This document shows, one piece after another, positions 1 through 45,962 of a stretch of DNA of 45,962 nucleotides (the stretch's first letter is position 1; the number at the start of each line of letters is the position of its first letter). A program made the translations under genes and the position numbers. The stretch is from a virus. Under the pieces are notes generated by a model that was not told the DNA's origin, did no database searches, and saw nothing but the letters and a program-made list of their open reading frames with translations. Where the stretch lies: positions 1 through 45,962 of the IMG/VR virus record IMGVR_UViG_3300036806_000238; one strand, given 5' to 3'.

Positions 1-358
1 CTATTTTACCGAAAGGATCTATAATAGGAGAAGAGCCATTTGCATTAAACCATGTATCTGGATTGCCAGCTAATTCAGGTTCAGTAAAAAGATGTGCTCC
101 ATCTATTTTACTTACTATATTTGTAATTCTAACAGTATGTGGTAGTAATAATCCACATGACATTTTAAGAAATTGTAGATCTTTATATCTATCCCCGAAA
201 ATTTCTGTCATAGCTTGTAATCTAAAACTAGCAGAAGCAAAAGTAGCAATATTACAATCAATAATGCCATTATTTCCGTAATTAGAAATTGACCAACAAT
301 CATTAATCTGACCAGAATAAGTAAGAGTTCTTACTTTTTCATATATTGTCGCCTGCAT
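1..358 (-). CDS. virion (neck-region) protein, partial
   Basis: The leftward frame runs off the left edge; 119 codons are visible from the ATG at 358 (begins MQATIYEKVRTLTYSG). It directly follows the head-tail adaptor gene, so a neck or head-completion role is inferred from position; I recognise no family. The start is odd. A perfect AGGAGG (384-389) lies 25 bases before this ATG and abuts another ATG (383) that stops after five codons. In the main frame, ATT codons at 379 and 376 stand 4 and 7 bases after AGGAGG, so a non-AUG start adding six or seven residues is possible. Confidence 0.75.
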   Translation of the reverse strand, partial: MQATIYEKVRTLTYSGQINDCWSISNYGNNGIIDCNIATFASASFRLQAMTEIFGDRYKDLQFLKMSCGLLLPHTVRITNIVSKIDGAHLFTEPELAGNPDTWFNANGSSPIIDPFGKI

Positions 359-393
359 ACTATAATTAGCTGAAATAATACATCCTCCTAGCA

Positions 394-1293
394 TCAAATC
401 AACCCAATGCTAGGAGATAAACTGAATTCCTGTAACATCTGATCAGCCAATACATTGCCAGTAGTTTCAAAAGCTTCTGGAAGGAATGTAATATCCCATT
501 TATCAAATGTAACATTTTTAAGATAACGATCTCTATATTTATGTTGATCACAAAGAAAGTCTTCAACCAATATGTTTGCTGCTTGAATTACAGGACCAGG
601 AACACTGTCAAAACCCCAAAGTCCGTCAACTATATATGTCATGTCTCTTGTAAATAGAAGTCTTTCCTTATGCACAAGGTCTACTATTTCTTGATGAGCA
701 ACAGGTCTAATCAACCAGCCATCACCATATATTTCCCATTGAATAAAGGACTGATTGGAAGATATCACGTCGCCCGGTCTACCAGGAACGGCCCAAGTTG
801 GCCATGTAACTGAATTCAATGTAAGTAGTGATCTCGGCAAAGAAAGGGAACGCATTCCACTACCTATAACATTATATTTTAGTCTTTCTTTAAAAAACTT
901 CTGTCCACAAAAAGCTTCAATGATATAGCGAGAAACTACTTCCCTTTCTTTGAAGTCGACATAGCTTAAAGATGGCGTCATTCCTACAAATTTACTCCAT
1001 TCAGCATATGGTGTTGTTACCATATATTCTTCAGTAATAACAAACGGATAAGATCCAACATTAAAGGACCAAACAACAGTAAGTATTTGTGTTTGTGCTG
1101 CTGCACCAGGAGGAACAATGATTGAATATTCTCCAGTATTAGAAGTTGGTGTAGCAGCAGCATTATTAAGCCACATGACGCCATCTGAACCTGTTAGAGA
1201 TACAGTTACGTTGCCCGTGGCAATAGTAGGTACACCATCAACAAAAATTCTATATTTTATTGAAGATATTCCTGAAGAATAAATTTCTTTCAT
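394..1293 (-). CDS. head-tail adaptor / neck protein with Ig-like N-terminus
   Basis: 299 residues. The first ~90 look like a beta-sandwich (VPTIATGNVTVSLTGSDG). The remainder has the helical look of phage head-tail adaptors, with a C-terminal stretch (YRDRYLKNVTFDKWDITF, then GNVLADQMLQEF) like those seen in actinophage neck proteins. Its place two genes after the capsid supports this. Inferred role: docks on the portal ring to join head and tail. The start is preceded by AAGGTGAAAA. Family assignment is from memory of similar proteins, not a search. Confidence 0.7.
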   Translation of the reverse strand: MKEIYSSGISSIKYRIFVDGVPTIATGNVTVSLTGSDGVMWLNNAAATPTSNTGEYSIIVPPGAAAQTQILTVVWSFNVGSYPFVITEEYMVTTPYAEWSKFVGMTPSLSYVDFKEREVVSRYIIEAFCGQKFFKERLKYNVIGSGMRSLSLPRSLLTLNSVTWPTWAVPGRPGDVISSNQSFIQWEIYGDGWLIRPVAHQEIVDLVHKERLLFTRDMTYIVDGLWGFDSVPGPVIQAANILVEDFLCDQHKYRDRYLKNVTFDKWDITFLPEAFETTGNVLADQMLQEFSLSPSIGLI

Positions 1294-1308
1294 TTTTCAC
1301 CTTATATA

Positions 1309-1695
1309 TCAGCCATAGTAGGAACGAACTTCTTTGGGTGTAGCCAACCTAAATCCTGAAGCAGAATCTATAATTTCTTGAGCTTCATCCTGTGAAACAA
1401 CAACATAGGGGTGTTGTTTCGTAAATTTAAAACCTCTAATCTCAAAAGTAGGATTCTGTCTTTCCATTTTCACAAGAACAGAAGAGTCATTATTAAACAT
1501 ATCACGAGCAGGTTTTAATTCTTCTGGTACTTCTTCTTCGCCAAGATAGAGTTTTTTATAGACTGGCCATGTAATTCCAGCCTCAAGTAATGCTGCAATA
1601 ATACTTTTATTTGTGGCATTGGGACTTATATCTACTCCACCTACTTTATCTACTACTTCTAGTAAATCTGCCTTCTTCATTACTTCAAATGACAT
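1309..1695 (-). CDS. hypothetical structural-cassette protein, SAP-like N-terminus
   Basis: 128 residues, with GAAAGG upstream of the ATG. The N-terminal ~45 residues (KKADLLEVVDKVGGVDIS, then NKSIIAALLEAGI) read as a short helix-extended-helix of SAP/LEM type, often found in small phage head proteins next to the capsid gene. The rest (FEIRGFKFTKQHPYVVVS) looks like a beta domain. Likely a head decoration or head-tail connector protein, by position only. A TATAAT box (1716-1721) stands upstream without a good -35. Confidence 0.6.
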   Translation of the reverse strand: MSFEVMKKADLLEVVDKVGGVDISPNATNKSIIAALLEAGITWPVYKKLYLGEEEVPEELKPARDMFNNDSSVLVKMERQNPTFEIRGFKFTKQHPYVVVSQDEAQEIIDSASGFRLATPKEVRSYYG

Positions 1696-1725
1696 AATAT
1701 ACCTTTCTTTTTATACATTATAGCA

Positions 1726-2451
1726 TCATTCTTGTAAAGCTAGTTCTAGTTCAATACCCTTTTCGAGACGGGACTTAAGAACTTTGTAGCTAACTTGACA
1801 TTGTGGATCTTTAGACCATTGTAAAATAGACTTACCTTGTATATTTATCCCAGCGTTTCTATTTACAGGCATTATTATAGCTTTTTCTACTGTCCAGCCA
1901 GCAACCAATCTAGCTGAAAGGTTTGTTTTGCTTTTTATAATACAACGCGAATCAGTAAACCATTCATGTAATGTCTTTTCTTCTCCAAATCCTTTATACT
2001 TTGGAGCGAAAGGAGATTGTCCTTTAATTTCAGATACAGGGGTTAAAATACAATTTTCTCCTGACCAATTACAGTCAATATACCTAATATATAAGACATC
2101 TCTAGTTACTCCCTTAGCACACTTGGAATCTTCTGCCCAATGCCCTAAAGACTTTGTTTCTCCAAAAGCTGTCATGTAAATGGTATTCCTTCTATTTCTA
2201 CTATTTTCTTTGGCAGTAATAATTCTACAATTACTTAAAGAATATGGACCATTAACATCAATACGATCAACTTGACCTTTTTCAAAATAGTTTTTTCCAT
2301 ACCATTGAAAAAAACTAGTAGGGTTTGTTAACCATTCGTCATGTACATATATTCCACGTCCACCATAATTTTTGTATGCATGGTTTGTTTCTCTATAACA
2401 TCTATCAAGAATATTATGATAAACTCTCGCTGCCAATAAATTGATATTCAT
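1726..2451 (-). CDS. freestanding homing-type endonuclease (YGGRGI/RID-NG-NCR family)
   Basis: 241 residues. Signature blocks in order: RCYRETNHAYKNYGGRGIYV, W...W, RIDVNGPYSLSNCRIIT, NSRNRRN, then three repeats ending in a tryptophan (SLGHWAEDS, TLHEWFTDS, SILQWSKDP) that resemble NUMOD/AP2-type DNA-binding repeats. Such proteins are common free-riding nucleases in phages. It splits the capsid gene from the neck genes and has its own promoter (2493-2521) and ribosome site (GGAG, 4 bases from ATG), as expected of a mobile gene. No virion role is expected. Confidence 0.75.
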   Translation of the reverse strand: MNINLLAARVYHNILDRCYRETNHAYKNYGGRGIYVHDEWLTNPTSFFQWYGKNYFEKGQVDRIDVNGPYSLSNCRIITAKENSRNRRNTIYMTAFGETKSLGHWAEDSKCAKGVTRDVLYIRYIDCNWSGENCILTPVSEIKGQSPFAPKYKGFGEEKTLHEWFTDSRCIIKSKTNLSARLVAGWTVEKAIIMPVNRNAGINIQGKSILQWSKDPQCQVSYKVLKSRLEKGIELELALQE

Positions 2452-2465
2452 AAAACTCCAATTAA

Positions 2466-2491
2466 TAAAGGTAACCCGAAGGTTACCTTTA
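2466..2491 (-). terminator. hairpin terminator after the major capsid gene
   Basis: An 11-bp perfect stem (TAAAGGTAACC / GGTTACCTTTA) with a CGAA loop lies 58 bases past the capsid stop. On the leftward strand it is followed by TTAATT. It probably ends much of the capsid transcript. The homing-nuclease promoter overlaps its upstream side. Confidence 0.7.
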
Positions 2492-2492
2492 T

Positions 2493-2521
2493 ATTATACA
2501 TCTAAATATCACAGCAGTCAA
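2493..2521 (-). promoter_or_regulatory. sigma70-type promoter of the homing-nuclease gene
   Basis: On the leftward strand TTGACT (2516-2521), 17 bases, TATAAT (2493-2498). The predicted start falls inside the terminator hairpin, about 35 bases before the nuclease ATG. It would let the inserted gene be expressed independently of the capsid transcript. Confidence 0.7.
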
Positions 2522-2549
2522 ACCTGGAAGCATACTAAAAATCAATATG

Positions 2550-3542
2550 CTACGGCTGAATACGAATGTTAGAAATTATTACCGTGGCATCCATGTTCTC
2601 CCAGTTTACACCGGCACGGACATAAGCAGTATATTCAATTGAATCCTTTTTTGGTTTGAATTCACGGAATACTTGTACTTCACGCTTAACACCCCATAGA
2701 CGATTGTTAGGGAATGTCAATTCCAAGTGTCCATGTTGCCCAGTGGCACCAGAATAATTACCAGCAGCAGTTTCAACAAGCAATGGTACTTCTTTTAGTG
2801 GAACACCAAAAGTTGCTTGATTAATACCAAAACCAGCAGCCCCTTCAGTACGAATAGGACCATCTAGTAGTCTATCTGAAGTAGGACCAGCCCATGGGTT
2901 ATTAGCTATTTGTACCAAACTGTTTAAATAGTCCTGGATAGCATTTGAACCTGTATAGAAACGTAGGTCTGGACGACGTTGCATGTAAACACGAGGCATA
3001 GCTTTGAGAGCACTATTGAAGTGTCCACGGTTTAAGCCTGCACCAGCGCCATCAACAACGTGAGCTGCACCAAGAGCCAGTTTGTACCAACCATCAAAAG
3101 CCTTTAATGACTTATCGCTAGAAGTAGAATCACCATTAATAGCGATATCTTCTAGATCATTTCCAAATTGTGTTGCCATAAGGCGTGCAATATGGTCTTC
3201 TAGATCGCTTCCTTCAATGTTATCTTCTAGAGTTTCTGTTGAAAGTTCCCAATCTAGACGTAGTTTAGTAGTAGTTAGAGAAACCTTGGTAAATGTTGCT
3301 GATGCATTTTCACCAGTATCAACAGCTTCTGTAGCCACTCTTACTAAACGTTGTCCAACTGCTACTTTGTCAACTTCAGCTACTTCCGAACGCATTCTTA
3401 TGGTACGGCATTCTTTTCCTAGAACAGTAGCATCAAACATGTAGTCAATAAATGTTGAACTTTGTTCAGGATTTAGTAAACCACCGCCACCGGCTCCGAC
3501 TTCAGTAGTACGTATAACTTTTTCTAATATATCTTCGCTCAT
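2550..3542 (-). CDS. major capsid protein (HK97 fold)
   Basis: 330 residues with the usual HK97-type features: an acidic N-arm, a glycine-rich turn (EVGAGGGGLLNPEQ), the P-domain spine with ELSTETLEDN, and a C-terminal strand run (VQVFREFKPKKDSIEYTAYV). Length and position after the protease-scaffold fit. Strong Shine-Dalgarno (AAAGGAG), followed by a terminator. It assembles the icosahedral head shell. Confidence 0.9.
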   Translation of the reverse strand: MSEDILEKVIRTTEVGAGGGGLLNPEQSSTFIDYMFDATVLGKECRTIRMRSEVAEVDKVAVGQRLVRVATEAVDTGENASATFTKVSLTTTKLRLDWELSTETLEDNIEGSDLEDHIARLMATQFGNDLEDIAINGDSTSSDKSLKAFDGWYKLALGAAHVVDGAGAGLNRGHFNSALKAMPRVYMQRRPDLRFYTGSNAIQDYLNSLVQIANNPWAGPTSDRLLDGPIRTEGAAGFGINQATFGVPLKEVPLLVETAAGNYSGATGQHGHLELTFPNNRLWGVKREVQVFREFKPKKDSIEYTAYVRAGVNWENMDATVIISNIRIQP

Positions 3543-3574
3543 AGTTTAACTCCTTTCCTTTTAAGATTTATCTA

Positions 3575-4786
3575 TCATTGGTCGAAACTAGGTGGGAGAA
3601 ATGCGCCCGACCACTTACGTTTACTATCTCTATCTTTTTGCAAAGTAGAATCTGTATCTATAGATTTTCTAATAGCTGATCCTGATTCTACTGTGTCAAG
3701 TCTTTTTTCAACAGTGTTTAGTCCGTCTTGAAACTCTTTAAATCTAGTAGCTAGACCTTCATGCTTGCTAGAAAGTTCAGTCAATTTAGTTTCAATAGAC
3801 TTTTCGACACCTTCAACTACTTCACGCATTTTTATAATTGAATTTTCTCTTGCTGCGCCCGTTTCATGGACTTTTGTTAAGCTATTTTTAATTTCTTCAA
3901 TAGCTTTCGCTATATTTTGTAGATCTGGTTCGTCTGTACTATTAATTTCAGTAGTAGTTTCTTCTACAGGTTCTTCCTGTGTTGTAGTTTGATTTTCTAC
4001 TGTTTCTTCTTGATCCATATCAGAACCTCCCTTCATTTGCTGATCTGATTCATTTTTAAAAATAGAATTAGCTAATATTTCTTTAACTTTTTCAGCAGGA
4101 TTTTCTTCGGAAATAGATTCGAACCAACCAGTATTATCCATAGACTTTTCACATATACGGCAACTAAATTCTTCGTCTTCAGTAATAAAAGCCAATTGAT
4201 CAATATCACACCAAAAAACATTCATGAACACTGGTTGGTTTTCTATTTGTATGGTAGATGTACCATCTGCTGATTTTTGAATTGTCATTATATTACAAAG
4301 TTCATTTCCTGGAGAATCTACTAAACTTATTTCATCGAGTATATATTCATCAATGAATCTAATAACAGCGTCTCGTGAAGGAACATATTCTGAATGCTCT
4401 TTTATAATAGAACCATGAACAGAAAATCCCGTTAATGTTTCATCTAATACTTTTTCCCAAGTGTTAGGAGCACCCTTACTCACATATGCATCTACGAAAA
4501 TCCCTTCATATGCTTCTTCGGAATTTTTGTCAAAATATGTTTGTGATTGGACGTTCAGTAACTTACCTACTGCAAGATTTTTATCATGCTGCTCTCTAAC
4601 ATTACCTCTAAATCTTTCAAAAGCCTTTTTACTGGAAATTGCAGTAACACAATCATTCATTTGGTCATAGTTATCTAAAGTAGCGAACCCTGATACAGTT
4701 CTATTAGTTTTATCAAACTTGGCAAATGGAATTGATATACGTATATCTTTTTCATTGCTTGTGGTAATGAAAGCTTTTTCTAGCAT
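3575..4786 (-). CDS. prohead protease (XkdF-like) fused to scaffold
   Basis: 403 residues. Residues ~15-170 form a phage prohead protease domain of the XkdF-like putative serine protease type: FATLDNYDQMNDCV, then VREQHDKNLAVGKL (candidate catalytic His), then TGFSVHGSIIKEH and DEISLVDSPGN. After a linker comes a Glu/Thr-rich tract and a predicted coiled coil (~300-370), typical of a built-in scaffold. It would template the procapsid and then process it. The promoter at 4796-4824 puts the predicted transcription start about 3 bases before this ATG and there is no clear ribosome site, so the message may be near-leaderless. Confidence 0.82.
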   Translation of the reverse strand: MLEKAFITTSNEKDIRISIPFAKFDKTNRTVSGFATLDNYDQMNDCVTAISSKKAFERFRGNVREQHDKNLAVGKLLNVQSQTYFDKNSEEAYEGIFVDAYVSKGAPNTWEKVLDETLTGFSVHGSIIKEHSEYVPSRDAVIRFIDEYILDEISLVDSPGNELCNIMTIQKSADGTSTIQIENQPVFMNVFWCDIDQLAFITEDEEFSCRICEKSMDNTGWFESISEENPAEKVKEILANSIFKNESDQQMKGGSDMDQEETVENQTTTQEEPVEETTTEINSTDEPDLQNIAKAIEEIKNSLTKVHETGAARENSIIKMREVVEGVEKSIETKLTELSSKHEGLATRFKEFQDGLNTVEKRLDTVESGSAIRKSIDTDSTLQKDRDSKRKWSGAFLPPSFDQ

Positions 4787-4795
4787 GACAAAATT

Positions 4796-4824
4796 ATTAT
4801 ATCCTTATTACCTTTAATGTGCAA
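4796..4824 (-). promoter_or_regulatory. late promoter, near-leaderless, for protease-scaffold/capsid
   Basis: On the leftward strand TTGCAC (4819-4824), exactly 17 bases, TATAAT (4796-4801), then 9 bases to ATG. The hexamers and spacing are identical to the lysin promoter at 10050-10078. It overlaps the end of the portal gene. Confidence 0.75.
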
Positions 4825-4826
4825 AT

Positions 4827-6407
4827 TTATGCCACCCTTCTACCTGAGCCTTTTGGAGAACGACCAGTAGCATTATTTACGTCATCAGAACGATTGGCTG
4901 AACGATCTGCATCTCTTTTTCTACTTTTTTGAGCATTGGCTTGCATATCAGCAGCTTTTTGTGCTGTAGGACTAAAAGGTTCATTTCCTTTTCCATCTGG
5001 TCGCTTACTCATTCCCCTTGTGGAACGAACTTCATCAGGAACTTTTATTTGATTTCTAATATCTCTTTCATCCATTTGAGATTGTGTATTCGCATCCGTT
5101 AAAGAAAGTTCTTTAAGTGTAAAGATAAACATATCCGTAATTTCAGAAAAAACTCTTTTTATTTTCTTTTCAAAAATAGCTTGTTCTGGACTTGAATAGG
5201 ATTCTTTAAAAACTTTATCAGCTTCTTGTGCAGCAGCAAGGGCAACATTAGCATCAAAAACACCAGCTCTTGTAGGTGGAACTCTATGTGCCATAAAAAT
5301 TTCTTCATTATTAGCTTTTCTATAATTTCCGAAAGAAAAATCTGCTGCTCCTTCTTCAATAGATTTAAATTCTATACTTACTTGGTCACCTGCTGGCAAT
5401 GGTATATATATACTACGATGGTGTTGTCCACGCAATCCTGCTTCAAAAAATTGAACCAATTTATCTCTTGAATTTGACGTTAGATCTACACCCTTAGAAA
5501 TAATAACATGTCTAGGAACGGCCTTGTTTTCAAAGAAGTCAAGATTATACCTATTAGAAAACTCATTTCCTGCAAGAGGATTCTTCGCAGAAATAATATC
5601 AGGAACTCCATAATACATATGAACAGGTGAATATTTTTTAAAATGTATTAATTCATTAGGACTAGGATCATCTGTAACAATATTAGGATTCTTAGATCCA
5701 AAATTTCTAAAATATACAATATGATTAGAAAATATTTGAACGAAACCATCTCTATCCTTACGAACTCTAATGTAGGTAGAAGGTACATGGCCAATATAGG
5801 CAATAGATCCTTTATTATCTCTACCAATTTCTAAATAACCATTGCCAGTTGTTTCATAGTCTTTGCCTATTTTTTGCATTGTTTCTTCAAAACAATCTTC
5901 TTCATTAGTAGTTTCAAGCCAAGTTTGGATGTTAAATTTTTCTTTATTCAAAGTAGTTTCAAGTTTGTTAAGACCTCCATCAGTACGAATTGCTGAACGT
6001 GTAAGTTCAGTTTTAGGAGATTCTATCCAATCATATCCTAGTCCAAAAACACTTTCCACTTTAGCATTAACAGCAGCATGGTGTGCGGGAGATATATCAT
6101 AAAGTTTAGCCAACCAAGACATATTATAAGGAGGAAGAATACATTCTAAATATGTATAGCCCATAATGGCTTCAATATTTATCTGCTTTGATTGTGCTCC
6201 ATTTGTTCCAGAGAAGTCTTTTTGTAGTCTACGATCTGCTCTACGAACAAAATTTTTATTAAGTGCCGATTCTCCATTTTTGCCTTTATATTTACGTATT
6301 TCTGAAGCAGGCACGTCAAAAGTATCTTCCTTGTCAGTATTAGGTCTAGAAATACCTGATGAAAGAACAACTTCTGTTTTTTCTATTTCTTTAATTTCAG
6401 TTATCAT
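4827..6407 (-). CDS. portal protein (PBSX/phage_portal family)
   Basis: 526 residues. Family blocks visible: MGYTYLECILPPYNMSWLAK; ETTGNGYLEIGRD; LIHFKKYSPVHMYYGVPDII; then the distinctive NNEEIFMAHRVPPTRAG followed by QEADKVFKESYSSPEQ. The C-terminal ~70 residues are polar and basic. It forms the dodecameric DNA gate at the capsid vertex. The start overlaps the previous gene by ATGA, so the two are probably coupled in translation. Confidence 0.92.
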   Translation of the reverse strand: MITEIKEIEKTEVVLSSGISRPNTDKEDTFDVPASEIRKYKGKNGESALNKNFVRRADRRLQKDFSGTNGAQSKQINIEAIMGYTYLECILPPYNMSWLAKLYDISPAHHAAVNAKVESVFGLGYDWIESPKTELTRSAIRTDGGLNKLETTLNKEKFNIQTWLETTNEEDCFEETMQKIGKDYETTGNGYLEIGRDNKGSIAYIGHVPSTYIRVRKDRDGFVQIFSNHIVYFRNFGSKNPNIVTDDPSPNELIHFKKYSPVHMYYGVPDIISAKNPLAGNEFSNRYNLDFFENKAVPRHVIISKGVDLTSNSRDKLVQFFEAGLRGQHHRSIYIPLPAGDQVSIEFKSIEEGAADFSFGNYRKANNEEIFMAHRVPPTRAGVFDANVALAAAQEADKVFKESYSSPEQAIFEKKIKRVFSEITDMFIFTLKELSLTDANTQSQMDERDIRNQIKVPDEVRSTRGMSKRPDGKGNEPFSPTAQKAADMQANAQKSRKRDADRSANRSDDVNNATGRSPKGSGRRVA

Positions 6408-6718
6408 ATGTCGTTTTTATATACTCCAATGTCGTAAGGGTCAGGAGTAAGACCTGAAAAGAACCTTTCACGTTGTATGTCAAATTCTATATCACTAATC
6501 TTTCTAGCACCCTCTACAAAATAAGCTGATCCTTCTAATCCCAGATTTCTGGCTACTTTTGTTATTTTTTCTATGGCTTTAAAGTCTCCTCTAAAAGCCT
6601 GGATACTTAAAATATTAAAGTCTTTATCCATGACAAAACTACCATTAGTTAATTGCCAAACATAAACCCCAAGATTAGTTTCACTAACTACACTAATACC
6701 TTTTTTACCTACTGACAT
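6404..6718 (-). CDS. hypothetical protein upstream of portal, leaderless start proposed
   Basis: 104 residues from ATG 6718 (MSVGKKGISVVSETN). A longer reading from ATG 6733 exists, but a promoter TTGACC-17-TATAAT (6725-6753) overlaps those extra codons and leaves exactly six bases before ATG 6718, so the transcript would begin at that ATG. No ribosome site is visible. The product is a compact alpha/beta protein (SFVMDKDFNILSIQ...KVARNLGLEGSAYFVEGARK) coupled to portal by ATGA. I do not recognise it. Confidence 0.7.
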   Translation of the reverse strand: MSVGKKGISVVSETNLGVYVWQLTNGSFVMDKDFNILSIQAFRGDFKAIEKITKVARNLGLEGSAYFVEGARKISDIEFDIQRERFFSGLTPDPYDIGVYKNDI

Positions 6719-6724
6719 AGTGTG

Positions 6725-6753
6725 ATTATACATTTTTTCATTATTATGGTCAA
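6725..6753 (-). promoter_or_regulatory. late promoter, leaderless geometry
   Basis: On the leftward strand TTGACC (6748-6753), 17 bases, TATAAT (6725-6730), then six bases to ATG 6718. It probably drives the portal operon. Confidence 0.7.
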
Positions 6754-6775
6754 ATTTAAACCAACAACTTGTAAA

Positions 6776-8320
6776 TTAATGTCCCCCTGCGCCTAAAATT
6801 GCCCAAGGATAAGAATAAACATTAAATGCTTCTCCACTGATGAAAGTTCCTTCAGATATTGTTATTGTTTGTTCGGAAACACTAATAGAACCAAGTCCCA
6901 ATAAAACACTATTCAATAATTGCACTTGTCCTAATACTAAAACATTAGGATATGCAGTCAATAGCATATATTTTATCTCCCCAGGAGTTGCTGCACTGGC
7001 ATTTGTATTTAAATATATAGTCGTACCTGATGTCGAACTCTTTGTTAAAACTAGATGATTCCACTGATCTAGCAAAATTGTTGTTAGGTCGGTAACTAAA
7101 ACACCATTGAGATAAGCTGTATAACCAGTTATAGAGCCCCCAGAACCATAAGAAGCTGATCCATCAGAACTAGAATATACATAGGTGAGATTAGTATCTA
7201 AAGGCATAAAAACAATCTCTACAGTTTTAGGAACAACGTCCAGACTGTCTGAAATAAGCCAATTTCCCGTATAGCTTGCTCCTGAAAGATCTGCTCCATC
7301 AGGACAATTGGCTATACACTCATCAATTACTAAAGGAGGTACCATCTGTCCAGTTAATTGCAATATTGCGGGAGAATGCCATGAAATTGAACCATCAATG
7401 ATACTAGTTATTGATACATCAAAATCTGTTATAAAATTAGAAGAAAAGCCTATTGTTTTAACCCCAGAATTTACAACTATTGTAGGGTTTGTTAGTATTT
7501 GCCAAGTAGAATTGTTGGTATTGTAATAAAGTGGGAATTTACTATTATGTCTCAAAATGAAATAAGATCCTTGTTGACCATTATATATAAAATAATCACT
7601 CAAAGTATTATTCTGTGTTACAAAATCAGAGCTACTTATAACAGTATCAAATTCAGTTTCTATTGTATTAAATAAAGTAGTCTTACCTGAAAACCCAGAT
7701 GCAGAATATATTTCGTATCCCTGGCCTCTGTCATCAATACAAAATAGTTTATCTATCATTGTAGTATTATAAATACCTATACCATCTATAGAAGCTATAT
7801 AATCTGAAGGCAAGGCAGCCAATGAAAAATTGTTAAAAACTGGTAACGGAGTAGATGAGTAAATAGCAGTATAAGAGCGGGAGTTTATTTTGAGGATAAT
7901 GTTATTTTCATGAAGTTCTACATTTATATAAAGCTTATTGTTCCAATCTTCTATTGGAGCATAGACCATAGTTGGTCTGCCATCATTACAATATACTTTA
8001 ACATATATTCCATTAGGATAAAGAAAAATACCGCTTCCGTTTGAATTAACTAAAAAAGGAATATCATTTACTGGAGATTTTAGATTGGCAACAAATTCCA
8101 ATGCGAGTCCCTGTATATATTGGTCAGAACTAGTAAGGCTAAAAGTAGAAGAACTATTTAAATGAAAAGAAGATTGTGAGCCAGCTATTATTGGTTGATT
8201 AGTACCTGCAAAATTTGTTGTTAGAGAATAATGCGAAGCCAAAGAAACATCACTTGAGCTTGGTGATGTTATATAAAAAAGTGGCATAGCTGAAAATGCT
8301 AGCTGATCATATACTTTCAT
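6776..8320 (-). CDS. virion surface / fibre-like protein with LamG-type domain
   Basis: 514 residues, rich in Ser, Thr, Asn and beta-strand. Residues ~90-190 and ~365-480 resemble concanavalin-like/LamG sandwiches, the second most clearly (GYTAYLNGVLVTDL...QWNHLVLTKSSTSGTTIYLN). Such domains usually bind glycans on the host surface. It lies between the lysis genes and the portal operon. Three bases separate it from the upstream gene (TAA AA ATG) and no ribosome site is seen, so reinitiation is likely. Could be a tail fibre, head fibre or baseplate adhesin. Confidence 0.65.
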   Translation of the reverse strand: MKVYDQLAFSAMPLFYITSPSSSDVSLASHYSLTTNFAGTNQPIIAGSQSSFHLNSSSTFSLTSSDQYIQGLALEFVANLKSPVNDIPFLVNSNGSGIFLYPNGIYVKVYCNDGRPTMVYAPIEDWNNKLYINVELHENNIILKINSRSYTAIYSSTPLPVFNNFSLAALPSDYIASIDGIGIYNTTMIDKLFCIDDRGQGYEIYSASGFSGKTTLFNTIETEFDTVISSSDFVTQNNTLSDYFIYNGQQGSYFILRHNSKFPLYYNTNNSTWQILTNPTIVVNSGVKTIGFSSNFITDFDVSITSIIDGSISWHSPAILQLTGQMVPPLVIDECIANCPDGADLSGASYTGNWLISDSLDVVPKTVEIVFMPLDTNLTYVYSSSDGSASYGSGGSITGYTAYLNGVLVTDLTTILLDQWNHLVLTKSSTSGTTIYLNTNASAATPGEIKYMLLTAYPNVLVLGQVQLLNSVLLGLGSISVSEQTITISEGTFISGEAFNVYSYPWAILGAGGH

Positions 8321-8322
8321 TT

Positions 8323-8751
8323 TTATGTTGGTGGCGTTGATTGATAGAAGATCTGTCCATTATTATTAGGAAGAACACCCGTAGTTTGTGGATGTGGAAA
8401 TGGAAATACAGTAGATCTAGTAGTTTCTACACATAAACTAATATCATTGGTACTAGTGTAATGAACTGTTGTTATTGTTTCATGTGCGTATAATGGACGA
8501 TAAATTCTACTGTCCGCAGATAAAGTCCAGTTTTTAAAACTACCGCCCGCAGTGCCACCCACTCTTCTATAATAATGTGTTCCTATTACTGTCGCATCTG
8601 GCCATATATACAACCAATCTAAAATAGTTGCATCCGCATTTGTTACAGCTAAAGAAACTGTTACTCCACCTAGCCAAGATCCTGCTGTTGGTAGATTAAT
8701 ACATTTCTTTACGCCAGTGCCTGCTGGCAATTGGATAATTGAAGAAGCCAT
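8323..8751 (-). CDS. hypothetical beta-rich virion protein
   Basis: 142 residues from ATG 8751, which follows AAAGGTG; a GTG two codons earlier is an alternative. The sequence (LPAGTGVKKCINLPTAGSWL ... STVFPFPHP) looks like a small beta-sandwich decoration or fibre-tip protein. It forms a pair with the LamG protein. No family recognised. Confidence 0.55.
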   Translation of the reverse strand: MASSIIQLPAGTGVKKCINLPTAGSWLGGVTVSLAVTNADATILDWLYIWPDATVIGTHYYRRVGGTAGGSFKNWTLSADSRIYRPLYAHETITTVHYTSTNDISLCVETTRSTVFPFPHPQTTGVLPNNNGQIFYQSTPPT

Positions 8752-8790
8752 TTTCACCTTTCATTTTTAGCAATTGTACCACAAAACAAA

Positions 8791-8812
8791 AACAGCGCCT
8801 ATAGGCGCTGTT
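8791..8812 (-). terminator. terminator after the lysis genes
   Basis: A perfect 22-base palindrome (arms AACAGCGCC and GGCGCTGTT around TATA) lies just past the holin stop. On the leftward strand it is followed by TTTGTTTTG, a good intrinsic terminator. Confidence 0.8.
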
Positions 8813-8816
8813 TATA

Positions 8817-9101
8817 TCAATCAGATGGTTCCTGTGGTGGCTTAAAAATTTGTGGATCATTATTTTTTACTGCATTACGTGTAATTTCTACTGCTGGAGT
8901 CGTATTTGTTACAGAAGCAGCAATACCCAAAATTTTAGCAACACATAATGCTGCTGCTGATGCTGCTGCAATTAAATCTGCTTTCCAGTCAAATCCAGCA
9001 AGGCCAACAGTTCCAGAAGCAACTATCATACCTGCAAAAGACTGAATAAAAGTCCACGCAGTTCTTTCAAAAGCTCCACCGATATTAATATTTATACCCA
9101 T
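8817..9101 (-). CDS. holin (probable)
   Basis: 94 residues with AGGAGG before the ATG. Two hydrophobic segments, FIQSFAGMIVASGTVGLAG (~18-36) and LIAAASAAALCVAKILGIAA (~42-61), are followed by a polar tail. Length, topology, the WTFIQSF motif and its place right after the lysin match actinophage class II holins. It would permeabilise the inner membrane at lysis. Confidence 0.75.
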   Translation of the reverse strand: MGININIGGAFERTAWTFIQSFAGMIVASGTVGLAGFDWKADLIAAASAAALCVAKILGIAASVTNTTPAVEITRNAVKNNDPQIFKPPQEPSD

Positions 9102-9110
9102 TCATCCTCC

Positions 9111-10043
9111 TCACGGTGTTGTAGGTGTTTTATTTGTTACATTGACATCAACTGTTACTGCTCCTGTTGCAAGAGCTTGATCTACAGCTTGTATAACTTG
9201 ATCGGCTGTTAAACCATTTTGTTGTGCAACAGTATTGACCAATGTTATCATCTTTGTTTGTAGATCCACTATGTCGGCATTAGTAGAATTAGCCATATTA
9301 TTAGAATCTCTAGCTGACTGTACTAATGAAACGCCATCCCATGGCGCAAAGTGAGAACCATAAAATAGCATAGCATATACATTAGCAATAGCAGAAGCAT
9401 ACGAAACTGGCCATAGTTGTTTACCATTTTTATCAAATGGAATAAAGGTGTCATCTAAACTTGTCATTAATCCTCCTAGGTCCAAAAATTTATCACTAAT
9501 ATCACATATTATTCCATTAACTTTCCTTATTGAAGGAGCCTTATTTCTTTGCCATAGGTTTGTCCATTCTTTTTCTGCTGCTGTTGGTTCGGTACCACTA
9601 CGCCAATAGGAAGAAGCCATATTGGCATTACGAACAGCACTAAGAAATTCAGAAAATCCATAAGCACCAGTTCGAGCTAATCCTAAAACATCTCTGAATC
9701 CCCGGACGTAATCAACCGAAGATCCTATTAAAGAACTTGGTAAGTGCTCATCTGCTGTTGCAAAAATAGGTGTCCAATCTGGAATTCCTAAAGCACGTGC
9801 ATCATTGAGGGCTAGACGCGCATTAGCTACACCCCTATTATAGCCACCTTCAGAATCATGCGTGTCATATTCTGCTACCAACGCAACTTGTACACCATGC
9901 TGAGCATAATCCAAATATTCAGCAGATGTAATACGTTTACCAGAACTACCAAGCCCTACATAGCGTATTACTCCACCGAAACCATTTTGCAATAATGCAA
10001 GAGCGCCCGGTCTCCCTGCGGAAAAATCTGCAAATTGTGTCAT
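9111..10043 (-). CDS. lysin with DUF1906 (Rv2525c-type) glycoside-hydrolase-like domain
   Basis: 310 residues from ATG 10043 (a TTG just upstream is possible). Residues 1-215 match the DUF1906 TIM-barrel: FADFSAGRPGALALLQNGFG, GGVIRYVGLG, VALVAEYDTHDSEGGYNRG, PIFATADEHL, GAYGFSEFL, IICDISDKFLDLGGL. This domain is known in actinobacterial cell-wall proteins and many actinophage endolysins. A C-terminal ~90-residue tail may be structural or bind wall. Next to the holin, so lysis is the likely role. Transcription appears leaderless (see 10050-10078). Confidence 0.82.
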   Translation of the reverse strand: MTQFADFSAGRPGALALLQNGFGGVIRYVGLGSSGKRITSAEYLDYAQHGVQVALVAEYDTHDSEGGYNRGVANARLALNDARALGIPDWTPIFATADEHLPSSLIGSSVDYVRGFRDVLGLARTGAYGFSEFLSAVRNANMASSYWRSGTEPTAAEKEWTNLWQRNKAPSIRKVNGIICDISDKFLDLGGLMTSLDDTFIPFDKNGKQLWPVSYASAIANVYAMLFYGSHFAPWDGVSLVQSARDSNNMANSTNADIVDLQTKMITLVNTVAQQNGLTADQVIQAVDQALATGAVTVDVNVTNKTPTTP

Positions 10044-10049
10044 CAAGTT

Positions 10050-10078
10050 ATTATAGCAATGTCCATACTATAGTGCAA
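10050..10078 (-). promoter_or_regulatory. late promoter, leaderless, for the lysis genes
   Basis: On the leftward strand TTGCAC (10073-10078), 17 bases, TATAAT (10050-10055), then six bases to ATG 10043. The expected +1 is the A of the start codon. There is no ribosome site. Confidence 0.78.
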
Positions 10079-10084
10079 TGTTGA

Positions 10085-13060
10085 TTAAGTAATAAGATCA
10101 ACCACTTCGCAACCACCGGCCGAACATGCTAATTCTCTTCCTCCTATAACTGCTGCATCATCATTTTCATAATGCGCCAATAAAGACCAATGTAATTCTT
10201 TAGGCATTTTTTCTACAGCTTCATTGTATTGTGCTTCTGTTATTTCTTGGTAAGGTGCTTGTTGATAAACATGATCTGCGTAAGGTAGGAAACTAATCCC
10301 TGAAACTTCATCAAAATTGTCATATACCCATTTACCTACATCAAGCCATTCGTCTTCTTTAACATTTACAGTAATTGAAGGCTTATGCTCGCACCAATGT
10401 CTCTGGTAAGTAAGCCATAATTCTAAATGCTCTAGAGCTGTAATGTCTTTTCTTGTTAACGCATTTTTTGGACTTTTAATAGGAAAACTAAAAACTTCTG
10501 AAACTTCTGGCTTCATGAGATCTGGTTCACATGGAATTCCAGAATCTTTTAAAAATTGTCCCAAAGGATCTTTTGAATCACTGCGCACCGTTCTAATATA
10601 ATATTCGCTGTGCCAAGGATGAATTCCACTACTAGTATTTGTTAATTGACTAGAATTTCCTTCTGGTTTGACACAAGTTATAGCAGCAGAAATATTTATT
10701 CCTAATTGTGGTGCAAGTTTTTCATTCACTTTTCTAGCATGTAGTCGTAATTCATCAAGCCATTCCGCCGTTTTTTCTAGTCCTTGGCTTCCATTGAGAA
10801 CAGCATGTCCAAAAATGCCGGACAAAGAAACACCCAAAAGTCTTTCTTCTTCTGCATTTTGCTTCCATTCTTTCTTCAAATAATGAAAATGTATAATACA
10901 TGCTTGCCAAGTTCCTAATATTGTTGCCAATTCAACTTTATCTTTTAGTTCTTCTAGAGTTTCATTTCCAGCAACAGGAATGCTACTCAAATTACAAAAA
11001 GAATAAGGTTTTAATAAAATTTCACTACAGTTGTGGATCTTGAAACCATTTGCCCAACCCCAATGTGTAATAGGCTCACTAAAATCATAAACTGCTTCTA
11101 TGCCAATATAATCTATTGATATAATATCAACTATTCTAGACTTAAATTTCTTATTCGGATCTCCATGGCACTCTAAGGATTTATGTTCATGCTGAAACCC
11201 TATTTCTTTTTGAAACTTAGAGTACTGGTAAGCACCTGATATATTCAAGTCATATGATTGTTTACTAATATAGGTTCCATTAGACCATTGTATTTCACTT
11301 TCTTTATTTGTAGTAATGTAGGAACTAAACCCCAAGGCCGACAATAGTCGCTGGCAATCCTGAACCATTTTATAGCAAGTTGCCTTTAAATCAATTCTGT
11401 TGTGCTTAGGCATAGCACCACCATTGGCACTGAATTGGCCACGAAGAAAAGCATATAGACTCTTGGCTGACCAAGTAAAAATAGACTCTGGGTATTGTCT
11501 TTGTGGAAGTGGAGAAAGGCTGAATCCATATGCTTGCATTTCTGCAAGCATGTCTTTTATTCTAAACAAGTTGTCTTCAGTTATAGAGATTCTATCACCC
11601 AGCGTTTTATGTAAAAATTCAATAACTTCTTTTTCTCCTGTTTTTATATATACCGAAGTTCCACCATTTTTTTGAATATATCCGTCACCAAAAAGAAGTC
11701 CATATAATTCTGCATTAGGAACATCAATTCCTCCAGTATGTACTTGCAATTGGTTGTAAAATGGCTTAACTTTCATTCCTGGTTCTAAATCTCCAACAGT
11801 TAATTCTATTGACTTATTAAATACTTCTTGACTAGGAAAAGTTTTTGTCATTACTTCGATAACATGATTTTTAGTTAACTTTATTTCTTGACCATTTGAC
11901 AATTTTATAGAATATACCGGCTTATCTCCTGTATACCATGCAGATGACTGAGCAAATTTTCCATCTCCATTAAATATTTCAAAGTCTTTATCACAAAGAT
12001 CTCCTATTCTCTGCAAACCTTCAGAGGTTAATAACAAAGTATCACTGGCCAGGCAAGGATTTGATTTATATTCAATATCTGAATCACGTAAGCCATATTT
12101 AGCTGCTTGTTTTTGCGCCGCTTTAAGATTAAAAATACCTCTTTCGCCAGAACCACTTTCTATTAGAGAATTCCATTCTCTCAAAAAGGTTTTAACATCT
12201 GGTTTGCCATAATAAACAGCAGAATTATTGGCCATTGAACGTTGAGCATTATCTATCCAGAATTGTCCGTTCTTCGCTTCAGCCATATCTTTGTCGCTAA
12301 GATCTGAAAAGGAGATTATTGCGCTGCGACGGACGGAACCTGCTATGACAACTTCTCCTATTTTACAAACAATATCATGGCATTCCAAAGGACTTAGTTT
12401 TCTACCACGTGCGCCTTCAAATTTCTTGATAATAAAATTAAACAATTGCCGTAATGGTTCCGAACCAGAAGCCCTACCACCAAAAGTTTTAAGTCTTTCT
12501 CCAGCCTTACGTACCTTAGAAAAATCAAATTGAGGTATTTGGCCAGCATAAAGTGTAGAAATCAATACTCGTAAAGATTTAGCCCAACCTTCTCTATTGT
12601 CAGCAATAACTATCATGTGATCTGAATCTTCTAGATCAATAGAGACTGTGGGAAGCATATTTGTATACTTTTGTTCAACAGAAACACCACAGCCCGTACC
12701 ACACATCAGTATAAACATCAATTCATCAAAAGATTTAATAGAGTCTATAGGTAAATAGGAGCAATTGTATGATGCTATAGCGCTCTTTTCTAAAGCCTTC
12801 CCACTTGTCATAAGCGCACGTAAAGAAGGAAGCACCTGCATGTTAATAACAGAATCTTTTATTGCGTCAAATTGATTTTGCTCAATACTATAATCGTTGT
12901 TTTTTTGCAAATATTCACGCATAAAAACCATATAGCGATCTACTGTTTCTGCCCATGTTTCTCTGCGATTTTTTCCTTCATCCCACCTTGCATATCTGCT
13001 GATAGCGATAAAGTTTCTATATGGATCTTTAATATATCCATCCTTGTCTAATAATGACAA
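10085..13060 (-). CDS. nrdJ: adenosylcobalamin-dependent ribonucleoside-triphosphate reductase (class II), intein-containing
   Basis: 991 residues including a 342-residue intein (336-677). The host protein has class II reductase blocks: SYNCSYLPI, MCGTGCGVSVEQ, KNGQFWIDNAQRSM, the active-site NPC junction, FCNLSSIPVAG, CVKPEGNSSQLTNTSSGIHP, and a C-terminal redox pair CSAGGCE. It reduces ribonucleotides to deoxyribonucleotides without oxygen dependence, using B12 taken from or made by the host. The start is TTG with AGAAAGGAAG upstream. It sits in the late strand between lysis and DNA-processing genes. ThyX on the other strand supplies dTMP for the same pool. Confidence 0.92.
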   Translation of the reverse strand: MSLLDKDGYIKDPYRNFIAISRYARWDEGKNRRETWAETVDRYMVFMREYLQKNNDYSIEQNQFDAIKDSVINMQVLPSLRALMTSGKALEKSAIASYNCSYLPIDSIKSFDELMFILMCGTGCGVSVEQKYTNMLPTVSIDLEDSDHMIVIADNREGWAKSLRVLISTLYAGQIPQFDFSKVRKAGERLKTFGGRASGSEPLRQLFNFIIKKFEGARGRKLSPLECHDIVCKIGEVVIAGSVRRSAIISFSDLSDKDMAEAKNGQFWIDNAQRSMANNSAVYYGKPDVKTFLREWNSLIESGSGERGIFNLKAAQKQAAKYGLRDSDIEYKSNPCLASDTLLLTSEGLQRIGDLCDKDFEIFNGDGKFAQSSAWYTGDKPVYSIKLSNGQEIKLTKNHVIEVMTKTFPSQEVFNKSIELTVGDLEPGMKVKPFYNQLQVHTGGIDVPNAELYGLLFGDGYIQKNGGTSVYIKTGEKEVIEFLHKTLGDRISITEDNLFRIKDMLAEMQAYGFSLSPLPQRQYPESIFTWSAKSLYAFLRGQFSANGGAMPKHNRIDLKATCYKMVQDCQRLLSALGFSSYITTNKESEIQWSNGTYISKQSYDLNISGAYQYSKFQKEIGFQHEHKSLECHGDPNKKFKSRIVDIISIDYIGIEAVYDFSEPITHWGWANGFKIHNCSEILLKPYSFCNLSSIPVAGNETLEELKDKVELATILGTWQACIIHFHYLKKEWKQNAEEERLLGVSLSGIFGHAVLNGSQGLEKTAEWLDELRLHARKVNEKLAPQLGINISAAITCVKPEGNSSQLTNTSSGIHPWHSEYYIRTVRSDSKDPLGQFLKDSGIPCEPDLMKPEVSEVFSFPIKSPKNALTRKDITALEHLELWLTYQRHWCEHKPSITVNVKEDEWLDVGKWVYDNFDEVSGISFLPYADHVYQQAPYQEITEAQYNEAVEKMPKELHWSLLAHYENDDAAVIGGRELACSAGGCEVVDLIT
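11030..12055 (-). mobile_element. LAGLIDADG-type intein within NrdJ
   Basis: Residues 336-677 of the reductase. It starts at Cys in SNP|CLASDTLLLTSEG and ends HN|CSE, with the next extein Cys in place; excision restores YKSNPCSEILL. Splicing block A (CLASDTLLLTSEGLQRI), block B (KLTKNHVIEV), endonuclease dodecapeptides (AELYGLLFGDGYI and LYAFLRGQFSANGG) and C-terminal FKIHN are all visible, so it looks splicing-competent and endonuclease-bearing. The insertion point is the catalytic-cysteine motif of the reductase, a frequent intein site. Confidence 0.9.
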
Positions 13061-13064
13061 AAAA

Positions 13065-13493
13065 CTACTTCCTTTCTTTGTGTAGCTCTATATATAAGAT
13101 TGCATTATTCAAAAATACAACATTTTCTTCAAACAAACCTATTCCTCTATTACAGTCTTGACACAATAAGTCCCTTAAACAAAGATCACATGCTTTTTGT
13201 GTAGGATGATTATTAGAACAATCATGATCATGATCAACAACAAGTGTACCAACTTCTTCATAATGTTTATTGCATATTTTGCAGCAACCAGCTTGTTCTT
13301 CAAGCTTTTTATTATATATAGAAATATCAATACCATAATAATATAAAAGTTTTCTAGATTTTTCGGCTATAGGATTATTCATCCTATAAAACTTAGCTGC
13401 TTTTTTTAAGCAATTTATGCATCTGTTTTTCCCGGCCCAAAAATCTGTTTCAGCTTTGTTTTCTAGACAGGAATTACATACCTTATTTGTCAT
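13065..13493 (-). CDS. recombination endonuclease VII-like (HNH/His-Me) nuclease
   Basis: 142 residues from ATG 13493. Zinc cysteines (CNSC...CINC; CCKIC), the core VVDHDHDC and a C-terminal LCQDCNRGIGLFEENV match the endonuclease VII family (T4 gp49). Such enzymes cleave branched DNA before packaging; some copies are freestanding mobile nucleases. The start overlaps the glycosyltransferase end, and the reductase follows five bases after the stop. A packaging role is inferred from family. Confidence 0.82.
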   Translation of the reverse strand: MTNKVCNSCLENKAETDFWAGKNRCINCLKKAAKFYRMNNPIAEKSRKLLYYYGIDISIYNKKLEEQAGCCKICNKHYEEVGTLVVDHDHDCSNNHPTQKACDLCLRDLLCQDCNRGIGLFEENVVFLNNAILYIELHKERK

Positions 13494-14508
13494 TGAGTAT
13501 AGCACGCTTAGAACTTGTTAAATAAGAGTTAAAAATAGGTTCAAAAGCTTTTTTTGTCAAAGTATCCCAGTCGTAAGCTGCATGAACAGAAAAACTTTGC
13601 TTATAATATGAATCAATAATTGAATCGTAATTAGAATAAACAAATCTATATTTTTCTACTAAATTATCAAAATCAGGTTTAAGTATTTGCCCCGGGTGCA
13701 TAGTTGGCCACGGAGAATCAATATAAGTAGATTCTAATCCCAATGTTCCTAAATAATCAATATAGGGGGCACATTCAGCAGTACAAATTGCTGGTATACC
13801 AGTAGCCAAGGCTTGTAATCCTGGATAACCGAAACCTTCACCAGCGCTGGGCATTACCAAACAATGTGCTTTATGGTAAAGGGCAACCATAGATTCCAAT
13901 TCTTCGTATGTTTGTGTGATCACGGTTACATTCTTTCCTAGATCCCCGCGAATACTTCCAAAACGATCATAATTACGTATTGTTGATGGACCCTTTGATT
14001 TGATAACGAGCTGTACATCGTCAGCATCCCCAAAAGCAGCCCTGAAAGCGTTGTAGGCGAGCTGTCCATTTTTTCTGGTGGTTGGTTCCCCATCATGTAA
14101 AAAAACGAGCTTAGAATCGATCTGACGCCTTCTTGGTTTCCACATAGGGTCAATTCCATGTGGATAAACTGTAGAAACAGGATATCCGTTCGCTTCAAGC
14201 ATATTTTTACACCATTCTGTTGCTGTCCAGAATTCATCCACTTCTTCTAAAATGTCATGCCAGTCGTCTTGTAGTAGACTCGATTCCCAGACACAACAAT
14301 AAATTTGTTTTCTTTTTGGAGTTAAATAATCAGCGAAAATAGAAGGGAATGCGAAATTGAATTGAACATCTGCATTGGTGGGCATGTGAGGTAGAATGGC
14401 AACACCATGTCCCAATCTATTAAGGCTACTTACAATGCCATGACCTGCAATTCCATACCCACCATGTAAATTTAAATCCCCCGGATTACAATAAAAAGCT
14501 AGTTCCAT
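13483..14508 (-). CDS. glycosyltransferase, GT-B fold (GT4-like)
   Basis: 341 residues. The N-terminal half has MELAFYCNPGDLNLHGGYGI and GHGIVSSLNRLGH. The C-terminal nucleotide-sugar half has FLHDGEPTTRKNGQ, VIKSKGP and PSAGEGFGYPGLQALATGIP, where the EGFG..GLQALA pattern is the GT4 donor site. Shine-Dalgarno GAAAGGA. First gene of the late leftward block. The target could be phage DNA, virion proteins or host surface sugars; the sequence does not decide. Confidence 0.82.
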   Translation of the reverse strand: MELAFYCNPGDLNLHGGYGIAGHGIVSSLNRLGHGVAILPHMPTNADVQFNFAFPSIFADYLTPKRKQIYCCVWESSLLQDDWHDILEEVDEFWTATEWCKNMLEANGYPVSTVYPHGIDPMWKPRRRQIDSKLVFLHDGEPTTRKNGQLAYNAFRAAFGDADDVQLVIKSKGPSTIRNYDRFGSIRGDLGKNVTVITQTYEELESMVALYHKAHCLVMPSAGEGFGYPGLQALATGIPAICTAECAPYIDYLGTLGLESTYIDSPWPTMHPGQILKPDFDNLVEKYRFVYSNYDSIIDSYYKQSFSVHAAYDWDTLTKKAFEPIFNSYLTSSKRAILNDK

Positions 14509-14581
14509 ATCAGTCCTTTCTTGAGATCATGTTAGCATAGGAACTTTTCTGAAGCAAAGTTGATAATCGAACAGCAGTGAC

Positions 14582-14610
14582 TTGACAAAGCCTTCAAAAA
14601 GACGTACCAT
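14582..14610 (+). promoter_or_regulatory. rightward promoter of the small-gene operon
   Basis: TTGACA (14582-14587), 17 bases, TACCAT (14605-14610). It lies in the 300-bp divergent region and would give a leader of about 200 bases before the first gene, AT-rich with several runs of TTTGTTT. Confidence 0.6.
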
Positions 14611-14785
14611 TCGGTTACACTTAATCCTTATATAGAGACTTATATGGCTTCCTAAAAATAAACAATTGTTTTTCTATTTGTTTCTTCATTTGTTTAGTAA
14701 TATCTATAGAAAAAACATAAAAGAAAAAATAGGTGTTATCAATTTGTTTAATATAGAGTCTTTAATATTAAGACAGTTATAAGAC

Positions 14786-14797
14786 GTCATATATGAC
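14786..14797. promoter_or_regulatory. 12-bp palindrome, possible operator
   Basis: GTCATATATGAC is a perfect palindrome 19 bases before the first rightward ATG and just ahead of its ribosome site. It could be a repressor site for the operon. Nothing else is seen in 14509-14815 apart from the promoter. Confidence 0.35.
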
Positions 14798-14815
14798 ACA
14801 TATTAAGGAGATAAT

Positions 14816-14980
14816 ATGATCAGTAAAATAGACTTTTTAAAAATAGCGTCTATGCTAGATGAATTTGGAGAATTATGTGACAAACAAAATATTAAATTTA
14901 ATAAATTCACAGAAGAAGAACTTTTAGAATTATTGAAAATGTACAAAAACTATAAAATAGGAGACAAACCTCCTTTTTAA
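14816..14980 (+). CDS. small acidic hypothetical protein
   Basis: 54 residues (MISKIDFLKIASMLDEF...), helical and acidic, with AAGGAG seven bases before the ATG. First gene of the rightward operon, nine bases before the zinc-ribbon gene. Not recognised. Confidence 0.65.
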   Translation: MISKIDFLKIASMLDEFGELCDKQNIKFNKFTEEELLELLKMYKNYKIGDKPPF

Positions 14981-14988
14981 GGATAAAA

Positions 14989-15222
14989 ATGAATGTTGAA
15001 GTTATTAATGAATATAAAAGATGGGCAGAAAGACATATGGTTGATAAAAAACCAATTACTTGTCTTTCTTGTAATCTCCCCCTATTACCAATGGTAGAAC
15101 CTTTAGCTATTTTGTTAAAATGTGTTTTGTGTGGCTACAGCAAAGATCTTGGTTATGGTGAATATATAAGATTTGCTAAACTAAATATTATGGCTGAAAA
15201 AATGCTTGATCAGCTCACTTGA
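14989..15222 (+). CDS. small zinc-ribbon protein
   Basis: 77 residues with two CxxC knuckles (CLSC at ~24-27, CVLC at ~45-48), typical of a zinc ribbon, in an otherwise helical protein. Shine-Dalgarno AAGGAT. It may bind nucleic acid or the host RNA polymerase; that is inference from the fold only. Confidence 0.72.
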   Translation: MNVEVINEYKRWAERHMVDKKPITCLSCNLPLLPMVEPLAILLKCVLCGYSKDLGYGEYIRFAKLNIMAEKMLDQLT

Positions 15223-15247
15223 CTTGAATTTTTAGCTATGCTAAGCT
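15219..15247 (+). promoter_or_regulatory. candidate internal promoter with overlapping inverted repeat
   Basis: TTGACT (15219-15224), 17 bases, TAAGCT (15242-15247), ahead of the DNA glycosylase gene. An inverted repeat TTAGC-TAT-GCTAA (15232-15244) overlaps the -10 and could be an operator. The -10 match is weak. Confidence 0.4.
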
Positions 15248-15271
15248 CTAGCTGGATAGGAGGACTTCATT

Positions 15272-15832
15272 ATGGTAATGACCTTTATGCCATATGGTAA
15301 CGATTTCAAACAAACAGCAAAATGCTTAGATAATGCTAGATTAATTAAACAAAGATTAGAATCTAAAATGATTATGGCCACCTTAGGTGGCTTTTCTGAT
15401 TCTTGGTCAAATCATCCTGTAATGCATATGTGGAACGGACATTTAAATTGGTTATATGCTTATAATACTGCCATATATGAAGAATATGCTAATAGAGGGT
15501 TTAATGATAATACTAGAAAAGATTTTGATTTACTCTATTCACAAATTTGTGCTAATCCTCTATTGGTAAGTAATTCTGAACCCTATTGGCTTAATTGTTC
15601 AAATACACATTATACCCACAGAGGAAATCTTTTTAGAAAAAAACCAGAACATTACAAGGATTTTTCTATTTTTCAAGATTATAGAAAATATGTTTGTTGT
15701 CCTGATCAAGGACATGCTTGTAATACTTTTTGGGTTTCTCATTTTGAGAATCGTTTACTTGAGGACTCCCTCTATTTTGACAAAGTTTTTAAAATTGCTC
15801 CAACTAAGAGAGAATTAGGACCCTCAATATGA
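15272..15832 (+). CDS. pyrimidine-dimer DNA glycosylase-like protein (MSMEG_6728/Pyr_excise family)
   Basis: 186 residues. Blocks DFKQTAKCLDNARLIKQR, SNHPVMHMWNGHLNWL, YWLNCSNTHYTHRGNLFRKK and PEHYK match the actinobacterial MSMEG_6728 branch of the T4 DenV-like pyrimidine-dimer glycosylase family, which start base-excision repair at UV dimers. AGGAGG lies 8 bases upstream and a promoter may precede it, so it could be expressed apart from the earlier genes. Probable role: repair of phage DNA. Confidence 0.78.
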   Translation: MVMTFMPYGNDFKQTAKCLDNARLIKQRLESKMIMATLGGFSDSWSNHPVMHMWNGHLNWLYAYNTAIYEEYANRGFNDNTRKDFDLLYSQICANPLLVSNSEPYWLNCSNTHYTHRGNLFRKKPEHYKDFSIFQDYRKYVCCPDQGHACNTFWVSHFENRLLEDSLYFDKVFKIAPTKRELGPSI

Positions 15833-15990
15833 TTGAATACTTTATTATTGACAACCGAACAAATAAAATAGTTAACTGTGTTACTTCCTCTATTGAACCA
15901 AAAAATATGTTCGGCGAAGATTATTATCTTACATCGGAACCTACTTTAGAACAGCTTAGTAATTACCAGTATTATAATGAACGTCCATAG
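15829..15990 (+). CDS. small hypothetical protein coupled to the glycosylase
   Basis: 53 residues (MIEYFIIDNRTNKIVNCVTS), overlapping the upstream stop by ATGA. The first strand pair looks like a small beta domain. Not recognised. Confidence 0.65.
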   Translation: MIEYFIIDNRTNKIVNCVTSSIEPKNMFGEDYYLTSEPTLEQLSNYQYYNERP

Positions 15991-16045
15991 CTCCTACAAT
16001 ACTCCTATATGGCTCTCAGATCAAATCTAAGGGAAGAACTAATAT

Positions 16046-16351
16046 ATGTCGGTATATGTTGACAATGTTTTTATTCCAGCCAGGATAAAGAATTGGAATA
16101 CTACTTGGTGCCATATGACAGCAGATACACAAGAAGAATTACATCTATTTGCTGAAAAAATAGGACTTAAGAAATCCTATTTTCAAGATCCATTAACTAA
16201 AAAGAATTCTTTACCAGCTAAACCCGGAAGTATAGCTTCTCGTTTTTGGCATTATGACGTCACTGCTAATAAACGGCAGTTAGCCCTAAAAAAGGGTGCA
16301 TTAGCTGTAACAGCATTTGAAATGCTAGAAATTATGAAAGGTAGACCATGA
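16046..16351 (+). CDS. DUF4031 domain protein
   Basis: 101 residues. MSVYVDNVFIPARIKNW, CHMTADTQEELHLFAEKIGL, a Phe-Trp-His-Tyr-Asp patch (RFWHYDVT) and KRQLALKKGALAVT fit DUF4031, a small family common in actinobacteria and their phages with no firm function. It overlaps the NADAR gene by ATGA, so the two are probably made together. A diverged paralogue lies at 25616-25864. Confidence 0.78.
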   Translation: MSVYVDNVFIPARIKNWNTTWCHMTADTQEELHLFAEKIGLKKSYFQDPLTKKNSLPAKPGSIASRFWHYDVTANKRQLALKKGALAVTAFEMLEIMKGRP

Positions 16352-16791
16352 TTGATGACTTTAGAATGCAGAATTATTTTCTTAGCAATTTTTACCCACA
16401 TATAATATTTGCTGGTCCTCACCACATTACCTATCCAACTTTAGAACATGCTTATCAAGCAGCTAAAACAGATAGTTTGGTAGAAGCTACAAGTATTTCT
16501 AAAGCTGCTTCGCCCGGTTTTGCTAAAAGGTTAGGTAGACAAGTAAAACTAATAGATAATTGGGATGCTGTCAAAGATGCTGTTATGTTACGTCTATTAA
16601 TAATAAAATTTGCAGATCCAGTATTAAATAGCTTGCTTGAAGCTACTGCTAATGAAGAATTGGTAGAAGGAAATTATTGGCATGATAATTATTGGGGACA
16701 TTGTTTTTGTGCTAAATGCAAACTACCCGGCGAAAATAAATTAGGAAAAATGCTCATGCAGATTAGAAACAAGGAATTTTTAGCCGCATGA
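16348..16791 (+). CDS. NADAR (YbiA-like, DUF1768) N-glycosidase
   Basis: 147 residues. FLSNFYPHIIFAG, YPTLEHAYQAAKT, LGRQVKLIDNWDAVKDAVM and WGHCFCAKCKLPGENKLGKM are the family blocks. NADAR enzymes cleave N-glycosidic bonds in ribosyl compounds (YbiA acts on riboflavin intermediates) and some remove ADP-ribose from guanine or act in NAD metabolism. In a phage it may undo ADP-ribosylation damage or recycle NAD derivatives; the exact substrate is not readable from sequence. Confidence 0.88.
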   Translation: MIDDFRMQNYFLSNFYPHIIFAGPHHITYPTLEHAYQAAKTDSLVEATSISKAASPGFAKRLGRQVKLIDNWDAVKDAVMLRLLIIKFADPVLNSLLEATANEELVEGNYWHDNYWGHCFCAKCKLPGENKLGKMLMQIRNKEFLAA

Positions 16792-16844
16792 CAGTTGAAG
16801 ATGCCGTAAAGCCGCCTATATTCGAATCTAAAAAGGAAAACTAA
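16788..16844 (+). CDS. 18-residue micro-ORF
   Basis: MTVEDAVKPPIFESKKEN, overlapping NADAR by ATGA. Its stop immediately precedes the next TTG start, so it may act mainly as a translational bridge. Confidence 0.4.
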   Translation: MTVEDAVKPPIFESKKEN

Positions 16845-17234
16845 TTGAAGTATACAGATGAACAGCTAAAACAAATATTATGTATCTTTGGTGACGATGG
16901 ACTTTGTGAAAATTTACAGTGGGAAGTTTATGCCGGAGAAATTGTTTTCAATATTAATTGTAATGATTTCTTTGGGTGGGCAGTAGGTGATTCTGAAATA
17001 ATTGAGCCAGAAGATATTGTCTTGTTACAACAAACTAAAGAAGATTGTTTATTACTTGATAGAGATGGAGACTGCTATTTTCATATGGTTTTTTGTTGTC
17101 GTAAGCGTAAAATGCAACCACAAGGAGCTGTATATATGCACTATCCAGCATACATACAAGAATTATTTAATGAAGCTGGACCTGCCCGTACAGTAGATAT
17201 TTTGAATCCGATCGAAGGAAGAAAAAATGCTTGA
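16845..17234 (+). CDS. hypothetical protein, TTG start
   Basis: 129 residues (MKYTDEQLKQILCIFGDDG). The TTG directly follows the previous TAA and is served by AAAGGA 8 bases upstream, which decides the start. Acidic, with several cysteines (CLLLDRDGDCYFHMVFCCRKR). Not recognised. Confidence 0.68.
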   Translation: MKYTDEQLKQILCIFGDDGLCENLQWEVYAGEIVFNINCNDFFGWAVGDSEIIEPEDIVLLQQTKEDCLLLDRDGDCYFHMVFCCRKRKMQPQGAVYMHYPAYIQELFNEAGPARTVDILNPIEGRKNA

Positions 17235-17409
17235 TTCTTATGAACAAGAAGCACTAGACGAATTACTAATTGAAGTACCAGAAGCTTTACAAACTGCATA
17301 TACTCATGTCATTGATAATTTATGCATATGGTATGGAGATAAAGCATATAGAGAAATTGCACAATGGCATCAATGTTTAATTCCATTATTGGACAGCCAT
17401 GCATGTTGA
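17227..17409 (+). CDS. small helical hypothetical protein
   Basis: 60 residues (MLDSYEQEALDELLIEVPEA), acidic and all-helical. The start overlaps the upstream end by 8 bases and has GGAAG upstream. Not recognised. Confidence 0.65.
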   Translation: MLDSYEQEALDELLIEVPEALQTAYTHVIDNLCIWYGDKAYREIAQWHQCLIPLLDSHAC

Positions 17410-17740
17410 GCACGCTCGTGCAGAACTAGCAAGGATCTATTCCGATATGGAAGATCCTTTTGTTGTCAACCTTATATCAACCATTGAACAATTTTTTCAA
17501 TTTGGCCACAGTGGTGGAAGTGCTTCTATAGCCATTGATTGGCTTGCTAAGCTTTTGAAGCATGAAAATTTAACACCTTTGACGACTGCCTCCAGTGAAT
17601 GGGAAGATCGCTCTTCTATTAGTGGATATCCTCTATGGCAAAATAATAGAAATTCAAAAGCTTTTAGTGACGATGCAGGTCGAACACATTGGTATATTGA
17701 AGATCCCGAATATAAAACATATATAACGGATCAAGCATGA
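17399..17740 (+). CDS. conserved actinophage hypothetical protein
   Basis: 113 residues. The pattern FGHSGGSASIAIDWLAKLL, LTPLTTASSEWEDRS and GYPLWQNNRNSKAFSDDAG is one I associate with a widespread small actinophage protein of unknown role. It has a helical N-half and a beta C-half (THWYIEDPEYKTY). Confidence 0.75.
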   Translation: MHVEHARAELARIYSDMEDPFVVNLISTIEQFFQFGHSGGSASIAIDWLAKLLKHENLTPLTTASSEWEDRSSISGYPLWQNNRNSKAFSDDAGRTHWYIEDPEYKTYITDQA

Positions 17741-17955
17741 ATCTATTGACAGAATTAGAAGAAGCAACCGTGACTAAGCTAGGAAATATCGCAGGAGATT
17801 TTTCAGAAATAATAGGAACTGGCTTGACAAGAAAAGAAGATTATCGAGAAGTTGTATTTTTAATACATCAATTGCAGAACATTATTATGGCGCAAGCGGC
17901 TGGAAGAGCATATCCTGCCAAATATAGACTTTTAGGAGAAATAATTAATGCGTAA
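17737..17955 (+). CDS. small hypothetical protein
   Basis: 72 residues (MNLLTELEEATVTKLGNIAG), helical, ATGA overlap with the upstream gene and an 8-base overlap with the exonuclease. Not recognised. Confidence 0.68.
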   Translation: MNLLTELEEATVTKLGNIAGDFSEIIGTGLTRKEDYREVVFLIHQLQNIIMAQAAGRAYPAKYRLLGEIINA

Positions 17956-18481
17956 ACAAATTGTTGTTGATGTTGAAACAAATGGTCTAGACATAGCTAA
18001 GCATGACATAGTTGAAATAGCATGGTATGACCTTTCTACTGACGAATATGGTTCTTTTATACCTATTCACGACCCATATAAAATTTTAGCAAAGGCAGAT
18101 CTTTTCGCCTTGCAGATCAACAAGTATGTTGATAGAATAGCTTTGGCTACTCAAGATTCGGATCTAATCGAGTATAATAAATTTCTTGAACGTATTGCTG
18201 ACAATACTATAGCTGGCTCCAATCCGGCTTTTGATGCAATGTTTATTAGAAAAATGATCAATACGTACATTAAAAATGGTGATAAAGCTAACTCTACTTG
18301 GCATCATAGATTATTTGATCTTTCTTCGTATGCTATGGGTATATTAGATTTGGAAGAATTGCCGGGATTGCACAAGGTATGTGAATTATTAGAAATAGTT
18401 AATGAATCCGAGCATAGTGCCATGGGTGATGTCAAGGCAACCGTACAATGTTTTAGAAAATTAAAAGAAATGAAAGGATAA
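17948..18481 (+). CDS. DnaQ-like 3'-5' exonuclease (DEDDh)
   Basis: 177 residues. Exo I VVDVETNGLD (Asp and Glu), Exo II NPAFDAMFIRKM (Asp) and Exo III EHSAMGDVKATV (His and Asp) give a complete DEDDh metal site. Stand-alone proofreading or DNA-degrading activity is expected; it may support the phage replisome or degrade host nucleic acid. Confidence 0.88.
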   Translation: MRKQIVVDVETNGLDIAKHDIVEIAWYDLSTDEYGSFIPIHDPYKILAKADLFALQINKYVDRIALATQDSDLIEYNKFLERIADNTIAGSNPAFDAMFIRKMINTYIKNGDKANSTWHHRLFDLSSYAMGILDLEELPGLHKVCELLEIVNESEHSAMGDVKATVQCFRKLKEMKG

Positions 18482-18483
18482 AA

Positions 18484-18726
18484 GTGAATGATTACGAAGT
18501 AAGTAGCGCATTAACTGCTAGAATTGAAAATGAAGGAACTTTTCATGTTCCACATGGCAATCAAGTAGAACGCTATGAAGGAATTAGACAATATATTACA
18601 GAAGTAAAGCATTTTATAACAAGAAATACCCCGCCTAGTAGAGAACAATCTAGTTCTTTGACGGCTCTAGATGAAGCAACTTTCTGGGCAAATGCAGCAA
18701 TAGCAAGAAATGAAAAGGAGGCATAA
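18484..18726 (+). CDS. acb2: Acb2/Tad1-hairpin family protein: cyclic-oligonucleotide sponge
   Basis: 80 residues, GTG start with AAAGGAT upstream. The diagnostic pattern is complete: FHVPHGNQVERYEGIRQYI, TPPSREQSSSLTAL, then DEATFWANAAIARNE. This is the helical-hairpin family of anti-CBASS protein 2, small hexamers known in other phages to sequester cyclic di- and trinucleotides and so block CBASS-type signalling. Its place in an early operon beside thyX fits a counter-defence gene. The family call is strong; binding here is inferred. Confidence 0.85.
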   Translation: MNDYEVSSALTARIENEGTFHVPHGNQVERYEGIRQYITEVKHFITRNTPPSREQSSSLTALDEATFWANAAIARNEKEA

Positions 18727-19002
18727 ATGACACTTTATATATTAAAACCACCAATATATGATGCCATACAATGGGATGGTACAAATGATCAAACAATAAT
18801 TGATTTTGTAGGAACTAATTCTAATGCTGAAAGTAGATTCCGCTCCCCCATTGATGAAACACCTGGTCTTTTATGGAATGACGACCAGGGCGGCTATTGG
18901 CAAACATGCACTGTAAATGACTGGATTACTATGGTGCCTGGTGGAAGTTATCAAAATTATGATCCAGTCTTTTTCGATGCAACTTTTGAATTGGCAGAAT
19001 GA
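18727..19002 (+). CDS. conserved small phage protein
   Basis: 91 residues (MTLYILKPPIYDAIQWDGTN ... NDWITMVPGGSYQNYDPVFF). The AIQWDG and DWI..VPGG..Y blocks recur in many small phage proteins of unknown role that I recall but cannot name precisely. It starts right after the acb2 stop and its end overlaps thyX. Confidence 0.7.
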   Translation: MTLYILKPPIYDAIQWDGTNDQTIIDFVGTNSNAESRFRSPIDETPGLLWNDDQGGYWQTCTVNDWITMVPGGSYQNYDPVFFDATFELAE

Positions 19003-19691
19003 TGATTGATGTTTTAGACAAAGGATTCGTTAAGGTCATAGACCACATGGGATCTGACCTTAGTGCTACAAAAGCAGCGCGAGCAAGTTTTGCTAAAGAT
19101 TCTCCTGAATGGAACGCCAAAGAAGAAAAACTCTTGGCGTTCCTTCTTCGGGAAAAACATATGTCATGTTTTCGGCACGCTACTATTACCTACCAGGTTA
19201 AAGCACCCCTTTTCGTGACAAATCAGTGGTACAAGTATTCGGTAGCAAGTACAATGCGTGCTGAACAATTTGGTTGGAATGAAATGTCAAAAAGGTACGT
19301 TACGGCTGAACCAGAATTTTATGTTCCTGCTAATACTGCTTGGCGTTCGATGCCAGCTAATAAAAAGCAAGGCTCTGGTGTGTCTCTTAGCCCTCAAATA
19401 GGTGCGTATCTATCAAAGACTCTAACAGAATTTTGTGCCAATGGACAAGAACTATACCAGGCTGCTGAAGAAATGGGCGTAGCCACTGAACAGGCTAGAC
19501 TCTTTATACCTGCCTATGCAATGTATACACAATTTCAATGGACCACTTCTTTAGCTACCGTTATACATTTTTTGGAAGAACGTTTGGCACATGACGCACA
19601 AGCAGAAATCAGACAATATGCTCAGGCTGTCCTAGACTTGACATCTCCCTTGTTCCCTGCTACCTTTAAGCTTCTAGACTTGGGAGAATAG
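18999..19691 (+). CDS. thyX: flavin-dependent thymidylate synthase ThyX
   Basis: 230 residues. Uses FAD, NADPH and methylene-tetrahydrofolate to make dTMP. HMSCFRHATITYQVKAPLFV, QWYKYSVAS, WNEMSKRYV, EPEFYVP, KQGSG and the C-terminal FLEERLAHDAQAEIRQYAQA identify it. The classic RHRx7S signature is altered: the first part reads WYKYS where phage homologues usually keep WYKH, with a stretched gap to NEMSKRY. The start ATGATG overlaps the previous stop. Works with NrdJ in nucleotide supply. Confidence 0.92.
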   Translation: MMIDVLDKGFVKVIDHMGSDLSATKAARASFAKDSPEWNAKEEKLLAFLLREKHMSCFRHATITYQVKAPLFVTNQWYKYSVASTMRAEQFGWNEMSKRYVTAEPEFYVPANTAWRSMPANKKQGSGVSLSPQIGAYLSKTLTEFCANGQELYQAAEEMGVATEQARLFIPAYAMYTQFQWTTSLATVIHFLEERLAHDAQAEIRQYAQAVLDLTSPLFPATFKLLDLGE

Positions 19692-19907
19692 ATGTATTCA
19701 AATTTTGAATTACCTGGTGAAAAAATGCATGTACGCTTAATTAATTCTACAAAGACACGTTTGATTACTTGCGAAGCTTTTCAAATAGAAGTTGAACAAG
19801 AAGTACAATATAGCGACTTAATAACGTACGGAGTTATTATGCCTATGCAAAAAAGAATTAGGATAAATCTTGATGGTATTACAAATTTCAAAGTCAGAAC
19901 ACGATGA
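19692..19907 (+). CDS. small beta-rich hypothetical protein
   Basis: 71 residues (MYSNFELPGEKMHVRLINST), mostly strands, directly after the thyX stop and overlapping the next gene by ATGA. Not recognised. Confidence 0.65.
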   Translation: MYSNFELPGEKMHVRLINSTKTRLITCEAFQIEVEQEVQYSDLITYGVIMPMQKRIRINLDGITNFKVRTR

Positions 19908-20038
19908 TGTATCGAGTAGAAGTGTATGTCAATGAAGACTTTGCTAAAGAATTTCTTATTCAAGCTGACGATGCTGACCACGCCGAAGAAATTGTACGCG
20001 GTGTTTTAGATATACAATTGTCAACGGAAGAATTATGA
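19904..20038 (+). CDS. 44-residue hypothetical protein
   Basis: MMYRVEVYVNEDFAKEFLIQ..., a strand followed by an acidic helix (ADDADHAEEIVRGVL). ATGA overlaps at both ends. The layout resembles short domains seen in many phages that follow the YRVEV...ADDADEAE pattern; function unknown. Confidence 0.65.
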   Translation: MMYRVEVYVNEDFAKEFLIQADDADHAEEIVRGVLDIQLSTEEL

Positions 20039-20232
20039 CAGAGTCAATAAAACCAGAAATTGAAGAAGTATTGGGCATGTTGCTCATTACTAACATGCGT
20101 ATGTACGATTCGCTTTTATTGCTTTTAAAGCATTTTGATGCTGAAATAGCACTGCAATTGGATAAAAAACACGAATTGTTTGAATATGTTGGTACGTTAC
20201 CATTCGTAGAAAAGGACCCCGAAAATGCTTGA
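20035..20232 (+). CDS. small helical hypothetical protein
   Basis: 65 residues (MTESIKPEIEEVLGMLLITN), all-helical. ATGA overlap upstream and an 8-base overlap downstream. Not recognised. Confidence 0.62.
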   Translation: MTESIKPEIEEVLGMLLITNMRMYDSLLLLLKHFDAEIALQLDKKHELFEYVGTLPFVEKDPENA

Positions 20233-20344
20233 AAAGTACTTGAAAATTTTCAAACATTCAGTTGAAATTGTATTTGATGCTTTAATGGAAGCAGCCGAAG
20301 AAATTGAAAACTTTATAGAAGGATTAGAAGATGCTCCTAAATAA
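20225..20344 (+). CDS. 39-residue acidic helical protein
   Basis: MLEKYLKIFKHSVEIVFDAL followed by a Glu-rich helix. It overlaps both neighbours out of frame. The amphipathic pattern suggests a partner- or membrane-binding helix; no family. Confidence 0.55.
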   Translation: MLEKYLKIFKHSVEIVFDALMEAAEEIENFIEGLEDAPK

Positions 20345-20639
20345 AAAAGAAGCTTATAAAACTAGTAGTGGTGAATTTATATGGTTATTTAGCCATGAAA
20401 TATATGGAGAGACATTTTATATAGCCAACGCCGAAAATATAAGTCAAGTTTCTTCTGCGCTTTATGAATATAGCTTAGCTCATTCATTAGTTGATCCAGA
20501 TAGCGATTTATGGTTTAATGAAGAGCAGCTTACTAGATGCACAACAAAGAGAAACTTTATAGAAGATATCCTTAACCCAGGTTGTATTAGAGAAGCTGTT
20601 TTAGGTGCAACAATACCAGTATGGCAAGTGTCTATATGA
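20331..20639 (+). CDS. hypothetical protein
   Basis: 102 residues (MLLNKKEAYKTSSGEFIWLF). Overlaps the upstream gene by 14 bases and the exonuclease downstream by ATGA. Not recognised. Confidence 0.62.
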   Translation: MLLNKKEAYKTSSGEFIWLFSHEIYGETFYIANAENISQVSSALYEYSLAHSLVDPDSDLWFNEEQLTRCTTKRNFIEDILNPGCIREAVLGATIPVWQVSI

Positions 20640-21136
20640 AGTATTTCTATGACCTAGAGTTCCATGATGATGGTGAACGCATTATACCTATTAGCTTAGG
20701 TATGCAATCAGAAGACAATCGAGAACTATATAAAATAAACCTAGATTATTTTGAAGGTATGAAAATAGGGCTTTATCAACCTAATCAATTTGTTATATAC
20801 AATGTCCTTCCTTTAATTACAGACACTGATAAAGCATTATTTGGCATTGAGCATTCTGCTTTCAAAAAAGCTATTTACACTTTTATTACTGACAATGGCC
20901 GGTATAAAAACTACGGTAAAGTAGAATTATGGGGTTACTTCGCAGCATATGACCATGTTGCTTTGTCACAATTCTTTGGACGTATGGTAGATTTACCAGA
21001 ACCTATGCCCATGTATACTAACGAAACAATGCAATTGCCCAATAGGCATAAACCCAAACCTGCGCGAATAACACCAGAGCATCACGCTCTATGGGACGCT
21101 AAATATCAAAGACAACTATGGGAAAGGTGGAAATGA
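20636..21136 (+). CDS. RNase AS-like (Rv2179c) 3'-5' exoribonuclease
   Basis: 166 residues from ATG 20636, chosen because the family begins MRYFYDTEF and here MKYFYDLEFHDDGERI follows an ATGA overlap. It has the first Asp and Glu (DLEF), LWGYFAAYDHVALSQFFG and the closing HHALWDAKYQRQLW (His...Asp), a DEDDh site. The mycobacterial relative trims adenylate-rich RNA. It may process or degrade host transcripts. Confidence 0.82.
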   Translation: MKYFYDLEFHDDGERIIPISLGMQSEDNRELYKINLDYFEGMKIGLYQPNQFVIYNVLPLITDTDKALFGIEHSAFKKAIYTFITDNGRYKNYGKVELWGYFAAYDHVALSQFFGRMVDLPEPMPMYTNETMQLPNRHKPKPARITPEHHALWDAKYQRQLWERWK

Positions 21137-21369
21137 TTAGCGACGATACAAAAGATTTGATCAGTAAGTTGCAATCTAATCAAGAATTGTTTGCCAACAT
21201 TATTAAAGTACTTGTTGACCATGTAATAGGGACTGGACGTGCTGGCGAAACTAATGATCTTAATATTACCTCAGAAATGCTCAAAGCTAATGCACAACGT
21301 ACACTTACTATTAGCTATAATTCAGCTACCGCTATGCATAATATAGAATTGGGGCCTCGAAATGACTGA
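21133..21369 (+). CDS. small hypothetical protein
   Basis: 78 residues from ATG 21133 (MISDDTKDLISKLQSNQELF), overlapping the exonuclease stop by ATGA; AAAGGTGG supplies a ribosome site. Helical. Not recognised. Confidence 0.65.
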   Translation: MISDDTKDLISKLQSNQELFANIIKVLVDHVIGTGRAGETNDLNITSEMLKANAQRTLTISYNSATAMHNIELGPRND

Positions 21370-21508
21370 AGAACAAGCAGCTAAAATTATAGAATTACTA
21401 GAAAAACTTATAAACGTACAAAACACCCACATCCATTACCATTTTTCTAATGGTGGTATGGATGTTAGACCACCTTATTACACCTATGAGGTGCAGCGCT
21501 ATGGCTGA
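21362..21508 (+). CDS. 48-residue hypothetical protein
   Basis: MTEEQAAKIIELLEKLINVQ then HIHYHFSNGG: a helix followed by a His-rich strand. Overlaps both neighbours by 8 bases. The arrangement resembles small phage membrane or holin-associated proteins but lacks a clear hydrophobic span. Confidence 0.6.
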   Translation: MTEEQAAKIIELLEKLINVQNTHIHYHFSNGGMDVRPPYYTYEVQRYG

Positions 21509-22145
21509 AATCAAAGCTAGTATTATAGACAGGCTATATCAACAATACAATGGACACGCTACAAGCTTTAGTGGAACATATGACGGTTTTACCGGTTACA
21601 TCACTGTAGGTTTTGCTGATAGTACGTTCATTGCCATACCTTTTGAATACCATTCTTTAGATGGTAACAACCAGGGTAAAATGGATGTATTTATGCGTGT
21701 CATTAGTCAAGCTGCTGCGCAAGCTATTATACAAAATGCAGCTTTGCATAGCGATAGGCAAGCATTCATTGATAGTGTTTGTAGCTCTGGAAATATTCTT
21801 ACAAGCATTATAGACGCACTACAAAGTGCCTTTAACAACCATAGGCTGCTAATAACTGGCAATTATGATGGCCTACAAGGAACTATGCATATATTGTTTA
21901 GTACGGGAGAAACATATAATGTTAACTTTAGCTACATAGGAGATGTTACTAATAGTTTCATAGAAATATGCCATCGGGCAATAGCATATGCTATTAGCCT
22001 ATATAATGTGGAAAATCCACTAAGCCTGTATAGCATGGTAACTGGTGACTTGCCAGCTAATCAAACAGTATTTACTGTAGATTTAGCGCAACAAAATTTG
22101 TGGGCAACATACACATTATATAGCGAGGTGTATAAAGATATATGA
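21501..22145 (+). CDS. protein made of two internal repeats
   Basis: 214 residues from ATG 21501. Residues ~7-77 and ~102-166 are diverged copies: SIIDRLYQQYNGH / SIIDALQSAFNNH, GTYDGFTGYI / GNYDGLQGTM, IPFEYHS / VNFSYIG, then a helix with RVISQAAAQAI / HRAIAYAISLY. Each copy is helix, beta-hairpins, helix. Function unknown; the duplication suggests a built-in dimer. Confidence 0.7.
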   Translation: MAEIKASIIDRLYQQYNGHATSFSGTYDGFTGYITVGFADSTFIAIPFEYHSLDGNNQGKMDVFMRVISQAAAQAIIQNAALHSDRQAFIDSVCSSGNILTSIIDALQSAFNNHRLLITGNYDGLQGTMHILFSTGETYNVNFSYIGDVTNSFIEICHRAIAYAISLYNVENPLSLYSMVTGDLPANQTVFTVDLAQQNLWATYTLYSEVYKDI

Positions 22146-22321
22146 AATTCAAAATAAAGAATATTAGAATAGGGGATATACTTATGTTTAATGATGGTGA
22201 CATGGAAGTAACTGGAATTGAATATCGTTCTGAATTGATTCATGTACGTGATTCCGTTGCCGATACACATTCCTATTCTTTTAAAGATGTATTAGCTAAT
22301 TGTGCTGGTATAAAGAAATGA
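22142..22321 (+). CDS. 59-residue protein, distant member of the tandem 60-residue family
   Basis: MKFKIKNIRIGDILMFNDGD ... HSYSFKDVLANC. The opening K-x-x-x-I-R-I-G-D pattern, central strands and closing SFKDVL mirror the array at 24648-25584 (GDKY...FSFKEL), suggesting an outlying paralogue. ATGA overlaps at both ends. Confidence 0.65.
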   Translation: MKFKIKNIRIGDILMFNDGDMEVTGIEYRSELIHVRDSVADTHSYSFKDVLANCAGIKK

Positions 22322-22872
22322 AGTTTGAAAGTATACACCATGAAGAAAACAAGTTCTTTATACTAGCAGATTTTGATGAAGAATTAAAAGCTGGCATAAT
22401 AGTTCCTTTGACGTGCAAAATAGAAGAATTACGTATGCAGCACGGCGCTGTAATAGAAATATATATCAACAGCGACGGAGGAGATGGTAGCCTTGCTGTG
22501 CATATAATTCATTTGTTAGAATTAGCACAGCAATATGGAATTACTGTACGTACTATAGTTATGCGTGACGCTTTTTCTGCCGGGTCTTTAGTGGCTGTTG
22601 CGGGCACTCCTGGCGAAAGGTACATTAGTAGCTATGGCGAGCACTTGATACATTATGGCCAAAGTTATAATCCTGGCTATAGGTCGCCCTTGCAAACAGA
22701 TAGAGCAGCAGCCCGCACAAAACGCTGGTTTGGTAATATGCTTGATCACTATAAGAAATATGCCGCTATTCCTGATCTTGAAAAGGTAATGGCAGATGAC
22801 AATTTCTTTATCCCAGCGAAGAAATGTATTCAATGGAAGTTAGCAGACAAGGATATCTTAAAACTATGCTAG
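22318..22872 (+). CDS. ClpP-like serine protease
   Basis: 184 residues from ATG 22318. Crotonase-like Clp fold: EIYINSDGGDGSLAVHIIHL, nucleophile in RDAFSAGSLVAVAGTPG, His in YGEHLIHYGQ, Asp near MADDNFFIPAKKCIQWKLAD. The Ser-His-Asp triad is therefore present, although the usual G-x-A-x-S is FSAGS here. Phage ClpP homologues are best known as prohead proteases; this one lies in the early rightward operon far from the capsid genes, so it may instead act on host proteins. Confidence 0.82.
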   Translation: MKFESIHHEENKFFILADFDEELKAGIIVPLTCKIEELRMQHGAVIEIYINSDGGDGSLAVHIIHLLELAQQYGITVRTIVMRDAFSAGSLVAVAGTPGERYISSYGEHLIHYGQSYNPGYRSPLQTDRAAARTKRWFGNMLDHYKKYAAIPDLEKVMADDNFFIPAKKCIQWKLADKDILKLC

Positions 22873-22885
22873 AACAATACTACTA

Positions 22886-23272
22886 ATGTTTGAGCAGCTT
22901 ATAGCACATCTCCTTGGTGACTACTTTTTACAAACTGATTGGATGGCTCAAGCTAAAACTAAACGCTGGTGGCCAGCCATAGCACATGCTTTAAGCTATG
23001 GCTTGCCATTTTTATTTATTACACATGCTTGGCCTGCATTAGTAGTTATTGTGCTTACGCATCTAATAATAGATCATTGGCGTTTAGCTAGGTATGTAAT
23101 ATGGTTCAAGAATTTATTCTCCCCGGCTGCCTATAGATATCCATGGAAGGACTGCAATATAACAGGCTACTACAAAGATCGATCAATTTGGCTTGCTACT
23201 TGGCTTATGATTATTACTGACAACACAATGCATATTATTATTAATTTTCTAGCAATCAAATACTTAGGATGA
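22886..23272 (+). CDS. DUF3307 membrane protein
   Basis: 128 residues. LIAHLLGDYFLQTDWMAQAK, HALSYGLPFLFI, VLTHLIIDHWRLARYVIW and ITDNTMHIIINFLAI match DUF3307. Three to four membrane spans. Conserved Asp and His residues near the membrane suggest an enzyme or channel, but no function is known. Overlaps the next gene by ATGA. Confidence 0.85.
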   Translation: MFEQLIAHLLGDYFLQTDWMAQAKTKRWWPAIAHALSYGLPFLFITHAWPALVVIVLTHLIIDHWRLARYVIWFKNLFSPAAYRYPWKDCNITGYYKDRSIWLATWLMIITDNTMHIIINFLAIKYLG

Positions 23273-23526
23273 CAATGCACATTAAAAAATATATTCCATC
23301 CGTGGAATTAGAAGGACTTACATATACAGGTATTCCTGGCGATGTTGAAGCTTTTACTGCCGGGAAGTTTGAAATAGAAGTAGTAGGTGATGAACACCGC
23401 TTGTCAAAAGCTAGATGGAATGTCTATTCTGTTATAGAAATTGGTGACATCATTATGCACGGAATAACTGGCGAATTCTTCATTGTTAAAAAAGCTAGTG
23501 TAGTGAGTAATTATACATGTTTCTAG
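23269..23526 (+). CDS. hypothetical beta-rich protein
   Basis: 85 residues. YIPSVELEGLTYTGIPGDVE, then VYSVIEIGDIIMHGITGEFF. The GDII...GEFFIV end resembles the small-barrel signature of the tandem array, weakly. Not recognised. Confidence 0.62.
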   Translation: MTMHIKKYIPSVELEGLTYTGIPGDVEAFTAGKFEIEVVGDEHRLSKARWNVYSVIEIGDIIMHGITGEFFIVKKASVVSNYTCF

Positions 23527-23582
23527 CAATAATAATTGTCATAATGCTAGCAGCAATTATATACTTGGGCAGTCGTAGATAG
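23517..23582 (+). CDS. 21-residue single-span membrane micro-protein
   Basis: MFLAIIIVIMLAAIIYLGSR and one more Arg. One hydrophobic helix with a basic end. It overlaps the upstream gene by 10 bases in another frame. Plausible because of the clear membrane pattern and tight packing; weak by length. Confidence 0.5.
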   Translation: MFLAIIIVIMLAAIIYLGSRR

Positions 23583-23602
23583 TATAACTTGAAAGGTTAC
23601 TA

Positions 23603-23890
23603 ATGTTGAAAATGAAAAAAGCTGAACTGCAAAGATTTAAAAGTATTTTTCTAGAAAAAATAGCTACTTTATATTTTGATATTGATTCTTTAGAAATAGA
23701 ATATTGGCGCAGTGAACTTGAATTAGTTCTTTTGCTTGATGGTGCTATTAAATACCGTACATACAAAACAGAAGAAAGCTTCGAACAACAAATTATAGAC
23801 ACATTAATTATTTTTAATAATAACGAACAAGTACGCTTGGATTTTGAAAATAAACTGGAAGAACTATTTGATGCAACGACGTATAGCTAG
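23603..23890 (+). CDS. hypothetical protein
   Basis: 95 residues (MLKMKKAELQRFKSIFLEKI), with GAAAGG upstream. Helical, acidic. The C-terminal end overlaps the next gene by 20 bases. Not recognised. Confidence 0.65.
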   Translation: MLKMKKAELQRFKSIFLEKIATLYFDIDSLEIEYWRSELELVLLLDGAIKYRTYKTEESFEQQIIDTLIIFNNNEQVRLDFENKLEELFDATTYS

Positions 23891-24125
23891 ACAAATAAAA
23901 CGCTTGTGCCGTGCCGCACACATTAGTAGATATATTTATGTAACGAAAGAAGCAGTCCAGGTTAATGCCGATGTAGTGTATTTTCAACCTACTAACACCT
24001 TTATTGGTAGATTAGCTACAGTTTTATTGGAAATACCGGCGACAAAAGAAATGCTTGAAGCACAAAGTAATATTTTACAACAACTTAAAGCTATAGATAC
24101 TACTTTTTGGGACACCAATGGATGA
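23871..24125 (+). CDS. basic hypothetical protein
   Basis: 84 residues from ATG 23871 (MQRRIARQIKRLCRAAHISR), chosen over an upstream in-frame ATG because GGAAGAACT precedes it. The basic N-terminal helix may bind nucleic acid. Not recognised. Confidence 0.6.
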   Translation: MQRRIARQIKRLCRAAHISRYIYVTKEAVQVNADVVYFQPTNTFIGRLATVLLEIPATKEMLEAQSNILQQLKAIDTTFWDTNG

Positions 24126-24324
24126 TCTTCACAGGGCTTTAGCTAGACGGCTCACTTCAATACGTAAAGTCAATAGATGGAACGCTAGAGCTTACCTTAA
24201 AGAAAAGTTAGCTAGGGAAAGCCTAGTAGGAAAATTAGCAAGCACATTAGGTTGGCCGGGCATTAATAAAAATGCTGACTTTGAAATATTATTGCAGCAT
24301 GTCTTGCAGCGGCGACTGACCTAG
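24118..24324 (+). CDS. basic helical hypothetical protein
   Basis: 68 residues (MDDLHRALARRLTSIRKVNR), Arg/Lys-rich helices, 8-base overlap upstream. Not recognised. Confidence 0.6.
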   Translation: MDDLHRALARRLTSIRKVNRWNARAYLKEKLARESLVGKLASTLGWPGINKNADFEILLQHVLQRRLT

Positions 24325-24326
24325 GA

Positions 24327-24404
24327 TTGGCTAAAATAACTATAGCCAGGCTTTCTCAACAATTAGAACAAAACAATATACCCTATTTTGTAGAGGATTT
24401 TTAA
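24327..24404 (+). CDS. candidate 25-residue ORF, TTG start
   Basis: From TTG 24327 (MAKITIARLSQQLEQNNIPY...), ending in a TAATG overlap with the next gene. It fills an otherwise empty gap in a gapless operon, but has no good ribosome site. Confidence 0.3.
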   Translation: MAKITIARLSQQLEQNNIPYFVEDF

Positions 24405-24661
24405 TGGACAATGAAATAGATTCAACAATCTATAGTAGTAGAGCACAAGAACTAGGTATGGACCCAACATGGGTGCATATTTTGCACCTTCCCGGCCCGG
24501 ATACTTGGTATTTGATGTATTATGCAGCTCAAAGTGGTGGAAACAACAATCCCACGGTTTCAGCTCGACCAGCAGATTTTCCGGAATATGCAAGTATTTT
24601 CGATATATGCTACAAATTGTTAGCAGACTATAAAACAAAATATTTAGATGCGCAAGCTTAG
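24404..24661 (+). CDS. hypothetical protein
   Basis: 85 residues (MDNEIDSTIYSSRAQELGMD), TAATG start and a 14-base overlap with the first array gene. Not recognised. Confidence 0.65.
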   Translation: MDNEIDSTIYSSRAQELGMDPTWVHILHLPGPDTWYLMYYAAQSGGNNNPTVSARPADFPEYASIFDICYKLLADYKTKYLDAQA

Positions 24662-24860
24662 CATAGAAGATCTTAAAATAGGGACTAAATTTATATTTCT
24701 AAACGATACTATTGTTTACGAAATAGTTGACATGGACCTTGACGACTGGTATTGTCAAGCTAGGTGGCAGTATACTAGTAACGGAAAAAAGTATGCCATT
24801 AATTACTTTTGTCTATATCAAGAACTGCTTTGTCTAGCATATATAATTGAATTTGAATAG
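24648..24860 (+). CDS. tandem ~60-residue barrel family, member 1
   Basis: 70 residues (MRKLSIEDLKIGTKFIFLND ... NYFCLYQELL). The KIGTKFIF opening, central W...A strand and final aromatic-x-x-x-x-E-L match the following four genes, though this is the most diverged. Proposed fold: small SH3/Tudor-like barrel (inference). Confidence 0.65.
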   Translation: MRKLSIEDLKIGTKFIFLNDTIVYEIVDMDLDDWYCQARWQYTSNGKKYAINYFCLYQELLCLAYIIEFE

Positions 24861-24867
24861 GGAGAAT

Positions 24868-25041
24868 ATGTCTAAAATAAAAATAGGAAATAAATACCTG
24901 GCCAGCAATGGCATTGCTTGGACAGTTGTCAGTATTAATAAATTACTGAGAATTGCTAAATGCCATTCGGATAAAAAACTTCTTGGCGATGACTGGCCTT
25001 TTACATTTAAAGAAATAAATAAAATGAAATTGGTGAAATAA
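24868..25041 (+). CDS. tandem ~60-residue barrel family, member 2
   Basis: 57 residues from ATG 24868 (GGGAGA upstream). MSKIKIGNKYLASNGIAW, TVVSINKLLRIAKC, then FTFKEINKMKLV. Lines up with members 3-5 at K-x-G-(N/D)-(K/R)-Y, W-T-V, I-N-K, C and the closing F-K-E. Confidence 0.68.
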   Translation: MSKIKIGNKYLASNGIAWTVVSINKLLRIAKCHSDKKLLGDDWPFTFKEINKMKLVK

Positions 25042-25047
25042 GATAAT

Positions 25048-25227
25048 ATGCTAAAGTTTAAAAAAGGTGATAAGTATATAGCACACAAGGCTAGCTTCGA
25101 GCCGACTACATGGACTGTTAAAGCTATTAATAAAAGGTTGGGTATAGTTATTTGTACTAGCAATTCAATTGAATTTCCAACCAGGCAGTTTTCTATTGAT
25201 GAACTTCTTAAACTAAGAAAGGTTTAA
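25048..25227 (+). CDS. tandem ~60-residue barrel family, member 3
   Basis: 59 residues. MLKFKKGDKYIAHKASFEP, TTWTVKAINKRLGIVIC, then FSIDELLKLRKV. The closest relative is member 2 (TWTVKAINK against WTVVSINK). One base separates it from member 4. Confidence 0.68.
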   Translation: MLKFKKGDKYIAHKASFEPTTWTVKAINKRLGIVICTSNSIEFPTRQFSIDELLKLRKV

Positions 25228-25228
25228 A

Positions 25229-25405
25229 ATGCCAAAAAAAGGTCAACGTTATTATGTAGCTAGTTTTAAAGGATTAAGTTTTAATATTACTATTACAGAA
25301 GTAAGCTTTCTGCGGAAAGAAGTAAAATGCTTACCAGACCCAACGGCAGGCTTACCAGCCTTTACATTAAGCTTCAAAGAACTCAGAAAGCTGCATAAAC
25401 TATGA
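25229..25405 (+). CDS. tandem ~60-residue barrel family, member 4
   Basis: 58 residues. MPKKGQRYYVASFKGLSF, TITEVSFLRKEVKCLPD, then LSFKELRKLHKL. ATGA overlap with member 5. Basic overall, like its neighbours. Confidence 0.68.
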   Translation: MPKKGQRYYVASFKGLSFNITITEVSFLRKEVKCLPDPTAGLPAFTLSFKELRKLHKL

Positions 25406-25584
25406 AAATAAAACCGGGGGATAGGTATGTTATTCCTCCTTCTTTTAAAGGAGAAAAAGAAATATATATTACAATAATAAAAATACACAAATTAACCCGG
25501 CAGGTAAGGTGTGTTGCAGATAATATTCATATACCACTTTTCTTTTTATCTTTCAAAAGACTAGCTGAGCTAAAGAAAATATAA
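25402..25584 (+). CDS. tandem ~60-residue barrel family, member 5
   Basis: 60 residues. MKIKPGDRYVIPPSFKGEKE, IKIHKLTRQVRCVAD, then LSFKRLAELKKI. Shares SFKG with member 4 and the V-(K/R)-C-x-(A/P)-D turn. Last of the run. Confidence 0.68.
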   Translation: MKIKPGDRYVIPPSFKGEKEIYITIIKIHKLTRQVRCVADNIHIPLFFLSFKRLAELKKI

Positions 25585-25615
25585 AATTAGTATGTCAAAA
25601 AACCGGGGAGACTAA

Positions 25616-25864
25616 ATGTCTATTTATATATATAAGAATGGTATTATTCCTTTTTCTAGTGTGGAAGATTATACAAACTTAAATGAAGTTCTTTTTAGAG
25701 TTACAGCAGATACAATAGAAGCACTAGAATATATAGGAGAAACTTTGGCATTGGGAGATTATAAGGGAAATGCTGGCCCCGGATATAGTAATTACTATTA
25801 TTATGTTACACAAAGAACCAAGGAATTATTGTTAGCACATGGTGCTATTGAAGTTGATTATTAA
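25616..25864 (+). CDS. DUF4031-like protein, second copy (diverged)
   Basis: 82 residues, with GGGGAG upstream. MSIYIYKNGIIPF, FRVTADTIEALEYIGETLAL, YYYYVTQRTKELLLAHGAIE track the first DUF4031 protein (MSVYVDNVFIPA, MTADTQEELHLFAEKIGL, WHYDVTANKRQLALKKGALA). The CHM segment and the Asp of HYD are lost. Last gene of the rightward operon. Confidence 0.65.
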   Translation: MSIYIYKNGIIPFSSVEDYTNLNEVLFRVTADTIEALEYIGETLALGDYKGNAGPGYSNYYYYVTQRTKELLLAHGAIEVDY

Positions 25865-26044
25865 TACATGATCAACTATTTGAAAAGCATATTTTGGAAC
25901 TAATTATTTATACAAGTTGATGTACGCATTTCAAAATAAAAGCGAATTGCAATAGTGCGCACATAAATAAGCATTACTTAGACAATCCTTTTATTACAGA
26001 AAAAGGCATTCCTGCATTAAATTCAATTGCATAAACAATTGTTT

Positions 26045-26074
26045 AGCTCCCCCGCTAATTAAAGCGGGGGAGCT
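26045..26074. terminator. hairpin between converging operons
   Basis: A 12-bp perfect stem (AGCTCCCCCGCT / AGCGGGGGAGCT) with an AATTAA loop. U-tracts are weak on both sides, but it separates the rightward and leftward operons and is probably a bidirectional terminator. The 180 bases before it (25865-26044) hold only an 11-codon ORF. Confidence 0.65.
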
Positions 26075-26088
26075 TAATGTATCCCCTA

Positions 26089-26361
26089 TTAGAAAGGAAT
26101 AAAGCATGTCCATTCTGTATAACCAAAGGTAGAAGCATTAACAGTTCTTGCTTTGTATTCTAATTGCATTGTCCACCATGTATGCCCATACCTAATACCA
26201 ACATAGACAATGCTAGCAATAGGCAATAGACCTAGTGGTGTCTGTATGCGCATGTTGGCCCTGAGTTGGTCTGTACGCCTGGTTATAAAGCTAGGTGCGT
26301 GCTTGTACTTGACATGCTTTGTTAGTGGCTTAGCTTGCATCTGGGAGCCATATAGAGGCAT
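26089..26361 (-). CDS. hypothetical protein
   Basis: 90 residues (MPLYGSQMQAKPLTKHVKYK), basic N-half, aromatic-rich C-half (YGHTWWTMQLEYKA). Last leftward gene before the convergence. Not recognised. Confidence 0.6.
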   Translation of the reverse strand: MPLYGSQMQAKPLTKHVKYKHAPSFITRRTDQLRANMRIQTPLGLLPIASIVYVGIRYGHTWWTMQLEYKARTVNASTFGYTEWTCFIPF

Positions 26362-26362
26362 G

Positions 26363-26488
26363 TCAGTACTTTGCTAGGTAGGTGTCAACCATGCCTTCTA
26401 TAGCAGCAACGTCCAATTCAACATTGTTCCATCCATCTGCATAAATACTGTTCAGCAATTCATAGAGGGCTTCCCGTGCATTAGGCAT
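26363..26488 (-). CDS. 41-residue hypothetical protein
   Basis: MPNAREALYELLNSIYADGW then NNVELDVAAIEGMVDTYLAK, two helices. The layout (short helix, DGW, helix ending YL) recurs in small actinophage proteins. One base separates its stop from the next start. Confidence 0.6.
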   Translation of the reverse strand: MPNAREALYELLNSIYADGWNNVELDVAAIEGMVDTYLAKY

Positions 26489-26509
26489 TGTTCACCAATC
26501 CATTGTTTG

Positions 26510-26776
26510 CTAGGTCATTTGCGCTGCTAGTTCTACTAGCGCTTTTGCAATCGAATAGAATTCAGTGGGGGTAGAAGGGAATACGTTAATGATATAGGTA
26601 CTGCCCGCTATTACAGTAATAGCATCCTTTCCATTGTTTGTGTATTCTACTTCAATACCACCTTCTTTGTATGTCAGTGTTGGCATATGCTTCCAATACG
26701 GTTGTTTATTACTTACAGTTAGCAAAAGCTTTATTTCCATAGGGGTAAAAAGCTGTCTTTTTATACGCACGGTCAC
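26510..26776 (-). CDS. hypothetical protein
   Basis: 88 residues (MTVRIKRQLFTPMEIKLLLT), mostly strands with a final helix (FYSIAKALVELAAQ). Not recognised. Confidence 0.6.
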   Translation of the reverse strand: MTVRIKRQLFTPMEIKLLLTVSNKQPYWKHMPTLTYKEGGIEVEYTNNGKDAITVIAGSTYIINVFPSTPTEFYSIAKALVELAAQMT

Positions 26777-26848
26777 ATTTTGCTAGTATTCGCTAGGCTT
26801 TTCAAGCACCAAATAGGTGTTTTTTAATTAAAATGGGCGTAAATACAA

Positions 26849-26935
26849 TCAATTCTGCTTACGCCTATTACGCTTTTTGACATAGTCAACAGCATCCATA
26901 AGCAATGCAATGCAATCCAGTACAATCCAAAACAT
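26849..26935 (-). CDS. 28-residue small protein
   Basis: MFWIVLDCIALLMDAVDYVK followed by a basic tail. A hydrophobic N-terminal helix with a basic end; AAAGGTG stands 10 bases upstream. Confidence 0.5.
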   Translation of the reverse strand: MFWIVLDCIALLMDAVDYVKKRNRRKQN

Positions 26936-27006
26936 AGTTAATTGGCACCTTTCAATTGTATTTCGTCACAATGTATACCCCATTTGACCTGCGGAAATAG
27001 GTTATT

Positions 27007-27024
27007 TATATACATTTGTATATA
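27007..27024. repeat. inverted repeat in a 160-bp intergenic gap
   Basis: TATATAC-ATTT-GTATATA. A second inverted repeat, TATAGC ... GCTATA, lies about 45 bases on. Possible operator or promoter region for the short leftward gene at 26935; I find no convincing -35/-10 pair. Confidence 0.35.
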
Positions 27025-27096
27025 TCAATTTACCCCAAAAAGCCATTGGAGCGTATTTATAGCAACCAAATAGTCGCTATAAAATTACTTTCACGC

Positions 27097-27213
27097 TTAT
27101 ATATGCATTGCTAGTTGTAATACAGCAGTAATAAGAATAAAAGCAAAGACAATACAACCCAACCCCGCGAAAATTGCTAGTATTAGCAATAGCATTTTAG
27201 CTAGAGTGCGCAT
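27097..27213 (-). CDS. 38-residue single-span membrane protein
   Basis: MRTLAKMLLLILAIFAGLGC then IVFAFILITAVLQLAM. Strongly hydrophobic; GGAGG 10 bases upstream. The GLGC could be read as a poor lipobox. Overlaps the upstream gene by 17 bases. Confidence 0.58.
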   Translation of the reverse strand: MRTLAKMLLLILAIFAGLGCIVFAFILITAVLQLAMHI

Positions 27214-27364
27214 AGGCGTAATACCTCCGCTGGTTATTGTTCTCCCGGCTAAAATGCCTACGTGCACCTAGTTGCTGTCTTTGCTTTTTGCTATAGCGCT
27301 GCTCCTGACAATCATGGCATTGCTTTTGAATACTGCTATTGCCGCAAGCACATTCGTAGAACAT
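27197..27364 (-). CDS. small cysteine-pair (zinc-finger-like) protein
   Basis: 55 residues. CACG...CHDC forms a possible zinc site, followed by a very basic Gln/Arg tail (KKQRQQLGARRHF). Could bind nucleic acid. Two bases separate it from the upstream gene's stop. Confidence 0.55.
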   Translation of the reverse strand: MFYECACGNSSIQKQCHDCQEQRYSKKQRQQLGARRHFSRENNNQRRYYAYAHSS

Positions 27365-27366
27365 TA

Positions 27367-27696
27367 TTAGCCTTTCAGCGGAATTGCATTGTTGATGTCA
27401 ACACGTTCGCATTCGCGGTAAGCGACTACATTCGGACAATTATGGATAATCCTTTCTACTTCCTGCCGAAATTCAAGGTAATAGTTCGGCGCATAATCGT
27501 CGTCAACAGGAAAACGTTGCACATAATAAAAGTGCACACCATCCCAATACCAGCTAGTATTAAAAACGGGGTCGTTCCAAAAACCGGCACCGCTTTCATA
27601 GCGCAATTTATCCGACCTCTGTTCCTGCCCAATATTCGGCAATTGCACAATAGGGAGCACAATGGGTGTAGCATCAAATTGATGAATCCATGCCAT
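27367..27696 (-). CDS. hypothetical protein
   Basis: 109 residues (MAWIHQFDATPIVLPIVQLP), AGGAGG upstream. Trp/Tyr-rich centre (FNTSWYWDGVHFYYVQRF). Last AT-rich leftward gene before the GC-richer block. Not recognised. Confidence 0.65.
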   Translation of the reverse strand: MAWIHQFDATPIVLPIVQLPNIGQEQRSDKLRYESGAGFWNDPVFNTSWYWDGVHFYYVQRFPVDDDYAPNYYLEFRQEVERIIHNCPNVVAYRECERVDINNAIPLKG

Positions 27697-27724
27697 ATTT
27701 TCCTCCTGTCTAATAAGCTAGCAA

Positions 27725-27746
27725 GCTGCATAGTTGCCTATGCAGC
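27725..27746 (-). terminator. hairpin downstream of the Ala-rich gene
   Basis: A 9-bp stem (GCTGCATAG / CTATGCAGC) with a TTGC loop just after the stop at 27758. No U-tract on either side, so termination is uncertain. Confidence 0.45.
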
Positions 27747-27757
27747 AAGCTAATCAA

Positions 27758-28333
27758 TTAGGCAGCAGCAGTAGCGGCAGGCTCAACAGCCTCTACAACG
27801 GGAGAATTGTCCAGCTTGGTGATACTGACCTTGCTAGCGTCCAGCTCAGCAGGATCGCCCCATCCCTTAAGCTTGGCCGCCGCCGCAAGAATGGTCGACT
27901 CCGAAACTCGACCACGCTGGCCCATTGCATTACCATGCTCACGGATCTCAGCCAGCGTCATGGTCACCTTTGCGGGGCGCTTGCCCTTACCGCTTGAATT
28001 GGGCACAACGGCCTTGACGACGTACTTGACGTCACTAGCAGGCTTAGCAGGGGCAACCGACTTAGTACCCAGAGCGGCAAGCATGTCCTTAGCGGTAGCA
28101 GCGGCATCCGCAGACACCACAATGCGCTCTAGCATGGCCTTAATGCCACCCTGCGGACCATTGGCCATAGCGGCAGAAAAGTAGGGCGTATCGTCAATCG
28201 TGTCGCCCTTAGCCACAATGGCACTAGCAAGCTTGCCAAGCGGAGTTCGACCTCGACCAGCAGGCCACTCAACGTCATACTTGGGTGCCAGAGCACGTGC
28301 ATCGGCAGGGTTGGCAATTCGAACAGTAGTCAT
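27758..28333 (-). CDS. Ala-rich basic protein, possibly DNA-binding
   Basis: 191 residues with GAGGAAAT upstream. N-half: NPADARALAPKYDVEWPAGR and PYFSAAMANGPQGGI. C-half: KGKRPAKVTMTLAEIREHGN followed by QRGRVSESTILAAAAK, a basic helix-turn arrangement that faintly recalls Lsr2-type C-terminal domains. Alanine content and GC-rich codons differ sharply from the AT-rich genes beside it. It marks the edge of the compositional block. Confidence 0.65.
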   Translation of the reverse strand: MTTVRIANPADARALAPKYDVEWPAGRGRTPLGKLASAIVAKGDTIDDTPYFSAAMANGPQGGIKAMLERIVVSADAAATAKDMLAALGTKSVAPAKPASDVKYVVKAVVPNSSGKGKRPAKVTMTLAEIREHGNAMGQRGRVSESTILAAAAKLKGWGDPAELDASKVSITKLDNSPVVEAVEPAATAAA

Positions 28334-28364
28334 TATTTCCTCATTCTATTTTTGTTGGTTAATG

Positions 28365-28781
28365 TCAGCTCAATGCATTAATGCACTTTTGCAAATCTGT
28401 AAGCTGCCTATCAACAGCTTCAAAAGCAATATCCAATGCTTGTCGCTGCGCAAGGAGATCATCCGCTTCTAGCATGGCAGCATTCCTACGTTCCACAAGC
28501 TCATCAACAAGCTTAGACATAGTTTTAACTTGTTTGCGCCATTCGGTATGCATTTCGTCAGCTTGACGACCCGCAGATATAAAAGCGTATTTGCCAGCAC
28601 CATCTTCTAGGTGCAACGCGTCTAGTCCATCCATATAGTTACCATAAAGCTGCCCAAGCACGCACAATTCACAATGGCTAAGGTCCAAACTGTCCCAATT
28701 GACCAAAGTACGCCAATTCTTAGGCGCCTTGCTGTCCAGTAGCTCGATTGAGTTCTTAACTCTGCTAGCAGTAGTAAGCAT
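28365..28781 (-). CDS. coiled-coil protein with CxxC motif
   Basis: 138 residues. HCELCVLGQLYGNYMDGLDA is a block I recall from other actinophage proteins. The C-terminal ~80 residues form a long helix. Preceded by the repeated leader (28790-28862). Function unknown. Confidence 0.65.
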   Translation of the reverse strand: MLTTASRVKNSIELLDSKAPKNWRTLVNWDSLDLSHCELCVLGQLYGNYMDGLDALHLEDGAGKYAFISAGRQADEMHTEWRKQVKTMSKLVDELVERRNAAMLEADDLLAQRQALDIAFEAVDRQLTDLQKCINALS

Positions 28782-28789
28782 AATGCCCC

Positions 28790-28862
28790 TTCAGTTGGTC
28801 TGTAACGGCCTAACAAGGCTTGGTTGGTAGGTTATACCAACCAAGCCTTTTGATCTTGTTAG
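28790..28862 (-). promoter_or_regulatory. repeated structured 5' leader, copy 1
   Basis: In the direction of transcription: CTAACAAG, then a 15-bp hairpin (arms AAGGCTTGGTTGGTA / TACCAACCAAGCCTT), CTTGTTAG, then AGACCAACTGAAGGGGCA and ATG. The same outer arms and the same AGACCAACTGAAGGGGCA occur at 32671-32746. The AAGGGG is the ribosome site, so folding could gate translation. Confidence 0.55.
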
Positions 28863-28868
28863 GATGGC

Positions 28869-29132
28869 TTACAGCCTACCTAGCCACCCTGTAGCACCGT
28901 TGCGGCTTGCATACTGCCCAAAGCCACTAGCGTTAAAGATTTCCCCAGTAGTCGAGTCATAGCAGCGCACGGTGTAAAAGCGCTTGCCAACCGGAAAAAC
29001 TTCAGATGACACGAAATAGGTATGCTGTCCAGTGGTCTTGCAAGTTGATTCGCAATAACGGGAATTGAAGTCAGCAGCATTGGCAAACCAATGCTGCGTT
29101 CGGCCGTCCTTGCGAATATCGTCAAGGTTCAT
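28869..29132 (-). CDS. tandem paralogue pair, copy A
   Basis: 87 residues from ATG 29132 (GGAAGG upstream). MNLDDIRKDGRTQHWFANAA, SRYCESTCKTTGQHTYFVSS, YTVRCYDSTTGEIFNASGFG, QYASRNGATGW. Clearly homologous to the gene at 29157-29429. A beta domain with paired cysteines. Function unknown. Confidence 0.7.
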   Translation of the reverse strand: MNLDDIRKDGRTQHWFANAADFNSRYCESTCKTTGQHTYFVSSEVFPVGKRFYTVRCYDSTTGEIFNASGFGQYASRNGATGWLGRL

Positions 29133-29156
29133 AAACAATGGCCTTCCATATCGATC

Positions 29157-29429
29157 CTAGGGCTTTATTTTCCTACGCATCCAACCAACGGCGCCGTTGC
29201 GACTGGCAAACTGCCCAACTTCACTAGCCTTGCGAATTTCACCCGTTTCGCTGCTATAGCAACGTACGGTATAAAGCCTACCTCCTTGAAAAATTTCACT
29301 ACTAACAAAATAGGTAAGCGTGTCGCATACTGTAATGAATGTGCTAGCACAATAGCGACTTTGAAAACATGCAGCGCCATCAAACCACTGATTGGTTCTA
29401 GCATCCGCCCGGATATCGTCAAGGTTCAT
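29157..29429 (-). CDS. tandem paralogue pair, copy B
   Basis: 90 residues. MNLDDIRADARTNQWFDGAA, SRYCASTF, LTYFVSSEIF, YTVRCYSSETGEIRKASEVG, QFASRNGAVGW. More than half of the positions match copy A. The second copy has lost one cysteine (CESTC becomes CASTF). ATGA overlap with the upstream gene. Confidence 0.7.
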   Translation of the reverse strand: MNLDDIRADARTNQWFDGAACFQSRYCASTFITVCDTLTYFVSSEIFQGGRLYTVRCYSSETGEIRKASEVGQFASRNGAVGWMRRKIKP

Positions 29430-29620
29430 CCGAGCATACTGCCTAGAGCAATTCCGTTGGCTGTACCAAAATCACAACCGATAAGCCACGCTCGACAAAC
29501 AATTTCAAAGTTGGCAGCAGTTGTACCCGGTACCTCAAAGTACACAATGTTTCCAAGCGTGTCAGCGCTAACCCTTTCATCCCAAAGCACAAATAGCACA
29601 CCATCAAATTCATAGCTCAT
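29426..29620 (-). CDS. small hypothetical protein
   Basis: 64 residues (MSYEFDGVLFVLWDERVSAD). The LGNIVYFEVPGTTAANFEIV pattern suggests a beta-alpha unit. Not recognised. Confidence 0.6.
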   Translation of the reverse strand: MSYEFDGVLFVLWDERVSADTLGNIVYFEVPGTTAANFEIVCRAWLIGCDFGTANGIALGSMLG

Positions 29621-29632
29621 ATCAAAAACCTT

Positions 29633-29803
29633 TCAGTTGTAGACCCGCTTAAGCAGCACAGAGCCATCTGGCGACTTGATACGCATCCGCTTGGCGTCAC
29701 CGACAATACGCGCCAGGCTAGCCTTGAAAAGAATGCCAGCCTTGCCCTTGCTAGTAGCAACCGTACGGTAAGCATTCTTGCTGTAGACCTGAACCGTAAA
29801 CAT
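29633..29803 (-). CDS. small basic hypothetical protein
   Basis: 56 residues (MFTVQVYSKNAYRTVATSKG ... LLKRVYN), basic, strand-helix-strand. GAAAACGGA stands upstream. Not recognised. Confidence 0.6.
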   Translation of the reverse strand: MFTVQVYSKNAYRTVATSKGKAGILFKASLARIVGDAKRMRIKSPDGSVLLKRVYN

Positions 29804-29818
29804 TCCGTTTTCTCCTAT

Positions 29819-30175
29819 TCAGCCGTAAACAACGTCATCAAAAGCACACTGCTGTAAAATGCAGTCGGCAGTGACAGCATCAAAGTCAACAAGCTCCAAT
29901 GCGTCTGCCCCAGCGAACATATAGAGGCAATTTCGGGTGCAGTCATCAGGCATTGCAAGCTCACCAATAGCAACCTTGCGTACAACGTCAAGCAACTGCG
30001 TATGCCCAACCTTGTACTTAATGCCTTCGTCATCAGTAAAAGTCAATGTCCAATCGATCAGGTCAGGACAATGGTGTTCTGCCACTACGACATTGTTGTA
30101 CCAAGAATAGCTAAGTGCGCCACTACCGAGAAAAGTATCACCAGTGAATTCAGCGTCTACCCCGGCAAAAGTCAC
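29819..30175 (-). CDS. hypothetical protein, GTG start
   Basis: 118 residues from GTG 30175, chosen because it overlaps the upstream stop as GTGA; a longer ATG reading would overlap that gene by 67 bases. TFAGVDAEFTGDTFLGSGA, VVVAEHHCPDLIDWTLTF, CTRNCLYMFAGADALELV. A cysteine-containing mixed fold. Not recognised. Confidence 0.6.
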   Translation of the reverse strand: MTFAGVDAEFTGDTFLGSGALSYSWYNNVVVAEHHCPDLIDWTLTFTDDEGIKYKVGHTQLLDVVRKVAIGELAMPDDCTRNCLYMFAGADALELVDFDAVTADCILQQCAFDDVVYG

Positions 30176-30399
30176 AGCGCACCAACCGGCATGAGCACGT
30201 TGGTAGTGACTTCCTGGCCCACAAGCTCTAGACGCCACACATTGAGCACGACAGCACGCTTGTTAGTGCCTGCCAGTTCAGCCGTAGCAGCGTCGGCCGC
30301 CGCTTTAGGAGTCCTAGCCTTGACGACCCTAGAACCACGTGCTGTAGCGCCATACAGCCGGTAATCCACGCGGTAGGTCTTTTCGTTTGGCTTAGTCAT
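30172..30399 (-). CDS. small hypothetical protein
   Basis: 75 residues (MTKPNEKTYRVDYRLYGATA). An alpha/beta unit with AKAAADAATAEL-like alanine helix (KTPKAAADAATAELAG reads here as TPKAAADAATAELAG). ATGs and stops overlap both neighbours. Confidence 0.62.
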   Translation of the reverse strand: MTKPNEKTYRVDYRLYGATARGSRVVKARTPKAAADAATAELAGTNKRAVVLNVWRLELVGQEVTTNVLMPVGAL

Positions 30400-30740
30400 T
30401 ATGCCCTTCCGTCAATCTGGATATAAAAGCTACCAACGTGGGTAGTGAATTTGATACCAAGTACGTCAATCGTTTTAGACACCGACCATTGCGGATATGC
30501 ATAGTCAGTAGCATCAAACTCCGCCGGTCTGCTATTGGTAATGTGCAATTCAATGATGCCGTCAGTGTGCCATTCAAAGACACGCACACTACCTATATCA
30601 GCACCATAATATTCTGCGGCATAGGTTCGCTTGAGTTCGTCCAGCAGTTCAGGAATTGAATAGCACAGCAATGGACAACCGTTGATTTCAACAATGAAAT
30701 ACCTAGATCGTGATTCAGGCATAATAGTTTGGCAAGGCAT
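30399..30740 (-). CDS. hypothetical protein
   Basis: 113 residues from ATG 30740 (MPCQTIMPESRSRYFIVEIN), preceded by GGAG at 8 bases; an in-frame ATG 23 codons earlier lacks a good ribosome site. YSIPELLDELKRTYAAEYYG, then strands ending THVGSFYIQIDGRA. Not recognised. Confidence 0.6.
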   Translation of the reverse strand: MPCQTIMPESRSRYFIVEINGCPLLCYSIPELLDELKRTYAAEYYGADIGSVRVFEWHTDGIIELHITNSRPAEFDATDYAYPQWSVSKTIDVLGIKFTTHVGSFYIQIDGRA

Positions 30741-30825
30741 TGGGGTAGCTCCATTCGTCCATAAGCCAGGTGCGTAGAATCCATGCCGTCCGGCCGTTGC
30801 CGTCAACATGTCAGCATGTCAGCCC

Positions 30826-30942
30826 CTAATTATTGTAAATGCGCAAGGCACGGCGCGTACGCCAAAACGTTTTGCCTTGGTGCGAATACTGCACCATGAC
30901 GTAGTTGGGATCAAAACAAGTACGTGTCTGGATAATGGTCAT
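30826..30942 (-). CDS. 38-residue hypothetical protein
   Basis: From ATG 30942 (MTIIQTRTCFDPNYVMVQYS), overlapping the upstream stop by ATGA. Strands followed by a basic end (FWRTRRALRIYN). Confidence 0.58.
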   Translation of the reverse strand: MTIIQTRTCFDPNYVMVQYSHQGKTFWRTRRALRIYNN

Positions 30943-31241
30943 AGCGACACTCCCGGTCCGTAGCGTTCGAGCATCCCCACAAGCCATGCACGGCCAACGG
31001 GATTCATAGTGTGCACATAGCACTTAGCAGGCCACGCGTCATTGACGGCTAACCAGAGCACAACAGGCCGCGTGGTGTCGTCACCACCAAGGTCATGGTC
31101 AAAGCTAATACATTCGAAACGTGCGTCTTTGATATGCCACAATTCAAGCATGTAAATAGCTGCCACGGAATTGGTGACCGTAATGCAATTGCCTGCCCAA
31201 TTGGCCGGGGCAGGTCGAACATCGTCAATCCACAGATTCAT
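30939..31241 (-). CDS. cyclic-phosphate processing receiver-domain (cREC) protein
   Basis: 100 residues from ATG 31241 (ATGA overlap). MNLWIDDVRPAPANW, SFDHDLGGDDTTRPVV, HTMNPVGRAWLVGMLERYGP match the family of stand-alone receiver-like domains predicted to process 2',3'-cyclic phosphate ends or cyclic nucleotides. With the RNA ligase at 44216-44734 it hints at RNA end repair or cyclic-nucleotide handling. Confidence 0.8.
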   Translation of the reverse strand: MNLWIDDVRPAPANWAGNCITVTNSVAAIYMLELWHIKDARFECISFDHDLGGDDTTRPVVLWLAVNDAWPAKCYVHTMNPVGRAWLVGMLERYGPGVSL

Positions 31242-31402
31242 CGATTGATCCAAACTTTGTTTATTTCGACATTGGTGGCATTGGGCAGCGAAATGCGCAC
31301 CATTGCACGGAACTGCCACCAGTGCAATTCTGTATCGCCATCCCTAGCCAACAAACCCGGATATTCGGTGAAAATAAGTTTCGCAACCTGTTCGATGTTC
31401 AC
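31238..31402 (-). CDS. small hypothetical protein, GTG start
   Basis: 54 residues (VNIEQVAKLIFTEYPGLLAR). GTG overlaps the upstream stop as GTGA, and its own stop overlaps the next gene as ATGA. ELHWWQFRAMVRISLPNAT suggests a strand pair. Confidence 0.6.
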   Translation of the reverse strand: MNIEQVAKLIFTEYPGLLARDGDTELHWWQFRAMVRISLPNATNVEINKVWINR

Positions 31403-31788
31403 AGCTTTTCCGTTTCCTGTTGCAACTGATGAATAAGCATAGGGATAAGGTATTGCCGTTCTTCCGTGCTGAAATAGTCAATGTAGTCAATAAACGTATT
31501 GAAAGTGAAGTCAGCCAAAAGCTTAAAGAATTCAGCACATTTGGCACGCTCAAAGTCCTTGGCAGCATTCAAAGCCAATTCAAGGGCACTAATGCCGGCT
31601 TCACACGTGCCGCACATGTAGTCAGGTCCGTAAGGGTCTCCCACGTAGCCACCATGCTTGCAATAACCGCCATTGGCAGGCCAGCGAAGGTCATAGTTGT
31701 GTAGGCGCTTGAATGCTTCCCTAGCCCGCTTTTTGGCTTCCGGAGACAAGCCACGCCATATAAGGGCGTGCGCGCTTAGCGTAGACAT
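31399..31788 (-). CDS. hypothetical zinc-site protein
   Basis: 129 residues. CKHGGYVGDPYGPDYMCGTC supplies a Cys/His cluster; the N-terminus LSPEAKKRAREAFKRL and the long C-terminal helices flank it. Not recognised. Confidence 0.62.
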   Translation of the reverse strand: MSTLSAHALIWRGLSPEAKKRAREAFKRLHNYDLRWPANGGYCKHGGYVGDPYGPDYMCGTCEAGISALELALNAAKDFERAKCAEFFKLLADFTFNTFIDYIDYFSTEERQYLIPMLIHQLQQETEKL

Positions 31789-31792
31789 TGAA

Positions 31793-32143
31793 TTAGTCCC
31801 TCGCTAGATTGAATTGTTCAGACAGCGTAAGCAGCTTTTCGGCTACATTTTCCTGAAAATCATTCAAAGATTCACGCAGCGTGTCTAGCTCACCAAGTTC
31901 GGTAAGCATTTCCTTTGCTGCCTGTTCAGCCATGTAGGTCATATTGTGCTGAATAGAATCGGCGAAATGCTTAGGGTCAAGCTCAACGCCATTGATCGTA
32001 ATGTGCATGTCAACTTCGGTGAAGCCATTCGTAGATTCTGAAAGTTCAGTAAAAAGCTTTTCGTTGCTCCTACCCGCAATAAGGTTAACAACCATCCAAC
32101 TCAAAAAGCTTTCAGTGTCGAGTTCGTGCCAGTTGAATTGCAT
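31793..32143 (-). CDS. helical hypothetical protein
   Basis: 116 residues from the ATG at 32143, which overlaps the upstream stop as TAATG. MQFNWHELDTESFLSWMVVN, then long amphipathic helices with heptad character to the end. Could be a scaffold or adaptor; unknown. Confidence 0.6.
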   Translation of the reverse strand: MQFNWHELDTESFLSWMVVNLIAGRSNEKLFTELSESTNGFTEVDMHITINGVELDPKHFADSIQHNMTYMAEQAAKEMLTELGELDTLRESLNDFQENVAEKLLTLSEQFNLARD

Positions 32144-32502
32144 TAGCAGTCTTCCAATCTGGTCTTGGTGTTGTCCCAAAGCTTGGACCAACCTGGCATG
32201 GATGGCCTATTGCCGGCAGTACGTACATACTTGTCCAGCGCCAAAAGCTCCCTACGCTCAATGCCTACGGGCAGCGTAACCAATTCGGCTGTAATCTCCC
32301 TACGCAATGCTTCAAGGTCGACAATGGCGCCACTAGAACCAAAGCTGTAAAGAGCCGTCCATTGGCCACCATGCCATTCCATAGCGATCCGCCTAGCCTG
32401 TCCGTCATTGATCATTTTAGGATCAACCCATTTCCCGTTTTCCATCTCACCTGAAGTGTCATGCGTGTCGTAATAGGCGGCGATGTCCTCATGCTTTGTC
32501 AT
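32143..32502 (-). CDS. hypothetical protein
   Basis: 119 residues. The N-terminus MTKHEDIAAYYDTHDTSGEM resembles the EDI..YYDTHD..(D/G)EME opening seen in some small antitoxin- or CopG-like proteins, but no ribbon-helix-helix core is evident. The C-half has RREITAELVTLPVGIERREL. ATGA overlap with the upstream gene. Confidence 0.6.
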   Translation of the reverse strand: MTKHEDIAAYYDTHDTSGEMENGKWVDPKMINDGQARRIAMEWHGGQWTALYSFGSSGAIVDLEALRREITAELVTLPVGIERRELLALDKYVRTAGNRPSMPGWSKLWDNTKTRLEDC

Positions 32503-32663
32503 TTCCGCCCCATAAATTCGTTGGTGTCAACGTCCAATACTTCGCCATTCGCATAGACCCGAACAGCACCGCCATCCGTGACAACGTCAACATAGGCAGC
32601 ATCGGAACTGACCTTAGACACGTCTACCAAGTAACCCTGTTCGTTGTACTGTTCCACGCGCAT
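32499..32663 (-). CDS. small beta-rich hypothetical protein
   Basis: 54 residues (MRVEQYNEQGYLVDVSKVSS), strands ending VRVYANGEVLDVDTNEF. First gene after the second copy of the repeated leader. Confidence 0.62.
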   Translation of the reverse strand: MRVEQYNEQGYLVDVSKVSSDAAYVDVVTDGGAVRVYANGEVLDVDTNEFMGRK

Positions 32664-32670
32664 CCGTATT

Positions 32671-32746
32671 GCCCCTTCAGTTGGTCTCTAACAAGATCCT
32701 TTAGCTTTGGAGTGTCTTGATACCAGACAGCCGGATGATCTTGTTA
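32671..32746 (-). promoter_or_regulatory. repeated structured 5' leader, copy 2
   Basis: In the direction of transcription: CTAACAAGATC, an internal small hairpin (TGTCT-GGTATCA-AGACA), GATCTTGTTAG (11-bp outer arms), then AGACCAACTGAAGGGGCA and ATG. The outer arms and the 18-base tail match copy 1 at 28790-28862, while the interior differs. Confidence 0.55.
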
Positions 32747-32753
32747 GAATCGA

Positions 32754-33134
32754 TTACAGCGCCAAGTCTTCTAATGCAAGTGCATAAGCCGCTAGATGTT
32801 CCATGTTCGTTTGTACTTTCGGTGTCAATCCGAGCCACAACCTAGCGGCTTTTCTGAAGTCTTGAGAGTCTGGCCAATCCGGCATTGGTCGATTGTAAGT
32901 CTGTCCTGAATAGATGCATATTGGGCCACCACCTGGCCTACCACCAACATAGTGCTTAGTAAGCAATGCACCATGCCAGCAAGACACAAGAACACTACGT
33001 TCACAATGGGGACATACAATGCTCGGACGCATAAGTAATGGTAAGCGTTGTACTGTTTCCCGCTTATCCCTCGAATGTGCTCGTGTGCCCTTTGTTCTAT
33101 TCAGCTTTCCCACATAGTTATTATAAGCGTGCAT
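32754..33134 (-). CDS. hypothetical protein with CPHC zinc motif
   Basis: 126 residues. Basic N-terminus (NRTKGTRAHSRDKRETVQR), CPHCERSVLVSCWHG (Cys/His cluster), a Gly-rich turn GGRPGGGP, and a C-terminal helix. Possible nucleic-acid binding. GAAAGG upstream. Confidence 0.62.
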   Translation of the reverse strand: MHAYNNYVGKLNRTKGTRAHSRDKRETVQRLPLLMRPSIVCPHCERSVLVSCWHGALLTKHYVGGRPGGGPICIYSGQTYNRPMPDWPDSQDFRKAARLWLGLTPKVQTNMEHLAAYALALEDLAL

Positions 33135-33160
33135 CCTTTCTTTCCTTTCATTTCCTTTGT

Positions 33161-33223
33161 GGTCCGCCAGGGGATTGAACCCTAGACCCCTATGGGGTTT
33201 TAATCCGTGGAAGCTTGCGGACC
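33161..33223 (-). ncRNA. tRNA-like element 1 (no normal D or anticodon arm)
   Basis: 63 bases. 7-bp acceptor GGTCCGC / GCGGACC, T arm TAGGG-TTCAATC-CCCTG next to it, then A as discriminator. The 32 bases between acceptor and T arm, where about 40 are usual, form no D arm and no 5-7-5 anticodon arm; a tight ACCCC-ATA-GGGGT hairpin is possible. No CCA end is encoded. Could be a decayed tRNA gene or a tRNA mimic. Confidence 0.55.
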
Positions 33224-33231
33224 CTAGCTAT

Positions 33232-33372
33232 TTAGTTGAACATAAAGGGGAATTCATTGGCTAGCAAGCCAAAAGCGGCTGCTAGCATGAGCGCAGACAG
33301 CACGTAAACCCAAACGTAGCGCTTAGGCTTGCTAGCATCAAAGCTAGTCGCAGTCGTATTCCGCATCGTCAT
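33232..33372 (-). CDS. 46-residue single-span membrane protein
   Basis: MTMRNTTATSFDASKPKRY then VWVYVLSALMLAAAFGLLAN: basic stretch followed by one span. Nine bases from the tRNA-like element and overlapping the upstream micro-ORF. Confidence 0.58.
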   Translation of the reverse strand: MTMRNTTATSFDASKPKRYVWVYVLSALMLAAAFGLLANEFPFMFN

Positions 33373-33412
33373 ATCCTTCGGTCGATTCCGGCCAGACAAT
33401 GTAATTGAACAT
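33344..33412 (-). CDS. 22-residue acidic micro-ORF
   Basis: MFNYIVWPESTEGYDDAEYD and Cys-Asp. AGGAG upstream. Overlaps the membrane-protein gene by 29 bases in another frame, so it could also act as a leader peptide. Confidence 0.45.
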   Translation of the reverse strand: MFNYIVWPESTEGYDDAEYDCD

Positions 33413-33421
33413 GCTGGACTC

Positions 33422-33721
33422 CTAGCTATTGTCGGTTACCGGTCCATCAAAAGCCACATCATCCGCCAAAAACTGCACAAACTCCATAGCAAAACCACTG
33501 GGCAAGCTAGGTGACATTCCCAAGTAATAGGAGAGGACCACCTCCGCATAAAACAGCGCAAAGTCGTTGGCCAAAGCATTGTGCTGAACAATCAATTCCA
33601 TGTCACAATACTGACCGAGCATATGCCTATGGCTGGCCAACCAACCTTGTGCAAAATAGTAAGCCTTTTGCTTTTCATCCTTTGCAAGCTTTTCAGCTAA
33701 CGCTATTTGCATATCAGGCAT
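33422..33721 (-). CDS. tandem paralogue of the 33714 gene
   Basis: 99 residues from ATG 33721 (8-base overlap). YYFAQGWLASH, then LANDFALFYAEVVLSYYLGM and a final FVQFLADDV line up with LASEFAQWYAQKVVDYYLNG in the upstream gene. This 'LARDFA..YA' type is frequent in actinophages, function unknown. Confidence 0.62.
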   Translation of the reverse strand: MPDMQIALAEKLAKDEKQKAYYFAQGWLASHRHMLGQYCDMELIVQHNALANDFALFYAEVVLSYYLGMSPSLPSGFAMEFVQFLADDVAFDGPVTDNS

Positions 33722-33974
33722 CAGCAGTCCAAACCCAAAATGCAGTAGGGATATCCATAGGCAGATTGCCACCATTCAGGTAGTAGTCAACAACCTTCTG
33801 TGCGTACCACTGTGCGAACTCTGATGCTAATTCGTCATGATGATCATCTTCGGCAGGCTTAGCATAGGAATTCGAATCGACACGGCAACTGAAATAATAG
33901 CCATTGGCAAACGTGCGTGCCTGTTGTCCCGCTTCCGCAATCGACTTAGCGATGTCAAAAACATAAGCCGTCAT
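33714..33974 (-). CDS. conserved actinophage protein, LASEFAQWYA type
   Basis: 86 residues. YVFDIAKSIAEAGQQARTFA, DELASEFAQWYAQKVVDYYL, IPTAFWVWTAD. Related to the next gene downstream. ATGA overlap upstream. Confidence 0.65.
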   Translation of the reverse strand: MTAYVFDIAKSIAEAGQQARTFANGYYFSCRVDSNSYAKPAEDDHHDELASEFAQWYAQKVVDYYLNGGNLPMDIPTAFWVWTADA

Positions 33975-34150
33975 GCTCTACGTCCCTCCGCTATTTCACG
34001 TGAATGCAATTCAATATCAACGGCCGTCCAGACGTTGTCAGCATGTGCCTTGTTGTCTTGGCACCAATCCCGCGTTTCACGTCGGTAGATGCGCAGCAAT
34101 TGACGCAATTCGAACAGCTCATCGGTCGAGATCAAACCAAAGTCACACAC
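33971..34150 (-). CDS. small helical hypothetical protein, GTG start
   Basis: 59 residues from GTG 34150 (VCDFGLISTDELFELRQLLR), where AGGAG lies five bases upstream; an in-frame GTG 12 codons earlier lacks one. Basic helices. Confidence 0.58.
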   Translation of the reverse strand: MCDFGLISTDELFELRQLLRIYRRETRDWCQDNKAHADNVWTAVDIELHSREIAEGRRA

Positions 34151-34189
34151 AATAACTCCTAAAGTTTGGATTGTGGTTAGCCGCACCTA

Positions 34190-34321
34190 TCAATGCCATA
34201 AGGCTAGCTCTTGACTAGCACCGGCCACGGACTCATTACCAAAAGGCATTTTGACCACATAAGGGGGATCGTCGCCTAAGCGCATTCCCATGTGCTTGCG
34301 CACTATTTTAGGATGGGGCAC
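34190..34321 (-). CDS. candidate 43-residue protein, GTG start
   Basis: VPHPKIVRKHMGMRLGDDPP then YVVKMPFGNESVAGASQEL. The reading frame is protein-like and fills the gap. A shorter ATG start is possible. No clear ribosome site. Confidence 0.42.
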   Translation of the reverse strand: MPHPKIVRKHMGMRLGDDPPYVVKMPFGNESVAGASQELALWH

Positions 34322-34375
34322 ATGGCCCCGATTGGGTTATAAAATGCATGGCTTTTTGTTGGCTTTGTTACCATG

Positions 34376-34648
34376 TTAAACATTGACCGACATAGTATTA
34401 CCAGCCGACCAACCGTGGAAATGGTTTTTGTTACCGTACACTGGCCGATCAAACCAATGCCAATAGGCTTTTTGTATGCCATTTCTATAAGGCCCCGCTA
34501 GTCTCGGAAGACAGCGACGAATAAGTGTATTCGACATGGTTCGCCTGAATTGGGGTGTTTCAAGTTCCAATTGTAAGCGGCTTGCCATGCTGGATATGAC
34601 TAGCCCTGCCATAGCTTCCACGCATGGCCTGATCTCCCTAGGGTTCAC
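34376..34648 (-). CDS. hypothetical basic protein, uncertain
   Basis: 90 residues from GTG 34648 (MNPREIRPCVEAMAGLVISS), or shorter from an internal ATG. Basic and aromatic C-half (AYWHWFDRPVYGNKNHFHGW). No good ribosome site; plausible only because coding continues in the same strand. Confidence 0.4.
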   Translation of the reverse strand: MNPREIRPCVEAMAGLVISSMASRLQLELETPQFRRTMSNTLIRRCLPRLAGPYRNGIQKAYWHWFDRPVYGNKNHFHGWSAGNTMSVNV

Positions 34649-34649
34649 A

Positions 34650-34768
34650 GGAGCAGTCTAGTTAATCCCTAGGTGGCCGTATTGCCGTCTAGGACGGCCG
34701 TAGGCGACCTATCGTGCTACGTGGGTTCCGTGACACCCAAGAAGCCCACACGGGCCGTAGCGTGCACG
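34650..34768. other. hairpin-rich non-coding stretch
   Basis: GC-rich, no convincing gene. Contains GCCGTC-TAG-GACGGC and, at its right edge, GCACGCT-AG-AGCGTGC, with CACCA-GTAG-TGGTG a little further on. It could be an RNA element or a processing or packaging signal; nothing decides. Confidence 0.35.
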
Positions 34769-34924
34769 CTAGAGCGTGCTGTGTTCACGAACAGTCTGGG
34801 CAGTTAGTTGACGTTGGCCGATCACCAGTAGTGGTGAGTCACAACCAAGGCCGTTATGCCGATGAATAACACTGGCAGCAAGAACCATGACGCGCTGGTC
34901 ATGCCTAGCACACCGGAGTTTCAT
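34769..34924 (-). CDS. candidate 51-residue protein
   Basis: MKLRCARHDQRVMVLAASVI then HRHNGLGCDSPLLVIGQ. GAAGGG before the ATG, the same type of ribosome site as the repeated leaders. The Cys/His spacing could bind zinc. Its end runs into the hairpin-rich stretch. Confidence 0.48.
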   Translation of the reverse strand: MKLRCARHDQRVMVLAASVIHRHNGLGCDSPLLVIGQRQLTAQTVREHSTL

Positions 34925-34933
34925 GTCATCCCT

Positions 34934-35095
34934 TCAGAGCCAATGTTGTGGACGTGTGCCAGCCATAGACAGCCAATTATCCATGGCATTGAAAGCACGA
35001 GCAAAATCAAACTCAAGCTGCGTTGCGCTTTCTCCCGAATTGAATGCCTTGGTAACCAGGTCACGCAAATCGTCAAGCAATGCGTTCGGATCCAT
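34934..35095 (-). CDS. small acidic helical protein
   Basis: 53 residues (MDPNALLDDLRDLVTKAFNS ... FARAFNAMDNWLSMAG). This MDPNALL-helix-ALD.WLS type is familiar from actinophages, unknown function. The start overlaps the upstream stop as TGATG. Confidence 0.65.
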   Translation of the reverse strand: MDPNALLDDLRDLVTKAFNSGESATQLEFDFARAFNAMDNWLSMAGTRPQHWL

Positions 35096-35526
35096 CACGC
35101 CACCATGGAACGGTAATACTCCACCCGCTCCGCAAGGTCATCGACAGTGTTGACTTCCGAAAACAATGACGGATTGGTGAATTGCGTCTCGGCACAATAG
35201 CAGTCTTCTTCTTCGCAGTCGTAATCATAGGTTTCAACGGTGTAGTTGCTAAACACGGTATCAAGCTCTTTCCAACCATCAACACCCAGCAAGAAACTCG
35301 CGCGCCTGTCAACGTCCCATCGCTGCCCATTGACAATAACACCAACAACAATGTCATTGGACCACCTAAAGGACTCCGTTCCATCAATCAAAGCAACGGC
35401 CCAACCACCAAAGCAATGCGCACTACCACATTCGGTCAGCCTGCCAAAGCTTTCCTGGTCATGCTGTTCGGGGTACAGACGAATATGCGTCATAACCCGA
35501 TCCATCAATTCGATATTAGGCTGCAT
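35095..35526 (-). CDS. hypothetical protein of the CGxAHCFGG type
   Basis: 143 residues from ATG 35526 (AAAGGA upstream). MDRVMTHIRLYPEQHDQESF, CGSAHCFGGWAV, DRRASFLLGVDGWKELD, an acidic Cys/Asp tract (CEEEDCYCAE). Similar proteins recur in actinophages; unknown role. Confidence 0.65.
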   Translation of the reverse strand: MQPNIELMDRVMTHIRLYPEQHDQESFGRLTECGSAHCFGGWAVALIDGTESFRWSNDIVVGVIVNGQRWDVDRRASFLLGVDGWKELDTVFSNYTVETYDYDCEEEDCYCAETQFTNPSLFSEVNTVDDLAERVEYYRSMVA

Positions 35527-35527
35527 G

Positions 35528-35779
35528 TCAGTCCTTTCGAGAAACGTTGATTGGTGGCCAATGGTAACCGGTGTCAATATCGCGAATGACAACATCAAAA
35601 ACTGCCGGGTAGAACTGTTGTCGCCACGTGTCAGGATAAAAACCGTCCTTTGGTCCCTGCCTGACATTGACCTTGCGTGGATGCGTCACTGAGTCGTAAA
35701 TCCAGCTAGCACCCTTGAAATCAACAAGGATCGTTTCCGGGTCAACAAGCGTCCCGTCTTTCCTATGCAGCGTGAGCAT
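35528..35779 (-). CDS. hypothetical protein
   Basis: 83 residues from ATG 35779; AGGAGG nine bases upstream decides the start over the much longer open frame. MLTLHRKDGTLVDPETILVD, a Trp/Tyr-rich strand region and FDVVIRDIDTGYHWP. Not recognised. Confidence 0.65.
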   Translation of the reverse strand: MLTLHRKDGTLVDPETILVDFKGASWIYDSVTHPRKVNVRQGPKDGFYPDTWRQQFYPAVFDVVIRDIDTGYHWPPINVSRKD

Positions 35780-36122
35780 GTTTCTGAACCTCCTGAATGG
35801 CCCAAGCAAGCATTGACTGATGTCCGGTCGTAGTGCGCGAATACTTGCAATCGGGTACATGCCAAGAGCCGCACCAACGGTAAGCAATGATCGTGTTATA
35901 GCTAAGCACGACGTAATCGATACCGTTGGCCCTGAGCTTGAATGCAGTCCATTCGTCAGTAGGCAACCACGCCTGAACAAGCTCATGATTCGTGGCGTTA
36001 CCCAGGTAATAGATGCCGCGAAATTGCCTATTGCTATTGGTGAATGGCTTGTTACTGTCAAGCCACGTGGCTAGTGTCTTGCCATCTGTGTAGTTGTCAC
36101 CATGGCTACGGTATTGTTTCAT
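35763..36122 (-). CDS. conserved actinophage hypothetical protein
   Basis: 119 residues (MKQYRSHGDNYTDGKTLATW). IDYVVLSYNTIIAYRWCGSW followed by KYSRTTTGHQSML is a block I recall from other actinophage proteins (strand-rich followed by TTT..HQ). Function unknown. ATGA overlap with the upstream gene. Confidence 0.7.
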   Translation of the reverse strand: MKQYRSHGDNYTDGKTLATWLDSNKPFTNSNRQFRGIYYLGNATNHELVQAWLPTDEWTAFKLRANGIDYVVLSYNTIIAYRWCGSWHVPDCKYSRTTTGHQSMLAWAIQEVQKHAHAA

Positions 36123-36280
36123 GCTGCCAGCGCTTCCTGATCCAGTTCCCGTAGCATTGACCTGTAGCGCTTGGTTCTGCGCAACGGGATACCAACCTGC
36201 CTGGCTTCCGCTTCCTGCCGCTTGGTGGCCCTGTAGAGCCGCATAGCACCCTTTGCCTGTCGACCACTGAACCTAGACAT
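36119..36280 (-). CDS. small basic protein
   Basis: 53 residues from ATG 36280 (AAAGGA upstream). MSRFSGRQAKGAMRLYRATK, very Arg/Lys-rich helix. Likely binds nucleic acid (inference). Confidence 0.62.
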   Translation of the reverse strand: MSRFSGRQAKGAMRLYRATKRQEAEARQVGIPLRRTKRYRSMLRELDQEALAA

Positions 36281-36683
36281 TGCTGTCCTTTCCGGGAGTG
36301 ACTCCCAACAGACCGTGCACTGTTTCGAATATCGGCATCTTGACCGGATGTTCTTTGCCGCACGTTGTGCAGTCGCCTGCCAGTCCCCACAACGGCCCAT
36401 GTATCAAGCCAACACTGGCCTTGAGTTCGTCCAGATTGCCAACGAATGGCTGTCTACCCAATACATGCCGATTATCGTGAACATCGCCATCGGCCGACCA
36501 GGTAACCGCAGTGGTGTATCCAGCCGCGTGAATAGCGAGTGCATCGTCAGCCGTGAGCAGCCCAAAATGGTCGGTTACTTCTCCGACAATATATCGGCCA
36601 TCCATGACGGCCCAGTAAGGCGATCGGGTACCTAGAGGGCTACTCCCGTGCGGGAGTAGCCCGCTGTGGAGTTTTGCGTACAC
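36273..36683 (-). CDS. hypothetical protein with CxxC, GTG start
   Basis: 136 residues from GTG 36683, nine bases after AAAGG; the ATG three codons earlier abuts that ribosome site. VMDGRYIVGEVTDHFGLLTA, DDALAIHAAGYTTAVTWSAD, GDCTTCGKEHPVKM. A 12-bp hairpin (36637-36662) lies in its first codons and might affect translation; the true start may be the ATG at 36605 beyond it. Confidence 0.58.
   Translation of the reverse strand: MYAKLHSGLLPHGSSPLGTRSPYWAVMDGRYIVGEVTDHFGLLTADDALAIHAAGYTTAVTWSADGDVHDNRHVLGRQPFVGNLDELKASVGLIHGPLWGLAGDCTTCGKEHPVKMPIFETVHGLLGVTPGKDSNV
36637..36662. repeat. 12-bp perfect hairpin at the gene start
   Basis: GGGCTACTCCCG-TG-CGGGAGTAGCCC. No U-tract on either strand. 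Either a terminator for the upstream gene or a translational control element of the 36273 gene. Confidence 0.5.
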
Positions 36684-36748
36684 TTCTTGCATCCTTTCTA
36701 GTTTCGAACAAGCTGCACCTATGTAGATGCAGCAAGCAAAAAACTAGC

Positions 36749-37018
36749 CTAGACAGCCATATACTGTGCGGCAGAACTAGCGCACAACCATTCATAGCGG
36801 TCAGACCATTCGGCACTTGTGTCGTGCTCAAACGTGCTGTCAAAAGCTACGTCAAGCTTGTCAAGGTCAGCAAGAACGACGTCAGCATACTTTTCCGATG
36901 CTGACACAGCAGCAAGCCACTCAACAAGGTCTGTCCGTGCCGTTTCGAGATCATCAGAACGCGAAATGATCTCAATGTCGTACTGCTGGTCACCATTGAT
37001 TTCACGAACAACGAGCAT
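36749..37018 (-). CDS. hypothetical acidic protein
   Basis: 89 residues from ATG 37018. MLVVREINGDQQYDIEIISR, long acidic helix (TARTDLVEWLAAVSASE), C-terminal YEWLCASSAAQYMAV. AGGTG upstream. Not recognised. Confidence 0.6.
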   Translation of the reverse strand: MLVVREINGDQQYDIEIISRSDDLETARTDLVEWLAAVSASEKYADVVLADLDKLDVAFDSTFEHDTSAEWSDRYEWLCASSAAQYMAV

Positions 37019-37019
37019 G

Positions 37020-37385
37020 TCACAGCACCTTTGCAAATTGGGTTGACCAGTATTCGCCGTTTTCAATTCCGTCATCAAATTCGATATCAACGAAACAACC
37101 ATCAATATTCTGCGCTTCTGTTACTGCCACAATTGTAGCTAGCGCGGTCGGGCCGCCATCCCGATAGTAAACACGGTCACCCGGAATAAAGGGTGATACA
37201 AAGAATCCAGAGTCAGAACGCATAGCGACAAGGCCATAATTGACAATAGGGCCATCTGCCCATGTCACTGTTCTCTGGACGCGCGGGACACCCTTTCCCA
37301 ATGACGGTATGGCCGTCACTACGCCATATCGTTTGTTGTCAGCTCTTGAGATGACAAGGTCACCAATTTCTGATACCTTCTCCAT
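37020..37385 (-). CDS. hypothetical beta-rich protein
   Basis: 121 residues from ATG 37385, where GGAGG decides the start. IGDLVISRADNKRYGVVTAI and PGDRVYYRDGGPTALATIVA are two SH3-like strand units (GD-V-x-R), suggesting a duplicated small barrel. Not recognised. Confidence 0.62.
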   Translation of the reverse strand: MEKVSEIGDLVISRADNKRYGVVTAIPSLGKGVPRVQRTVTWADGPIVNYGLVAMRSDSGFFVSPFIPGDRVYYRDGGPTALATIVAVTEAQNIDGCFVDIEFDDGIENGEYWSTQFAKVL

Positions 37386-37457
37386 TTTTCCTCCAACGGG
37401 TATAGCACACAATGCGGGATTCAATTGCGCTCACCGCACCATGCCGGCAATAACCGT

Positions 37458-38048
37458 TTAGTAATGCTCGAACAAACTACGCCAATTGGCACCAGCTACC
37501 CAATTGGTAACGCGTTCGGTGATCTCTGCCGTGTCAATGGCTCTAGGCTCGATTCGTTGAACCTTGTCCAGTGGCACATAGCAGAGCTTGGTTTCACCTT
37601 CTACCTTGATCCCGGCACGCATAGGCGCAATACCGCCATAGCTACGTGCATAGCTGTCAGGACCAATCCAGCGCAGCACACCACGGACACCAACGTTCTT
37701 GCCCCTTGTAGTGGTCGACAGGACAAGATCATACTTTTCTGGTACCAAAGTGCTGTTTTCAGCATTGCGTAGTTCAGCGGCCAATACAGCGCCAAGGAAG
37801 TATGCCCTAGCAGCGTGCTGCACTTCTGGCGTTGCGTCAACAACAGTGCTGTTGTGGTAAGTCCATCCACGTGTGCTGGCATAGGTGACTTCCTTGACCC
37901 TTGAGTCGTCCCACACCAAGGCACAAAAATCACTGTCGTCATAACCGTTGCGCTCGTATGTAACTAACACACAACCGGCATAGCTTTCCTGTCGGTCAGT
38001 ACAACCGTACTCTTTGGTGCACGCTGCACCACATAGGTAAATGCTCAC
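37458..38048 (-). CDS. hypothetical protein, GTG start
   Basis: 196 residues from GTG 38048 (GTGA overlap; ATG 38060 is an alternative). CGAACTKEYGCTDRQESYAG, CVLVTYERNGYDDSDFCALV, HAARAYFLGAVLAAELRNAE, CYVPLDKVQRIEP. Mixed fold with N-terminal cysteines. Not recognised. Confidence 0.6.
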   Translation of the reverse strand: MSIYLCGAACTKEYGCTDRQESYAGCVLVTYERNGYDDSDFCALVWDDSRVKEVTYASTRGWTYHNSTVVDATPEVQHAARAYFLGAVLAAELRNAENSTLVPEKYDLVLSTTTRGKNVGVRGVLRWIGPDSYARSYGGIAPMRAGIKVEGETKLCYVPLDKVQRIEPRAIDTAEITERVTNWVAGANWRSLFEHY

Positions 38049-38461
38049 AGATCGCCCCATATCGTGTATTCCGCCGGCAAATTGACGTCAAGGTATTTCC
38101 GCATGTTGTTGTATTGGGTTGTGGTATGCATTGCCAAGAACGCCAATTCGTCACCATCGGGCTTGTCAACGAACAAGTAAAACCTTCGGTTGCATTCACT
38201 GTTGCATTCAAGGTTACCGCAAGCGCGCTGCTGCTTATGCCATTCGTTGACGCAGTGCGCAACCGATTCGTTGCAATCGCACCAAATTCTGTAGACTTCC
38301 GACGTGGCAACATCCGGGTAGGCAATCTGTATGGTTGCGAACAGCAGTGCCCGCGAACTGTCATAAATCGGCAATCCATTCGCGGCGATCTGGGCGTCAT
38401 CCGAAAAGGCAATAATGCGATGCTGATCCATGACCTGTTCGGCCAATTCGATACGGTTCAT
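38045..38461 (-). CDS. hypothetical cysteine-rich protein
   Basis: 138 residues with GAAGGG upstream. VYRIWCDCNESVAHCVNEWH and CGNLECNSECNRRFYLFVDK give many cysteines, likely a zinc site. LAFLAMHTTTQYNNMRKYLD near the end. Not recognised. Confidence 0.62.
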   Translation of the reverse strand: MNRIELAEQVMDQHRIIAFSDDAQIAANGLPIYDSSRALLFATIQIAYPDVATSEVYRIWCDCNESVAHCVNEWHKQQRACGNLECNSECNRRFYLFVDKPDGDELAFLAMHTTTQYNNMRKYLDVNLPAEYTIWGDL

Positions 38462-38530
38462 TGTTGACCCTTCTATGATCCAATGACGATGAATGCATAG
38501 GCATAAATCCTATGCAAACAAAAACATTGT

Positions 38531-38740
38531 TCACTTAGCGGGGAACAAAAGGGTGTCTTCCCGGCCATGCTTGTATGCAGTGATATTCACTGCCGGTGTC
38601 TTGGTGAGCCAACCAACCCAGAAATTGATCTCGCGGAACGTGTTACAGATGATGTGCAGTTCGCCGTAGATGTCTTCCCACGACACACTGTAGATCGTGC
38701 GCTTGTCCAGAAAACGCCACATAGTGAACAGCTTGCGCAT
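38531..38740 (-). CDS. small hypothetical protein
   Basis: 69 residues (MRKLFTMWRFLDKRTIYSVS), aromatic-rich strands. A 7-bp hairpin (GCATAGG / CCTATGC) lies past its stop. Not recognised. Confidence 0.58.
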   Translation of the reverse strand: MRKLFTMWRFLDKRTIYSVSWEDIYGELHIICNTFREINFWVGWLTKTPAVNITAYKHGREDTLLFPAK

Positions 38741-38748
38741 TTTAGCCC

Positions 38749-38907
38749 CTAGTGCTCGATGAAAGTGACAATGACAGGAGTTCGATCAGCCTTGAGACGT
38801 GCCAGCGGCAGGCCACAACCGCCCGTTTCAGCCTTGGTGGCTACCTTCCTACGCCGTTTGGGACGCATTGGCTTGATACCGAGGTAACGGTCGCTGTCTT
38901 CCTGCAT
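38749..38907 (-). CDS. small basic protein
   Basis: 52 residues from ATG 38907 (GGAGG upstream). MQEDSDRYLGIKPMRPKRRR then a CG-containing strand region. Lies just after tRNA-like element 2. Confidence 0.6.
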   Translation of the reverse strand: MQEDSDRYLGIKPMRPKRRRKVATKAETGGCGLPLARLKADRTPVIVTFIEH

Positions 38908-38932
38908 AGCTAACCTCCATAATTCGACTAGT

Positions 38933-39047
38933 GGGATATTCCGGAATTGAACCGGAGTCAAGAATTAGCGGCAACCGTAGTTGAACTTGCACTTAAAAAT
39001 GCGTTTTTACCCGCTAATACCATGTTCTGCCATTGAACTAATATCCC
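38933..39047 (-). ncRNA. tRNA-like element 2 with expanded central domain
   Basis: 115 bases. 7-bp acceptor GGGATAT / ATATCCC, D arm GTTC-AATGGCA-GAAC, T arm TCCGG-TTCAATT-CCGGA, A discriminator, no encoded CCA. Where the anticodon arm should be there are about 67 bases with an 8-bp helix (ATTAGCGG / CCGCTAAT) capped by two small hairpins (AAAAA-CGCA-TTTTT and CAAC-TACG-GTTG). A tRNA with an insertion, an intron-containing tRNA, or a tRNA-mimicking RNA are all possible. Confidence 0.6.
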
Positions 39048-39055
39048 GTATGGAG

Positions 39056-39305
39056 TGCTGTCAGGGCACTGTGTGGCTAGCACTAGTGAAGATCCCTTTA
39101 TGGCACTCCGGTAAAGCAGCCAACTATTCCCATAAAACATTTCCGTTGCGCCAGATGCATATCCGCAGTAACTATACCCTTGGGCTTGGTGTGCTCGGTG
39201 AATGGGGAGACTCGATAAGCCTCAACCCGGCACCTTGTCGGCAACCACCTAAGACAGCCTAGGCACACTTGCAAGATATGACGTGTGTCAGTGTCTGGCC
39301 ACATA
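39056..39305. other. structured non-coding stretch before a rightward terminator
   Basis: No gene supported on either strand. Contains GGAGTGC ... GCACTCC 7-bp arms 44 bases apart (39052-39109). Because a strong rightward terminator follows at 39310, a rightward non-coding RNA is possible here. Confidence 0.35.
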
Positions 39306-39309
39306 TGTT

Positions 39310-39357
39310 GATCAGCAATACACTCCCAGGGTGTATGCCCGTCACTGATCTTTTTTT
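39310..39357 (+). terminator. rightward intrinsic terminator
   Basis: GATCAG ... CTGATC outer stem enclosing ATACAC ... GTGTAT, followed directly by seven T. It faces right inside a leftward gene region, so some rightward transcript should end here. Confidence 0.72.
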
Positions 39358-39870
39358 ATCTCACGTTCGCTACCGTCGTTCACCAGCAACTAGGTTCGTC
39401 TACCTAGCGGCTATGGCATTCCTGCCATAGGTTTCCTTGGGTTGGCACTGTCGTAGCACGGTGTGAGCCGTTTGGGACGTCACTCCCAGAGCATTTAATT
39501 GGGTCTTCGTGGTGCGGGTGAAACTTAGCAAACACTTGGCCTTGCTGTCAACTCCCGTTAGCTTGGCATCTAGTGCCTTGCCTTCTAAGAGCTTCGGTGT
39601 CCGGCTCCGCTTGGTTCGTGCTGGCCTGACATGGAGAACACTAGCCCCCGACCTAGCAGGAAGCTACAACTTTTGTCCGTTTTGTGCTTGGGAATTTATT
39701 GTCCGTTTTGTATCTAGCTTGGTTGGCTACTAGTAGAGCTGCATGGGGCCGTAATGGCCCCTGAGAAGGCCATAGACAGCCTAGGGGCCAAAGTAGGTAC
39801 TAGGACTAGCCGTAGAGCAGCTTTGAAGATCATCTAACTAAATGTCCGTTTTCGCTAAAGCAAATGTCTA
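39358..39870. other. hairpin-rich intergenic DNA with CTAG and TGTCCG motifs
   Basis: No supported gene; a 74-codon rightward frame (39509-39733) looks accidental. Hairpins: CTAGGT...ACCTAG, CTATGGCA-TTCC-TGCCATAG, GGGGCC-GTAAT-GGCCCC. Two identical 13-mers TTGTCCGTTTTGT at 39673 and 39699. Confidence 0.45.
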
Positions 39871-39879
39871 GCAGCAAAA

Positions 39880-39907
39880 AGCAGGCCAGCCAACCGGCTG
39901 GCCTGCT
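39880..39907 (-). terminator. leftward intrinsic terminator
   Basis: 12-bp perfect stem AGCAGGCCAGCC / GGCTGGCCTGCT with an AACC loop; on the leftward strand it is followed by TTTTT. It ends the 39909 gene. Confidence 0.85.
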
Positions 39908-39908
39908 G

Positions 39909-40085
39909 TTAGTCAAGCTGCATGTCACAAATTTCAAGCGAAACGGACTTCTTGGCCCCTGTGATCTCGATCGTGCCAGTGTCCTGCACAATGATCAAAG
40001 TACCATCAGGCAACGTGACCTCTACCTGATCTCCGGCCACGTCATCCATTCGACGCACTCCGGCATAAGTAACAACATTCGCCAT
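39909..40085 (-). CDS. small beta-rich hypothetical protein
   Basis: 58 residues (MANVVTYAGVRRMDDVAGDQ), then VEVTLPDGTLIIVQDTGTIE, with a terminator directly after its stop. Isolated, GC-rich gene at the right edge of the compositional block. Not recognised. Confidence 0.65.
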   Translation of the reverse strand: MANVVTYAGVRRMDDVAGDQVEVTLPDGTLIIVQDTGTIEITGAKKSVSLEICDMQLD

Positions 40086-40401
40086 TTTAGGACATCCTTA
40101 CCTTATCGCCAATATTTCGTAATTCGGACAATTGCTACTCTTCGTCCATAAGCCTTCAAAAACTGCTTTCGGACATCTTTTAGAGAATTCGCCCAAAAAG
40201 CTTTGAATTGTGCTCCCTTGGTTGGTCTGTCGCTAGGTATATCGGTGGAGCAGCACGGACGTTACCAGCTTTTTGGTAACAGCGCGGTAACGAAAATTTC
40301 ATTCCTTTTGTCTGAAATGTCCGATTTGGGTGGTTTGTACGCTTTGTACCAAATGTCGCAAGCATACGGTTTGTCCGTTGTGCCTGTTTTTTCCTTTTTT
40401 T

Positions 40402-40465
40402 GGGGGTTTGGGGGTTTTTGGATTTTTGCCCTTTTTGTCCGGTTTGGTCCGAAACCCCAAACCCC
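40402..40465. repeat. long G/C inverted repeat
   Basis: GGGGGTTTGGGG (left arm, from 40402) and CCCCAAACCCCC (right arm, 40454-40465), about 40 bases apart, with TGTCCGG and an inner GGTTT...AAACC hairpin in the loop. Followed by TTTT on the right. Marks the change from GC-rich to AT-rich sequence. The 40090-40400 stretch before it holds no gene I can support. Confidence 0.6.
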
Positions 40466-40498
40466 CTTTTACGATAGGAGCCACGAATTTATTTAATG

Positions 40499-40517
40499 GC
40501 CCTTTACGAAAGGGCCT
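40499..40517. terminator. hairpin terminator
   Basis: GGCCCTTT-ACG-AAAGGGCC followed rightwards by TTTT. It lies just past the leftward 40529 gene, so it may serve both strands. Confidence 0.6.
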
Positions 40518-40528
40518 TTTCAATTTAT

Positions 40529-40909
40529 TTAATAAAATTCTGCATAAAAAGCAATAAGTGCAGCAATTACTTCAAAGCTTGCTCCGTGGTCATCATTCCA
40601 TTCAGAAGCCTTATAAGAACCTAGTTGTGGATTCAAAGTAGTACAACCATTGATATCTGTAATTCCTGCGAACTCAGCAATATCTAGTGGCATTACATCT
40701 TGACTACCATTGAATTCTGTTTCGAATTCTAAATTAACAATTTCTACATTATAACCTAGATCTCTAGCTACAACACAACCTACACCAAGACAACAATATG
40801 TATCATTGCTAGGGTTATGCAACACTTCTTGTGTTTGTTTAAACCCTTTGTTCAATAGGTAATCAATCCATTGCAAAGCAAATTCACGCTTAATTCTAAA
40901 AGTTTTCAT
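40529..40909 (-). CDS. CCLG-family hypothetical protein
   Basis: 126 residues. MKTFRIKREFALQWIDYLLN, YCCLGVGCVVARDLG, then MPLDIAEFAGITDIN. The CCLGV(x)C block is common in small phage proteins of unknown role; a second member is at 45295-45681, and a truncated copy of the N-terminus lies at 41589-41624. Confidence 0.72.
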   Translation of the reverse strand: MKTFRIKREFALQWIDYLLNKGFKQTQEVLHNPSNDTYCCLGVGCVVARDLGYNVEIVNLEFETEFNGSQDVMPLDIAEFAGITDINGCTTLNPQLGSYKASEWNDDHGASFEVIAALIAFYAEFY

Positions 40910-41102
40910 CCCAATGTCTTTCTACGAATTCTAGCATTTCAACGAAATATGCATCTTTTGATGCAGCATCTCTAATATCTTCTTCACCTGACCATACTAT
41001 GTCATGGTAATAGAGGTCATATATGTCTTTACGATTAGCGTATTCTTTTAATTTAAAGGCATTAAGAAAATCTTGGCCAAAGTGTGTACTATGATACTTC
41101 TT
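40896..41102 (-). pseudogene. N-terminally truncated copy of the 41621 gene
   Basis: Open for 68 codons but with no ATG, GTG or TTG start near its beginning; a stop lies just before it, inside the HIT gene end. KYHSTHFGQDFLNAFKLKEY ... RKDIYDLYYHDIVW ... MLEFVERHW lines up with YRKDILDRYYAQNVW ... MLNFIESNW of 41621-41851. Its end overlaps the ATG of the CCLG gene as in the intact copy. Confidence 0.6.
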
Positions 41103-41568
41103 TTAGGTACTTTCTGAGCCTAGAGGCGTAAGGTTTGCGTTCTTTTGGACTAACAAACCTCTTATTATCATGATTCTGATACAATTTATCTTCTTTGTAT
41201 CGAGGATATACATGCACATGGAAATGCCATACATCCTGATTACCGGCAGGTTCATTATGCTGACGTGTTGACGTTCCCGTACAACCATCGTATGTTTGTC
41301 GTATAGCAGTTGCTATTTTCTTGACGGTTTTATAGACCTCTATCAGTGATGACTCTGGAATTGTATACAGATTCTCATAATGATGATTCGGTATGACAAT
41401 GGCATGACCCGGATTATTCACCCACCATTTTGGTGCTATAAAAGCAGTAACATTTTCGTCCTGATATATGATATCACCGTTTTGTTTGTATTCCGTTTCA
41501 TGACCACTTAGCCAGTCACAGAAGGGACAAAGATAGTCTTTGGGTTCGTGATTGATAAGGTCTCTTTT
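41089..41568 (-). CDS. HIT-family hydrolase/transferase, start codon lost or unusual
   Basis: The C-terminal 110 residues begin at GTG 41421, but the family N-terminus is plainly encoded upstream without a normal start: YLCPFCDWLSGHE (zinc CxxC), GDIIYQDENVTAF, APKWWVNNPGHAIVIPNHHY. The active site is WHFHVHVYP (His-x-His-x-His). An ATC at 41556, five bases after AAAGAG, could start translation; otherwise the gene is truncated. HIT proteins cleave nucleoside phosphoramidates or dinucleoside polyphosphates. Confidence 0.75.
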   Translation of the reverse strand, partial: KRDLINHEPKDYLCPFCDWLSGHETEYKQNGDIIYQDENVTAFIAPKWWVNNPGHAIVIPNHHYENLYTIPESSLIEVYKTVKKIATAIRQTYDGCTGTSTRQHNEPAGNQDVWHFHVHVYPRYKEDKLYQNHDNKRFVSPKERKPYASRLRKYLKEVS

Positions 41569-41588
41569 CTAACAAGTTTCCGTTTTCT

Positions 41589-41624
41589 CTAAGCAAATCC
41601 AAGCTTAATTCTAAATGTTTTCAT
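41589..41624 (-). pseudogene. remnant of a CCLG-family gene start
   Basis: ATG AAA ACA TTT AGA ATT AAG: MKTFRIKLGFA then stop. The first seven residues match the intact gene at 40909 (MKTFRIKREFAL) and the ATG overlaps the upstream stop exactly as there. It marks the breakpoint of the HIT-gene insertion. Confidence 0.6.
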
Positions 41625-41851
41625 TTCCAGTTGCTTTCTATGAAATTGAGCATTGGGTTAAAAAGGTAATCTTTAAAGAATGGATCTTTAACTCCTTCAG
41701 AAGTATCTGCCCATACATTTTGGGCATAATATCTGTCTAAAATGTCTTTACGATACTTCCTGCAAATATTTACTAGTGCCTGGCCTTTTCTTTGTTGTGG
41801 GTTCTGCCTATTGTAGTTTAATACAATAAAGAAAAATTCATCAAAAGTCAT
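41621..41851 (-). CDS. small helical hypothetical protein
   Basis: 76 residues from ATG 41851 (ATGA overlap with the RPF gene). MTFDEFFFIVLNYNRQNPQQ, YRKDILDRYYAQNVW, FNPMLNFIESNWK. A truncated paralogue lies at 40896-41102. Not recognised. Confidence 0.65.
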   Translation of the reverse strand: MTFDEFFFIVLNYNRQNPQQRKGQALVNICRKYRKDILDRYYAQNVWADTSEGVKDPFFKDYLFNPMLNFIESNWK

Positions 41852-42423
41852 TTGTAAGCTGCCCAACCGCATTGCCATGGTTCAAAACCTCGTGTTCTAT
41901 ATGCATTGTCAGCTACAGCAATTTGCTGCATTTCTGTTGCTAGGTCTGGTCTAGCAGCATAAGCTAATCCACCATTACCTCGCCAAAAAGCCATATTTTC
42001 TTGTAGACCACCGTAATAACCGTTTCCAGTATTAATGTTCCAACGGTTACCAGATTCGCATTGAGCTATTTTCTGCCACGTTGCTACACTGGGATAGTTT
42101 CCACTTAATATTGGGCCACTGTTCATAATTGGTGTCTTGGCAATTCTAGGTGCTTTACGAACAGGAGCCGGTAATTTATTTGCCAAGGAGGGTGGCACAA
42201 TTTTTACAATTACAGGAGTAATTATGTCAGGAATTCCTTTATCCATTTTTGCTACAAAACTTTTTTGAAAAACAAACGGCTTTACTGTTTGAATTGCTAC
42301 TAGGTGTCGTGGTTGTTGTTGAATTGTTGTACTAGCAATTGCTACGCTAGCTGGACCAAAACTTAATCCTAATGTCAAACCAATTACCAAAAGCACTTTT
42401 AAGGTCTTTCTAAAATTAGTCAT
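41848..42423 (-). CDS. secreted RPF-domain (transglycosylase-like) protein
   Basis: 191 residues. N-terminal signal peptide (LLVIGLTLGLSFGPASVA IA up to ~30), a Pro/Lys linker, then the RPF core (~110-190): WQKIAQCESGNRWNINTGNG with the catalytic Glu, YYGGLQ, GLAYAARPDLAT, QQIAVADNAY, WQCGWAAYK. RPF domains cleave peptidoglycan and are characteristic of actinobacteria. Could aid wall opening, release or waking of dormant hosts; it is far from the main lysis cassette. Confidence 0.88.
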   Translation of the reverse strand: MTNFRKTLKVLLVIGLTLGLSFGPASVAIASTTIQQQPRHLVAIQTVKPFVFQKSFVAKMDKGIPDIITPVIVKIVPPSLANKLPAPVRKAPRIAKTPIMNSGPILSGNYPSVATWQKIAQCESGNRWNINTGNGYYGGLQENMAFWRGNGGLAYAARPDLATEMQQIAVADNAYRTRGFEPWQCGWAAYK

Positions 42424-42463
42424 GCGAACAAGTGTACCAGATCACACTTTGCTACGCAATAAA

Positions 42464-42673
42464 CTACTCTACGTCATCAAACCAAGCAGCTTCAAAAGCA
42501 TAATTAGTATTCACTTCAATCTTCTTTGTATCTAGTAGATAATGCATTGTGAAACTAGGGTCAGCGTTAATAATTTCTTTAAGTGCAGCTTGCATTCTAT
42601 CTACAGAATCAAAAACTCCAATAAAAACTGATTCGTTAATAGCATAAGCCCATGCAACATGTAATTCAGACAT
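42464..42673 (-). CDS. small hypothetical protein
   Basis: 69 residues (MSELHVAWAYAINESVFIGV), alpha/beta, acidic, GGAG upstream. The WAYAIN-FIGVFDS strand pair followed by a helix resembles several short phage proteins. Not recognised. Confidence 0.62.
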   Translation of the reverse strand: MSELHVAWAYAINESVFIGVFDSVDRMQAALKEIINADPSFTMHYLLDTKKIEVNTNYAFEAAWFDDVE

Positions 42674-42757
42674 TATCTAGTTCTCCAATGTGTTGTACGT
42701 AAATTAGCTAGGGTCACCTCTAGTAAAATTGTTGGTCAAATTCAACAAGTCAACAAA

Positions 42758-42784
42758 TAAACCGTAGGCTATACCTACGGTTTA
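42758..42784. terminator. hairpin terminator
   Basis: 11-bp stem TAAACCGTAGG / CCTACGGTTTA with a CTATA loop; leftwards it is followed by TTTGTTG. It lies 23 bases past the 42807 gene. Confidence 0.75.
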
Positions 42785-42806
42785 TCAGCATATACTTTCA
42801 TAAAAA

Positions 42807-42947
42807 TTAGGGAAGGCGCTTACGTGCAACTCCGAAGATGCCAGCAGCGACATAACATATAATTCCAATTACAATTGCACCATTTATAATATCTAATGTG
42901 CCAAAAACCATTAATGCCAAAGCCAATAATGTAGTAAAAATTTTCAT
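42807..42947 (-). CDS. 46-residue two-span membrane protein
   Basis: MKIFTTLLALALMVFGTLDI then INGAIVIGIICYVAAGIFGV and a basic tail. ATGA overlap with the upstream gene. Holin-like in size, but the early-type location argues against lysis. Confidence 0.62.
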   Translation of the reverse strand: MKIFTTLLALALMVFGTLDIINGAIVIGIICYVAAGIFGVARKRLP

Positions 42948-43132
42948 AATTTATTTGCTATCCTGTCAGCTTGCTGACGCTTCCTCCATGTCTTTGCCTT
43001 TGAACGATCCTTTGTCCACTTACCACTACCTTGATAATATTCGTAGGAGTTTTTCTTTTTGATTTCGTGTACGCCAGCCATATTCATAATGACGTCTACA
43101 TTTGCGTGCTTGACATAATCACTACTAGCCAT
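42944..43132 (-). CDS. small basic protein
   Basis: 62 residues from ATG 43132 (GAAGGG upstream). MASSDYVKHANVDVIMNMAG, then a Lys-rich tail (KWTKDRSKAKTWRKRQQ). Driven by the promoter at 43153-43182. Confidence 0.65.
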   Translation of the reverse strand: MASSDYVKHANVDVIMNMAGVHEIKKKNSYEYYQGSGKWTKDRSKAKTWRKRQQADRIANKL

Positions 43133-43152
43133 ATTCTTACCCTTCGTAGGAG

Positions 43153-43182
43153 ATCCTAGCACAAGCAATATTTGCTTGTCAA
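43153..43182 (-). promoter_or_regulatory. promoter with operator-like palindrome in its spacer
   Basis: On the leftward strand TTGACA (43177-43182), 18 bases, TAGGAT (43153-43158). CAAGCAA-TAT-TTGCTTG (43162-43178) fills the spacer, a likely repressor site. Confidence 0.65.
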
Positions 43183-43194
43183 GACCTATTTAAA

Positions 43195-43223
43195 TTATAA
43201 AAGGGCCACCCGGCCCTTTTATA
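43195..43223. terminator. bidirectional hairpin terminator
   Basis: Stem TTATAAAAGGGCC / GGCCCTTTTATAA with an ACCC loop just past the 43235 gene. T-rich flanks on both sides. Confidence 0.8.
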
Positions 43224-43234
43224 ATACGAAAAAC

Positions 43235-43417
43235 TTATCTAACGCCAGCGTTAATATTTCCATACATTTTAGCGTCTCTAGTAGCAACATTATCTACAGT
43301 AATACCGTTGTTATGAGCCGCACTGTAGGTTACTTCATTATTTCTTTGTTGTAAGCTTTTAAGCATTTGAACTTCTACTGGCTGTAGACCAGTGTCAGTA
43401 AGTGTATAAGTAGCCAT
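43235..43417 (-). CDS. small hypothetical protein from a strong promoter
   Basis: 60 residues (MATYTLTDTGLQPVEVQMLK). Bounded by a near-consensus promoter and a strong terminator, so it is a single-gene transcript. Could be a highly expressed early or decoration protein; not recognised. Confidence 0.65.
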   Translation of the reverse strand: MATYTLTDTGLQPVEVQMLKSLQQRNNEVTYSAAHNNGITVDNVATRDAKMYGNINAGVR

Positions 43418-43463
43418 TAATATAATTCACATCCTTCCTTGGTACCAATGGAATTCCATGCTA

Positions 43464-43492
43464 ATTATATTATGCTACTACTTATTTGTCAA
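43464..43492 (-). promoter_or_regulatory. near-consensus sigma70 promoter
   Basis: On the leftward strand TTGACA (43487-43492), 17 bases, TATAAT (43464-43469): both hexamers are perfect. A leader of about 40 bases with AAGGAAGGA follows before ATG 43417. Confidence 0.85.
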
Positions 43493-43734
43493 AGCTCAAA
43501 AAGCTGTTTGATTGCTAATTGACCCGCTTTAATAGTTTCGTCATCCTGAATTTCCTGGTATACATTACGAAGGGACATTAACAATTCAGTTGGATTGCCA
43601 CTATAATGTGGTACATCAATAAAATATTGTTTAAGGGCAACCTTGCCTTTGCCTTCATAAAAGACCGTAAGCATCAAACGTAGTGTATTATTTCCCCAAT
43701 CCCAAACATCTACAGTCAAGTAATTATTCGGCAT
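43489..43734 (-). CDS. hypothetical protein
   Basis: 81 residues from ATG 43734 (AGAAAGA upstream; a start nine codons earlier is possible). MPNNYLTVDVWDWGNNTLRL, then a C-terminal helix. The -35 of the next promoter overlaps its stop. Not recognised. Confidence 0.6.
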   Translation of the reverse strand: MPNNYLTVDVWDWGNNTLRLMLTVFYEGKGKVALKQYFIDVPHYSGNPTELLMSLRNVYQEIQDDETIKAGQLAIKQLFEL

Positions 43735-43742
43735 GGATCTTT

Positions 43743-44216
43743 CTAGGTGCAAGATAAGCATAATTCAGCTTCCAATACATTTACTGCTTGTGAAGTAAGC
43801 CGCCAGGTTTTTTCTCGGGGCGACAAAGAGGCATGTTCAATAACCTTTTTAACTATGGCATATTTCGGATCTACCTGTACCGATACAACAAATTCATTTC
43901 GTTTTACAGCTATAACTTTTCCAATAGGGAGGTAATCACCCATCCCAATAGCTTCAATTGAAATATAGTCAAATACGTCAGATGGAAATTCAAAAGGCTG
44001 CAACCAAGAATAATAATCACGATCCTTTTTCTGGTTACATTTAGCACATAATACTGCAATATTGTCAGCATGACTGCCACCACCCATAAATCTAGGAATA
44101 ATATGGTCTCGTGTTAAATTATTCCTAGATCCACAGATTTGACATTGAATTAAACGGTGCTTAAATAGCCAAGCTAATATCTGTGACCATTGTGCTCTAG
44201 TCCTATAATCTCCCAT
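43743..44216 (-). CDS. HNH endonuclease
   Basis: 157 residues from ATG 44216 (TGATG overlap). CQICGSRNNLTRDHIIPRFM, GGGSHADNIAVLCAKCNQKK: a treble-clef HNH with CxxC pairs and the catalytic DH. C-terminal ~90 residues are an extra domain. Could be a mobile nuclease or, with the RNA ligase, part of a nucleic-acid processing pair. Confidence 0.85.
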   Translation of the reverse strand: MGDYRTRAQWSQILAWLFKHRLIQCQICGSRNNLTRDHIIPRFMGGGSHADNIAVLCAKCNQKKDRDYYSWLQPFEFPSDVFDYISIEAIGMGDYLPIGKVIAVKRNEFVVSVQVDPKYAIVKKVIEHASLSPREKTWRLTSQAVNVLEAELCLSCT

Positions 44217-44734
44217 CAAATGTTTCCTTTTTGCTTGGAAACCCCCGAACAAAAGGCTTTTTTCAATGTCTTGTCAGCTTTCCAGTAAATGACAACTCCT
44301 TCGGGTGGAGCATCATAGACGGAACTACCAAAACTTTCTAATAGCTTTAGCTGTTCGGCCACAAGACCTTCATAGTAGCGACCATAGTACATAATAGGAA
44401 CACAGTCCAAACCAAAATCAGTTTCTACGCCCGACCAACGTTCAGTATTAAATAGAAAGAATTTAGGCCGCTTGAGACCTTTAGTGACATATTCACCGTA
44501 GTGGTGGCCAGGACCAAGGATATCATAGATGGCATACATATTATGTGCAACCCATGCTGCAAAGCCTTGGTGGTCGTCGTCAACTGTGATCAGTCTATTA
44601 CGACTTTGTGCACCGATATTAAATCCAGTTTCGGCAGAATCAATAATAATAGCCATTGAACTACCATCTAATTTTTCGGTAATAACTACATCACTTAGCA
44701 GCCGGGTCGTTTTGCCCCACGCCTTAAATTCCAT
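44216..44734 (-). CDS. RNA ligase (Rnl2-like nucleotidyltransferase)
   Basis: 172 residues. Motif I TEKLDGSSMAI (Lys adenylated), GAQSRNRLI, motif III GEYVTKGL, motif IV EGVVIYW, and a late KADKTLKK. A compact ligase lacking a large C-terminal domain. Probably seals RNA breaks, such as host tRNA cleavage made in defence. TAATG overlap with the upstream gene. Confidence 0.82.
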   Translation of the reverse strand: MEFKAWGKTTRLLSDVVITEKLDGSSMAIIIDSAETGFNIGAQSRNRLITVDDDHQGFAAWVAHNMYAIYDILGPGHHYGEYVTKGLKRPKFFLFNTERWSGVETDFGLDCVPIMYYGRYYEGLVAEQLKLLESFGSSVYDAPPEGVVIYWKADKTLKKAFCSGVSKQKGNI

Positions 44735-45018
44735 TACGACAATCCAATTCTTTTCATTTCATCAAGGTCTATATCAATATACACGATTTTCTCGTCTATA
44801 TAAATTTCTTCTAGAGTAATATTGTAGTGCTGCAACAATAGATCGCGCATCTTACTATCTTCTTCTAGTACAGAAATCCAAAAAGGCACTGCCGCCTGAT
44901 CTTCAGGTATAGTAGAACTAGAAAATTCTTTTAACGTTCTCATGTCTTCTGTGATAGCTTGATTGAGTGCGTCTAAGATCCACTTTAAAGCATACCATTC
45001 TGGTGATTCAGGATTCAT
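44734..45018 (-). CDS. acidic hypothetical protein
   Basis: 94 residues (MNPESPEWYALKWILDALNQ), helical with an acidic beta tail (IYIDEKIVYIDIDLDEM). Overlaps both neighbours. Not recognised. Confidence 0.65.
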   Translation of the reverse strand: MNPESPEWYALKWILDALNQAITEDMRTLKEFSSSTIPEDQAAVPFWISVLEEDSKMRDLLLQHYNITLEEIYIDEKIVYIDIDLDEMKRIGLS

Positions 45019-45295
45019 CTTCTAGCTCCGGAAATTCTCCATTATCAAACCTATGAACAAACTCTCTCACTGTTAAAGGCATAATAAACTGCTCAACAGC
45101 CATGGGAAGGAAGCTACTAACAGAATAGTTGCCAACACTAATATGGTTATCGTCTAGCTTCATTTCTAGATACCTTGCTAAAGGACAAAGACAAGGATCA
45201 TCCTTTGTTCCTTTAATACCAAGGTCTTCAAATAGATTAGCTATTTCTTCTACACTTAAATTTTCAAGCTCTTGTAGAACAATAGAAATTGACAT
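45008..45295 (-). CDS. acidic hypothetical protein
   Basis: 95 residues. EIANLFEDLGIKGTKDDPCL then CPLARYLEMKL. The CLCPLARYL block recurs in small actinophage proteins. TGATG overlap upstream. Unknown role. Confidence 0.68.
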   Translation of the reverse strand: MSISIVLQELENLSVEEIANLFEDLGIKGTKDDPCLCPLARYLEMKLDDNHISVGNYSVSSFLPMAVEQFIMPLTVREFVHRFDNGEFPELEDES

Positions 45296-45681
45296 CAGTC
45301 TTCCACCTCGAAAAAATATTCTAGCATGTCGGCAATTTGTTCAAATGTAAGTTTTGCATTGTCGTTCAGCATAGCTAGATCGTAGCCTAATGAAACATTA
45401 TGTTCTGAACCGCGCCACGCTGGCATATTAAAATTCATGAAACAAGAAGAAACACCAAGTCTTTCAATAAGGTTGGGTGGCAATGCTGCTGAAACACCAT
45501 TATAGTATGCACAAAAATCTTTTTTCAAAATTCTTGTTTCTGGAATGAAAGTATCGCAAATAACTCCCAGACAACAAAAATAACTTACTCCATTAATAAT
45601 TCTTTCGAGCCGGTCCTCGCCTTGTTTATATTCATTTGACCTAAGCGCAGCACAAATACGGTCTCTGTCAGCACGTAGCAT
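45295..45681 (-). CDS. CCLG-family hypothetical protein, second member
   Basis: 128 residues from ATG 45681. MLRADRDRICAALRSNEYKQ, FCCLGVICDTF, LPPNLIERLGV, AMLNDNAKLTFEQIADMLEY. The (x)A(x)LRS.(E/K)Y.QG...CCLGV.CD layout is the standard form of this phage family. Related to 40529-40909. Confidence 0.72.
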   Translation of the reverse strand: MLRADRDRICAALRSNEYKQGEDRLERIINGVSYFCCLGVICDTFIPETRILKKDFCAYYNGVSAALPPNLIERLGVSSCFMNFNMPAWRGSEHNVSLGYDLAMLNDNAKLTFEQIADMLEYFFEVED

Positions 45682-45683
45682 AA

Positions 45684-45869
45684 TTAAACCTGCACATTCT
45701 TGTAGAGCCACCACATGGCTTCTTGTTCAAATTCTTGCTGGCTACCAATAGTAGGAAGTCCAGTAGGACTCAGCGTACTAAAGCGTGCATATTCTTTTTC
45801 ATCGACAGTAACAATGCAAATTCCATTGGAAAGCTCGAAATAAAATCCATCAATAGTAGTTTCAAACAT
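45684..45869 (-). CDS. small acidic hypothetical protein
   Basis: 61 residues (MFETTIDGFYFELSNGICIV), a beta domain followed by a helix (QQEFEQEAMWWLYKNV). GGGGAGAA upstream. Not recognised. Confidence 0.62.
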   Translation of the reverse strand: MFETTIDGFYFELSNGICIVTVDEKEYARFSTLSPTGLPTIGSQQEFEQEAMWWLYKNVQV

Positions 45870-45870
45870 G

Positions 45871-45962
45871 TTATTCTCCCCACGATTCCATCAAAACTTG
45901 AATTCGTTCTAAATCGACATTATGTTGCACCATGACTACATAATAATTCTTTTCATCAATAC
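45871..45962 (-). CDS. hypothetical protein, 5' end outside window
   Basis: The last ~30 codons of a leftward gene enter from the right edge (ends IQVLMESWGE). One base separates its stop from the next ATG. Confidence 0.6.
   Translation of the reverse strand, partial: IDEKNYYVVMVQHNVDLERIQVLMESWGE

Follow-up and report, generated by a model that had tools for sequence, protein, structure and literature searches.

Four consecutive small genes of an uncultured phage are, as judged from their sequences, true paralogues of a single family, and structure prediction supports SH3-like barrels of the KOW/Tudor type for their products. During infection, the most likely ligands of these proteins, designated B to E, are DNA, RNA or proteins of the host cell. 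By analogy with known phage proteins, the preferred reading, held tentatively, is that they may be basic SH3/KOW-like takeover proteins directed at nucleic acid or the nucleoid.

The paralogy was examined with leave-one-out profile HMMs, in which a profile of three members was used to search the full set of 737 six-frame ORFs in the window, the complete 45,962-base virus record. All four members were recovered (Table 1), with the next window ORF at an E value of 0.03 or worse. Pairwise shuffle z-scores among B, C, D and E range from 3.6 to 14.9 in local and from 4.5 to 10.6 in global alignments. The identity among the four proteins is low (28 to 42%), with K, G, Y, T, C and P residues invariant across them. 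The original prediction of a constant order of motifs, and of a mutual profile match better than that of unrelated proteins, is borne out for these four genes, which find one another and no other ORF of the window. The nearest relative of member C is B (z-score of 9.9), and that of member D is E (z-score of 14.9). These sister pairs adjoin each other, which suggests two rounds of duplication; the genes are best explained as four copies of one phage gene made by serial duplication. The pN values (0.38 to 0.53) lie below the pS values (0.66 to 0.90, near saturation) in every member pair, a substitution pattern that shows purifying constraint on B to E. Member B begins with an ATG preceded by AGGGAG, a TTG at 24847 being the less likely alternative start. 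The start codon of member E overlaps the stop codon of member D (ATGA), suggesting translational coupling of these two genes.

Table 1. Array members, claimed extra members and flanking features, in window positions
Feature	Position	Strand	Length	Net charge at pH 7	pI	Result
Small gene X, supposed sixth member (distant)	22142-22321	+				Not recovered by profile
Small gene A, claimed fifth member	24648-24860	+	70 aa	Acidic		Not recovered by profile of members
Array member B	24868-25041	+	57 aa	+7.6	10	Leave-one-out E 2e-9
Array member C	25048-25227	+	59 aa	+6.6	10	Leave-one-out E 5e-9
Array member D	25229-25405	+	58 aa	+6.6	10	Leave-one-out E 3e-8
Array member E	25402-25584	+	60 aa	+7.7	10	Leave-one-out E 2e-12
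Last gene of plus-strand operon	25616-25864	+	82 aa	Acidic		Unrelated to array
GC-rich hairpin (inverted repeat)	26042-26077		15-nt arms, 6-nt gap			Arms 93% complementary

The array had been proposed to hold five genes and a distant sixth member elsewhere, and serial duplication stands for four genes only. The profile score of gene A amounts to 1.5 bits, which 45 of 1,000 shuffled sequences reach, and the gene was not recovered by the leave-one-out HMMs; a five-member array was rejected on these grounds. Its product carries a net charge of −4.5, compared to about +7 for the array members; its single-sequence structure model, with a pLDDT of 61, is too uncertain to bear on membership. The sole favorable sign is a global z-score of 4.1 against one member, so that membership of gene A in the family is at best marginal. 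Gene X, the supposed sixth member, was discarded as a chance-level match, since 321 of 1,000 shuffles score as high, and its net charge of −0.3 likewise lacks the basic character of the array.

This basic character, which had gone unremarked originally, sets the four proteins apart within their operon. Ranked by net charge per residue, B to E occupy the first to fourth positions among the 26 plus-strand operon proteins examined, and at about ten columns of their alignment three or all four members retain a basic residue. Mainly because of this strong shared positive charge, a nucleic-acid or nucleoid-related ligand is preferred here, although the charge could serve protein binding, and the many kinds of ligand taken by SH3-like folds count against the nucleic-acid reading.

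An AlphaFold2 model of member E, calculated from the four-row alignment of B to E, has a mean pLDDT of 89.9 and a pTM of 0.71. The predicted structure contains β-strands at residues 8 to 11, 21 to 29, 34 to 39 and 47 to 50, a helix at residues 51 to 55 and a short bridge near residues 58 and 59, a layout that agrees with the SH3-like small barrel, in which a short helix precedes the last of five strands. Foldseek searches against the PDB place the KOW domain of Spt5 first (TM score of 0.71), followed by KOW domains of NusG and by Tudor domains, with TM scores of about 0.6 to 0.7 and E values no better than 0.02; such weak E values are expected for 60-residue barrels. Among viral models, the best structural matches are uncharacterized phage proteins with TM scores of up to 0.82. 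The model and these matches uphold the small SH3/Tudor-like barrel suggested originally, as a predicted fold within a class of 60-residue barrels that are hard to distinguish from one another. The type B dihydrofolate reductases (DfrB), which are SH3-like tetramers, were considered and rejected, as their active-site motif VQIY (PMC9835603) is absent from all four members.

The prominence of KOW domains among the fold matches raises the alternative that the members mimic KOW proteins, namely, the C-terminal domain of NusG or uL24, with RNA polymerase or the ribosome as their direct target. When PDB sequences were searched with a profile, the KOW protein uL24 ranked first, with an E value of 0.039 that is below significance, and this weak resemblance, together with the Spt5 and NusG fold matches, speaks for such mimicry. 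The similarities are generic to the fold, however, and the Pfam KOW profile (PF00467) finds no match in the window at E values up to 10, with positive controls detected in 14 of 14 cases. Furthermore, each protein comprises only 57 to 60 residues and contains no NGN domain. Direct KOW mimicry is regarded as quite unlikely.

The window shows the setting of the array in a putative actinobacteriophage genome. Its major capsid protein has 65% identity to those of Streptomyces phages of the family Stanwilliamsviridae, and because these relatives are ∼130 kb long, the shorter record probably represents a piece, or a permuted portion, of such a genome. An Rpf-like transglycosylase domain at 41848-42423 agrees with an actinobacterial host. 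The plus-strand gene run spans roughly 15.3 to 25.9 kb, with the array near its 3′ end, and the hairpin between this operon and the convergent minus-strand genes is a probable transcription terminator. A GC-rich block (26200-40400; about 48 to 52%, compared to about 35% elsewhere) begins near the convergent genes. It may be the equivalent of the GC-richer direct terminal repeats of 10 to 12 kb of Streptomyces BE-cluster phages (PMC8612146). The minus-strand gene at 27758-28333, with related genes in the records G008 and G005, encodes by eye an Lsr2-like DNA-binding motif (IREHGNAMGQRGRVSESTI); the Lsr2 DNA-binding profile PF23359 finds no match anywhere in the window. Two further minus-strand genes (28869-29138 and 29157-29429) form a close tandem paralogue pair with a z-score of 45, the first matching DUF7447. 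A ribonucleotide reductase-like ORF at 10085-13060 on the minus strand contains, by eye, a seeming intein (CLASDTLLLTSEG...).

Comparison with related phages places the array at the variable 3′ tail of the operon. The ThyX and RNase H genes upstream of it are common to three related IMG/VR records (G005, G008 and G016), and one gene immediately 3′ of RNase H is weakly shared with related records. From there to the convergent genes, nothing is clearly shared except a DUF3307 gene, which lies on the opposite side of RNase H in G008. The product of the plus-strand gene at 21498-22142 contains one domain in two copies, and the relatives that follow RNase H in G005 and G016 match both halves with the same stretch. 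A ClpP (Clp protease-like) protein is encoded at 22318-22869 in the plus-strand operon, apart from the structural genes.

Two operon neighbors may relate to host defense. The Acb2/Tad1 hairpin domain (PF24729; E value of 7e-14) at 18538-18708 (plus strand) belongs to a probable cyclic-nucleotide sponge; the gene lies in the same plus-strand operon, as had been noted, but 6 kb upstream of the array. A NADAR-domain protein (PF08719; E value of 2e-23) is encoded at 16348-16788 (plus strand), with a possible ADP-ribose-related role in counterdefense. Both neighbors favor an alternative, the arms-race reading put forward originally, in which the members are diversified protein-binding inhibitors of host defense, each copy having its own target and being maintained by the conflict, as do the conserved core with variable loops and an interval with almost no genes common to related phages. 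Against this, pN is below and not above pS in every pair, the conserved high positive charge suggests a shared ligand class instead of diverse targets, and the members match neither PADLOC nor any named family. An identity as Acb4-like sponges was rejected, as Acb4 differs in size and secondary structure, with 96 residues forming three strands and five helices (PMC11722364).

Related phages carry similar arrays of other small proteins. The equivalent interval of G016 contains a different array of four small paralogues of an (F/Y)VDGP...EYRYS family (L137, 8360-10655), and a similar single (F/Y)VDGP-type gene was seen by eye at L138 9343. G008 (L096, 17742-18679) and G014 (L108, 3467-4534) harbor four and three tiny tandem paralogues, respectively, unrelated to the window array. 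These sets resemble the array in comprising three or four diverged small paralogues but are unrelated to it in sequence, and only that of G016 is placed in the equivalent interval. Tandem growth of tiny genes is accordingly habitual in these phages rather than particular to the array family, and tandem duplication alone is therefore no pointer to a conflict role. On balance, the defense-inhibitor alternative is rated as unlikely. The same duplications in unrelated families, together with the two sister pairs, would fit a dose-related or neutral expansion, in which a generic small barrel was duplicated and redundantly kept or in which the four proteins form a hetero-oligomer; the divergence to 28 to 42% identity under retained constraint suggests instead a long upkeep of each copy, and such an expansion is considered very unlikely.

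Searches for relatives of the array proteins were negative throughout. Searching 50,697 phage genomes by tblastn with all four members yielded chance matches only (best E value of 0.3), and no sequence relative was found for the four members in IMG/VR or for two members in GTDB contigs. The array profile matched neither the related phage records nor any of the compared loci, and the neighboring gene at 24404-24658 found nothing as search bait. PADLOC, PHROGs and Pfam gave no family below an E value of 0.1 for the four members, and literature searches found no tandem small-barrel arrays in phages.

Several known systems share the fold class or the proposed role of the array. In the Viral AlphaFold Database, SH3/Tudor-like barrels make up the largest, the fourth largest and the fifth largest of the viral structure clusters specific to bacteria (PMC12487901). 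These are likewise small and phage encoded, in contrast to which the array consists of four tandem basic paralogues without a PHROG match. Spt5/NusG KOW domains are the best structural matches (TM scores of 0.71 and 0.64), and the weak sequence resemblance of uL24 resides in the first strands, but the array members are stand-alone barrels. The T4 protein MotB, an early gene product from a nonessential region, has a predicted N-terminal KOW domain, binds DNA nonspecifically and alters H-NS binding (PMC7827196). MotB shares a KOW-type small-barrel domain with the array, a likeness in predicted fold, and differs in its extra OB-fold and its conservation in the Tevenvirinae; its value as a precedent is weakened, as its DNA binding may stem from the OB-fold rather than from the KOW domain. 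LUZ24 gp4, a phage protein that antagonizes MvaT, a silencer of the H-NS family, demonstrates that phages do target nucleoid silencers (PMC8501957). This small protein acting on the host nucleoid is set beside the array by proposed role only, and its mechanism may not be that of the array members. Viewed against the SH3/Tudor clusters, MotB and LUZ24 gp4, the array is, on sequence comparison, a new orphan family within a well-populated kind of fold.

The preferred explanation of basic takeover proteins proposes that one phage gene was duplicated serially, doubling twice, to give four basic SH3-like barrels of 57 to 60 residues. Through their basic surface they would bind nucleic acid, or host machinery attached to nucleic acid, such as the nucleoid, RNA polymerase or ribosome, and would thereby aid host takeover, as proposed for MotB. 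Loop differences between the copies may tune partners or merely raise the dose. A more specific version, in which the stand-alone KOW-like barrels form a modular takeover kit, each copy with a different nucleoid, transcription or defense partner in an actinobacterial host, is considered improbable, the least probable of these readings.

Many phage SH3/Tudor-like barrels are without known function. The four-copy basic array, with its diverged sequences but constant predicted fold and charge, offers a compact set for probing the ligands of such barrels and also allows one to ask if duplication shifts the binding partner.
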